64,000 bases of DNA, taken from Apostichopus japonicus (taxonomy: Eukaryota > Echinodermata > Holothuroidea > Aspidochirotida > Stichopodidae). Location: NCBI RefSeq assembly GCF_037975245.1, contig NC_092567.1:12786876-12850875 (forward strand), in the 5' to 3' direction. Below, in pieces: positions 1 through 64,000 of this stretch; within the stretch, counting starts at the first letter, position 1; the number at the start of each line of letters is the position of its first letter. The notes beneath the pieces are model-generated. The model was not told the DNA's origin and searched no databases. It saw only the letters and a list, made by a program, of their open reading frames with translations. A program made the position numbers and the translations under genes.

Positions 1-3000
1 TAGTTAATGATCATGTGACTGTCTGATAATTATGTATGAAGTGATTAAAGTCTTGTGACTCTGTTTCGTTAGGCAATTCATTTACTGAGACTAAAGGTTA
101 GCTTCATAAACACAGAACTTGTCATTCATTGACTAACAAAAGTCAGTATAAATGAAACTTAAAGGTTAACACTTGACTTAAAATAGAATATCAGAAAATG
201 TGCAACTCACTGCAAAACAAATTTGCTAAACTATTTGTTCCTGTTCATGTGATAAGAAGCAGAACATGTGGCTATATAAAGGTTAAGTGAGAAAGTCACC
301 TTGTACCAACCAACACCCATGTCAAAATGGATAGCATGTCTGAGGTTTAATAGTAACTTGTAACATCTTTCAACATTAGATACTCTTAAACACTGGAAAC
401 ACAACTTTGATTGTGACATTAATGTCACAAGGGACGTTAACATACCGAGAGATTTACACTTTTCAAAACAAAAACAGCAATTAGTTTAACTACCACAGTT
501 GTGTAACAGATTATCTGGCATATTTAATCCAACAAATTCAGAAACATTCCCTATCTTCAAACAAGGAGCAAAGTAATAAATCATTAGTTTTAATGATTTC
601 CAACTCATTTTGCTGAAAGGCTTTTAGGTAGGGATTTGAGTAATCAGAATAACTTGTCACTACAAGCTTCTTCCTTAAACAAGTCTTCAATGCTTCAGGA
701 ATTAAACAAACCTCAGGAGTCTGTGGTTGAGAAGATCTATGCTTTTCTTGAGAACATTGATGTTGTAATCAGCGGTATGCATATTAGCAGACCTGTCCAA
801 AGCATCGTTGAGAAACTTCAGGTTAATTAACTTCATCAGCTCCTGTAAGAATTAGATAATTCAATTAAGAAATGCAAAGAAACTGTATATATTGTATGCA
901 AATGACATGATCAAACGACAGCAGATATGTCAAAATATGTTGCCATAGTGACCCTCTTGGTAGTATTTATCAATGCCAACCTGGTACATCCCTTCATGAA
1001 AGCTTGCATGCATACCCTATTAACAACAAATGTAGAGTAAACTGTACAGTATGTCAGCAGGTTAAAATGATATTACTGTTCTCACAGTCTCATCATGATG
1101 TCAGCCTGATATGATATATATTGTTTTAATAATCAACAAATATTTCTTTTGAGAACCTACACCATGGATGTTTGGATTTGCCATTATTGCTATTATATTA
1201 TCAGATTATTAATGAGATCAGACTGGCCATATTATTCAGCCATCCATGTTGCTTGATTTCAGTCTTATATTTGGCTCAATGTAGCAGTTTTATCCTTGGA
1301 ACTTAATCTTTGGTCCAAATCCTGTTCAAAGTTTGTTTCATTCTTTTTCAGAATTTAGAAACTCTTCAATACTAATTGCTTGGATTCCCCATACTAAGAT
1401 CTATCACACTTTTCTATATATATAGTTATAGTTACATTGTAGATGGTATTTTAAAGTACACTTGACTTACCCTGTGGCTAATACCATCTTCTTTTCTGAC
1501 CAGATCTGATGGTATACATTCTGTGATGACTCTAGGATGGAACTAAACAGAAAATAGACACATACTACATCTTCTTCTTTTTTTAACGAAATTGCATACA
1601 TAGTTAAAAACTGCAAAACAGAAGAGGTCAAAACAAGCAGAGAAGAAATTTGAGTACATCTCACACAATACAAGTTAATGAGTAATATTGAGTATGTTGC
1701 TCCTTAATTTCATTTAAGTCACATACAGATCCATCAAATTTTTAACACCTGTGCAGAACAATCAACAACACTCAGTCACATGTGCCTGAACTCTAGCCTA
1801 CTGTACATAAGAATTACAATAATAATAACTTTTATTACCTGGGCCGTATGGCTAATTTACCAGCTACAGTAGTTGGACCTTCATTGTGCTACAAGATACT
1901 TATGATAACATTTGTAAGGAGCACTGCTCTAGTCACTTTATGTGATGAAACACAATCAATTGTTCTAAAGTAATTCCCTTACACATATCAAAGCTATCAG
2001 AGGGCAGTAGGTTAGCTCAGCTAAGTTCTAAACTAAAAGTGGTCTAAAGAAATTTAGTTTCAATCATCAATTGAAAAGTTCACTGATATGATTCAATGTA
2101 TGACAATATACCAATGTCTCATTCGTTAATTTAAAATAGCTGTTTTGGTTTCAGTTAATGTATGAGGATGTTTGTATCTTCATTGCAAGAATCAGCTTCA
2201 TTTAGCATTCTCAAATGGATAAGCTATGAACGAGTTATTCACTTATTCTTCGTTCAATATTTTCACAAGACTAGATTCTATCACATTAAGCTATTATTTC
2301 ATTCTATATTTTATTGATTTATTTTTATATTTAACACATTGTGAAACAGATAATATCGCACATAACCATAAAACCTGACTCACCCCAAGAGCTCTTGACA
2401 GACAACTGAGAACAAATGAAGATATGAAAGATGTTACAATTTACTTTCTTAAAGACAACTTTTAGACATTAATGTAGTAACCCTACCACACAACGGTAGA
2501 TTTCAAGTATTCTGGCATGGCACCTTTTCCCAATGTCCCACCTTTCTTTCCTCTCTCCCTGCATGCCCCCTGAACCCTTTAAATTGTAATGACATAAACT
2601 GTGGTAAGTAACCCATTTCCATTAGCCTTAGGCTGCCAACATTTATTTGTATGGAGTTGAGGGCCCATAGGCAACTGCATGTATGAATGGACATATTCTC
2701 CAATACCAAGCCTTTCTTCATACCCTGCTGTAATTCCTGTCATTTTTATGTATACCAACATGTACACATACATATAAGGGATCAGTCCACAACGGTAACA
2801 ACACATTCTCTATGTACTTTGCCTTGAATGAAGATGTCTCCAAGCTCAAACTAACAACACTTAGTGCTTTGCATTATGGGAGGTTTTGAAGAGGCCTGCC
2901 AATTTCATAAATATGTTTTGAAGCTAACATGTTAGACTGACCACTAGAGACTAGTACCAGCATTGTGTATATTTCAATTGTTGATCACTCATAACCATGG

Positions 3001-4463
3001 CATACATAATTAATACCAGCTTTATGCATTACGTCAGTGTTATTGCTGTCAGATGCTTGACGTACTCATTGATGCTCATCCATAGTTATCACAGGGATAA
3101 TGTGGTGTCACATGAGCCATGGCTTCCTTATACCCTAAGCACTCATTAATTCACACCGTCATGACAACACAAAGCTGCTTATTGTTCACAAACAATGAGC
3201 AAACTTGGCCAAGTCAGCGTATTTACTTTGGCGGTTTTGACAGTCAATAGGGCTGTAGTTTATGTTGCAAATTGCCTAATACAATAAAATAAGCCACTAA
3301 CAAATGTCCGAGATTCAATACTTAACACTTTATAGTTCTTGCAAATCTTCCAAGTTATCAAACCTCACAAATAAAATTTCTTGGTCATTTACCAACAATC
3401 GTGACAATCAGCTACTCAAAAGTCTGATAAAAACAGCACATAAGTATAGCCTTTATAGCCTGGTCCTGTACATAATTAGTCTTATTCAACAAGTGTAACG
3501 TAGCTATGATTGATAAAGTGAATCAGCCTTTGCATCAAAAATATGCCCCCCCAAGAACTTCGGAAAACCCATATTGAAAAACCAAATGTCGAGCAAAACA
3601 ATAATTAAGCTGTGCCACACATGTATGCTAACTACAAAGACCATCGACCGTAAAGTCGATCTTTGCATAACAGTAGAACATCCCTCTAAATGGTGGATAA
3701 ATTTAGTGCCAGCTAACTGCGACACAATTTCTCTGAATAAACAAACTGTGGGGCTTGATTTTCCCATTGACTTAGTGTGTTGCAAGGCTGCCATGTGGTT
3801 AGAAATGTAAGACAGTATTCGGTGAGAATTTTAGTGCGAGCAACAAGTTGAGCGACAAACACCCGTTAGATTAGACTGCTCCCATTATCTTTTTGTGTTG
3901 TTATGCGATCGGAAGAACTGTCGCATTTTATCTTCATAAGGCTGGACTTTAATAGGTGAGCATATCGTAGGACTCTAGGTTATTTTTTCTCGCCCACGTA
4001 GGTTACAAGCTGGCTAAAAAATAACAAACAGATCCGCCGGAGTGCAAAAATTGCTCTTCACTGTGTGGGAGTTCAGGTTCTGTTCTTCACACATAGGATT
4101 ATGCTAGGGCCTTACGTATCTTAGACTCTGGTTCACACTAAGGTGCATGTGTACAAGAAGTTAGATTGTGATTTCGTTTCAGTTTTGGATACCATTTGAC
4201 TCACTGTTCAACTCACTATTGTGTTCAAATCTGCATAGTAAAAGCTTGACCGCAGCTGTGAATGTAACTGTATAACGTGGAGGGTAGTTTGGAGACAGTG
4301 TGCCCTTAAGTGTGACTCATTATCTGCTTGTGGCCATGCTCATTATAACCGCAGATAAATCCACCGGTCCCCACTCGACAGTTAGATTTGCGAGGCTTCC
4401 CTTAGCAGAGAGTTTTAAGCTGTTTTTCTGTCCTATTCACAAATTCCAGGGATATTCCTAAAA
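1..4463. other. No gene recognised
   Basis: AT-rich. Frames up to about 96 codons occur but have no domains and no supporting splice pattern. Confidence 0.4.
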
Positions 4464-4990
4464 TCAGGACAAACTAAAACGAATGACAGCAAATGACCGT
4501 ATGACAATTGACTTTGTACAGGGTTAATTATCCTTTGCGAATGACAGCGAATGACAACGAAGGACGGTGGTGAGAAGAGATAAAATGATTAACATTACAG
4601 AGTTGCTCCATAACTGGTGCAAATGTTCTCCTTTTCCAGTCCCTCTTGCACCCCCCCCCATTAAAAAAAAAAAATTTTTTTCTTCATAGAAATGTCCAAT
4701 ATAAGGACTCTTCCTGAAATTTTTAGCACGGTTTCAAGAGTATAGATTGGTTAGTTTCTAACAAACAATATCGGAAAAATGACTTTAAATTTACTTTTTA
4801 ATATCAGACTAACAATTTCGCTTTAAGGCGCGTTTGTATCTTGTCCGTACTTTACTAGATCTGTAAGCCACGCACTTCGCGTCCACTCAGTTTGCGTGGC
4901 TTTAATATACCCACAAAGTCTGAACTGTGCTATCCGGTTGAAGCAAATGTCTGTGCTGTCATTCACTGTCATTTGTTTTAGTCAACGCAA
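4464..4990. mobile_element. Candidate terminal-inverted-repeat element (gaatgacagc family)
   Basis: Left end ctaaaacgaatgacagcaaa at about 4474 is inverted at about 4959-4981 (tcactgtcatttgttttag). Further gaatgacagc-type motifs occur at 4540-4560 and a third end-like copy at about 5815-5855. Target duplication not identified, so limits are approximate. Confidence 0.5.
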
Positions 4991-5010
4991 TTTTTTAGTG
5001 TGTACAACAT

Positions 5011-5801
5011 CATGGGCGTCAGCAGGTTTCAGAAAGTGAGGGGGACACTATACTATCTAAGCGGAGCGCCACCATTGGTTGGCGCGTAGCGTACCAGAAA
5101 ATTTTGGGTACATAAGACCCCCTAGATCGCAGGAGACGGCCTTCCTGAGTCGTTTTTAGTTACATCAGAACCAGATCTGTGAGGAGAAATTTTGTCTCAC
5201 AAAACAAAATTCCGACAGAAAGTACTGGTAGAAAGATGCCGTTCTGACACCAAGGGAGACGAATTACACAGCGTCCATCTCAAACGAAATATTTTCGGTA
5301 GTTTGGTATCATATAATATCCTGCATACAGGCAGAATACTGTCTATAGGGCCTAAAATATATGATATTACCTTCCTGGTGGGGTCTTGGCCTTGTTTTCA
5401 AGTTGAAATGCGTCGTTGTTTTCTCTGATTCACAGTGTAGGGCAAGGGGAATTCCATTTTCTGGCGAGAAGGGTGCTTCCACAAAACACTCTAAAACATC
5501 ATTCAAACAACGCACAAACTTTTATCAGAGGTCTCGGACGAAGCGGGGAGGGTGAATATCGGAGGAAGGGGGATAAAGGGCCAAGCACCGTTCTAATTTC
5601 CAGTGCAATTTATTGATAATGATTCTTAAGTTAGATTCTACTTGAATCAGCTCAGCAATTGTGATAGAAAATCGCGCATATGCATGTGATTTTTTTTAAT
5701 AACTGCTCTGAAAAGTGGGTGGGACAAATGATATGATATCCCCTCCACTTTTGAAAGTGGGGGGACATGTCCCCCCCGTCCCCCACCTGTTGACGCCCAT
5801 G
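5011..5801. mobile_element. Non-autonomous DNA transposon (hAT-type 8-bp duplication tacaacat)
   Basis: Termini catgggcgtcagcagg and cctgttgacgcccatg are inverted repeats. They are flanked by exact 8-bp copies tacaacat at 5003-5010 and 5802-5809. It contains the palindromic module (about 5052-5095), and C/G homopolymers near the right end. No transposase frame. Confidence 0.88.
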
Positions 5802-6520
5802 TACAACATATTGTCATTCGTTATGTGTAATGCAATTGTCTTTCGTTTTAGTAACACCCCTAAAATCCGTGGACATTATCAGGATACTTTTAATCGGGAG
5901 ACTGCAGATGAATTCCTGGAACTTTCCCTGGATATCGGACATCTGGTCACATAAGAATAGTATTAATAGAAGCCTGATAACCATCGCAGGCTGTACAGTT
6001 TACTTTGTAAAGCTTTCTGTGGTTTCTGAATCAATTTCATGACCCCTCTAAAATGCTTTGCAACCTGAACATTTGGTTTACAACCATTGGTTGCAGACCG
6101 GCATCTCAGTATGTTATTCAAAAAACAGAAGTCAAGAATAATATAGGTCCAAGTCATTTCTAGGCTAAATCTATGCATTTACAATTTGTGTGTACATGTT
6201 AGGTGACTTAGGCTATGTAAAGAATGTAGTAGTAATAGTAATACACCACACAATGCAAAGAGCATCTATTCTTTGCTACTCTCGCACAATTTCTAATCAT
6301 CAACACAATAGCCTAGCCAATGGAATATCAGAATGTGATATTGCAACATAGGTTCCTTTATAAGGAATCAATTCAAAGTTTATATTTCTCCTATGACATT
6401 ATGTTTGGGATACTAAGTGGATGTTTTCACTTGAATTTCTGAATCTATCATAATTATCTGTCTGAGGAATGAGTGGCCAGGCTAAACTAATTGAAGCTAG
6501 GCCTAGTTAAACAAATTTAA

Positions 6521-6800
6521 CAAAGTGGCTATTCTTACGACTGTTCGTAAAAATAATTTCCGATTACGCATGCGCAGTTGCTATTTTTATGACAGGAGTA
6601 CTAGTTTTTACGACCAGGAGTAACAATAATTTCCGGTTAGGGTTAGTGTTAGGGTTAGGATTGGTGTTTAGGGTTAAAGTTAGGGTTACCCCTACTACAT
6701 GCGCAGTTGCTTTATTTACTTTACTGCGCTTGAATTCGCCTTTGTCGTAAGAATAGTTTATAAATAATTGTTATGACTAGTCGTAAGAACAGCCACGGCC
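6521..6800. mobile_element. TIR element containing TTAGGG-like repeats
   Basis: Left end gtggctattcttacgact (6525) is inverted at the right (agtcgtaagaacagccac, ending 6796). Flanking caaatttaa copies at 6512-6520 and 6801-6809 are the likely target duplication. Inside, 6636-6690 holds degenerate ttaggg repeats between two copies of catgcgcagttgct. Confidence 0.75.
6636..6692. repeat. Short interstitial TTAGGG-like repeat
   Basis: Irregular ggttagggttagtgttaggg-type sequence with spacers, about 55 bases. It is internal to a small transposon, so it is unlikely to mark a telomere fusion. Confidence 0.85.
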
Positions 6801-6809
6801 CAAATTTAA

Positions 6810-9800
6810 TGCTGTGTAGCCTATGCAAAGAGGTGTCACCTATCGATCAACTGTTATATTTTTTGTATATACCAGTTGTTTGGTTAATTTGTTGCTACGG
6901 TTATGAAGAACAATTTGTGCCAATATTAGATTAGGCCAGAACAATACTAATTACTATAGCCTAGGCCTAGTAGTAGTAGTAGTAGCATGGTGGGCTCATA
7001 ATTGACGCACTTAAGGATTTGATCAACGATGTCTATCAAGGAAAAAACCAAATCACTCAACTGTATGTGTTTTTCATATGTGTAGTTCCTCAGAAATGTT
7101 ATGATCTCAAAATATTTAAGGTTCTGTGCTTATGCACCGTACAATTGAGCAGAATTTGACCACAAAATGTCTGCCGTGTCAAGTTCTTTCATACCCCTAA
7201 ATTGACACATCCTTCGATAAGCTAACTGTACTGTAGGCCTTAGTATACATCCATTGACTTTAGATGCTTCTTGCTATGCTCTGAGCCTCTAAGCTCAGAC
7301 AGGTCAGGTCCCAGAGAGAGGTTTTATCATACTGAGGTATTGTTGGTTACTTTTAGGGTGTAAGATTTCCAAATGCAAAAAAAATGTGCAAAACTGGGGG
7401 GAAGGTGTTAAAAGCTTAAAAAATACCACAATTTGGTCAGCAAATAGCTGAAATGGATTCAAACTCATGAAATATGTAATTCTACTTGACTGCAAAAAGT
7501 TTAGGTGGCCTGCTGTATCGTTGCTAGTAATAATTGAAGATGCGTCAATTATGAAGCTTTTACTATACTAGCCTAACCATACAACACTGGCTAGCCCAGC
7601 AATTTCGCGAAACTACAACCAGTAATATTACATAGGCTAGGCTAGATTAACGTATACATTTCTACCCAATAGCAATATTTTCTGTATTCATGATTATCTA
7701 ACTTATACTCCTGTTAATAACTCTTCCTTTTCATTAGGTTAATAGGAATGAAAGATGCTGACGAAAATTCGTTTTTAGTACCTTAATTCCTGCCACTCAT
7801 AGTAAAATTTCTTGCTAGGAAATTTTAAGTGCATGTTGTCTCTGGTGATTGTTAATTGTCGTTGCTATGTAACTTAAATATAGTTCTTTTCTGATTGGTT
7901 CAACAGCACTTGCACAACCCCCTAACCAAAACAGTGGGATGTGCATGAATTCGGGGAACCCCCCTGCCAAATATGGCAATAGCGTACGTGCAAAACGTGA
8001 ACTGCTGTAATTTGATGCTTCATTTATCGTTTAGATAATGACAATCTTTGAACTTTCATAACCGAGGACAACGCCGTGAGATAACAACTACAAGAGTTTC
8101 ACAACCCTCTATTTACCGACACGTGGACGAAGTGCGCATGATGTCTTTTCAAATACGTACTGTCTGAGGGATCTAGTATCCTGAACCGTGGAACTGCGTG
8201 AAATGCATATTGTCACCGTGAAGTGTGCGGTGATTCTCCCAGAGGTAAGATGTGGTGTGTCCTATTTGCCAATTACTCAGTTGAAAACGAATTTGCGCGG
8301 TAACACTTGTAGGCAAGCTAGAGTATAGCGTAATGAGACAAAGCTTTATTAATAACTCGTGTGGCACACTATTAATGTCACAATTGTACGTAGGCTTAAA
8401 AATAATCAATATCAATTTTCCACACATTGGCCTCATTTAAAAAGGTAAGGCGGGATATGGGATTGGGTGGCTGAACAAGTGCTAAGCCTGTGAATGTTGG
8501 CATACCTTTCAATACCCAGCGGTATAGAGTCAATGTCAGTACCCTACACATGAAGTACACATCACCTGTAGTTCCTTTTATAGAGAGCAACAAAACTTGT
8601 TCTCTCTACTCGCAGTAACCATTTACAATACCAGTGGCGGATCTAGGATTTCTCCGAAGAGGTACCCGGCCGGGAGACAAATATTGGTAGAAATTTAGGC
8701 CACCTACCGAAATTTCTTCAGCAACGTACGTAAAGGCCCAAACAGTGCATAAGAACATCGATACGTTGGTACTGAAGGTAAGACATGCCCGTGAAGCGTA
8801 TTAACAATTTTCACTATGTGGCCTTCAATTGTTTGGGCCAAATTCAGTATTTGCATCTAATATTTGGTAGCAAACAACAAACAGAAGAAGGATCCACCGA
8901 AGCCTCCCGTGAACCTTCCCTGGATCAGCCAAGTTGGTGTATTTATAACGTACAGTTCCTTGCAGGCCATAGCAATGTTTGCGTATTAAAATGCCATAGT
9001 AAGGAAAAGAAGCAAATTTGAGTAAAAGCGGTTGCGATGTGCAACGCTTTGCCAGACCTATAATTGTAATAGGATAGTACACTTCACGGACTCATTATTC
9101 AAAAGGTGCCAGCCATATTATTGCGGCAAGTTATAACGTTGTTCTTCCAGCAGACGTGTAGGCCTATTATAATAATTTGTGAAATAACTTCTGATATAGT
9201 AAGTCCCCTATATGCACAATATTTTCATATTTTGATATGTTTGTTGGCTTATTTATATCGGTAAAGTTTACGGGTAGGCTATATCCCACAACTTTGTTAC
9301 AATAACCTGTGGATTGTTTCCATTCTTGTATAAGTCAATATACTGATGAAAAAGTTATAATTTGGAGTCAATCTCTTCTCAAAGTCTTATAATATAGGCC
9401 TATTTGTTAGAAATATACGGATAAAAATATGACTCAAAATATAGAACGTTAGATCACATCGACCAATACTGTCACCATTTGCGAATAAAATCCGATTTCA
9501 ACGCCGATACGTATCGGCGTAGAGTTTGCAGGAGCTACCCGCCTAATATCTGTACGAGCTATAAGTATCAGTCAGAACGGATAGTGGCATAAACTATCCT
9601 ATATCGGGTGTACAGCTATACCTGCCTGCATGGATGATCTTTTACTTATGATGTAGGTTATGCATGATTACTGTTAAAAGTTATTTCACGTTGCAGTGTG
9701 TGATTCCTCCAACAGACGTGCATCATATAATTATGTAATATTTAAACATTCACGATGTTGTGTCTATACCATCATTCCTGATGAAAATAACTCGTTAATG

Positions 9801-10450
9801 ATTTTCAAAACTTCATCGATGTAACACACTCGATTTTGACAAATGAATTCAGTGTGCTTTAGATAGCAAGGAATTAATGCTTAATTCATTTCTATGTACG
9901 ATTAACATTCATTGACTTGTCTGTGAACAATTTCTACATTGAAAAATTCGATTTTCTCATCGACCTCGTGTATACATAGACCTGAATGGTAAATCCAAAT
10001 TAATTAGTTGGCATTCTACTACTGTAACTCCAATGGTTCCAATCACAACCAGAGGCGTCGGTAGCCAGGTCGAGCCCGGGACGATAATTGTTGTCATCCC
10101 CGGTTTTGTACGCTTCATGGTTCCTGAAGTAGACCTATATTATGAAAATGAGAAATATTATGTTTTATGTTATCCGATATTTTCCCAATCTCCTGAGACC
10201 CAAATTGGCCCCGGCTGTACTCCCTGTGAGCACCCCCCCCCCCTCCCCGACACACACCCTTCGTCAGGCCTGATCACAAGACTTGGAGCATATTTTGGTT
10301 AAAATATTTGTATTCAGTGATCATGTAACGTATTCTGTATAGTATATATATATAGTATATATCTTTATTTATTTTATAAGCCTTTATGATATTCTCAGTC
10401 AAGTTGTAAAATTACTTACATGGTGAATGTAATCAGAAGTGGTTGAAGGT
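6810..10450. other. Intergenic with transposon scraps; no gene recognised
   Basis: Single-ended termini cagtggcggatctagg (8633) and cagaggcgtcggtagccagg (10051) suggest truncated hAT-like elements whose partner ends were not found. A short (agt)n run is at about 6968-6985. Otherwise featureless apart from the 9501 palindrome. Confidence 0.4.
9501..9520. other. Perfect 20-bp palindrome
   Basis: acgccgatacgtatcggcgt equals its own reverse complement. It lies in otherwise featureless AT-rich sequence. Possible protein binding site or chance; no neighbouring gene. Confidence 0.9.
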
Positions 10451-10801
10451 CAGGCGCGTATCCAGGGGGGCGTTGGGGGCGCAAGCCCCCCGGGTAAGAA
10501 AAAGAGGAGAGAAAAAAAAGAGAAGAAAAAAGGGAAAAAGAGGGGGGGAAGAGGAGGAAGGAGAGGAAGGAAGGAAAAAGAAAAAGAAGAAGGAGAGAAA
10601 AAGGAGAAAAGGAGGGAGTAAAAGAAAAACGCCTAGACACAGGGAAGATAAAGAGGAACAGTCATAATTACAGCTCTGATCCCTATTATATACACAGGGT
10701 AGCCAGTGACGGATCGAGGATTTCGGAAGGGGCGTGCGCCTCAGCTTACCCCTTACACCGACAACTCCATTTGTGACGATTCCAATTTTCCTATCTCACT
10801 A

Positions 10802-10869
<68 letters not shown>

Positions 10870-10902
10870 CTATATATATATATATATATAAATATATATA
10901 GG

Positions 10903-10941
<39 letters not shown>

Positions 10942-12216
10942 TATATATAGTATATCATGACGCGTGTGTGTGTATGGACGCCTTAAAAAAATTGTAGAAA
11001 TTGTGCTATTTAACCAACTGTGGCTGGTCTTGAACTCGACCGAGTCGTCGAGGAACATGACTTCGGTATTAGCCCAGGATCTATATGCTCACTGCACTAG
11101 ACATATGTCTTTCGATGCAACACTGCCATGCAGAATTAAAATGTTATACAACGCGAACTGAATGCTAATTGTTACCCCACCCCTAGTACCGTAACTCATA
11201 CAATGAATCTAAAAATAAATTCCGCATGGGATTTGAGAATTGAGCACATTCCATGTGAATATCATGTAGTGGATCCAAAAGCGTATCATTTCCGGCGAGG
11301 GGGGGGGGGGATGAACGCACCCATCAATTTTTGAGATTGTTCCCATCTGCATGAAAACGCGCGCCCCACAACCTACGCCCACCCCTCTAATCGCTTCCCG
11401 ATGAGTTACAAAACCAGACCGATCGTTTACAAAAGTCTACTTGGATTATTTTTTTCCCTGATTTTTTTTCTGCAGGCGCCCATGCATTTCCCCAAACTAA
11501 ATTTCTAAGCCACGAGATCTAAAACTTAAGGAGGCATGGGAGCATCATTGAGTCTGGGAAATATTGTTTCCGGTGATCTGGGTGGAGTATTTGCCAAAAA
11601 CTTCTTGTACGCTACGCGCGAACCCATGGTCGCGCTGCGCTTAGATAGTATCAGAGAACAGACACGCACCCCACCATTATCCAAGACTGATCTGCGCCCT
11701 TGCACCAATATGTTAACTGTATCTGAATTTTCGAAATTTCCCGGACAAACATTTCTAAACGTGGAGGTTTTTCTGTATTGGCTGTCCATAGATGAAATTT
11801 TGTGCAACATTATGGGTATGATTACAAGTGAATTGATTACACGAGAAATGTGAATTTTCAAATTCTGAACGAATAATGGGCTTAAATCCTTGAAAAGTGG
11901 GCCGCGACGTAGAATCACCTACAAAAGCAATGATCCACAGGAGATGCGATAAGGTCGAACATGATGTGTGACTGGTGACAATCTTCAAAAAGGTAACGGA
12001 TGGAGAGAACAAAATATTGTGAAAATACTTGGCTACTTAGACAATAATGAACATCTAGTTGGTCATTTTCAAGCCCGAGAAGTGCCATTTCCGGTGATCG
12101 GGGGGGGGGGGGTGTCAAAACTAGAAATTATCTTGTACGCTGCGCGCCAACCGATGGTGGCGCTCCGCTTAGATAGTAATTCGCGCCCGGGTTAGAAAAT
12201 CCTGGATACGCGCCTG
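10451..12216. mobile_element. Composite transposon region with matching CAGGCGCGTATCCAGG ends
   Basis: The 16-bp terminus caggcgcgtatccagg at 10451 is perfectly inverted at 12201-12216. Both outer flanks carry tgaaggt but not in a clean 8-bp register, so the two ends may belong to different insertions. Inside are a GA-rich tract (10490-10640), a (TA)n array, and two copies of the palindromic module (11604-11649, 12133-12178). Confidence 0.5.
10803..10945. repeat. (TA)n microsatellite
   Basis: Long alternating ta tract, interrupted by ggcctatata at about 10900 and a few substitutions. The apparent tyrosine-isoleucine frames over it are artefacts. Confidence 0.97.
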
Positions 12217-15016
12217 AAGGTTGATGTCTTGTTGGTTCTCCAGTATTTCACTATATGTGTTTGGATTGCTGTCGAGGTTCATTATATAATGTAGGCAGGC
12301 CTATTGCCGCCTTGGATTGGCATTCGAAACTATAACTATATAACTTCAACAGACAAGTAAAAAATATCTACATATTAACTTAAATACGGAAACACTTGCA
12401 TATTTTAAAATGTTTTTATAAACATCGTAAACTGTTCTATTTACGTACTTATAGTGTAACCTTATTGGAATGCACCACAAATGATATATGCTATGTACAG
12501 CTGTGGGGATATTGATATGTGCATTAATGTGCCTCATAATTGAGGAGGGACAGGAACGGGGGATCAGATACTATCTCGTTTCTGATCATGTATTCGAAAC
12601 TACCGGCGTATTGTCACCATTCAGGATTACTTTTCAAATTATATACGGATACTTTAGAAATGGGGCAATGTGACGATCACGGTACCACTCCCTGGACCAA
12701 TCAAGCAGGTCATAAACGTAGCCTCATACTGTTTATGATATACTGTAGCTTACATATAGTCCCTAGTATCCCACAGAGGCTTCATAAGAGAAGACGTGCA
12801 CTGCCTTTAATCATAATTATAGCTATATGGTTGTTATAGGCCTACATGATTTGTTGCGGCCTTGCAATTCTTTGCATGGAAGTTTGTTCCTTTCTTACTG
12901 CTGTGTGATGTGACTCTATTTAACACTACAATCTTCGGTGAACCTATAGTCTAGTACATTAAGTCATGAAGTATCAATTTCTGTGTAATTTCTTTTCTTT
13001 TCTTTCCTCTTTTGTATATGGTGTTTGTAGTTTTGGGAGAAAGTGGATCACCGAGATATGCAGCTTATTTTTGGCATCGAAGTTTGCTGCATGTTGCTAT
13101 AGATTTATTTAGTAAATTCGGATCTTTGTAAACGAAATCGAACTTAGGCTACTGCTAGAAGATGAGTCGTTTCCGTAAAGTTTCACGGAAACGTTTTAAC
13201 TTTATTGGGATATCATACGGGAGTCGGATGAGGGCTGGGGGGGGGTGGGGGAGGGTAGGATTGAACAGGCCAGTTAGGTGTATTTTAGATATGACATCGA
13301 TATTCAATCCTTTTTGCTAACATTGCTGTAAGAGCACTTGTGTGCCTAATATAGGTCATTGCAAAGTGTTGTAGGAACAGAAACAGCACATCGTGACCTT
13401 CAGTGTCATGAAGGTCACATGTTCGCCCGAATCCCTCCATCTTTGAAATCGATGCCTGCTATGTGATATGTCTCTACCATTCGGTACAGGCTGTAGCAAT
13501 AGAAAGGTTGCCATGAACACTTTTGGTAAATAATCGTGTTTTTATTTCTTTCTTTTTTCTCTCAACATAATTGAGCACTTTTCGTCCCTGATTTTTAAGT
13601 CTTTTGGTCGTATATGTCCTGAACTCTTCCATCCACATGTTGTCATCACCATATTTCATATACAGACCAATCGTTTACTTGTTGCTTGTGTGAAACAAAA
13701 TTGGAAATTGGACATTAAAAACTGTTTAGGTTTAGCAATACCGATCATGGTATGAATCAAAGTCAAGGCTTTGGTCACAATTACAATCTTTACCAGCCAC
13801 AAATATATTGGTATGAGTCTTCGTGGACAGAAAATTAAGTCATCTCCTCTGCCATGAATGTGTTCCTATAAGCCTATACCTATAGTGTTCTGTTGCTTAT
13901 TACAAATATATGTATACATTTTTCACGAGGATATACAATTCAGTGTATTAATTTTCACTTAAACGGTGGAGGGAAAATGTTACAATAAACCACGAAGGTC
14001 GAGTTAAGGTTAATTATGACTAGGTCAGGTTAGCTGTCTGTCATTGCTGGTAACTTGAAATATTTCATTGTGGATGATTATATTGTCTATATGATACTAC
14101 ACAGATAATTTATTCATATAAGTAATGTACTGTGTATATATGTTCATGATTTTGGGGAACGGATCCTTTGTCCAATGGTGGTTTGTCGTCTATATATAGT
14201 AGAGGAAGGTATCAGCTGATTGAAATATAACTTATATGCAACATCACATCCATTATGAGACTATCACATGCTTCCGATGTGAGAAGAACAAATTGACATT
14301 GTCTGAAAATCATCATTCATAATGACGCGGAATCTACACACGAGCACCTGTATCTGTCCATTGTGCATATAGTCTCTAGGTTACTATGCAGTGTCTACGT
14401 GCAGTACATGATGGGTGGGAGAAACAAAAACTAAAATAGGTGATTTATTAAAGTCTGACTGATTACAGTGAGCACAGTTCATATCTACAAACTGTGAACA
14501 AAGTTCAAGGGCATCTGTGTAAAACATATGAGTCTAATACAGCCAATGAGTTTCATTTCATGAAGACCCATACACATGCATGTGCACCACTGTGCGTCAT
14601 TATATAGGCGAACTTAGTACATCTGTACATTGAGAATAATGGCTGCATAATCAGTGTGATCAAACGATACTTTGATGATGAAACCTGGGTATGTCTGCAT
14701 TATACCTATAAGTAAAGACACAGTCACAATACTTTCTTTTTTATTTGCCGAGTGTTTTTGTTTTTTGGTGAATATTTCAAGTACTAGGCGTATGCTATGG
14801 TATGTCTGTAGTACGAATGATGTTTACAGAGGTCTGCTAAATACAAGGAATTTTTCATTTCTCATTTTTTTTCCCGAGGTATCTTGTTACACGTGATGAA
14901 GTGTTTTTTCTTTGTTTTGAGGTTGTTGTTTTTTCCTCTTTTTTTGTGGTCATTAGTTGGCCTATTTCCATTACTAATGTATTCTTTCCTGCCCGGCAAA
15001 GTAGCCTAATGGTTGG
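12217..15016. other. No gene recognised
   Basis: AT-rich, short frames only. A poly-G-rich patch is at 13240-13255. Nothing else structured was found. Confidence 0.4.
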
Positions 15017-15616
15017 CAGGGGCGTAGCGAGCGGGGGGTGTGGGGGGTGTCACACCCCCCCCCCCCCAATAATTGGGTCGCTGTCGGCAAATTTTGGGTC
15101 TGTCGGCAAAAGGAGAAAAGGTGAAGAGAGCGGAAGGGGAAGAAAGAAGGAAAGCTGAATAGAAAAAGGAGAACGGGAGCTTCTTCCGTGCCAAATTTGA
15201 CTTAAAATATGCACCAGATTGCATCTAAGGACGTTCAAACTAATTTTTCCAAAGGGGGAGGGGAAGACCCCCTACCCTTAAACCCCTCCCCCATTTCAGT
15301 CACCACTTCCAGATCCGTCGGCAAATCAAATTTGACTTAAAATATACATCAGATTGCATCTAAGGACGTTTCAAAACTAAAAATGAGACCCCTCCCCCAT
15401 TTCAGTCACCACTTCCAGATCCGTCGGCAAATCAAATTTGACTTAAAATATACACCAGATTGCATCTAAGGACGTTTCAAAACTAAAAATTTTCCAAAGG
15501 GGAGGGAGACACCACCTCCCCTTAGACCCCTCCCCCATTTCAGTCACCACTTCCAGATCCGTCGGCAAATCAAATTCTTCACACCCCCCAACAAAAAACC
15601 CTTCGCTACGCCCCTG
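15017..15616. mobile_element. Non-autonomous DNA transposon with internal tandem repeats
   Basis: Ends caggggcgtagcga and tcgctacgcccctg are inverted. Flanks atggttgg (15009-15016) and atggttag (15617-15624) match at 7 of 8 positions. The interior has about three partial copies of a module (cagattgcatctaaggacgt ... cccctcccccatttcag) roughly 120-140 bp long. Confidence 0.85.
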
Positions 15617-18263
15617 ATGGTTAGGTTACTCACCTTGTGTATAGGCCATCAGTGAGACGATCTCACTCAGTGCTAGTTTGCAACATATGCGGCGCTAAGT
15701 CCCTATTTATGATAGACTTGGGTTTGTCAGTATGTAATGCCCTATAACCAGGGTTGAAGAGAGATAGCAACATTATATACATAGCATGGTTTACGTCAGA
15801 GAGAGATTACGTCAGAGAGCCATGCTATAGTACTTGTAGACGACACTTGGATGCCATCGTAATTCTGTTGTGATTCCTACCAACACCGTCTTCACCGGTC
15901 TTATATGGTTCATTGTCTCTCAGTCAAGACTTGCATGTCTAATCATCATAGCTATGGAGCCAGTGGAATGGGGAACTTGGGGTGGCTTTTGGGGTAGTTC
16001 TTACCTTTCTTGTTTCACCGCTTATCTTGAAGTTCCAGTGTCGAGAATGTTACATGAGAGATGATATAGACGTACATATAATAAATGTATATATGTTATC
16101 AACTTAATATATAGGCAGCTGGTTCTTATAAACTCTGACTCCCAATCACTTTCCTCGCTCCAGCTGAATGAAAGATAACTTCATATGTATCTAAAAGATG
16201 ACCATGAGGAAAAGTTGACCTCTGTACATACTCCTGTATATCATGACCTATGACCAGCATTGCCTGCAGTTAGGTCATCATAAACGAAATTGAAAAAAAA
16301 ATATATAATCCTTTAATCTAATGTTTTCTTACAGTAAACATTGCGGCATAGAGGCGTCACGAACCGTTGAATCATTAGGTCGTGTTCGTAATACTGAACT
16401 CTGCTAGACAGGCATCTCATACAAAGCAAACATGGTGCTACATAAGGGCGGTGTGCAAACTATATAAGCGAGTAGATATTATATTATATTCCTGTTAATT
16501 AGTAACGAAAATGGTCCGTGATGTGAGATGTTGTTTCACAACCGAAGCTTTAGAAGTAATTAAAAAGAGCAGCCAGTAAGAATTACCTCACATTTGATTT
16601 GTGGAAATGGATTTGATCAAGGTGCATGGTGATATTTCATCAGGACACAGCCATGCTTGCAGCTGGTGTATAACCGACACATATTGTGCTATACTCAAAC
16701 ACTTTCTTTGTTTGAAGGTAAGATACAGTAGCCTATATATACTTGTCTATGTTCAGTCACAAATTAACGCTATTTCTAACGTTTCTTTGCTGTATAATTT
16801 TGCTGATTATTTATCTTTTATTTTTATATTTGCCTATCGTCAAGATTTATACTTGTCTTTTATTTCCACATATTAATTTACAATATTGCATACTACCAAC
16901 TATTGTGCCAGCACGTTCAGCCTGTGTCGGTCTAATATCCATTAACCACAAGGCTGCAATGTAAAAATAAATTGAATGTTTTACTTTGTTTAAATACGTT
17001 ATCTTGCCTTTATAAATTTGGGCATAAATTTGAGGTTAATTAAAGGTGAAATATAGGCCTTTATGTAACATTGTTACTTTAAGAACAACAATATTTATCC
17101 GAACGAACTTCTATGGGACATTTTGCGGGCAGTCTTTTATCGCCTATGAATTTCAAGGCAGCATAGAGAGCTGTAGAATAAAGTCACCGGTAGCAAGGAA
17201 CTTCATAACATGACTCAATGATTAATACCGAGTTTACGTCAGTCTAACCAAAACCGTGGCGTCATGATACAAATTCTAATCCCATTTACCGGTGTTTTCA
17301 GATCTACGCGCTGATCGAGTTTTTAGTTGTAGACAGATACAGTTTATCACTAAGAGAGTAAGGCTTTTACGTACAGTGCAGCATGAGATCATAAATCAAT
17401 GTGGATAAAGGCGTTCAGATCCCGGAGTTCCTCTGCCCACGTCACATTCTCCGTGTTTTTTTGACCTGTAGACTAAACAGACGAGTATATGTCAATACAC
17501 ATTGCATGTGTACTCATCCAACAGTACAGCATATCATTGATGCACGGCCATGTATGTATCAGACATAGTGGCCTTCACGTGCCTCTTTCAATTTTGAGTT
17601 ATATCACGAGACAGGTTTTACCAAATTCACTGCACTTTCTCCCTGAATTTCCTGTTATATCAGTTCCATTGTAGGACTATGGACAAGACTAAGTGTGGTA
17701 TATGGGTTTACTTCAGGCTTCTTTTTGTAGCATTATAAACGTGGATGAATGTATTGGTTGGCGCCCTCTTATCGTAATAGGGTGTATGTCTTGTTGGTAC
17801 ACGTCGGTGTTGTCATGTACAGAAAAACTGTTGTAAGAGTATAATGTACGGAACATTGGAACTATTTTTGCTCAAATGGTTGTTTTAATCTAAAAATGAA
17901 GATAATAGTCAGTGGCATGACGAACATTTGAAAGAAGTTCTTGTTTCGTCAACTGAGAACCCTGTCAACGCCGCAAGGTATTTGTATACTGAAGTAAAAC
18001 CCTTTAATTTTCATTAGAAGGCCATTTCACCAACCTACTGAGTACGTAGGCTGTATGAACATTACTATACTAGATTGAAATAAAGAAATTTAGTTTGCTG
18101 CTTCTGCATGTGGGTTTACACAATCACTGCATTAAAGAATCCCATACTGAGTTTCTTTGCAGGTTGTGATAACACAATACTTGTACAGTGTACGTCTGTG
18201 AGGACTGCTTGTCAGTGATCTAAGGAATCAAACATTGACTGTTGGTAGGACAAGTTAAGTTAG
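15617..18263. other. No gene recognised
   Basis: A plus-strand frame at 16601-16719 ends in a good donor-like GAAG|GTAAGA and could be an isolated exon, but no partner was found. Confidence 0.3.
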
Positions 18264-18650
18264 TTAATGCTTTACATGCCATACTCCAACATAAACATTT
18301 AACATTGAAATAAACGATATTGATAAAGTACAGTCAGACAAGCAATATTGATCATTTGTTGACAGATCCAATAGCAAGGCGAACCCTAAGACCGAGAATG
18401 TTCCAATCACCCCAGTTTTGGTGTGAACGGTGTTCCCTGGCTTCAATATAGTATCAACATTGTGCATAAGTTCCTGCCATACTTTAAGAACGTTATTTGG
18501 TTGGCTGCAGCTACACGGATTCAACGACCACTTCAACGCTGGAAGTCGATGGACAGTTTCGCAAACTTGACCGCGATGAAAAAGTGATAGCATTACTGCC
18601 TTTGTTTCTAGATGTCTGTGCGCTGGACTACACAACATTTCAGAGACCAT
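18264..18650 (-). CDS. Orphan 128-codon open frame, doubtful
   Basis: Longest isolated frame in the left flank not explained by a repeat. The product is Cys-, His- and Leu-rich (opens MVSEMLCSPAHRHLE) and has one hydrophobic stretch (TGVIGTFSVLGFALLLDL, about residues 80-97) that could span a membrane. No family recognised, no splice partners found, and no promoter seen. It may be chance. Confidence 0.2.
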   Translation of the reverse strand: MVSEMLCSPAHRHLETKAVMLSLFHRGQVCETVHRLPALKWSLNPCSCSQPNNVLKVWQELMHNVDTILKPGNTVHTKTGVIGTFSVLGFALLLDLSTNDQYCLSDCTLSISFISMLNVYVGVWHVKH

Positions 18651-18823
18651 ACTGACTGAGAGAGACGCTTACAGCACACGACGTGTTAACCATGTTCCTT
18701 GAGAACAATGCTACATAGAATCGAGCAAAAGTACGGGAGGCTATGACAAGTACTATGAAGAGGAAGTGACTTCATGATTCGACAAATGCTGTTCTGTTGT
18801 ATTCAAAGGTTGATTACGTGGGT

Positions 18824-18876
18824 TGCTGTCCCGCGGCACAAGAGTGAAATTGATCCATCTCTTGTGCGTGCGACAG
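18824..18876. other. Potential hairpin (about 19-bp imperfect stem)
   Basis: gctgtcccgcggcacaagag pairs with ctcttgtgcgtgcgacagc across a 14-base loop, with two mismatches and a bulge. It is short for a microRNA precursor. Confidence 0.5.
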
Positions 18877-19309
18877 CGACTGATGTAGTCCCTGATCATC
18901 TTATGGATACAACTTAGACGGATCAAGCAGAAGTTAAGATCAATTATAGGTATGATAAACCATGCACTATTTATAAGGTATACCTACCAAAAGTACCCCA
19001 TGTTGTATGTTCTATTAAGTAGGTGATAATACAAATCAGGGGCTAGTATTTTAATGAAAATATGCTGCACGACATATTAAACTTTCTAAAATGACCAAAA
19101 AAGAGGTTTCGTGACATGCTTTAGGAACTTCATTTTTCTAAGTTTCAAGCTTTGCAATCGAGGAGTTTTCTATCTGACTTTTTGTCATAATTCTTTACTT
19201 CCAGCTTTTGAGATGAGTTTTAAAAAAAAGAAGGGATAAAAGGTATGGAACCAGAAGCGAAAGGTGCTATATGGCGTGTCATCTGTATCGGATCAAGGGA
19301 AACATCATA

Positions 19310-19440
19310 GACCCATTTAAACCGGTATATATCGAGTTAAATGGACTAACACCAGTTTAAATCGACGTATACCAGTTTAAAATCGGTATAAGTCCATTTA
19401 ATCCGACATACCAGTTTAAATCGACATATCGTCCATTTAA
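19310..19440. repeat. Cluster of short 'ccagtttaaatcga' repeats
   Basis: About six degenerate 20-25-bp units in mixed forms (catttaaaccggtatatatc, accagtttaaatcgacgta, ccatttaatccgaca). Several are partly self-complementary. No coding content. Confidence 0.7.
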
Positions 19441-19683
19441 ACCTCATTAACATATTCTACTTCGAGAGTGATTTACAGTTCTGCAGTTATCAATGTCTTA
19501 CCAAATTCCGGTGATCCATGCGCCTTCTACACGGGAACTTGAAATACCTGGAATACAGCAGAACTGTTAATCATTCCTGAAATCGTTGATATTAATACAT
19601 TAATAAGGGGAATAAATGATTGGTAGATCTATTAAAACTAAATTTTATGAAGTAAATTGTAATCTATACACGCACACACATAC

Positions 19684-20200
19684 AGGGGCGTAGCCAGGTT
19701 TTTGGTTTGAAGGTGGGGGGGGGCAGATTCAAATTTCTGTCCCCATTTTCAAGCATAAGCGGTGGATTGCCATCCTGGGTGAGGGGTATAAGAGGAGGGG
19801 TGTCCCCCTCCCCTTTTGAAAAATCTAAATTGCGTGCACTGACCGGTGTTGCATATATTACTAGTTATCTATTAACGCGATAAAAGCAAAACCCTTTGTT
19901 TCTTTTAGCGATCAAGCTAATTAACATGCTATTTTTGTTTTCCGAAAAGGGCCTAAATGCAAAATGGTCCTACCATTTCCACTACATTCATGTACGAATT
20001 TTTCCTCTTTTTTAATTCAAAAGTTTATAACTTTTTGGGGATTTTTTTTACAAATAATGAAAGCGCCTGCACGGTTGAAAACCATCCGGTTATATCACAC
20101 ATTGAAAAAAAAACAATATATACGCATAAATACCCCCCCCCCCTTACCCTGCCCGCAACATCGGCCATATCCCCCAGGTTCGAGTACGCCACTGCCAGTG
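19684..20200. mobile_element. Probable TIR-element remnant (caggggcgtagccagg end)
   Basis: Left terminus caggggcgtagccagg at 19684, with a G/C-rich subterminal region. A possible diverged right end (cgagtacgccactg) is near 20180, but the flanks do not match, so limits are uncertain. Confidence 0.4.
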
Positions 20201-20313
20201 GTAAGTTTTGCCTTAAGTAGACTTCATTACGACAATATCAACGTTTGCTTATCTTAGACAAATCGCCAATCTTAGACGAACAGAAATTGGTTTTCGGAGC
20301 TCACGTGTCACTA

Positions 20314-20605
20314 CAGGCGCGTAGCCAAGGGGGGGCGAAGGGGGAAGCCGCCCCCCCCCCTTGAGCATATTTTTTACAAATTTTTTTAAGGTTTTTATGA
20401 TATCGCTAGTATTTTCAAAAGAGAAAATGCTAAGATGCAACTAACAAGGCATGGGAAGTGCCATTTCCGGCGATCTGGGAGGCATTTACAGCCAAAATTT
20501 TCTTGTACGCTTCGCGCCAACCATGGTGGCGCTACGCTTAGATAGTTTGCAATGCAGAATCTACAGTTTCGCCCCTCCCTTGGCAAATTCCTGGCTACAA
20601 GCCTG
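20314..20605. mobile_element. Non-autonomous hAT-like element (duplication tgtcacta)
   Basis: Ends caggcgcgtagcca and tggctacaagcctg are inverted. Exact 8-bp flanks tgtcacta lie at 20306-20313 and 20606-20613. 292 bp, including the palindromic module at 20501-20546. Confidence 0.9.
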
Positions 20606-21228
20606 TGTCACTAGTTTTTTTAGATTATCTTAGGTCCAATATGTTGTTAAACTGATCTAAAGTATAGTTGTGGAACTTGTCCTCGTGACTAGACAGTTCT
20701 TTTACCAGAGTGTGATAGTCACCGAGCTCCTCCCGTCTTTCACTGGACATCTTTCACGTTTACTCCTCCATAATTGATAGAGGAGCATATCTTCGTCCAT
20801 TTCGTGGTCTGCCATGTTTCTCACTTAATAACTGAATTGCATTGAAGTTCAGACGTACGCGCGCATACAGGTTGCTACATACAATACGCACTCCTTTTAA
20901 ATATCGCTGTAGTGTGACCTGTTCCCCTAATCCGATTTATATGAGCGATTTTTATGTCGGATCAGTTTCCGATCCGATATCGCTGTAGTGTGACCCCGGG
21001 TAAAGAGACAAGTTAAAGACTCGAGTCTTATAAGGTACGCGACAGAGACAAGTATACTTTCAACCTATACTGTAGAGCTCTTGGGGACACAATCGCAGTA
21101 ATCAACTGTAAAGACTTATTGCAGTAAAGACAATAAAGACAATCGCAGTAAAGACAATCGCAGCAAAGACTTATTGAACTACGTATCGTTGCGTATGCTG
21201 CTACTTAACTGAGGGATCCATACTAATT

Positions 21229-21720
21229 GATAATAAAAATAATAATAATACTACGACTTATAATGCGCACACACCACTCAAATAATGTTCATAGCGCAAT
21301 TGACAATTAGAAATTATACAAATAATACAAAATAATACAAAAACAATGACAGAAGAAAAACTTAATTGTTCAAGATTATATAAGAGCTTTCGTCATTAAG
21401 TGGGATTTGATGCTATTCTTAAAGTTAGAGAGAGTAGATGCTTGTCTAATTTTTAAGGGGAGTTGGTTCCATAAGCGAGGGGCAGAAACAATAAATGACC
21501 TACCCCCCAAGAATGTTTGGACTTAATTTCAGATAATCAAAAATAGAGAGCTGGATCTTAGATTACGAGAGGGGACATAAATATGTAATAAGCTAGAAAT
21601 ATACATTGGACCATGTCCATTAAGTGATTTATAAACAATAAGGAGAATTTTATACATATTACGATATTTTACAGGTAGCCAGTGCAGTTTTTTAAGACAG
21701 GGTGGATATGACAATGCTTA
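21229..21720 (-). pseudogene. Decayed L2/CR1-like non-LTR fragment
   Basis: A minus-strand frame (21529-21714) encodes LHWLPVKYRNMYKILLIVYK and YVPSRNLRSSS, the usual C-terminal region of these elements. Beyond a stop, another frame continues with SAPRLWNQLPLKIRQ-like sequence. The element ends in a (TTA)n-type tail at 21229-21252 (minus-strand 3' end). Confidence 0.8.
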
Positions 21721-21889
21721 TGAGAATGAGTTACAATCTCCCAGTTTCTATTACGATATCTATGGAATGAAGGAAATATCAGTAGAAGTAGTTTTTTTTC
21801 TTTCATTTTTTCCATTCACACCTAAAACAAGCTTTTTAGGTTTTGAAGAGCAGTAGGCCACCTAGCTGTTTCGTGGCTGTCACTTCCTG

Positions 21890-22330
21890 AATATGAACAC
21901 GTACCCTAAATGACCATTAACCACCCCTCCGTGGTCCCTCAAATGACCTTTGACCTCCACCAAAATCAATTTTTTTTTTGTACTCAATGTTATACACCTT
22001 CATACCAAGTACATTTTCCCAAGCTACCAATATTGAGATATCATGTTTACAAGGTTTTCACAATTTAACCTCTGATGACCCCAAATGACCTTTGACCTTC
22101 ACCCAAACCTATAGACCTCTTGTACTCAATGTGGCTCATATACCTAATAAATATGAGATCTGTCCAAGCTTACCTTCAGATATCCTGTTACAAGGTTTTG
22201 ATAATGACCCTGGTGACCCCAAATGACATCCACAAAAACCAGTGTGATTCTTGTACTCAATGTGGTCCTTCTACACACCAAATATGAAAATGGTCTAACC
22301 CTCCCTTCTTCAGATATCATGATTTTCAAG
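21890..22330. repeat. Degenerate ~125-bp tandem repeat (tgacctttgacc family)
   Basis: Three consecutive modules each contain gacc.caaatgacctttgac, then ttgtactcaatgt, then a tail with gatatcatgtttacaaggtttt. They start near 21945, 22070 and 22210. Noncoding; the tail is shared with the repeat at 51400. Confidence 0.7.
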
Positions 22331-22970
22331 CTGGACGTCAAAAACGCCCACAAGATTGCGATTATCATCGAAACCAAAAAGATTGTTGGATCTTGTATCC
22401 ATCTCTATGGTAGAACACCGATGTCCTTTTGTTACAATTCACTTATAATGTAAACTGACCACACTGAATAGGAATCTAGGACAAAATGTAGACATGTAGA
22501 AGGTGGAATGTGTGCCCCTCCGCTTTTGGACAATGTTAATCTGGTAGAGCACAGACATGACATAATCAAGAGCAGGCCTATAGATCAGCACAGGAGTAAC
22601 ACAACATTTATGTCATGGGAGGCACACACTGTGTAGATCAGTGAAAGCACAGTCACGTTTGTACATTGCGGCTGCGTATATAGTTGGATAGGCCTACCCT
22701 ACATTATAGTAGGATAGCCTGGATAGGCTTACCCTACATTAAAGTAGTTCTTGTTTTGGTCTCTGCAATTGTCTGTGCAAGGTATTTGCGTACGTCTCTG
22801 TTTTTAATGATTGATGTGTAATTAAAGTATAACAGGCAGGAAGGTAGATTTTTCAACATTTGTAAATCCGTTGAATATAATTTTTTGGGAAATCAAATCT
22901 GGGACATTTTCGGGACACTTGAAAATCGGGGGACAAAACATTTGATACGGGGACTGTTCCCATAGGCGTA

Positions 22971-23979
22971 GGAGCCTCATTTGATTTGGGGGGGCTGTAA
23001 CGACTTGCCCGAAAAATATAACCAAAATTTTTCGCGCGCTCCGCGCGCGTTTCGCATGTTAATGTGCTTATCATATAGGCATTCTTCGGTAATTACATCA
23101 CATGCCAATAACAAACAATCATTTTCCGTGTTTTTACCCTTCCATATTGGTTAGAATTATTGGGGAAGTCGTTACAACAATAATGATAATAATATAATTA
23201 ACCATTGAAAAACACATTGCAAATTCTTCTTCTTTTCAGTAGGTGCCAGTGGCGGAGCTATAGGGGTAGTGGTCAGGGGGGAGAGAATGGTCTGTAGGGG
23301 CGCTTTTTCGACACTATCTAAGCGGAGCGCCACCACAGGTTGGCGCGGAGCGTAAATTTTTTGAGTAAGGATATTCCCTAGATCGCCGGAAATGACCCTT
23401 TCCAGGCCTTGCTAATTTCAAGATAAACGAAGAATAAATAGGTGTCATCGCCATTTGTCAGAAAATTGCACCAACAAAATGTGACAAATGTCAAAGGTAT
23501 TTGAGAGCGCAATAAAAAAGTTAGTAATCGCGAATAAGTAAAGAGTGGTAAAAAGCTGAAAAGGGCACCAGCAGTCCATTTCGTCATTTCGTCAGAGGGG
23601 CATCCGCCCCCTCTGACTGTATGGACGCTCCGCCACTGGTAGGTGCCCGAAAAATTCTCAGCTTATTGCCCGAATTTTCACCAAAAAACTTGAAAAACAC
23701 ATTGCAAATTATTTTCTTTCAGTAGGTGCTGGAAAATTCTCAGCATATTGCCCGAATTTTCACCAAAAATTTGAAAAACACATTGCAAATTATTATTCTT
23801 TCAGAAGATGCCAGAAAAATTCTCAGCATATTGCCGAATTTTACCCCCCAAAAAATGAAAAACACACTGCAAATTATTATTCTTCCAGTAGGTGCCCGAA
23901 AAATTCTAAGCATATTGCCCGAATTTTCACCAAAAATTATGGTTGGGGGGCTGCAGCCCCCCCGCCTCCTACGCCTATG
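22971..23979. mobile_element. Non-autonomous hAT-like element hosting a nested element
   Basis: Ends cataggcgtaggag and ctcctacgcctatg are inverted. Exact 8-bp flanks actgttcc lie at 22963-22970 and 23980-23987. Its interior is an 81-85-bp tandem repeat (about 23190-23940, core gaaaaacacattgcaaatt). One unit is interrupted by the element at 23247-23638. Confidence 0.92.
23247..23638. mobile_element. Nested hAT-like element (duplication gtaggtgc)
   Basis: Ends cagtggcggagc and gctccgccactg are inverted. Exact 8-bp flanks gtaggtgc lie at 23239-23246 and 23639-23646. Removing its 392 bp plus one duplication restores an 85-bp spacing in the surrounding tandem repeat, which confirms the insertion. 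Contains the palindromic module at 23313-23355. Confidence 0.95.
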
Positions 23980-24355
23980 ACTGTTCCCGAAAATCGGGCA
24001 TGCAGACTTTCCAACATTGAGGAAAATTTTTGAGTGTGATCAGCGGCAGTGGGGAGGGGTCTAAGGGGAAAAATTTTCGTATTTTTGAATGCCTAGATGC
24101 AAAATGGTGCATTCTTTTTCAGTTTCTCTGAGTAATTTTATATTGAGAATTTCATCATCATATATATATTATTGAACTCAGTAATCACTTGCTAACATAA
24201 TTGAACATTTATATCGGAAATTGAAGCGCACTTCTCAATCTCTAGTACCAACACCTCTCCCACCCGGTGTTTTCCACCACCACCATGGCAAACGCACTAC
24301 TCTTGTAAGTGTAAGAACTCAAAGTTGCTTTGTGTTGTAGAGCTATGTAGCCTTC

Positions 24356-24660
24356 TTAGCATCTTTCAGGACTTGTTTGTTTTGAAGGCTCATAGTTGTG
24401 GCATGGTCCTGGAAGATTGATCTTCACCATGAGAAGGGAAGAGAGAGAGCCCTCGAGTTGCAGCATCCCACGGTCATCCTGCTTGATTTTGCGGATAACG
24501 GAGAAGACACTTTCTTCTCCAGCATTGGAATGTGGGATGGTGAGGACCACTTCTGCAACCTTGGCGAGCATTGTCGTCGTTCCAGGAATTGTCATCTCTC
24601 TTAGATGGCTCCAGAGGATGTCTATTCTCCAGGTCAGGCCAACTCCTTCTCATGCAGCAT
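24356..24660 (-). pseudogene. hAT-superfamily transposase fragment (C-terminal dimerisation region)
   Basis: The minus frame reads VVLTIPHSNAGEESVFSVIR then KIKQDDRGMLQLEGSLSSLL. This matches the hAT C-terminal dimerisation motif (L.IPHSNA..ERVFS...K.K...R..L..) seen in hAT transposases and hAT-derived genes. The frame extends upstream to about 24660 (WRIDILWSHLREM) before a stop. No zinc finger or catalytic DDE core is visible, so this is a remnant or an isolated exon. It may be related to the source of the many 8-bp-duplication elements nearby (inference). Confidence 0.7.
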
Positions 24661-24699
24661 GTGAGCCAAAGCTAACTTGACCGGAGCAGCCAATAGGGA

Positions 24700-27404
24700 C
24701 GAAGATAAATCTCAGCAATACGTGAGCGCTGAGCGACGATGCATGGGTCATGGCTAGCATATGCTTAGGGGCACTTATCGGTTAAACAGTGGATGCTAGA
24801 TGAAACCAAAAATATTTTAATTATGTCGCTAACCTGATTTTAGACCTAGGTTTATATGGATTTCGCTCCATGGTTGCACACACGGTTTTCAGAGATTGTT
24901 TGTGGATTGCGTGTGATAAAGTGCACATACCGTGTGAACGTGTGAAGGGCTAGAAATGCGTGTGTCACACGCCAAATGCTTTGTTGGAATGTCTGGGCAT
25001 GTCTGGTCACCTTATTATAATGGTCTTGTTATCTTGAGGCCATCTTTCTTTGCACCTGACTTTAAACTTATTGCAACTTTTTCCTCTGGTGTCCCCTCTA
25101 TTACCACTCACTCTTCCTTCTGTTCCTCTCATTTGAGCAAAATCCTTTAAGTATTTTAATGTGTATTTGATAAACAAACTTACATGATGTGGACTGAAGA
25201 AACTGCAATAAAGTAGACTTATATACTCCACAGACTTGAAATGGTATTTAAAAGAGAAAGTTTTGCAGAGAATGTATATTACAACTGTTAAGTATTTTTC
25301 ACAATAACTCCAAAAGTAATTTGAGGTGCAAGAAGTTCATGTTTCTATTCTTTTCTGTTATGGTCTTTGCCTCTCTGACACTTTCAGCAATTGTATGACA
25401 TTCTATTGGAATTTTAGCATGTGAGAATCAGAAAATTATCCTGATCATTTCAAACAACAAAGATTAACATATACAAAATAAAGAAGGTACAAATACAAAG
25501 TTTGCTTTAGTGTATCTTTAATTCTTGACAAATATATGATTTCTTTATACAGTCCATTGCACACAGCACATCAGTCATTCTGCTAACAAATCAGTATCAC
25601 AGATCATCAAATCATCATAAAATATAAAAGATAAATTAATAGCGTCTTTTGAAAGTATAAAAGATAAATTAATAGCGTATTGAATTTTCAGTCTCTTGTT
25701 TCACACAGTTTTAAAGCCAGCTCTTTTTACAAGATAAGATAAGATGTAGAAGAGAAAATAAAACATCATACAAAAGTACTTAATAAAACCTTTCAGTTAT
25801 TATGGAATACACAAAAAAAATTAAAATCAGCTTAATCAATATTTTTCCTTCTGATTTCTCAATTGCTAATTCTTAATAATAGGCTTGGGATGGAACATGA
25901 GTAATGAGCAAATGACACATCTTTGTGTCATCGACTTAGTACACAAAATATCAGCTCAAAGAAAAATGACTGCTCATGCACTCTTAATTCAATGACTATG
26001 CCGTTTATTCTCCAGAAAGCCTTGCCATTCTCCATAGGAACACGTTAAGATAAAGAATTGTTTTAAAGCTTTCTTCTTGTAAAAAAGGCAAATGTAGTTG
26101 AAAGAAATGTGTTATCTGAATTGTGAATAACAGGTCTTGCAGTAGTTCTTAGAAAAGAAATAAATTCTAACTATTTATACATGAAGACAAACATCTTGAA
26201 GTATTATTCTCTTCCCAATACTAGAAATATCTTGTTTTAAATGCAAAAGTGATTTTAATCATATTTCAACAACAAAAAGTAACCAACCCTAGACACAATC
26301 TACATCATAGATGTGAAAATAATAGATGTTGAGCAATGGCACACAATGAATGGTATGATGTGCTTAAAACAGATGCAAAACATTGAGCTGAGGGGGTTAA
26401 AAGTCTTATGATGTGACAATCCAAAGTCTTTCATTATGTGTTGAACCTATTGATCGTACACATACTTCATTTGCAAATAAAACTTCCTCCACCAATGTAA
26501 ATAATGTTTGGGAAAGAAAGATATGGATGTCCTTGGAATTTAGAGTCTGATCTACTTGATTCTTCTAAATGAACTATTAAATGGAACAACAGGACGTGCT
26601 CTTCATATGTTGGAGTTTGCAATGACTCTAGCACTGTTGACATTAGTATCAGATATAGACAAAGACACTTGTTGTTTGTGCATTTTCCACATCTGTGTAG
26701 AAGTGACAACAGATGTTTTCTGCTAATTTTCTCTGCAACCAATTATTTTAGGGTTGTTTAGTGCAGTTTTTGAGATTCAAGAAAAAGGACCTAAGTGATA
26801 CAGAAAATATGTCAAACAGGTTGATTTCACTTTGCTTAGCCGAACAGCTAGTTATTATTGAGGCTTGTCTGCATTGTTTTGAAGCCCCAGAATTGGTGCA
26901 CATGCAAAACAATAGAACAATTCTGGAGACAAGGAAATTTGTTTTCTGATGGATCATGTCACAAAATGTGTAACAATATTGTGTAATATCTGTTCAGTTT
27001 ACTATACATATTAGGCATGTTACATACTCTGCATATCTCACCAATGACAAATCTTAATTCATTTTACCAAAGTCTGAATCTTTGAAAACATGATTACTAC
27101 TGATATTGTCAAGGTTAATGGAGTGACTCAAGCTTTCAGGAAAGGTAAACAACTTGATAGATTGTAAGTTCAGTTTCCAGTAACTTTAAACCTGACCAGG
27201 ATCCTACATGTATTAGCTGCTATCATTCTAAACAATTAACAATTTGAAACTAATGACACCAACATGTAAATATAGTTCTCATGTCACTTCCTCAATCCTG
27301 GGTCTTTTACCTAAAGGTTGTAATAAACCTTTCACCTAAACCTTAGACCTTTACAGTTTTCGACATTGGGAATAATTATTCTGTGACAAGGAGAAACAAT
27401 GTCA
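24700..27404 (-). other. Region downstream of LMNTD1-like gene; probable 3' UTR plus intergenic
   Basis: AT-rich and without a convincing coding exon. Possible minus-strand AATAAA signals occur, for example at about 26003. A 91-codon minus-strand frame at 26467-26742 shows no recognisable domain. A 23-bp direct repeat (tataaaagataaattaatag plus gcg) occurs twice at about 25620-25680. Confidence 0.35.
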
Positions 27405-27545
27405 TTACCATGATGAAATAGCATATGATGGATTGGGCATTGGAGGCTTAAAGGCGACGTGCTGCTGGCCGGCAATCAGGTTCATGTTAACATCATCTTG
27501 GTTGTGAGGTGGTAGAAACGGCCTTGCACTGAATCTAATAGATCC
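27405..27545 (-). CDS. LMNTD1: LMNTD1-like exon 15: terminal coding exon
   Basis: Acceptor CTTCAG|GGATCT. Residues 724-769, then TAA. The end ([15 protein letters not shown]) has no CaaX prenylation motif. The stop overlaps a possible donor (CATG|GTAATG), so an alternative downstream exon cannot be excluded. Confidence 0.7.
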   Translation of the reverse strand, partial: GSIRFSARPFLPPHNQDDVNMNLIAGQQHVAFKPPMPNPSYAISSW

Positions 27546-30500
27546 CTGAAGAAGATAAAATAATCAACTATTAACACTCATGAAATAGAAGGAGAAAATG
27601 AAACACGGATTGTCTGAATAGCAGGATGCTGAATTGTTTGTTTACCATTCACTTGGTAAGCTCTTCCTGGTCTCATTAAACTTCATTTCCAAATAATCAG
27701 TGTACGGAAGCAGCATTACCAACACTGGTTTACATACAACAATATAGCAGCACATTCCTGAATGATTGTACAAGCAAACCAGCAGAACAATGCAATCTAA
27801 ACTTGCCTTAAAAGACCAGTGCCATGTAGTCTAACTAATAATGGTTATGATAAACTGCTCCCCTTCTCTGGCAAAGATGCCCAACCAAACTGCAGCATTC
27901 AAAATAAAAATAGCTTCCCTCACTGGAACAGAGATTTACGGTCTACTGTTGATTGTGAGTCAGTTTAACCTACTACCCCGCTACAAAGTCTCATAAATGA
28001 ACCGGTGGATCACAGAAAATAAATCACACCGAAAGATCAAACAAGGGCCAATTATATGAGAGATTTTTAGGAAGAGTATTCCGTAAACAAGACACACATT
28101 CTACCTAACAATAGAATGTCATCGCAGTTTGTCACCTCTCCAATTGGTGTGCTTACATTAAGATCCTAAAACATAGGTTGGTACTTAAAAATAAGGTAAA
28201 TGATTTTGAAACAACAAGTGTGCACTTCTATGCGGATGTCTCTACATTAGCCTATTTTATACATGAGGGAGAGGGGCTGATATTTTAAGTAACGATAGCA
28301 ATAAAGTAGATTTAGATGCAGTAGGTCCAAGGTACTTTTTAAGAAAAGTCACCCAGGAAAGAACCTGGGCAAGAAAAACGAAGGTTATGCTGAAGTGAAG
28401 ACTTATGTTTTCATGTATAGGTATACAGTATACATGAAATAGCTATACCAACATAATCAAGTCCTTAAACAATAAATATTTTTATTCAAAAATTCAAGTT
28501 GGTGGTCTAAGAGTTGGTGGTCTAAGATTACATTGGCATATGAATTGGCCTTGATGCAAATATTCTGTTTTGAATTATTTGCCCAAATTTCCAACTGTCC
28601 TATTGATACAGATCATAGATTTGAAGTAGCAACATGTTCAGTGTATGGATACAATTGCCATTAATTGAGACTGATATGTACTGTGCATGAAGACACTCAG
28701 GTTGAATTATTCAGCTAATAATAAATGAACATGAATAACTCAACAACAAATATCTCAAGTTTCACTGTACATATCAACCCAGCATGCTTTTGTCTTGTTC
28801 TTGAGAATGAATGTAAACAGTCACAAATCAAATCATTATAATCAGCTGAAACATCATTTGATGATGTGGATTTATTGTTTACTGCATGCAGATAGTACAT
28901 AAAGCACCCAGCACACAGGAATGTGGATGGGCATTTATCTATTGCTGTATACATGTAGTACATAAAGCAACAGCATACAGGGAAGTGGTTTTATATATTA
29001 CTGTACACATGTAGTACATACAGCACCAGCACACAGGGATGTGGATTTATCTACACATGTAGTACATAAAGCACCAGCACACAGGGATGTGGATTTATCT
29101 ATTACTGTTCACATGTAGTACATAAAGCACCAGCACACAGGGATGTGGATTTATCTATAACTGTTCACATGTAGTACATAAAACACCAGCACACAGGGAT
29201 GTGGATTTATCTATTACTGTACACATGTAGTACATAAAGCACCAGCACACAGGGATGTGGATTTATCTATTACTGTTCACATGTAGTACATAAAGCAACA
29301 GCACACAGGGATGTGTATTTATCTATTACTGTACACATGTAGTACATAAAGCACCAGCACATAAGGATTTGGATTAATCTATAACTGTACACATGTAGTA
29401 CATAAAGCACCAGCACACAGGGATGTGTATTTGTCTATTACTGTACACATGTTGTACATAAAGCACCAGCACACAGGGATGTGTATTTGTCTATTACTGT
29501 ACACATTTAGTACATAAAGCACCAGCACACAGGGATGTGTATTTGTCTATTACTGTACACATGTAGTACATAAAGCAACAGCACACAGGGATGTGTATTT
29601 ATCTATTACTGTACACATGTAGTACATAAAGCACCAGCACATAAGGATTTGGATTAATCTATAACTGTACACATGTAGTACATAAAGCAACAGCACACAG
29701 GGATGTGTATTTGTCTATTACTGTACACATGTAGTACATAAAGCACCAGCACACAGGGATGTGGATTTATCTATAACTGTTCACATGTAGTACATAAAGC
29801 ACCAGCACACAGGGATGTGGATTTGTCTATAACTGTTCACATGTAGTACATAAAGCACCAGCACACAGGGATGTGGATTTATCTATTACTGTACACATGT
29901 AGTACATAAAGCACCAGCACACAGGGATGTGGATTTATCTACTACTGTACACATGTAGTAAATAAAGCACCAGCACACAGGGATGTGGATTTATCTATAA
30001 CTGTTCACATGTAGTACATAAAGCACCAGCACACAGGGATGTGGATTTATCTATAACTGTACACATTTAGTACATAAAGCACCAGCACATAGGGATGTGG
30101 ATTTATCTATAACTGTTCACATGTAGTACATAAAGCACCAGAACACAGGGATGTGGATTTATCTATAACTGTACACATGTAGTACATAAAGCACCAGCAT
30201 ACAGGGATGTGGATTTATCTATAACTGTACACATGTAGTACATAAAGCACCAGCACACAGGGATGTGGATTTATCTATAACTGTACACATGTAGTAAATA
30301 AAGCACCAGCACATAGGGATGTGGATTTATCTATAACTGTACACATGTAGTACATAAAGCACCAGCACATAGGGATGTGGATTTATCTATAACTGTACAC
30401 ATTTAGTACATAAAGCGCCAGAACACAGGGATGTGGATTTATCTATTACTGTACACATGTAGTAAATAATGCACCAGCACACAGGGATGTGAATTTATCT

Positions 30501-33500
30501 ATGACTGTACACATGTAGTACATAAAGCACCAGCACACAAGGATGTGGATTTATCTATAACTGTACACATTTAGTACATAAAGCACCAGCACATAGGGAT
30601 GTGGATTTATCTATAACTGTTCACATGTAGTACATAAAGCACCAGCACATAGGGATGTGGATTTATCTATAACTGTACACATTTAGTACATAAAGCGCCA
30701 GAACACAGGGATGTGGATTTATCTATTACTGTACACATGCAGTAAATAATGCACCAGCACACAGGGATGTGAATTTATCTATGACTGTACACATGTAGTA
30801 CATAAAGCACCAGCACACAGGGATGTGGATTTATCTATTACTGTACACATGTAGTAAATAATGCACCAGCACACAGGGATGTGAATTTATCTATGACTGT
30901 ACACATGCAGTACATAAAGCACCAGAACACAGGGATGTGGATTTATCTATAACTGTACACATGTAGTACATAAAGCGCCAGAACACAGGGATGTGGATTT
31001 ATCTATTACTGTACACATGTAGTAAATAATGCACCAGCACACAGGGATGTGAATTTATCTATGACTGTACACATGTAGTACATAAAGCACCAGCACATAG
31101 GGATGTGGATTTATCTATAACTGTACACATTTAGTACATAAAGCGCCAGAACACAGGGATGTGGATTTATCTATTACTGTTCACATGTAGTACATAAAGC
31201 ACCAGCACACAGGGATGTGGATTTATCTATAACTGTTCACATGTAGTACATAAAGCACCAGCACATAGGGATGTGGATTTATCTATAACTGTACACATTT
31301 AGTACATAAAGCGCCAGAACACAGGGATGTGGATTTATCTATTACTGTACACATGTAGTACATAAAGCACCAGCATACAGGGATGTGGATTTATCTATAA
31401 CTGTACACATTTAGTACATAAAGCACCAGCACATAGGGATGTGGATTTATCTATAACTGTTCACATGTAGTACATAAAGCGCCAGAACACAGGGATGTGG
31501 ATTTATCTATAACTGTACACATATAGTACATAAAGCACCAGCATACAGGGATGTGGATTTATCTATAACTGTTCACATGTAGTACATAAAGCACCAGCAC
31601 ACAGGGATGTGGATTTATCTATTACTGTACACATGTAGTACATAAAGCACCAGCACACAGGGATGTGGATTTATCTATAACTGTACACATTTAGTACATA
31701 AAGCACCAGCACACAGGGATGTGGATTTATCTATTACTGTACACATGTAGTACATAAAGCACCAGCACACAGGGATGTGGATTTATCTATAACTGTACAC
31801 ATGTAGTACATAAAGCACCAGCACACAGGGATGTGGATTTTTCTATAACTGTACACATTTAGTACATAAAGCACCAGCACACAGGGATGTGGATTTATCT
31901 ATAACTGTTCACATGTAGTACATAAAGCACCAGCACATAGGGATGTGGATTTATCTATAACTGTTCACATGTAGTACATAAAGCGCCAGAACACAGGGAT
32001 GTGGATTTATCTATTACTGTACACATGTAGTAAATAATGCACCAGCACACAGGGATGTGAATTTATCTATGACTGTACACATATAGTACATAAAACACCA
32101 GCACACAGGGATGTGGATTTATCTATTACTGTACACATGTAGTACATAAAGCGCCAGAACACAGGGATGTGGATTTATCTATTACTGTTCACATGTAGTA
32201 CATAAAGCGCCAGAACACAGGGATGTGGATTTATCTATTACTGTTCACATGTAGTACATAAAGCACCAGCACACAGGGATGTGGATTTATCTATTACTGT
32301 ACACATATAGTACATAAAGCACCAGCACACAGGGATGTGGATTTATCTATAACTGTTCACATGTAGTACATAAAGCACCAGCACACAGGGATGTGGATTT
32401 ATCTTTAACTGTTCACATGTAGTACATAAAGCACCAGCACACAGGGATGTGGATTTATCTATTACTGTTCACATGTAGTACATAAAGCACCAGCACACAG
32501 GGATGTGGACTTATCTATAACTGTTCACATGTAGTACATAAAGCACCAGCACATAGGGATGTGGATTTATCTATAACTGTTCACATGTAGTACATAAAGC
32601 ACCAGCACACAGGGATGTGGATTTATCTATTACTGTTCACATGTAGTACATAAAGCACCAGCACATAGGGATGTGGATTTATCTTTAACTGTTCACATGT
32701 AGTACATAAAGCACCAGCACACAGGGATGTGGATTTATCTATTACTGTTCACATGTAGTACATAAAGCGCCAGAACACAGGGATGTGGATTTATCTATAA
32801 CTGTACACATGTAGTAAATAATGCACCAGCACACAGGGATGTGGATTTATCTATTACTGTTCACATGTAGTACATAAAGCACCAGCACATAGGGATGTGG
32901 ATTTATCTGTAACTGTTCACATGTAGTACATAAAGCACCAGCACACAGGGATGTGGACTTATCTATAACTGTTCACATGTAGTACATAAAGCACCAGCAC
33001 ACTGCATAGGGATGTGGGAAATGAAAAAAAAAGGTACAAGAAAGATATTATAAGCTTACTTTGATTGTCAATGTAATGAAAGTTTTAAAGTGCACAAGTG
33101 ATAAATGGTAATCATATTCATACTGTCATTGAGTTCCCCACAATATAACAAAAGGGAATTGCTGCCTTATGCTCTGGCATACATTATATTAAATTTTGTT
33201 TACACAGAACACATGGTATATTGTTATACAGAGGATTTTAATGACATACTGACCTGTGATGTTGAACTTGATGGTCTAGAAGAAAGCCTCAGTGGTGCAC
33301 TTCCAGTGCGAGTAGCACTAATTCCATAACCAGCATACAGCTCACCTAATAGAGTCAATTAATTCATGAACAACTTGCAATTGTGAAATAATTAATGTTA
33401 CTTCATCATACTGAACTTAATGCAAAATATGACAGTTCTATTGAAGAGACGATCCCATTGTAAGTGTCTTGTCTTGATTAAGTCAGCTATTGGTATTACT

Positions 33501-36500
33501 TAAGTACATTCCAATTCCAAATAATTTGCTAGGAAATGGGTCTGTGTCAACTCAAACAGGTGAAGTTAGATGGCAATTTCCTGTAACACTTTAAGAAACT
33601 AACAACTTGATCCTTGATACGTATAGTACCTCTACTGTTAAAGTGCATTAGGTGTTAAGTAAGCAAACAAATTACATTCAAAACCTGCTATCAAATAGAT
33701 GCAACAACCTTTAAGAAACTAACAACTTGATCCTTGATACATATAGTACCTTTACTGTTAGAGTGTATAAGGTGTAAAGTAAGCAAACAAATTACATCCA
33801 AAACCTGCTATCAAATAGATGCAACAACCTAAAATGTTTTAGGACATTTGACCAGGGTAAAGTATTTATGCTGCAAATGTGATCATCATCTTTGGTACAT
33901 TTAAGACTCTTACCAGGAGCAGCATCAGGACGTGTAATTTGTGAACGGCTTTGCCTGACAAGACTGCTGCCATCATTACCGAGTGTCTTGACTCTGGTTT
34001 CTCCGGCCCCTGGGTGTGTATCATGTTGACTATACTGACCATGAGGATGCTTAGCAGGCGCAAGAGATGGAGGGTCTTGCTTGTCTCTGTCCAACAAAAG
34101 TAGAAATAAAGCAATGTAGTCTTCACAAAATCCTTATACTGCTATGTGAGCAACTTGATCTGACACTAATAATCTGTATTATCCATTGAACATGTATTGA
34201 TGTTACCACACATGACCCAGCGTGTACATAGTACATATGAATTAAATTCAATCCAAACAGGTTACATGTATCACATGATTTAGTATGGTTTCATTATCCA
34301 AAACTTTGAAGTTAATCAAATTACAGTATTGAAATAAATTTGCATACTATATTAACTCTATGTAAATATCAGTTGCTCCAGTCTCCAATGTTGTAAATGA
34401 ACAGTCATTTTGAAAATAGTTGGATATGATTAAATATTTAAGGAATGTGTTGTTGTAGATTGATGCAATCAGATTGGTCTATGACAACTGAAGGTTTGCC
34501 AGCAGGTATCAGCTTCAGTTCTTTGCAACTTTTATGTAGTGTATAGTTAATGACACAGAGAAACCCTTTACTCTTGTTCCATTGTTTTGTGTTAAGACAT
34601 AAATAAATTATTAGATTAACAGTTTACTACAAAGACATGTTATGCAGCTTGAAAGAGAAGAACAATAATTATAGAAATATCTTTTTGTAAAGAGAGAAAA
34701 TGTATCACAAAGGACTTGGTAGCATATGTTACCTCTTCAAAACAGTAACTGGTTTGCCATCTATTTCTACTTCAAATTCAGGATGAAGATTTGTGATTCC
34801 TTCTTCTGACTCCTCCCCCTTTTCCTCCTCAACAGATTTATCATCACTTTCATCATACTTTCTTGCTGTTTTAGAAAATCTGTGAGCAGCAGTGGTCCAT
34901 GCAATGGCCTGAAGAGAACAGAAAGAAACATCTCTCTTGAAGTTGTACCAATTTAACTAACATTAATTCTATTCCAGCAGCACATTCTACTCTATTTACA
35001 GCTGAAAACATTATCACATTATGGAGCAATAATGGCCACCAAGGCAGTTAATGAAGAGACAATACACAAAAAAGATAATTCAAATTCAGAGACTGGCAGG
35101 TGTACGATACAAGCCTTTGTTTGAAATGCAATCCAATCAATTACAAAGTCATCAAGTTTATGATGATAGTTGTCAGTGCAAGGAGGGGTATGCATGATAA
35201 AAAGTACGGTCAAAATACAGAATACTGAGTAATTCACAGATAGATTTAAGCAACCTTTAATATACTCATATAAATATTGAATACACATAAAACTGAAATT
35301 ATACTGAATTACTATCATGTGGACCCAGGATGTATAAAGTTTGCTTTTAACTTGTTCACATCTGTATTGCATTTACATAACATTTCTCAACTTTGTATCT
35401 TTGAAGAACTTGAAAATGAACTGTTTTGAAAGTGTCAACGTTTTGTAGATATCCGTCTTATTTGAGAACTCAATCTGTCTTTGGTAAGAATACTCTCCAT
35501 CTTGATAATGAAACATATGATGAGACTGTACAATGAAATGGTTTGCATCAAGGCAAACTTCATGTTGCCTTCATCTATAGAATTGATGTTTGAAGCTGCA
35601 TACAATCAACTCACATGACCATTGGGCTTGCACAGTATTGTGGTACATTCTGGACCAGTGCCCCACCTATGTTGCTCCTTCCAAAGAAAATCTGTTGGAG
35701 GTTGATGTTTGGCCAGACTTGATGCACTCCAAACCTACAGAGATTAAAACAATAGACATTTTTACCATCACTTCCTACTAATTGCATGATGGTGCATCCT
35801 CATTAGTCAAGGACACAAGATAGCAAAGTGATATAACCTTTATCACCCCTACACTTAGTGTACTGGGATTACATATTGTACCATATTTGGCAAAATTGTT
35901 AGTAAAATTGCTGCCCATCCTCACAACCCTCAGTCTGACATAATGGGGATACCTTAGGGTGGCACAGTCACATGGTGTGGACTTATCATTTATGAAGTTG
36001 AGGACAAACAAGAATGTGTGTGCATATTTGTGTGTATATGTAACCAAAAAGTGTGTCACAAACGCCTAAACTGTCAGGCCGATTGATTGCACACTTGGTG
36101 GGTGTATGCAAGGGTATGGGATGTAGTTCGTTTGTGAATCATGATGTCATAGTGTCAAAGGTCAGAGGTCAAATAGACAAAAAACAGCATTTTGGCCATT
36201 ATGCATGTACGGAAATGACAATATTGCCTTATGCTTCATACACAAGTAGGATATCACAGACTATATGTCTACAGTGTAGTTATTAATGCAAAAGTCTAAA
36301 GGTCATGTGATCAAAGGAGGTCAGAGGTCAAAATTTGTTATATTTGTTCTAAAAAGGGTTTGCAAGCTACTCTTCAGTCATAAAGCTTCAAACTTGGTTT
36401 GTATGTGCCTGGGCATGGGTTGTAGCAACTGCGTGTCTAATGACGTCATAGGACCAAAGGTCCGAGGTCAAAACAGCAAACGAGGTGTTTGCTGTTGGAT

Positions 36501-39500
36501 ACAGTTTTACGCCAACATGTGGACACTGTCGGTAATTTTGCCAGGGTTTGTTTTATGGACTTTAGCTCCGCCTTTAACACTCTTAGCAATTCGAACTTAC
36601 TTCGTACGTTAGATGCTCATGTAAACAACAACATCATTTCATTGCTGTATCACTTTTTATTCAACAGAACTCAATATGTATACTGTGATGGGATCAGCAG
36701 TGAAGATATTGTCACTAATACTGGTGTCCCACAAGGGTGTTGTTTATCACCATTGCTGTTTGGCGTTTATACTGATTCCTTGTCCACACTTTATGAAAAT
36801 GTTTACATTATAAAATATGCAGATGATACAGCTTTTGTTGGTTTGTGTAATGATAAATATCCACAGAGCATTGTCAATTACCACACAGCTATTGGGAGAT
36901 TGTAGCGTGGTGTGAAACCAATTACCTTTTTATAAACAGCTCCAAAACCAAGGAATTAATTGTTGATTTCCGTTCAGTTCAGATGCATGATCCAGTTATA
37001 ATTAATGATAGTGAGGTTGAGGTTGTGTCAGATTTTAAATATTTAGGACTCATTTTTAATCATACTCTCACTTGGGACTCTCATATAGGCTCAATACTTG
37101 CGAAAATAAAGCAGCGGCTATATTGTATTTATAGGTTGGGAGGATTTGGTCTAGAATATGAGAAACAGCTTTGGCTCTTTCGTTCCATGGTGCTTTCACT
37201 CATGGTCTATTGTGCTCCTGTGTGGCTCTCTTCCTGTTTCAAGACTCAACTCAATTTGATTAACAGACATTTCAGAAAGTATTATTCTGTAGATGATCAG
37301 TACATTGAAGATATTTTACTTCATTATGTAAGAGGGATTTTGACTGATCCTGACCATCCTCTTCATAAGTTTTACACCATTCCACGTAGGTTGTATACCC
37401 TACCTCGTATGCGTACTGAACGCTTTAGACATTCTTTTTTACCGAGGAGTATAAAGCTTTTGAATTGTCACATAACTAGATGATATTTTTATCATATTTT
37501 TGTATATATATTTTGCATAATTTTAAGCTGCGGATTCCATTTTATTATGTCTTCATTTTATGATTGATATCAATAAATTTTACTTTACTTTACTTTACTA
37601 AAAGTCAAATAACCCAAAAAACAGCATTCTGGCCATTACAGATATACCCAAAAAAATAATATGGCCGAAACCTTGACACAAGTATGATACCATAGACCAC
37701 ACATCTTCAATGCATTAATTAATGTCACATGATCAAAGGTGGAAAAGATTAAAACTTGTGCACGTACCAAAGTGACCTTAACTGTGTCGTTAACTTATTT
37801 CAAGTTTCATGTTAAGGTTTTCTGGTAGCTAAAGTTGATTGCTTAACAAAATTGCTAGAAATTTAAATTTAGTAAAAATATAGCTGAACGTGTTGTACCA
37901 TGAATAAAGTATGCGATCTGCAACTCCATGGATTGCCTACTTGTTTATGTAACAAAAGCAACCTTTACTCTAGTAAAAATTAAAAGATTAGACTTTCACT
38001 TTTGATCTCAAAGGTTGCAATAACACAAAGTCATGAAATGAAAGGTCAGGTTAAAGGAACAAATAGCCTGTTTGAGTTTGAAATGAGAGATGTTAAATGG
38101 CAGTAGCAATAATTTCAACAATATAAAGCTTTTCTGAGTTGAAATTTTGTAGCACAGCAAGCAAGACTATGTTGCTTCTATTCAGGATTTGGTGTTGACA
38201 GCCAGTACACAATCGTGTATACAGGATAAACCTTTGCTGGTTCATTACCCGCTTCTTAATACCTTTAAGGCAGTTGCTTGAACCAAACCTATGAATTCAA
38301 ATTGACAAAGATATTCCTAAGAACTCACAGTCATAACAGCACCAGCTCTAAATCTTGTTCTCGGCTCAAATCGATAGACAGCTACAGGATGGCCGCCAAT
38401 ATTCTGCTGAATCATGAAACCTCCAACATCCACATCTTTACCGGGTGAAGAGTTGAAGAGACGAACAAATTTCCCATCTTCATTAATTTCTAATATCTTA
38501 AGGTCTCCAGTGGTGCTGAAAGAAGGTGTTTAATTTTAGAGTGATTAAGAGTGACTTAAGTAAATTGTACAGTAGTCCTTCAAATTATAAGCAGCATGGA
38601 TGAATTTCAACTTTAATAATCACGTACCTGTAAGAAAACATCAACTCTATATAAGTTATTTCTTCTCACTTAATATCATGTCACTACTTTGAGTCACAAA
38701 GTTAAGTCCATAATACCCTAAGAGTCCCTTGGAAAACAACAAAGAAACTGCTAAGAATTCTCAGTAATCTCTCATGACACAGATACTGTGACAATATCTT
38801 AGTATGAAAGAATTATAAAATGTAAATCAAGATATTTGAGCTCAATACAAATTCAGTCACATTACAACAGCAATGCTTACCTTGATGTGGCTGTTGTGAA
38901 GTCATGTGACATTGGTGGAGTTCGCGTAGCTGGAGCAGAGTTTGATTTTGAATAAACCTTTGTTTTAATTGTACCAGACCTGTTCATATCTTGGAAGATA
39001 GAGTCAAAATAATCCCTCCCTTGTCCCATGGTGGCAGGAACAGATGCTGGTCTGGATCCTACAAGATAGACAGTAATAACAAACCCTTTCAAGTGGATTC
39101 TACAAGATAGACAGTAATAACAAACCCTTTCAAGTGGATCCTACAAGATAGACAGTAATAACAAACCCTTTCAAGTGGATCCTACAAGATAGACAGTAAT
39201 AACAAACCCTTTCAAGTGGATCCTACAAGATAGACAGTAATAACAAACCCTTTCAGGTGGATCCTACAAGATAGACAGTAATAACAAACCCTTTCAAGTG
39301 AATTCTACAAGATAGACAGTAATAACAAACCCTGTCAAGTGGATCCTACAAGATAGACAGTAATAACAAACCCTTTCAATTGAATTCTACAAGATAGACA
39401 GTAATAACAAACCCTTTCAAGTGGATCCTACAAGATAGACAGTAATAACAAACCCTTTCAATTGGATCCTACAAGATAGACAGTAATAACAAACCCTTTC

Positions 39501-42500
39501 AAGTGGATCCTACAAGATAGACAGTAATAACAAACCCTTTCAATTGAATTCTACAAGATAGACAGTCATAACAAACCCTTTCAATTGAATCCTACAAGAT
39601 AGACAGTAATAACAAACCCTTTCAAGTGGATCCTACAAGATAGACAGTAATAACAAACCCTTTCAATTGAATCCTACAAGATAGACAGTAATAACAAACC
39701 CTTTCAAGTGGATCCTACAAGAAAGACAGTAATAACAAACCCTTTCAAGTGGATCCTACAAGAAAGACAGTAATAACAAACCCTTTCAAGTGGATCCTAC
39801 AAGATAGACAGTAATAACAAACCCTTTCAAGTGGATCCTACAAGATAGACAGTAATAACAAACCCTTTCCAGTGAATTCTACAAGATAGACAGAAAATAA
39901 CAAACCCTTTCAATTGAATTCTACAAGATAGACAGTAATAACAAACCCTTTCAAGTGGATCCTACAAGATAGACAGTAATAACAAACCCTTTCAAGTGAA
40001 TTCTACAAGATAGACAGTAATAACAAACCCTTTCAAGTGAATTCTACAAGATAGACAGAAAATAACAAACCCTTTCAATTGAATTCTACAAGATAGACAG
40101 AAAATAACAAACCCTTTCAATTGAATCCTACAAGATAGACAGTAATAACAATCCCTTTCAAGTGGATCCTACAAGATAGACAGTCATAACAAACCCTTTC
40201 AAGTGGATTCTACAAGATAGACAGTAATAACAAACCCTTTCAAGTGGATCCTACAAGATAGACAGTAATAACAAACCCTTTCAATTGAATTCTACAAGAT
40301 AGACAGTAATAACAAACCCTTTCAAGTGGATCCTACAAGATAGACAGTAATAACAAACCCTTTCAAGTGAATTCTACAAGTGAGACAGTAATAACAAACC
40401 CTTTCAAGTGAATTCTACAAGATAGACAGTAATAACAAACCCTTTCAAGTGAATTCTACAAGATAGACAGTAATAACAAACCCTGTCAAGTGGATCCTAC
40501 AAGATAGACAGTAATAACAAACCCTTTCAATTGAATTCTACAAGATAGACAGTAATAACAAACCCTTTCAAGTGAATTCTACAAGATAGACAGTAATAAC
40601 AAACCCTGTCAAGTGGATCCTACAAGATAGACAGTAATAACAAACCCTTTCAATTGAATTCTACAAGATAGACAGTAATAACAAACCCTTTCAAGTGGAT
40701 CCTACAAGATAGACAGTAATAACAAACCCTTTCAATTGGATCCTACAAGATAGACAGTAATAACAAACCCTTTCAAGTGGATCCTACAAGATAGACAGTA
40801 ATAACAAACCCTTTCAATTGAATTCTACAAGATAGGCAGTAATAACAAACCCTTGCAATCGAATCCTACAAGATAGACAGTAATAACAAACCCTTTCAAG
40901 TGGATCCTACAAGATAGACAGTAATAACAAACCCTTTCAATTGAATTCTACAAGATAGACAGTAATAACAAACCCTTTCAATTGAATCCTACAAGATAGA
41001 CAGTAATAACAAACCCTTTCAAGTGGATCCTACAAGATAGACAGTAATAACAAACCCTTTCAATTGAATCCTACAAGATAGACAGTAATAACAAACCCTT
41101 TCAAGTGGATCCTACAAGAAAGACAGTAATAACAAACCCTTTCAAGTGGATCCTACAAGATAGACAGTAATAACAAACCCTTTCAATTGAATTCTACAAG
41201 ATAGACAGTAATAACAAACCCTTTCAATTGAATCCTACAAGATAGACAGTAATAACAAACCCTTTCAAGTGGATCCTACAAGATAGACAGTAATAACAAA
41301 CCCTTTCAATTGAATTCTACAAGATAGACAGTAATAACAAACCCTTTCAATTGAATCCTACAAGATAGACAGTAATAACAAACCCTTTCAAGTGGATCCT
41401 ACAAGATAGACAGTAATAACAAACCCTTTCAATTGAATCCTACAAGATAGACAGTAATAACAAACCCTTTCAAGTGGATCCTACAAGAAAGACAGTAATA
41501 ACAAACCCTTTCAAGTGGATCCTACAAGAAAGACAGTAATAACAAACCCTTTCAAGTGGATCCTACAAGATAGACAGTAATAACAAACCCTTTCAAGTGG
41601 ATCCTACAAGATAGTAATAACAAACCCTTTCAAGTGAATTCTACAAGATAGACAGAAAATAACAAACCCTTTCAATTGAATTCTACAAGATAGACAGTAA
41701 TAACAAACCCTTTCAAGTGGATCCTACAAGATAGACAGTAATAACAAACCCTTTCAAGTGAATTCTACAAGATAGACAGTAATAACAAACCCTTTCAAGT
41801 GAATTCTACAAGATAGACAGAAAATAACAAACCCTTTCAATTGAATTCTACAAGATAGACAGAAAATAACAAACCCTTTCAATTGAATTCTACAAGATAG
41901 ACAGTGATAACAATCCCTTTCAAGTGGATCCTACAAGATAGACAGTCATAACAAACCCTTTCAAGTGGATTCTACAAGATAGACAGTAATAACAAACCCT
42001 TTCAAGTGGATCCTACAAGATAGACAGTAATAACAAACCCGTTCAATTGAATTCTACAAGATAGACAGTAATAACAAACCCTTTCAAGTGGATCCTACAA
42101 GATAGACAGTAATAACAAACCCTTTCAAGTGAATTCTACAAGTGAGACAGTAATAACAAACCCTTTCAAGTGAATTCTACAAGATAGACAGTAATAACAA
42201 ACCTTTTCAAGTAGATTCTACAAGATGGACAGTAATAACAAACCCTTTCAATTGAATTCAACAACTAAACATCATATTTATGTTTTCTACTCAGAAATAA
42301 ATGTCACCTGATAGCATGTCCTTGGCTCGGTTTGTAGATGCAAAGCAAGTTTTTTTTTTTAACAATACTTGATGAGAATTGCACCATACTGTTATACTTC
42401 ATCAAACCTTCCTCTGCATGGTGTACAGTTGATAGCTTTAGTTTGGTAGAATCATTATGATAGAATTATAAATATCTTACTTGTCAGAGGATTTAATACA

Positions 42501-45500
42501 TCTCTGTCTCTACCAGCCCTTGAGTCCACTGTTCTCGGTCTGCCTTCAGATCCAGGGAATGAAGCCAGTGGATATTTAGTTGTCGCCATGTGTCTAAACC
42601 TTTCAAGTAAGCAAACAAAATACCCATTGAATCTAGACCAAACATGCACAATCAACTTAATGACCTAGTCAACAAATGCTTAAATATTTACCCATGAAGG
42701 TATTGTGGTGAAGTTGTTTCTTTTTTAGAATTGTTTTATTTTTCTTCTGTTTTTGATAAGCTTGATTGTTTGAAAACTTACTTTTTCTCTTCTTCATCCA
42801 GCATGTTTTTCAAGCTCTCTAGCTCTGCCCTGATTGGCTGCTTAGTGCCAGTTGCTTGAGATATTTCATGCATCTTTTGAATCAAGCTATCTTGTAATAG
42901 TCTTTGATTTTCTTCCAAGGCCCTAATATGAACTGTGTTCTTCTCCCTGTCATTTCTTAAAGTGTCCATCAGGTTTGCAGTCTGTTTTTCAGCTTGATCC
43001 AACTGGAACAAAAGCAATAGTTGTTATGGTCAATACGGTGAAATTTTATTTTCATTACATTTATAGAACAGACTCAATACAAATCACTTTCTTCCTTGGA
43101 GGATGCAACAGTAACAGTAGAATGCTATTCAGGCAATATATACCTGACCAAGAAGAAACAGGAATGTACTAACTGCAACAACAAATAAGAGTGAAAGGAT
43201 CAATAAACGCTGCAGGAATTTCGCCCTCTGTAAAATAACTAGTCAAAACTACCTTTCCCCAAATTTCCAGGAATTTTCTAATTATTTTTTCACACCTACT
43301 GTGTTGGCAGTCACGTTGTCACAAGGGCGCTTTCAAAAATGATGTCAGCGAGCAACATCGTAAGTTAAACAATTCCCTCTCTTGATATGAATTGTACTCA
43401 ACAAAAAGAGCGTACTGCAATACAGTATTCTCTTAGCAGAAAAGGCTAGGGTTTATTTCTCCTTTAAAAATCATGCTCAGATGTTGATGATACACGCAGT
43501 GTCTCTCTGGGAGAGTTTCTCCAAGTCTTTAGTTACTGACTGAACTAAACTACTGACCAGTATATTTACTTGAAAGTAATGAGCTTCAAGCAGAGCATTA
43601 AAAGCAATGACTGTTGACTCCTGTATGTACAATCACACTTGGAATGCTTTCTGTTGAGATACTATTAAATGTCTACTCACATGCCCACTGACATATAACA
43701 TGACACAAGAACAAAGAAAGCAGTGGGTCTCATTGAAAAATACCCCAATTGTGGTTAAGGCTTGGTGAGAATTCAGTTTGGGAAGAGCACAATTTGCATG
43801 AGAAATAGTTCCCTTTGGTATAAATATTTCTGTTTTCCTTTTCCCTATTATTTGATTTCACCTTTCAAAATTTAAGAGAGACAACTCTGGCATACACAAC
43901 AATAGGACAAAGAAGAACATCAATTACTTGTACAAAAAGAAACAGCTTCTAACGCAAGTATTTATTCTAAGGTCCAGGAAGGAACATGTCCAGAAACAAC
44001 CATCACTGGAGTAGGAAGCTATCAAAACATGGAGGAGGCGGGCAAGAAAACTGTTCTGGTTTTGTGTCTTCATTATTTCCATTTAAATTTTAGTTTTGAA
44101 GATGTAATGAAGGTCCAGATATAACCTTTGAAAATCCAACCATTATATCTTCAAATCTCAACTTTCTCTTTCATAGTTTTGACTAGAATTATGGTTTGAT
44201 TAATTCAATGAATGCCACTCCAGACAGGTTCATTGAATGTGTGTGAAGTGCACATCTGCATCAAAGCAGGTCAGATGTACTGTGTATGGTACATGACTTT
44301 AAATATTTGAGTGAAAGCAAAATAACACATACTTGTAAAGTTGTGATCCTCTGACTAAAAATGTTGCAACCAACCCCTGTGGCCCCTAATTAGATGAACT
44401 GCCAGAACTGCATATTGTCATAATCATAGCAGGTCCTGCATACTAGTGTAGCGGTGCTTACTACCGTTGTAGCGGTGCATACTACCGTTGAAGCGGTGCT
44501 TTCTACCGTTGTAGCAATGCGTACTACCGTTGTAGCGGTGCATACTACCGTTGTAACAATGCGAACTACCGTTGTTGCGGTGCATACTACTGTTGAAGCG
44601 GTGCTTTCTACCGTTGTAGCGGTATGTACTACTGTTGCAGCGGTATGTACTACCGTTGTAGTGGTGCGTACTAACGTTGTAGTGGTGCGTACTACCGTTG
44701 TAGCGATGCGTACCACCCATGTAGCGGTGCGTACTACCGTTGTTGCGGTGCATACTACCGTTGTAGAGGTGTGTACTACTGTTGTAGCGGTGCGTAATAC
44801 TGTTGGAGCAATGCGTACTACTGTTGTAGCAGTGCGTACTACTGTTGTAGCGGTGCTCACTACCGTTTTAGAGGTACGCACTACCGTTGTTGCGGTGCGT
44901 AATACCGTTGTAGCAATGGGTACTACCGTTGTTGAGGTGCGTACTACCATTGTAGCGGTGCGTACTACTGTTGTAGCGGTGCTCACTACCGTTGTAGTGG
45001 TGCGTACTACCGTTATTGCGGTGCGTACTACCATTGTAGCAGTGCGTACTACTGTTGTAACGGTGCTCACTTCCTTTGAAGCGGTGCGTACTACCGTTGT
45101 AGCAATGCGTTTTTAAAGAATTATTGTAACCTACAAAATTGAGAAATATAGCACCATTGTGCATCTAGGCCTTCCTTAACTTCAAAAAAATCTCAATGGG
45201 GAGGGGGAACCCCCTCCCTTTAGAGCCCTCCCCAGGACGGGGATCACTATGTAAGTAACATATCAATGAATAATGGGCCGGTCTAGGTGAAAATGCCCAG
45301 GCTGGTTTTAAGACCCAGTCGGTCCCTGAAAGGTGGTACATACTTTGAAAGGTTATATAAAAGGATATACAATTCAATCAATCGATCAATCAATCAATCA
45401 GAGAGAATAAGATGGAGGAAGTGTCAAGGAAAATTGGGAGTCTGTGTAAAGGCTGAATTTCACATCTTTCCCATTTATAAGCAAGTACAAGGTATTATGA

Positions 45501-48500
45501 TATGTGACATTACTATTGTAATCAAACATTGACCTACCCTGCTTTTAAGAGAATAGGTTAAATCTTCCTATTGGAAAGAATCTTTTGTGGACTCACCTTA
45601 CACTTAGTACTCGATAGCTCTTCAATCAATCTGTCAATTTCCCTCTCAAGACTTTTATTTTCATTCCCCAGCTTTTGAATATTCTCACTGTCTTTGCCCA
45701 TCTGGTGCTTTAATTCTTGAAGCTTTGGAAAAATTCAAACATATGAGAATGGACGCTTTCAACATTGATCTTCAAAGTAAGATATGTAGATTAACATGTA
45801 GTTTAACCATATCCGTAACTATATCTGTAACTAAGATTACCTGTACCTTAATCCTTTTAACTATCCATGGGAAAGAAAACGGTTATAAGAATAGTCCAGA
45901 GGTTGTCATGTCAATGGTAAATAACCTTCTTTCTTTCAACCGTTTAACTAAGATAATATGATTACCAACTCTCATACCGTCCAAGATATAATCTGTAAAA
46001 GGACAGCTATCGATTTCAATAATGGTCACAAACACAAGTGTATACTTTCTTCATACTGTCTGTAAAGTGAATGCAAATTTAAGCTAAATGTTTAGCAACA
46101 CTTTGTGCACAACAAACCTCTCATCTGTTATTCTTGCAGACTACATAGTGTTATCTATCTAATGAGACTCTGTATCTGCCAAGGAATGTTAAGTTATTGT
46201 GCTATATATTATCCTTTATTACTCTTACTTTTCTCTATACACCTAAGTTATCTCTTTCTGAGATTCATTTTACTATGCCCTTTCTTTGCAACAGTTCTTG
46301 GCCTCTCCTTAGCAACTGCATACAATTGAGTGGCAGTTTAATCCATATATTATTGCCATTTGATTACATATATTTACATTCTTATGGTAAGTGGATTCTG
46401 TCTCATCTTTAAAGTTTTGTAGGTCTCTTTCTGCTGCTTGTCTCATATTTTCCAGCGCCTCGTGAAGGGTGTTGTCTGGTCGGGCTAACTCCCTGACTTT
46501 AGTCTCTAACTGAAGAATCCTGTTAGCATCATCATCAAGGCGTAGCTGCTGCTCCTTGGATTCCTGCAAGAAATGTAAATATGAATATCTGGATGGTCAA
46601 ATCATGAAGGAGTGAAATAAATGCAACCACTGTATATTACAGAACCCCAACATCAATATTACATTGGATATACAACCAACAAAGATACAGTATACATCAT
46701 TAAGAATAAGATGCTAGAATGCTTCAACAACTTTCACTTAAGTTAATATTTAGCTTTAAAATAGAAAAGCTAAATTAATGAAAATGACAGTTTATGCAAT
46801 ACTTAGACATTTGAATTTAACTTGGTACAAAACCCATACAGTCAATAACGATGGTAAACTTTAAAAAAGCTGAAATACAATAATGAAAAAGAAGAAGAGA
46901 TCCCTTGTTTCTCAATCCACACTAGATACAGACAAGTATTAATACTCTGCTAATGAAATGAAATGCTGATACTCTGGGCTCATAACACTACAAAAGAGAT
47001 TGAAATAATATACATGTAGAGGAAGCAGAACCATACATGAGTGTCTTACCTTTCAAGATTCCTACATCCACCTCTTTATGATAATCAACATAATGTGACC
47101 AAGACTTAAAAAATTATGTAAGGTCAGATTTATTGTTTTGATAGACAGACAGAAATCATAGAGCAGTTTAACATGAACTTCAGCAGAAGCTTAAACAGCT
47201 ACTAAAATGTAGCTCCTTACATTAATAAATCTAGCAGAATTGCATAGAAAAATATGTCTTCATTTATCTAATTAAAGGGCAACATAGAGCATAAATAACA
47301 CTTTACCTCTTGCTGTAAGCGGCTGTCAAATTCCTGCTTTCTCTCCAAGGCTCTGTGCTTGTCCTCTGCCTGCTGCCTGCCAACTATTTCCCTGTCTAAC
47401 CTATAGGAAACAGAGAAAATAATTGAATTCATCACTAACAGGGAATCCTCAGTAGAGATCATTGTAAGCCAATGTTAGGTCCCAATGGAGTAAGATTACA
47501 GGGAATCCTCAGTAGAGATCATTGTATTCCAATGTTAGGTCCCAATGGAGGAAGATTACAGGGAATCCTCAGTAGAGATCATTGTATTCCAATGTTAGGT
47601 CCCAATGGAGGAAGATTACAGGGAATCCTCAGTAGAGATCATTGTAAGCCAATGTTAGGTCCCAATGGAGTAAGATAACAGGGAATCCTCAGTAGAGATC
47701 ATTGTATTCCAATGTTAGGTCCCAATGGAGTAAGATAACATCTTTCCTTATACACTAGTAGATTAATGTTTCAAACAAAGAGGTTGCAGGAAGATTTAAC
47801 TCATTGGTGTTAAATTAACATTCCAATAAACTACAATCATGAAAACCCTTATTTTCAGTAATTATACTGAACTGTGAACAACCATATTTCCAAGTGTTGA
47901 ATAGGTCAAAGACACAATCCTTTCAAACAAGTCTTTTCATTTTGATATGGAAGGCAGTTGTTTTACAGTACTAAACAGCCATATATACATGTGAGAAAAG
48001 ACACAAAGGCTGTTTAATACAATTCAGGACACATGGTTATCCAACCTTTGGGTTTGGCTATTTTAAATATTTTTGTTGTTGATTGATTGATATGAAGATA
48101 AAATGGTGAGTCTACTTTACTGATAACAGATCAGACAAATCACTTAACGAGTGAGTTCACATAGCCAATAAATAAAATCCAAGCTATACCACAGTGACAT
48201 ACACAAGATCAAAAGTGAAGCAGGTATTGGCTTAAGTGTGTGCAGGGTTTAGTGTAAACCAAATGTATCCTAGGCACTCCTAAGTTTCCAGAACTTCCAA
48301 ACATGGAGAAAGAAATAACCTCAGATATTCTTATTTTCTCCCCAAAAAGCAAGCAACTTGGTAATTTATCCCCAAAGATAATCATTTAGATATTCATATC
48401 CAAACTTGAGCTTGTACACAATGCACTTTTCAAATTTAACAGGAAAATGGCCACATAGTAGGCAGAGCTTGCCTTGGAGAACATGTTACTACTAAACAGC

Positions 48501-51500
48501 ATTCGATTTAGTGCCTTTTTTTGCTTAGCCAAAAATGCTATACATAATTGGTTTTGTATAGCAATTGACCAAATCTTGATGACACACGTACCCACATAGC
48601 TAGCTGTCCAGAGATCTGGTCCGAATAAAATGCAAATATGAATGAATCATATTGCAGCTTGCAGTTTGTGTTCACTAATTTGCAATTACTGAATACTGTG
48701 GTAAATATACTGCATCACATATTTACGATATACATTTTGCGATGCGATACCTGCTAAAATCAAACACTGCTACTAAATATCTTTGAGTTTGATATTATAA
48801 GATACTTTGATAAGAAAGAGAAGTAACCACATCTAAAAGTTACCAAACATGGATACACTCACCTAGTATAATTAGTTTAGTGTATGTTTCATGTTGAGAA
48901 TGTTTATCAGTCCGCTTATTGGAAATTAAGAAACATTGGTCTAATGAGGAAGTACCTTCATGTATTTGTTACTTCAAAATTGGATTGCTTGAATCTCTTT
49001 TATTTGGACTTTCTGAGTTCCAAATTCAGAAACTTCAAAAGATTAAAAACACTGCAGCACAAATAGTCACTGAAGAAGATGTCATATGTGAGGACACGCA
49101 GGTAATAAATAGGCAGGAGAGAGTGCTAATTTCTACCACCGCTTGTTCCAGTGGCTGAGGGGTATATTACTTCTTCTCCCACATAGCATGTTCGAGATTA
49201 TTTTAAATGACTACATAAACAACAAACAAAAAGGACGGTGCAGCACCTTCAGGTGGTTTCCTCAATTACATCTTAAAAACAGCATCTTCGGCAATAAACT
49301 CTACATTTGAAACAGAGCGTTAAAATGTCTCGTGTACGTATAAATTTTAATGTATCAAGGTACAGCAACGAACACCAAAAGGGACAAATGAACAACCAAC
49401 ACATGGCTACCTGTGCGATGCACTACACATATCACAAAAGATCTTTGCTGGCTCCCTATTGACTTTCGAGTAAAGTTTTAAATACTCCTACTTGCATTTC
49501 ATGCTCATGATTTACAACAGCCTGTGTATTGCCCTAACCTTCTATCATCTTACCTTCCTGTATGCACATTACCTTGGACAAGCAAATCATACCTCTGTGT
49601 ACCTAAACCTCGTGTAGAGGCTTATGGATTCAGAGGTTTGACTTACTCTGCCGCAAGTCTTTGGAATCAGTTACCAGACAATCTTCCAACTTGTTCTCAT
49701 GTATCTACTTTTAAGAGTTACTGAAGACTCATTATTTCTGTTGTGCATTTCAGTGTTGATGCTTTTCACTTTGTGAAGTGCCAAGGGCAGTTACTCGTTT
49801 CCTAGATGGGCACTGTATAAATCTACATTATTATTATTATTATAATAACATTTTTAATATCTTAAAGTATTTGCACTGACTTTCTCTGCATGTCCTCATT
49901 TTGCCGAGTGAGTGCACTAACGTCATCCTCTAGATCGTGTGCTCTCTTCATAAGTTCCCCACACTTTGATTTCAGTTGCTGACAGTCCATGTCCTTCTGA
50001 GCAGATAGTTTGTGTGCATCATCAACCTCCGATTGTAAAGCTCTGTTTCGCTGGGTCTCTACTGCTAATCTAAACCAAGAAAGGTGATATCAATTTGATT
50101 CTTTCAGGTGAGAAATTAAATCAAATTCTGCAATGACAAAACTGAGCCAACTACAACTTCTTAACCTAAAACGAAAACATTTAGTGGTTCCGATGCCCAA
50201 ACATATTCATACTGTGGTAAGCCATACATGTTAATATTCATGAACTTTTGCACACCAATATGAAGACAATTATCTGTTCACTAATGGAGCAATTTTAAAA
50301 CAGAAAGGTATCAGGAATCAGTTATCATGTTGACAAAGTCTATTTAGTGATATCGCATAAAAAAAAAGACATGATTGAATATTAATGAGGTCAAATTTTA
50401 TGATCTCATAAGCATGTATCTATATACTTACAACGTATTATCCAAGTTCATGTATACATTTAAATACACATACTATTTCTGAGGTATCTTATTAAGAATT
50501 TTATGTTCACTGTTCAATATTCATGACATGTACAAAAAAAAACATGATTGATAGTATGAATGTAGTGTGACAAACCTAATAAGCCAATAATGAAAACCTT
50601 GGAACATTTGGTTCTTGTCTTGTATTTGAAAGCCAATTTTTGCAATTAGATGAATATTGTTGACATAAAGTTGGAGACGTTATGAAATGTGCTTCTTATG
50701 TACCAACATCACTATACCAGTATGAACCAAATTGTACGTTAATCCCCGCCAATTTATTAATATTAATGGCATTAACCAAAAGAATCTCCATCCCTTGTCC
50801 ACTAATCTCCTTACATCTATCTCTTTGTGTTCACCATGCTCATTAACTTGTATGTATTTTGTGCGTGTTTTGTCCCTCCTGTTACTGTTACTTGTCATTT
50901 ATCCTCTGAAGAAGATCCTGCTAGGATCGAAACGTTAGGCCAACTTACTTTTACACAAGAAATAAACTAAATCAGATATACAGTTGCAGAGATATTGACA
51001 TTTTAAAACTTTTATGGTTAGTCCTACCCACTCATCAATATTCATGAGATGGGAACCAAACAAAAGGGCACTTCTACTCATTGTAGGGCATCTGCCTATC
51101 AAGTATAACATGATTTAACTTGTGTTTGTTGGGACATGGTGTTTACAAGAAGTTTTTGATGATTTCCCATTAAGCCCTCCATGAATATTAATGACGTAAC
51201 ATTGTTGTTGCAAAGAACATTTAGGCCTACATGAACTAAATTGGACATACGGTTGAAAGAGATATTGACATTTTAGGATTTTTATGTAAAGCCTGACCCA
51301 TTAATTAATATTCATGACATGGGGACCAAACACAATAGGGCACATCTACACATCATGGGGCAACTTCCTATCAAGTATGATATTGATTCAACTTGTAGTT
51401 GTTGAGATATCGTGTTTACAAGCTAGCCATGACATATACACACATACACGCCAGCACGATTGCAAAGGTTACTGAGCCTTCCACATTGTAACCAAACTGA

Positions 51501-52890
51501 TAGTCCACTTTAAGACAATTTCCTTTGACTGATGAATGATCAAGCATATTCTAAGATTTGTAGTGAAATTTGCATTCAATTTCTAGGTGTCAGTTTTTAG
51601 ATAACATCATTTGACACTGACATGTTTTATACAAGGTGAGTTGTCATAGATACCAAATGACAAAGTTGTTTTGCTTTTCTTCAAAATTTACATTTTCTAG
51701 TTCAAAACTGGGATGTGTCTCATTATGAATGCACTAGTCAGTGGGATGAATATTGTTCACTTTAGCACTCAAGGTTAAACATCAAAGTGAAAAACAAAGC
51801 TAAACAAAAGTTTTGGTAGTGTTCAACAATGATATCAAACCTGTTTGCTTAAAAAGTACAAACTGCAAAGTCTATTTCTACTATCAACATTCAATATTCT
51901 GATGTATCTATCTCCCAACATCGCACTGTAATAGTTGCCAGAAAAAACTGTCTGCTTGGTCCAGTTTGCTACATGTATGTAATTTTGTTATTACATAATT
52001 TGCATAGATTGGCCATTCTCACCTGTCTTGAAAGTCATTTGCTAATTGGTTGTTTCTGTGTGCTTGAGTTTCAGCTTGAGTTCTTGCAGCACGCTCATCC
52101 TGAAGTTGTCCTCGTGTGTTTGTAAGCTCCTTTTCATAAATGGACTTTACTTTATTCCCTTCATCCTCCAGTAACCGAATGGAATTCAACAATGCAGAAG
52201 AGTCAACCTGTGGAGAAATGTAATTAGTTTATCAACAGAAGTCTGCAGTTAAATCTGGTTAACATTATAAGTGTCTTGTAAATATGTTTTGTTTCAGTAA
52301 TTAAATTGTATTATTGCACTCAATTACAAAACAAGTGGATGAAGCACAAAGTGCTTACCATACTATACGACCAGTAACGTTAACAATATTGTGTTAATAT
52401 ACTCAGTAGTTTCTCCTATTACTCTCCCTTCAAACATCAGTTCTTAAATTAGTCTTTTGCTTTGTCACATTTCACACTGTACAATGATAGTATTAATGTA
52501 ATAATATTAACATTTCTGAAAAGGTTAAGTTATTCCTCTCAAATTTGCTTCCAGAAGACAAGGATGGTCATATTATCTAGTAAGATTCTTCAGTGATAAT
52601 TAAGTTCAAGGTATGGTTTCAAGTACTTGTTTCTTTCAGCTAACATGCTTAACACCTACTTTTGTGTATCTCACGTAAGACATTAAGACAGTTAACATTT
52701 ATCAGTTGATAGCGATGCTTAAACATGAGTAATACTTTCCACCAATCAGTAATTACTGTACCTGATTGGAGTCTTCTCTAAGCTTTTTCACTTTTCCGAT
52801 GTAGTTCTGCATGCGATTTGTCAGGCTTTGCAAATCTGCCTTCTCTTGATCCCTGGAAGAAGGCACCGACATTGGATAATATCCACTCAT
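27405..52890 (-). CDS. LMNTD1: LMNTD1-like lamin-tail protein with complete intermediate-filament rod (15 coding exons)
   Basis: Fifteen exons with GT..AG borders and matching phases give about 769 residues. Residues 1-14 are a short head. Residues 15-377 form a heptad-rich rod that starts with a helix-initiation motif ([17 protein letters not shown]) and has lamin-like length. Residues 378-474 are a linker. Residues 475-600 are a lamin tail domain, with GKFVRLFN, then [16 protein letters not shown], then [19 protein letters not shown] and KPNGHAIAW. The last two motifs are, from family knowledge, typical of LMNTD1 rather than lamins A/B. The tail is Ser/Pro-rich and ends SSW, with no CaaX box; no basic nuclear signal follows the rod. 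The helix-termination region is divergent ([15 protein letters not shown] instead of the canonical YRKLLEGEE). Expected role: structural filament or scaffold protein; its location is not predictable here. The start is the first in-frame ATG before the rod; a 5' UTR intron is likely, since TTTCAG lies 11 bases upstream of the ATG. A lamin paralogue is the alternative. Confidence 0.8.
28862..33018. repeat. 56-bp minisatellite, about 74 copies (intron 14)
   Basis: Near-identical 56-bp units with core acatgtagtacataaagcac followed by cagcacacagggatgtgg. Units vary at a few linked positions (acacat/ttcaca, attact/ataact, aaagcacc/aaagcgcc). A distinctive variant with aaataatgc is nearly always followed by gtgaatttatctatgactg (about 30460, 30745, 30855, 31025, 32033), showing multi-unit blocks were copied together. 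It fills most of intron 14 of the LMNTD1-like gene. Confidence 0.95.
33254..33345 (-). CDS. LMNTD1: LMNTD1-like exon 14: C-terminal tail
   Basis: Acceptor CTATTAG|GTGAGC, donor TCACAG|GTCAGT. Residues 693-723 ([19 protein letters not shown], then a Ser/Arg-rich end). The next intron is about 5.7 kb and holds the 56-bp array. Confidence 0.7.
33590..33829. repeat. 120-bp tandem duplication (intron 13)
   Basis: The block ttaagaaactaacaacttga...aatagatgcaacaacc occurs twice, offset by 120 bases, with only a few differences. Confidence 0.9.
33914..34086 (-). CDS. LMNTD1: LMNTD1-like exon 13: low-complexity C-terminal tail
   Basis: Acceptor TTGGACAG|AGACAA, donor GCTCCTG|GTAAGA. Residues 635-692. 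Rich in H, P, S and G, with no recognised domain. Phase fits both neighbours. Confidence 0.7.
34733..34908 (-). CDS. LMNTD1: LMNTD1-like exon 12: end of tail domain and acidic stretch
   Basis: Acceptor CTTCAG|GCCATT, donor AAGAG|GTAACA. Residues 577-634. Opens with [13 protein letters not shown] (LMNTD1-type AIAWYTPIHW position), then an acidic run ([19 protein letters not shown]) and [16 protein letters not shown]. Confidence 0.85.
35615..35734 (-). CDS. LMNTD1: LMNTD1-like exon 11: second half of lamin tail domain
   Basis: Acceptor CTGTAG|GTTTGG, donor GGTCAT|GTGAGT, both phase 0. Residues 537-576. [20 protein letters not shown] is followed by a [17 protein letters not shown] segment. This Cys-containing segment is the strongest pointer to LMNTD1, because lamins have W.GxxNSLRTALIN here. 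Confidence 0.9.
36040..37800. repeat. Dispersed 'ggtcaaaggtcagaggtcaaa' repeat, two copies, one split by the retroelement
   Basis: Copy 1 at about 36053-36330 and copy 2 at about 36330-36473 plus 37604-37760 share blocks such as cccaaaaaacagcattctgg and gacgtcatag..aaaggtc..aggtcaaa. The second copy is interrupted by the retroelement. No coding content seen. Confidence 0.7.
36474..37603 (+). pseudogene. 5'-truncated non-LTR retrotransposon (CR1/L2/Rex1-like reverse transcriptase), frameshifted
   Basis: Two adjoining plus-strand frames (36489-36905 and 36983-37483) carry reverse transcriptase motifs: [11 protein letters not shown] (palm), [13 protein letters not shown], and the catalytic YADD at about 36817-36828. 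The second frame holds the downstream [14 protein letters not shown] thumb region and the C-terminus. A one-base frame change near 36895 separates them, so the copy is broken. No endonuclease domain is present. It ends in a (TTTAC)n-type tail at about 37578-37599. It interrupts a dispersed repeat, with gtcaaa on both sides as a likely target duplication. It lies in intron 10 of the host gene, antisense to it. Confidence 0.88.
38329..38515 (-). CDS. LMNTD1: LMNTD1-like exon 10: first half of lamin tail domain
   Basis: Acceptor CTTTCAG|CACCAC, donor ATGACT|GTGAGT. Residues 474-536. [19 protein letters not shown] and [19 protein letters not shown] follow the strands of the lamin immunoglobulin-like fold (lamin A: EEGKFVRLRN...GNWQIKRQ...LLTYRFPPKFTLKAG). 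Confidence 0.9.
38881..39058 (-). CDS. LMNTD1: LMNTD1-like exon 9: linker before the tail domain
   Basis: Acceptor ATCTTGTAG|GATCCA, donor TCAAG|GTAAGC. Residues 415-473 (includes [19 protein letters not shown] and a Ser/Pro/Thr stretch). The acceptor and the first six exon bases are the same sequence as in each unit of the neighbouring 41-bp array. Confidence 0.8.
39059..42264. repeat. 41-bp minisatellite, about 78 copies, filling intron 8
   Basis: Unit of 41 bp with core acaagatagacagtaataac followed by aaaccctttcaa and a variable block (gtggatcc, gtgaattc, ttgaattc, ttgaatcc). It covers about 3.2 kb of the 3.4-kb intron between exons 8 and 9. On the minus strand every unit ends in TATCTTGTAG then GATCC or AATTC, copying the exon 9 acceptor. 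Confidence 0.97.
42481..42593 (-). CDS. LMNTD1: LMNTD1-like exon 8: linker after the rod
   Basis: Acceptor GGTTTAG|ACACAT, donor CTGACAA|GTAAGA. Residues 377-414 plus one base. Hydrophilic, rich in R, S, P and T, with no KKRK-type nuclear signal. The following intron is almost entirely the 41-bp tandem array. Confidence 0.75.
42782..43002 (-). CDS. LMNTD1: LMNTD1-like exon 7: coil 2 end and degenerate helix-termination motif
   Basis: Acceptor GTTCCAG|TTGGAT, donor GAGAAAAA|GTAAGT. Residues 304-376 plus two bases. The final rod residues read [15 protein letters not shown] where canonical intermediate filaments have a LDxEIxxYRKLLEGEE motif. The Tyr-Arg-Lys and Gly are missing, so filament end-to-end contacts may differ. 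Confidence 0.8.
44447..45113. repeat. 21-bp minisatellite, about 31 diverged copies (intron 6)
   Basis: Units like tactaccgttgtagcggtgcg, with substitutions but almost no length change. Because 21 is a multiple of three, long stop-free frames exist on both strands (about 220 codons each). They encode only simple heptapeptide repeats and lie inside an intron, so they are not called as genes. Confidence 0.9.
45597..45722 (-). CDS. LMNTD1: LMNTD1-like exon 6: coil 2
   Basis: Acceptor TTCCAAAG|CTTCAA (weak, AAAG), donor TGTAAG|GTGAGT. Residues 262-303, phase 0 at both ends, with a clear heptad pattern ([21 protein letters not shown]). Confidence 0.75.
46378..46563 (-). CDS. LMNTD1: LMNTD1-like exon 5: L12 and start of coil 2
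   Basis: Acceptor TTGCAG|GAATCC, donor AAGAAT|GTAAAT, both phase 0. Residues 200-261. [19 protein letters not shown] and TESTYHKN align with the lamin stretch around ALQELRAQHEDQVEQYKKE..TYSAK. Confidence 0.75.
47307..47400 (-). CDS. LMNTD1: LMNTD1-like exon 4: end of coil 1B
   Basis: Acceptor CCTATAG|GTTAGA, donor CAAGAG|GTAAAG. Residues 168-199 ([19 protein letters not shown]...). This matches the lamin segment whose consensus is LxDEMxRRVDAENRLQ. A 60-bp x 5 tandem array begins 38 bases upstream of the acceptor. Confidence 0.8.
47438..47737. repeat. 60-bp x 5 tandem array (intron 3)
   Basis: Exactly five 60-bp units starting acagggaatcctcag and ending gtcccaatggagNaagatNA, differing at only a few bases (gtaagcc/gtattcc). 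It lies 38 bases upstream of exon 4's acceptor on the minus strand. The repeated 20-codon open frame is a by-product of the 60-bp period. Confidence 0.95.
48880..49850 (+). pseudogene. Decayed CR1/L2-like non-LTR C-terminal fragment
   Basis: Frames at 48884-49066, 48919-49158 and 49524-49724 show C-terminal hallmarks of the clade: [29 protein letters not shown] and [20 protein letters not shown]. Several frameshifts and stops break it. The 3' end is an (ATT)n tail at 49827-49845, characteristic of this group. It sits in intron 3 of the LMNTD1-like gene, ending about 30 bases from exon 3's donor. Confidence 0.8.
49881..50069 (-). CDS. LMNTD1: LMNTD1-like exon 3: rod coil 1B
   Basis: Acceptor GGTTTAG|ATTAGC, donor AGAAA|GTCAGT. 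Residues 105-167 plus two bases of codon 168. Continuous coiled coil. The donor lies about 30 bases from the 3' tail of a CR1/L2-like fragment inserted in intron 3. Confidence 0.8.
50700..50975 (+). mobile_element. Probable Penelope-like retroelement 3' remnant with hammerhead-like core
   Basis: At 50893-50935 the sequence reads ctctgaagaagatcctgcta then ggatcgaaacgttaggcc. CTGAAGA fits the hammerhead core CUGANGA, gatcc/ggatc makes a perfect 5-bp stem II around tgcta, and GAAA follows. This arrangement is known from terminal regions of Penelope-like elements. Stem III and the cleavage site are weak here, so activity is doubtful. No GIY-YIG or reverse transcriptase frame was recognised. Lies in intron 2. 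Confidence 0.5.
50980..51435. repeat. Dispersed repeat, two copies in intron 2
   Basis: Two related blocks (about 50985-51160 and 51245-51430) share gagatattgacatttta, tattcatgacatgggaacca, gggcac.tctac and ttgttgagatat.gtgtttacaag. A third diverged relative is at 53510-53655 and a similar ending occurs at 22035-22065. No coding content seen. Confidence 0.7.
52023..52207 (-). CDS. LMNTD1: LMNTD1-like exon 2: rod coil 1A/1B
   Basis: Acceptor CCACAG|GTTGAC and donor GACAG|GTGAGA. Residues 44-104 plus two bases of codon 105. Charged heptad pattern ([17 protein letters not shown], then [16 protein letters not shown]) aligns with lamin linker L1 and the start of coil 1B. Confidence 0.8.
52762..52890 (-). 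CDS. LMNTD1: LMNTD1-like exon 1: head and start of rod coil 1A
   Basis: Encodes residues 1-43, phase 0 at the donor (CAG|GTACAG). The head is only about 14 residues and lacks the Ser-Pro phosphorylation site usual in lamin heads. The helix-initiation motif begins at about residue 16 ([21 protein letters not shown]), matching the conserved start of intermediate-filament coil 1A. Confidence 0.8.
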
Positions 52891-53940
52891 TGTGAAGACT
52901 GCTGAAATGTCTGTTATATATTAGAAAAACAATACATATTAGTTAGCTTGAAATGACATCTTGATATTGTCTGAAAATTGTCAGGTACATGACCTATTCA
53001 CTTTAAAGTAAATACACCCTTTAAGTCCTAGATGGGTGACACTATCTAAAAGGCCACATTAACATATTTGAAAGAAAAGTTCTTGCAATACTTACTCATT
53101 ATCCTTAGTTCAGTTTGTTGGTTAAATCTTTCTTTCATCATGCCTAGTATAATGTAAAACTATCTTCATCTAGGTGAAAATGTAAAAAGTTCCTGAAATT
53201 TTCCAGAAATTTGTAAATTGTATTTGCATACGTAGCAGTATTGTTACAAGGATTTTAAAAGTTGCATCAGCATGAGTCAATGTCTTTAAACTTGTGGTAC
53301 GTCTGCTCAGAAAAACTTGTGTCCCTCCAGTCCTCCATGAAGTCCCTTACATACAGTAGCATCTGTGAAAAGTGTTGTTTGTCAACACCCAATACCATTA
53401 TATTTATGCCCTAGGTACATGTACTGGCAGCTATTAACCAACAACTGTACACCTAGTTGGTTACAATCCGACTTAACATTGCAGAGCTATTACAACGTAA
53501 AGATTTTTGTTTGATCCCATAACCTCATTAATATTCAAAAAGTCCACACCAAAAACGATAGGGCACACTTTCTCACTTTAAAACATTTACATAGCAAGTG
53601 TGACAAATATCCTATCACTACGTTGTTGAGTCATCATAGGGCCTGTTTGCAAGTTTACTGGTATATCAGGAATGAGAATGTAACTTGTTGTTGATCATTA
53701 TGAATCCATTCATTCATTAGTAGATTAGTACATCATAATAGTGAATACTAGGTTCCTATACTCTAAAGGTACACACTTACATCAAACATAGCCAAATTCT
53801 GGAATAGGACCTAATATTATAAAAGGTTACAGTTGGCCAGTTTTGACCACATTTGGAGATGCTAACATCATTTGAAAATGGCAAAGTAGTGATTCAAGTG
53901 GTGTTATTCTTTGATGAAGACTGTGTAGTAGCATGGTCAC
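52891..53940. other. Upstream of LMNTD1-like ATG: probable 5' UTR intron
   Basis: TTTCAG at 11 bases before the ATG looks like an acceptor, implying a noncoding first exon further upstream (perhaps near 54.8-55.0 kb; not resolved). The region is AT-rich and includes a diverged dispersed repeat at 53510-53655. No other gene seen. Confidence 0.4.
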
Positions 53941-54410
53941 TTCGAAGTTCGAACACCTAAGCCTTGAAACACCCCAAAACTAAATCTTCTGGTATAAATC
54001 ACATGAAAATATACTTGATATGGTGGGAGAAATTTGTTTTAGTACGATACATGGTCAAACTTTCTTTCTTGCAAACTGTTTTCACGTTGTATTCCAAGAA
54101 GATTCTTCATGATTGTGGAACTGGTATTTCTTTGCTAGAGTATTGCAAAGTTCGGACACCCAACCTACAGTGTGGCGCTGTTGATAAAATTGGTGGCGAA
54201 GTTGCTCTTTCATTAACTATAACAGACTTCATAGATCTCCGTCATTTTATTGACAAATATGTAAGTACTTTCTTGCACCCGGGTCATTTTGGAGAGAAAA
54301 TAACTGTAGCTTCGTACTTTTTGGTGAAATTTGGCTCTTCCTGTAGGTTTTCATGGTGAAATCGTGTATTTCTTAGGGTGTCCGAACTTCGCAGTGTTCC
54401 GAACTTCGCA
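53941..54410. mobile_element. Candidate TIR element upstream of LMNTD1-like gene
   Basis: Left cgaagttcgaacacctaag (53944) is inverted at 54372-54391 (cttagggtgtccgaacttcg), with an extra end-like copy just outside (gttccgaacttcgcaat). A 131-codon plus-strand frame (53964-54359) lies wholly inside and resembles nothing I recognise. It may be a degraded transposon frame or chance. It lies in the likely 5' UTR intron or promoter region of the gene. Confidence 0.55.
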
Positions 54411-56461
54411 ATACTGACTATATATGTAAGCCTACTGTATGTATCTTATTGACATTGAAAACTTCGTGCGGCGTTTTATAACTATGCTACAGATTAAGCC
54501 TAAAGTTACAGCGTCTGTAGCTATAGGCCCTAACCGTACTGCTGCAACTTCCAAGTTAGGCTAGGCCTACGTTTCAAGGCTAGGGGCGCTAGGCACACCA
54601 ATTGAGCCATACAAAGCGTCGCAACTCGTATTGAACCGCCGATGGATGCATTTGTCTAGACCTAGGCCAGCATACCAAACGCCGTGATAAACGAGGGGAA
54701 ATGCATTAAAACGTGCATTATCGGTACAGCCGGAGCACATGTAGCTTACAACTTACCCTGCCTTAGTTATTTTACTAAACTGCTTACTGCACTTACTTGT
54801 AATGACGAAGGAGATACTTCAGGACCCCAATATAACGTTACCTAGTTTAGAAGGCTTGGTGCCAGTGGTAAAAACTTGATCATCGTTTGTACGTATCCAT
54901 AGCAAACTGTCAAAGGTCATTCTATAATCCGATGCCGCAGTTGTATGGGCGGCCATATGTGTCACAATCCGCGCAACACAAAAGTTAAAAGAAGTTGGAA
55001 ATTAACTAAGCCATAAAGCACTGCGCAGGAACGTTTCCGGTGCCATCTTTATCTAGCCTTACTTGGTAACAACATAATTTATTGGCTTAAGTTCCCGGGA
55101 ACACTTCCTACAAAGCTTTAAGATCTGCAAATGATTGAAAACTTTGAGAAACTTGAGAAAACATGCGAATAGACCACCACTTCAAAATTATCAATGAGTG
55201 AAATCTTCAACACAGTTTTACCCATTAAAAAAACATTGACTATTGACCTCGTAGATCACAGAAATACACAGGGTAGGGAACTATCAGAATAAAAAAGTCC
55301 TTACCATTATAAGTTGACATTTTAGCGGAAAAGGTTCCTATAAATTACTTACTAAGTTGTGTCATCTCGACAATTCAACCGCTTTCTGAAAAGTGATTAT
55401 ATGACGACCTATCACATCTTGTCATTTCAACAAATTTCGGAACAATGGTAAATTGTTGACCTCTTTGCAAGAGTACAATTTGATTATGTTTTGAAAACTA
55501 GTTGAAATGACAACATATAAACGGCACATCTCGTCATTCGAACAATTTTCGGCGTAATGATTGACTTCTTCCTTACCCAGCAAGCAAGTCACCGGCAGAA
55601 GGGCGGATATCGACATTGGCGAGCCAACATCTTACCACCGTCAGCGGTTAAAAGATGGCACGTTGCCGTATAGCGGCTTGCTACCAATGGTTCGCCGGCG
55701 GTTAGTAGGCTTCATGCCACCGTCGGCATCAGGCTTACTGCTTGGCCTTTCCCGATAATAACGGAGGTTACACTCGTTAATACTCTCATTCATTAGAAAG
55801 GCAACTGATGACTTATATTGCAGACAATACACCCTTTCACTCTTCCACTGTTCCACCTTCATAAACGACCCCCCCCCCCCCTCTCTCACACCTTCGCAAC
55901 AGGATCACAGGCATTGGGCCAGATATTTTCTATCCACTTAGCAGACTGTAACAATATAGATTGCACACTCGTGAAATACCTTTGATATCATCACTTATTA
56001 TTGCACAACTGCTAGATAACAAAATCGAAACTTCAAAACGGAAGTTTTCATGAAGGAAGCCCGATAATATTAATAACAAGTTAATGATTTACTGATATAT
56101 TTTAAAACTTCCCTTGCCCCCCCCCCCCTCCACTGCTCTATCTCTATATGTTTTAATAAACTGTCACGCACGCTAAATTTGCGTCTTTGTCTGACAGTGT
56201 ATTTCCTCTAAGGTGGTGCTCAACATATTCTCGCAAAGTTCAGGTAAAAATCATTAAGGGCGGCAGATGAGGGATCAATCTGGGTGAATATAAATAAATA
56301 GGGGTTGCGTGTGGGACATGTGCCTTTGAATTAAAGACAAATACGAAGTTACCTCAAAATCTGGGGGGAAAATCCCCAAAGAATCCTCCCCCCCCCCCAA
56401 AAAAAAGGTTTAAAATTATGTGTAAATATATTTAATATAGTCGCTCATGATTGGTCGGAAT
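54411..56461. other. Intergenic, probable LMNTD1-like promoter side
   Basis: No coding exon found. A degenerate repeat (catctcgtcattcgaacaat-like, three copies) spans 55360-55560. A distinctly GC-rich island (55575-55755, ccaccgtc..cggtta..gccggcgg) stands out from the AT-rich surroundings and is of unknown nature. Confidence 0.4.
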
Positions 56462-57372
56462 CACTGGCGGATCCAAGGGGGGGCCAAGGGGGGCCATGGC
56501 CCCCCCCCAAAGGTGAGCCAAAAAGTGTTTCCGAACATCCGCTAAATCATATGATTGGAAATTAAAAAAATCGAGAGGAATAGCAGTGGTAGACTAGTCT
56601 AAACCTTTTCGTTTTCTGGTTTAAAATTAAATGCAGAGCTCCCAACTGTCCCGCAATTCGCGGGAATTAGACCCGCATTCTAACACCCAAACCCGCTGAC
56701 CCGCACAAGCGTCCGAAAAAGCCGCATTGTAATTGTCAAGTATACATAACAAAATTTGCATCAAATTTTGACTTAGCAACCATCATTTCTTTAGCATTTA
56801 GCATAATAGAGTATAAAACCTCCTTTACAGCATCATTTGAACCTCAAATTTGCCTATAATTCTTTTCATTGGGGCGAGCAGCGAACATTTTCATGCCACG
56901 GGAAAGAATGAATTATCACCTACTATTCAATTTATTGATGTTACACACAAAAAAATGCATATTTCTCAGAAAATTTTGGGTGACAAAATCCTTTCTAAGT
57001 GCCACCATTTTACATGTAGGCACCACCAGGATTCCAAAAAAATTCAATTCAATTACAGTTTAACACCATTTTGCAGTTACAGGCTGGTTGTAAGAAATTT
57101 ATAACCTATGAGAAATAAAATTTCTTGAGAAAGATGATCCCAACTTTGTTTTATAAATATTTTAGAAAATTACACCTGGGAAACATTTTTTTTTAGAAGT
57201 AAATTAACATCACCATTGTACACTTTTGTCGCACCAAATTGCATCTGAGGGCATTCAGCAATAGAAAATTTTCCAAAGGGGAGGGGGACACCCCCTCCCC
57301 TTAGACCCCTCCCCCATTTCACTATAATGCCACTTTGGCCCCTCCCAAACAAAGGCCCTGGATCCGCCAGTG
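56462..57372. mobile_element. Non-autonomous hAT-like element (duplication gtcggaat)
   Basis: Ends cactggcggatcca and tggatccgccagtg are inverted. Exact 8-bp flanks gtcggaat lie at 56454-56461 and 57373-57380. 911 bp, with long G and C runs near the ends. It carries the ccaaaggggaggggg...ccccttagacccctccccca block also found in 15017-15616 and 63041-63278. No transposase frame. Confidence 0.93.
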
Positions 57373-57706
57373 GTCGGAATAGTTAAAAGGATTGTCTGGT
57401 GGCCCAAAGAAGTTACCTTAAAAAATAGTAAATAATTTTCCAAACATGTTGTCAAAGTATGAGAACGCTAATGTTGCGTTTGACAGAGAAACGATTTTTT
57501 AATCGTTATGGATAGACATTTCAAATATGATTTGAACAGTACAATACGTGACGTCAGCTCTGCCATAGCAGATTGCGTCATAACCCACCCTCCGCACAGT
57601 ACCTATACGGTAATCACAACAAAAACAGCGTTTGTATACAGATAAATTTCTTCCTTAATTTCCGGTGAAATTTCTTAAAAATTAGATATGTTTTCAAAAA
57701 CTCCTT

Positions 57707-59639
57707 GGAGTAATTATAGAATACAGGGCCACTCGATGATACTATCTGAGCATCCGGATTCGCGGATGCTCAGTCTCACCCCAGTACGTATGTGAGTAAA
57801 AAATGTCAAAGTCCCAGTTCTTTCTTTTTGAGTGGATGCGCGGATGCGTGGATGCGGAGTCAAAAATTTCCTAAGTCTTTTGCTGGTACTTCTGTGGTGG
57901 AATTTTAGAGGGCGACATACGTGTACGGACATGTACAGACACACCGCGCATCCGCGCATCCGGATGCTGGGAAGAGTTAATGAATGGCCCTGTATTCTAT
58001 AATTTCCTAAGTCTTTTGCTGGTACTTCTGTGGTGGAATTTTAGAGGGCGTCACACATGTACGGATGCCTTTTAAGAACGACACACTATTAATGTGGAAT
58101 ATCTTCGTACATTCGGAACTTTCAGTATTGGAAATACGTGATGGTATATGTCGAAACTTTTTCGAAAATTATTTAAGTCCATTCCTAGTACTCCCGGGGT
58201 GGATGCGCGGATGCGCGGATGCGGAGTCAAAATGAAATACGTGATAAAATGTGTGAGTAAAAAATGTCAAAGTCCCAGTTCTTTCTTTTTGAGTGGATGC
58301 GCGGATGCGTGGATGCGGAGTCAAAAATTTCCTAAGTCTTTTGCTGGTACTTCTGTGGTGGAATTTTAGAGGGCGTCACACATGTACGGATGCCTTTTAA
58401 GAACGACACACTATTAATGTGGAATATCTTCGTACATTCGGAACTTTCAGTATTGGAAATACGTGATGGTATATGTCGAAACTTTTTCGAAAATTATTTA
58501 AGTCCATTCCTAGTACTCCCGGGGTGGATGCGCGGATGCGCGGATGCGGAGTCAAAATGAAATACGTGATAAAATGAAATACGTGATGGAAATTAGAGGG
58601 AGTCAAAATGAAATACGTGATGGTATATGGGGAAACTTTCGAAAATTATTTAAGTCCATTCCTAGTACTCCCGGGTGGATGCGCGGATGCGGAGTCAAAA
58701 TGAAATACGTGATGGCATTTTAGAGGGCGACATACGTGTACGGACATGTACAGACACACCGCGCATCCGCGCATCCGGATGCTGGGAAGAGTTAATGAAT
58801 GGCCCTGTATTCTATAATTTCCTAAGTCTTTTGCTGGTACTTCTGTGGTGGAATTTTAGAGGGCGTCACACATGTACGGATGCCTTTTAAGAACGACACA
58901 CTATTAATGTGGAATATCTTCGTACATTCGGAACTTTCAGTATTGGAAATACGTGATGGTATATGTCGAAACTTTTTCGAAAATTATTTAAGTCCATTCC
59001 TAGTACTCCCGGGGTGGATGCGCGGATGCGCGGATGCGGAGTCAAAATGAAATACGTGATAAAATGTGTGAGTAAAAAATGTCAAAGTCCCAGTTCTTTC
59101 TTTTTGAGTGGATGCGCGGATGCGTGGATGCGGAGTCAAAAATTTCCTAAGTCTTTTGCTGGTACTTCTGTGGTGGAATTTTAGAGGGCGTCACACATGT
59201 ACGGATGCCTTTTAAGAACGACACACTATTAATGTGGAATATCTTCGTACATTCGGAACTTTCAGTATTGGAAATACGTGATGGTATATGTCGAAACTTT
59301 TTCGAAAATTATTTAAGTCCATTCCTAGTACTCCCGGGGTGGATGCGCGGATGCGCGGATGCGGAGTCAAAATGAAATACGTGATAAAATGAAATACGTG
59401 ATGGAAATTAGAGGGAGTCAAAATGAAATACGTGATGGTATATGGGGAAACTTTCGAAAATTATTTAAGTCCATTCCTAGTACTCCCGGGTGGATGCGCG
59501 GATGCGGAGTCAAAATGAAATACGTGATGGCATTTTAGAGGGCGACATACGTGTACGGACATGTACAGACACACCGCGCATCCGCGCATCCGGATGCTGG
59601 GAAGAGTTAATGAATGGCCCTGTATTCTATAATTGTACC
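57707..59639. mobile_element. TIR element with internal 815-bp tandem duplication
   Basis: Termini ggagtaattatagaatacag and its near-complement ctgtattctataattgtacc bound the element. aactcctt flanks both sides (57699-57706, 59640-59647). Two copies of an 815-bp unit run head to tail (about 58001-58815 and 58816-59630) after a shorter related block. They share ggatgcgcggatgcg motifs and appear essentially identical. The open frames inside are duplicated artefacts. A related sequence at 59870-60095 has one aactcctt and no insertion. Confidence 0.88.
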
Positions 59640-59647
59640 AACTCCTT

Positions 59648-60100
59648 AAGCCGCCATGTACTTGAGCGGTGGTTCCGTGGTCTTTGTGTAACACAAGGTA
59701 AATTTTAACAGCAGACTCTGAGTTGTTCAGGCCATACATCGCGCTATCCAGCTCCAACGCGAAAAAATGTTCGCATGTAGGCTGTACTCAAACGTTGACA
59801 ATCGGACAGTTCTGCGAAGCCTAAGCTTCTCAGTGCTATATTCTGCTCTGACAACGATTCGATCAATTTCTTCAATAATTTCCGGTGAAATTTCTTATAA
59901 ATTAGATATGATTTAAAAAACTCCTTAAGCCGCAATATATGTAGTAGATCGGTGGTTTCGTGGTCTTTGTGTAACACAAGATAAGTTTTAACAACAGGCT
60001 CTTCGTTGTTTATACATCGCGGTATCCAGCTCCAGCGCGAAGAATGTTCGCGTGTATAGGCTATCTAACGTTTACAATCGGACAGTTCTGCGATGACATC
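59648..60100. repeat. Diverged duplication of about 220-270 bp
   Basis: 59648-59850 (with its left part at 57655-57706, before the element) and 59870-60096 share ttccggtgaaatttctta, aactccttaagccgc, tggtctttgtgtaacacaag and caatcggacagttctgcga. The first copy is split by the 57707-59639 element. Confidence 0.8.
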
Positions 60101-63040
60101 GATCCCGCCAAGTTTCATCTTTCGGTTTAACGAATACTTTATAAGTTTCCTTTTACTGTTAATTTGATCCGTGAATTTTATTTCAGCGATTTCGAAGAAC
60201 AGTTAATGAACTGTGGTTTGAGTGTGAGTGTACTATGTGAAACGTTATACAAGTACACCAACTGAGCATCGTAGTATATACGTTCGCGAGTATGTACGTT
60301 ATATATATGAGGCAATTCAACGTGCTTACACGTGAGTTAATTTGCTGCGGAATTGGGAGTGCTAACTTCAAGTCGCCTGTTTTGCCTATCTGCAAGCACT
60401 ACGTCAATCACCATATTGAAGCGTTCGAACAAACGGTACTTTTGGTGAGAAACTGGTGAATTTGAAAACCAGATTTCTACAAGAAGAAAACGTCGAATGG
60501 GGACAATTTTTACATGGTTAGAAAGAGAAAAATAATAACTATAAGGACAATGTATCAAAATCTTCCACCAGACAATTCCTTTAAGTCATCACCATAGAAA
60601 CCTTCACTTCTAGGTTACCAAAATGTCTGCATCCATTCATTGCAACGAAGATATACTCGCCCTACATGTGCGGTGTTTATTCGAAAGTTTCTTCTATATA
60701 TGATTTACCCAAATGGAGAAACATATTATTTAACAGAAAAGTTGTGCCCTGATCATTCGTGTACCATTTTTCAAATTGTAGACAAGAAATTAGTGTCCTA
60801 ACCTAGTCGCGCAATTCACACGTCTATAGCTGTCATGGTTTGCGTATATTCATTCAAGACTCGTGAACTCGCGTCGTGAAGTTGGTATTAATTTACCCAT
60901 TCCACGAATCGAATTCCGATTTCAATAGAACGGCTATACTAATATTGGATAACACAAACACGAACCCAATGGAATGTAGCGTATGTATCAAAAGTAAGGT
61001 TAACATATATGTGATCCAAGAATTAAAAGTAAAGCACAAAAACGCATCATGGTATGCAGATGACGATGTGTTGGTAGTGTCAGGTCAATGAATAACAAAC
61101 ATTAATCTGTTCTCCATTTTTCAGTGACGTCAATGAACTCATTCATGTTTTGACATGTTTAAGACCTATGGACCTTATCACTCTTCTGATTCAGTGTTTG
61201 TATTCCAACTTCCAATTAGCGATGGTCATTATTGATGCTGACGTCACGAGCAATCTGATTGGCTGAAAACTCCGTAATTGCAAACCTGTTTGGGAAAAGC
61301 AATTCGCAGCCCGGCTAGCATAGTTACCAATTTACTATCTTCTTTCGACGGGTCAGAGTCTACTGTAAGTAATTAACAGAAATACATCAAGTTTAAAGAG
61401 ATTATCCAGGTTAGAAAATGTACGCTTTGATGATGTCACATTAAAATTGCAATAAAAGTTCGAAATTAAAACGGAACTGTGTACTTTATTCTAATAGAAG
61501 AGATCTGTGCACACAACTAACTCACTATAGTAGACTATATATCCAAACGTGCAAGTGATATGAGGCCTCGACGCCTCAACGTGAAATTAGTGTGAACTGT
61601 GCGTACGCATAAATTATTGAACACTGATCAAACTGAAGGTATGTGCGCGTAGCGCCCACCACAATGGCCTTGGTGGAAATCCTTTATCTAGTGGGTTCAG
61701 GGGCCCGCCTTTGGGCCCCTGCAGGGTGGGGTCCTTAGGCGAATGCCCAAAACGGAAACATTCTTAAACTTTGCATACAAGAATAAAATCATGTTGTTAC
61801 AGATACCTACAACATGCACATATATGGTATCATATAGTACATTTTAAAAGCACTATGTTTGGTACAGTCACTGGGCAAATTCACTTTATCGGAAATATAA
61901 AATAAAGATACTTCAGGGCCATTGCCTGGTGTAGAATCCCTTTGGTGGCAGTTGAGGAACAACGAGAAACATGTATCTTCCAAATATTACATAGGCTTTG
62001 ATGTGCGTATACATACCAGGGCCATTTTTAAGAACACGACTCATTTTGTCTTCTATCATAGCAGAGGGGTATCAAAATTAGTTTATCGGTCTATTTCTAA
62101 AGATATCTGAATAAAACAAACATACCAGGGTTAAGGTCATTTAGCGCTGAACCCAGATGAAGTGTTTAATGAGTGCCCCTGCAGCAGAAGACATACAAGC
62201 AGATGAATAAAAGAACTAGAAATGATTGGTTGGAACCCGTCTTAGGCACTCATGTAGATAAAGATAATAACATTATGAGTCACAGCCTAGGAAAGATATC
62301 CAGAGGTTTGTTTTGAGTCCCAGAATTCGGTTCATTCCTCAAAACCTGTTGAATTAACCATGGCTACTTTTCTAACAAAGATATTTGATTACCAACGAGA
62401 AGCTGCGTTCCTCTCAACTGACCTAGAGAATTGATGGTAGTGACATTTTGTCATTTACACCATTGGTGAGGAATTTCCAGCATGTTGTAGAAGAGACACT
62501 ATCACTGTAACTTATGAATATCAAATGGTATCACTTATCTTTCCCTGGATATTCTTCATAACCCATTTCCACTCTTTTTGTTTAGAATGTATCACAGCAG
62601 TACGTGAACAAGAAATAAGGAAATGAAAAAGTAGTAAATTAAACGGTATATGAGATCTTCATTTGGCTAGATATCTACGGTACTGAATTATACAATAGGT
62701 GTGCCAGGGGGAAAGAAGCTTGATTGATTTGTGCTAAGCATGGCTCCTGCAGCTTGAATCACATGTCTGAATACAAAATGTGTGAAAGTTTCATTTTATA
62801 CTGTTTGATATGGATATTACAGAGGATGGGACAGGGAGATACTCGTCCACATATCTACATTTGTACTTAAACAGAGGTTACTGCTACTAAGTAATGACCA
62901 CACTATGACATCATTGGCAATGACATCATATTGAAGTTTACTTTATTGGTAGAGATCTGGTATTTGGTGCACAGACAGGTGTAGGGTTTCTGTTGTAGTG
63001 ATTTACTGTGAATGACAAAGTATAAGTGATCTACTGGGAC
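60100..63040. other. Intergenic; no gene recognised
   Basis: Short frames only, none with a recognised domain or splice chain. A module-like fragment (gtgcgcgtagcgcccaccac) is at about 61644. No other structured element was resolved. Confidence 0.4.
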
Positions 63041-63278
63041 CAAGGGCGTAGGAACCGGGGGCTGTGGGGCGTCAGCCCCCCCACCCACTGAAAAATATGG
63101 GGGGCGGAAGTATCATTACGCCCCCCTCCCACCAATTCGCAAGTCAGAAAACCCCTTTTTCATTTCCAAATGAGAAAAAATCTCACTTGGAGACTCCCTC
63201 CCCTTAGACCCCTCCCCCAGACCGGCCATCAGTTTTCAGCCCCCCCCCCCCACTCAAAAGTGTCTTCCTAAGCCACTG
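63041..63278. mobile_element. Non-autonomous hAT-like element (duplication actgggac)
   Basis: Ends caagggcgtaggaa and ttcctaagccactg are imperfect inverted repeats. Exact 8-bp flanks actgggac lie at 63033-63040 and 63279-63286. G/C-rich, 238 bp. Confidence 0.88.
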
Positions 63279-63593
63279 ACTGGGACCAATTAGAAGTTGG
63301 AAAAGTATAATCTTATGTTGATGGCTTGTAAATAGAAACTGTCAGTAATCTTTCAGCTGGGAGGTGTGATGTGGGGGCCTAAGAGGACTTCCTGTCTGTA
63401 TGCATTATAGATCCTATGCATGTATGTATTTTAGATCCTCCTGCAAGCAGGAACTCGCGAAGAAGCCTCATTGGCTTATCAAAGCCGCAAGCTGACAAAA
63501 GTCAGTCTATTGCATTCATATTTAACGTCCATGATTATGAATTGTTAATTGTCAACAACTCTATAACTGGACGACATACTTTAATCTTAGAGT

Positions 63594-63655
63594 GACTCGA
63601 ACCGGGGACCTTATGATTGGAAGGCACTAGTGTAAACCACTGAGCTTACACTCCA
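63594..63655 (-). repeat. tRNA-derived SINE head or tRNA pseudogene
   Basis: On the minus strand taagctcagtgg (A-box-like, with one extra base) is followed about 35 bases later by a perfect B box ggttcgagtc at 63594-63603. Acceptor-stem pairing is not convincing and the sequence continues into a non-tRNA body towards 63500, so a SINE is likelier than a functional tRNA. Confidence 0.6.
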
Positions 63656-64000
63656 CAACACTTTGTGCTAGTAGCTAAGAGATTGTAAATATGAATCTAG
63701 GTTAAAGGGAAGATAATGGTAAAATGCTTTCTGTTGTAATATCCTCTCCCTCAAATAGTTTGGTCCCCAAATGCAAAAGAAAAAGCAAGAACGTAGCAAC
63801 ATCAGAATAGGCTAACACAATAGTATCACATCTGATAACATGGATGATTGTAGCAAGGTGGACAATTGACATCTTATACAAATTTAACAGTGGTGAGCAT
63901 CATTAAAAGAAACATTAATTAAGCAACAATGTCTTAATATCCTTGCAACACGTCTGATAAAAAACATGAACTTGTAATACATTGAACGATTAGACCAGAT

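Follow-up and report, generated by a model that had tools for sequence, protein, structure and literature searches.

Intron 8 of a lamin-tail gene from the sea cucumber Apostichopus japonicus carries 77 acceptors upstream of the genuine one, many of them equal to it by sequence, and the same intron of a second copy of the gene carries 39. We think it probable that the array formed by these sites is a 'mirage', produced by tandem duplication of an intron–exon border, with the genuine acceptor likely being picked by exon definition and the array being tolerated and not employed. The intron offers a natural test of how one splice site is chosen among many equal ones: uniform choice would give correct splicing in about 1 in 78 transcripts (about 1 in 40 in the second copy), first-come selection in almost none and exon definition in nearly all. 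It also extends to an echinoderm the phenomenon of border minisatellites, which has been described in cephalochordates.

The coding part of the gene as a whole occupies 27405..52890 on the minus strand of the window (the entire 64,000-nt stretch of DNA that was analysed) and comprises 15 exons encoding 771 aa, with an LTD and a partial Filament match. The annotated 771-aa A. japonicus protein is matched letter for letter by this 15-exon model with GT/AG borders, which was the sole model found within 20 bases of the protein matches, and the translated minus-strand exons are identical at 532 of 532 residues to 'lamin-A-like isoform X2 [Apostichopus japonicus]'. A Pfam search recovered the lamin tail domain (LTD; E 3.7e-15, 56.7 bits against a cut-off of 34.3), and the Filament match on the 532-aa part scored 31.1 bits, below the cut-off of 40; the full-length annotated protein of 771 aa carries a precomputed Filament domain. 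Some relatives of the protein bear the name lamin tail domain-containing protein 1. One of these, from Holothuria leucospilota, is the closest from another species (70% identity), and the gene is an LMNTD1-like lamin-tail gene. A search of the whole 64,000-nt window against Rfam at the gathering threshold gave no match.

Exon 8 (119 nt, 42481..42599, minus strand) ends with the donor CAA/gtaagat, and exon 9 (178 nt, 38881..39058, minus strand), which lies just before the lamin tail domain, begins at an acceptor reading TATCTTGTAG before the border and GATCCAGACC after it. Both exons come from the 15-exon model of the annotated protein, which agrees with the coding-exon numbers and acceptor position given in the initial annotation. 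Between them, intron 8 (39059..42480, minus strand; 3,422 bp, same model) consists to about 93% of a 41-bp minisatellite, and 223 bp (42258-42480) lie outside the array. By Tandem Repeats Finder and division into units, the minisatellite occupies 39059..42257 on the minus strand as 78 units ending in TTGTAG; the program itself reported 41 bp x 78.0 copies with 94% matches at 39053-42251. That count agrees with the 78 TTGTAG cores in the intron, i.e. 77 decoys and the genuine exon 9 acceptor as the last unit, so that the description of the intron as some 78 copies of its own acceptor is borne out. The cores are spaced 41 bp apart in 70 of the 77 gaps, 42 in six and 37 in one, and unit lengths in this first copy are 41 bases in 71 units, 42 in six and 37 in one.

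The register of the repeat is 35 intron bases plus six exon bases. Indeed, the first six bases of exon 9 (GATCCA, 39053..39058, minus strand) recur after 36 of the 77 decoys, AATTCA follows 28 and close variants follow the other 13. This composition, together with the homology of the units to the acceptor, upholds the earlier view of the array as copies of the intron–exon border that include six exon bases. The account of how each unit ends needs qualification. TATCTTGTAG is present in 70 of 78 units, and GATCC (36) or AATTC (28) follows 64 of the 77 decoys as claimed, while the remaining 13 are followed by other pentamers (GATTC 9, AATCC 3, AATCT 1). The array contains 36 BamHI and 28 EcoRI sites, which would be of use in genotyping it. 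Over positions -20..+3, 37 of the 77 decoys are the same as the genuine site and 64 differ from it by at most one base, a likeness that is not due to chance. The introns of the gene contain five arrays of more than 200 bp, totalling 33% of the gene, and the intron 8 array is the one that touches a splice border. When five arrays were placed at random inside the introns, exact abutment on an acceptor arose in 0.3% of 200,000 trials, a figure that is a guide only, because exons naturally stop arrays and because this case had been chosen by eye.

We envisage that the minisatellite arose when the border between intron 8 and exon 9 was duplicated in tandem, and that it then expanded within the intron, perhaps by slippage or by unequal exchange; such growth is supported by the units' homology to the acceptor, by a 43-unit repeat inside the array and by the difference between 78 and 40 units in the two gene copies. 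The reverse order of events would have a pre-existing intronic satellite reaching the exon and replacing the old acceptor, with the start of exon 9 derived from the repeat instead of being its source. The abundance of arrays in this gene lends some weight to that course, but we regard it as quite improbable. The H. leucospilota protein aligns without gaps over the exon 8/9 junction (LNPLTRSRPASVP versus LNPLRSSRPSSVP), including the first residues of exon 9, and R419, whose codon begins at the sixth base of exon 9, is invariant in 14 of 14 aligned sequences. From these two observations exon 9 appears to be the source and not the product of the repeat, its start looking ancestral. In addition, a 241-base array query matched only two copies of the same border in the genome, these counts being lower bounds. 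The junction itself is predicted from the annotated protein and from conservation. Within the first copy, units lying 43 apart are equal in 19 of 35 comparable cases, against 13% expected, a periodicity that points to the duplication of a block some 1.8 kb long.

The query of 241 array bases found at least one other place in the same genome, 3.2 Mb away on the same contig, where it lies at the same border. A second copy of the lamin-tail gene is located here, complete with all 15 exons and GT/AG borders, and a genome-wide protein search placed 30 matches at the two gene copies and one weak match elsewhere. The two proteins are equal at 769 of 771 residues, and of the 2,316 coding bases 16 are different, altering 14 codons synonymously and two nonsynonymously; the small number of nonsynonymous changes would fit a working gene. 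The block around the second copy resembles the surroundings of the window across the entire 100 kb that was fetched, with order mostly kept and some pieces moved or inverted, and 28 of the 37 matching pieces kept between the blocks have 94-99% identity (lowest 83.5%). When the extent of the block was sampled, a partner piece was found at 12.60/9.38 Mb; a piece at 14.2 Mb had no partner at the expected place, and a 4-kb piece from 13.1 Mb had no match within 15 kb near 9.89 Mb, where drift may have moved the partner. The second copy is either an allele that the assembly has left separate or a genuine duplication.

Intron 8 of the second copy is 1,861 bases long and contains 40 units of 41 bp that end at the same border. 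Only four of the 22 unit types in each copy are common to both, accounting for 34 of 78 and 17 of 40 units, and the longest run of common types is two; the type CAATTG makes up 26 of 78 units in copy 1 and one of 40 in copy 2. The terminal acceptor unit is identical between the copies, the units beside it differ, and of the first two units one differs at two bases and the next at one. As in known mirages, the end of the array has therefore escaped homogenisation, with an identical last unit and interiors that have few types in common. The presence of the same border array in a second copy, with 40 units mostly of other types, indicates a real array, older than the split between the two copies and with rapid turnover, its interior apparently having been rebuilt since then. 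An assembly artefact in unit number or structure is accordingly extremely improbable. The internal 43-unit repeat could in principle reflect misassembly, but the array occurs in two copies with different lengths and unit types, and the published HiFi assembly, which we infer to be the one used here, was built from reads with a mean length of 14.7 kb, longer than the array (PMC10344927).

The initial annotation proposed that the spliceosome meets many near-identical 3' sites before the real one, and the strength of the decoys accords with this. On a simple acceptor matrix built from the 13 other acceptors of the gene, whose leave-one-out scores of -0.6 to 13.5 reflect a small sample, the genuine site scored 9.05, a value equalled or exceeded by 42 of the 77 decoys (range 4.18-11.48) and by four of 984 other intronic AGs. 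The consensus unit contains a polypyrimidine stretch, the AG and branch-like TnAy sites, so that each unit resembles a 3' splice module complete in itself, which might be used as such. With every unit apparently sufficient as an acceptor, the genuine site cannot be told apart by strength alone. A number of other ways of handling the decoys were considered and rejected. The best donor score within the array was 3.3, compared with 6.8-11.5 for the 14 true donors, and in an array with no credible donors decoy micro-exons are unlikely. Recursive splicing was discounted because GA or AA follows each of the 77 decoys and no donor is regenerated. Nor does RNA folding seem to hide the decoys: the predicted local accessibility of the genuine site exceeds that of 77% of decoys for the tract and 86% for the AG, and does not clearly separate it from them.

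Joining exon 8 to any of the decoys would yield nonsense. A stop was said to follow within four codons in every case; it is the fourth codon for 75 of the 77 decoys and the fourteenth for the other two, so that nonsense holds throughout and the four-codon limit does not. Among the 39 decoys of the second copy, one has lost its AG and the other 38 lead to stops, 37 at the fourth codon and one at the fourteenth. Under a first-come rule most transcripts would be expected to be nonsense, given that transcription reaches the decoys before the genuine site. The annotated A. japonicus protein uses the genuine exon 8/9 junction. Two protein searches for truncated mis-spliced products gave, in the first (E up to 1e-20), one distant match among 7,990 candidates sharing most words and, in the second, none; these results carry little weight, as close fragments may have been absorbed into the cluster of a full-length entry.

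Our current working hypothesis is that the genuine site is chosen by exon definition, i.e. that the last acceptor, being nearest the exon 9 donor and followed by real exon sequence, would be paired with that donor. The internal exons of the gene measure 92-221 nt and its introns 182-5,708 nt, with 12 of the 14 introns exceeding 500 nt, and short exons separated by mostly long introns are the architecture in which each exon is recognised as a unit. The upstream decoys, taken from the nearest, would make exons of 219, 260 and 301 nt and up, against the 92-221 nt of the internal exons. If the last acceptor is chosen through pairing with the exon 9 donor, the array can be tolerated. Rare use of a decoy would introduce a stop with six coding exons still downstream, and the transcript would be expected to be degraded; leaks, if any, would presumably come from the nearest decoys. 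Two observations sit less easily with exon definition, namely that the 219-nt exon of the first decoy is still inside the exon range of the gene and that predicted accessibility does not set the genuine site apart.

If the decoys themselves were under selection, the splice core of the unit might be expected to vary less than the rest. With both copies pooled, variable positions amounted to 10 of 20 in the core and 14 of 21 in the rest of the unit (p = 0.35; 111 of 118 units, those 41 bases long, the seven of other length being dropped), and in copy 1 alone to five of 20 and 12 of 21 (p = 0.058; counted over 70 units with a length of 41 bases, with one further change in the first unit noted by eye). 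A value of p = 0.003 for the core was discarded because the boundary had been set after looking. Since variability of the core is not significantly lower, selection on the decoys themselves is not clearly indicated, and selection on the core was rejected. This bears on the proposal of a regulatory switch, in which decoys kept by selection would shut the gene off in some tissue or stage through unproductive splicing. The AG is kept in 77 of 77 decoys of copy 1 and 38 of 39 of copy 2, as a switch would require, but homogenisation accounts for this retention and, with neither p value pointing to significant protection of the core, we judge a switch very improbable.

A splicing burden, or copy-number-tuned dampener, was also proposed, whereby the share of transcripts joined to decoys grows with unit number, is degraded and sets the level of protein. 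Several features speak for it: stops arise from all 77 decoys of copy 1 and all 38 AG-bearing decoys of copy 2, many decoys are as strong as the genuine site, the arrays of the two copies differ twofold in length, and uniform choice would leave only 1/78 of transcripts correctly spliced. However, the decoy cores are without clear constraint, the coding sequences are intact and little changed in both copies, whether the array has 78 or 40 units, and amphioxus mirages are reported not to disturb splicing (PMC3087553, PMC3902484). A dampener is not needed to explain the array, and we hold it to be unlikely. The more specific notion of a length-set rheostat, with the rapidly changing unit number (78 versus 40) as a heritable dial on the amount of lamin-tail protein, seems distinctly unlikely; if it were true, more acceptors upstream of exon 9 would mean more transcripts lost to unproductive splicing.

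The closest parallels to the tolerated array are the 'mirages' of amphioxus, described as minisatellite-like tandem duplications of an intron–exon border, many with splice signals, in Adh3, the globins BflGb6 and BflGb9, TnC and PGBD5, with PGBD5 and troponin C added by the second report (PMC3087553, PMC3902484). Their units number six and three of 150-160 bp in BflGb6 and measure 157 bp in BflGb9 and 10-72 bp in Adh3, unit number varies between haplotypes and array ends escape homogenisation (PMC3087553, PMC3902484). The sea cucumber array is likewise of minisatellite size (41 bp x 78 and x 40), its unit likewise spans the border (intron end, splice signal and exon bases) and it runs into the genuine border in both copies. 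It differs from these cephalochordate examples in occurring in an echinoderm, in its 41-bp units numbering 78 and 40 and in having only six exon bases per unit. Where variation in amphioxus is between haplotypes, the 78 and 40 units here belong to two copies 3.2 Mb apart, which may be alleles or paralogues. The array in intron 8 is probably an extreme mirage that stands apart from known ones in phylum, unit number and the little exon that is copied; judged by titles and the beginnings of abstracts, no echinoderm mirage was recognised among the open-licence papers listed.

Other systems have single features in common with this array. The text consulted on an abalone intronic 27-bp minisatellite of varying repeat number does not place it at a splice border (PMC6905558). 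Multiple splice donor sites are carried by a human interferon-induced minisatellite (Turri 1995, cited in PMC3618361). There, as in the sea cucumber, many copies of a splice site are present, donors in the human case and acceptors here. The human gene concerned is reportedly 6-16/IFI6. At tandem acceptors such as NAGNAG, one exon has two competing sites separated by a few bases. Competition between acceptors is common to these and to the sea cucumber intron, which differs in having dozens of full modules in place of two close sites. Duplication of splice signals also underlies intron gain through AG/GT proto-splice sites, as summarized in a later account (Rogers 1989, cited in PMC3087553); in the sea cucumber, with no credible donor in the array, an existing intron has been enlarged and none has been newly formed.

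The lamin-tail gene lies on the minus strand at 27405-52890 of the window (copy 1), and five tandem arrays longer than 200 bp together make up 33% of it. Its second copy (G000:C7:9604870-9625115, on the same contig) belongs with it to a block, 100 kb or more in length, that occurs twice on this contig, at approximately 9.56-9.66 Mb and 12.77-12.87 Mb. Between the two occurrences, 28 of 37 pieces match at 94-99% identity, in an order that is largely kept, and a further partner match was found at 9.38 and 12.60 Mb. The pair represents either a second haplotype retained by the assembly or a large duplication.

When the arrays of the two copies were compared, Tandem Repeats Finder called 73 units of the 56-bp array of intron 14 in the window copy versus 30 in copy 2, and the 21-bp array was of equal length in both (31.6 units). 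At copy 2 no array was called for either the 120-bp repeat (33589-33830 in the window copy) or the 60-bp array. The latter comprises five units at 47438-47740 and stops 38 bp upstream of exon 4, short of its acceptor (region 47400-47740); it is therefore a border-near array yet not a mirage, i.e. not a minisatellite formed by tandem duplication of an intron-exon border.

The copies also differ in intron 10, where a stretch of approximately 1.1 kb (36474-37599), with overlapping open frames that by eye resemble a non-LTR reverse transcriptase, is present in copy 1 and absent from copy 2, which looks like an insertion or loss after the gene copies split.

At 58011-59372, identical short stretches of translated sequence return at intervals of 325 and 490 bases (sum 815), a longer tandem structure whose period lies above the repeat finder's maximum of 500 bp.
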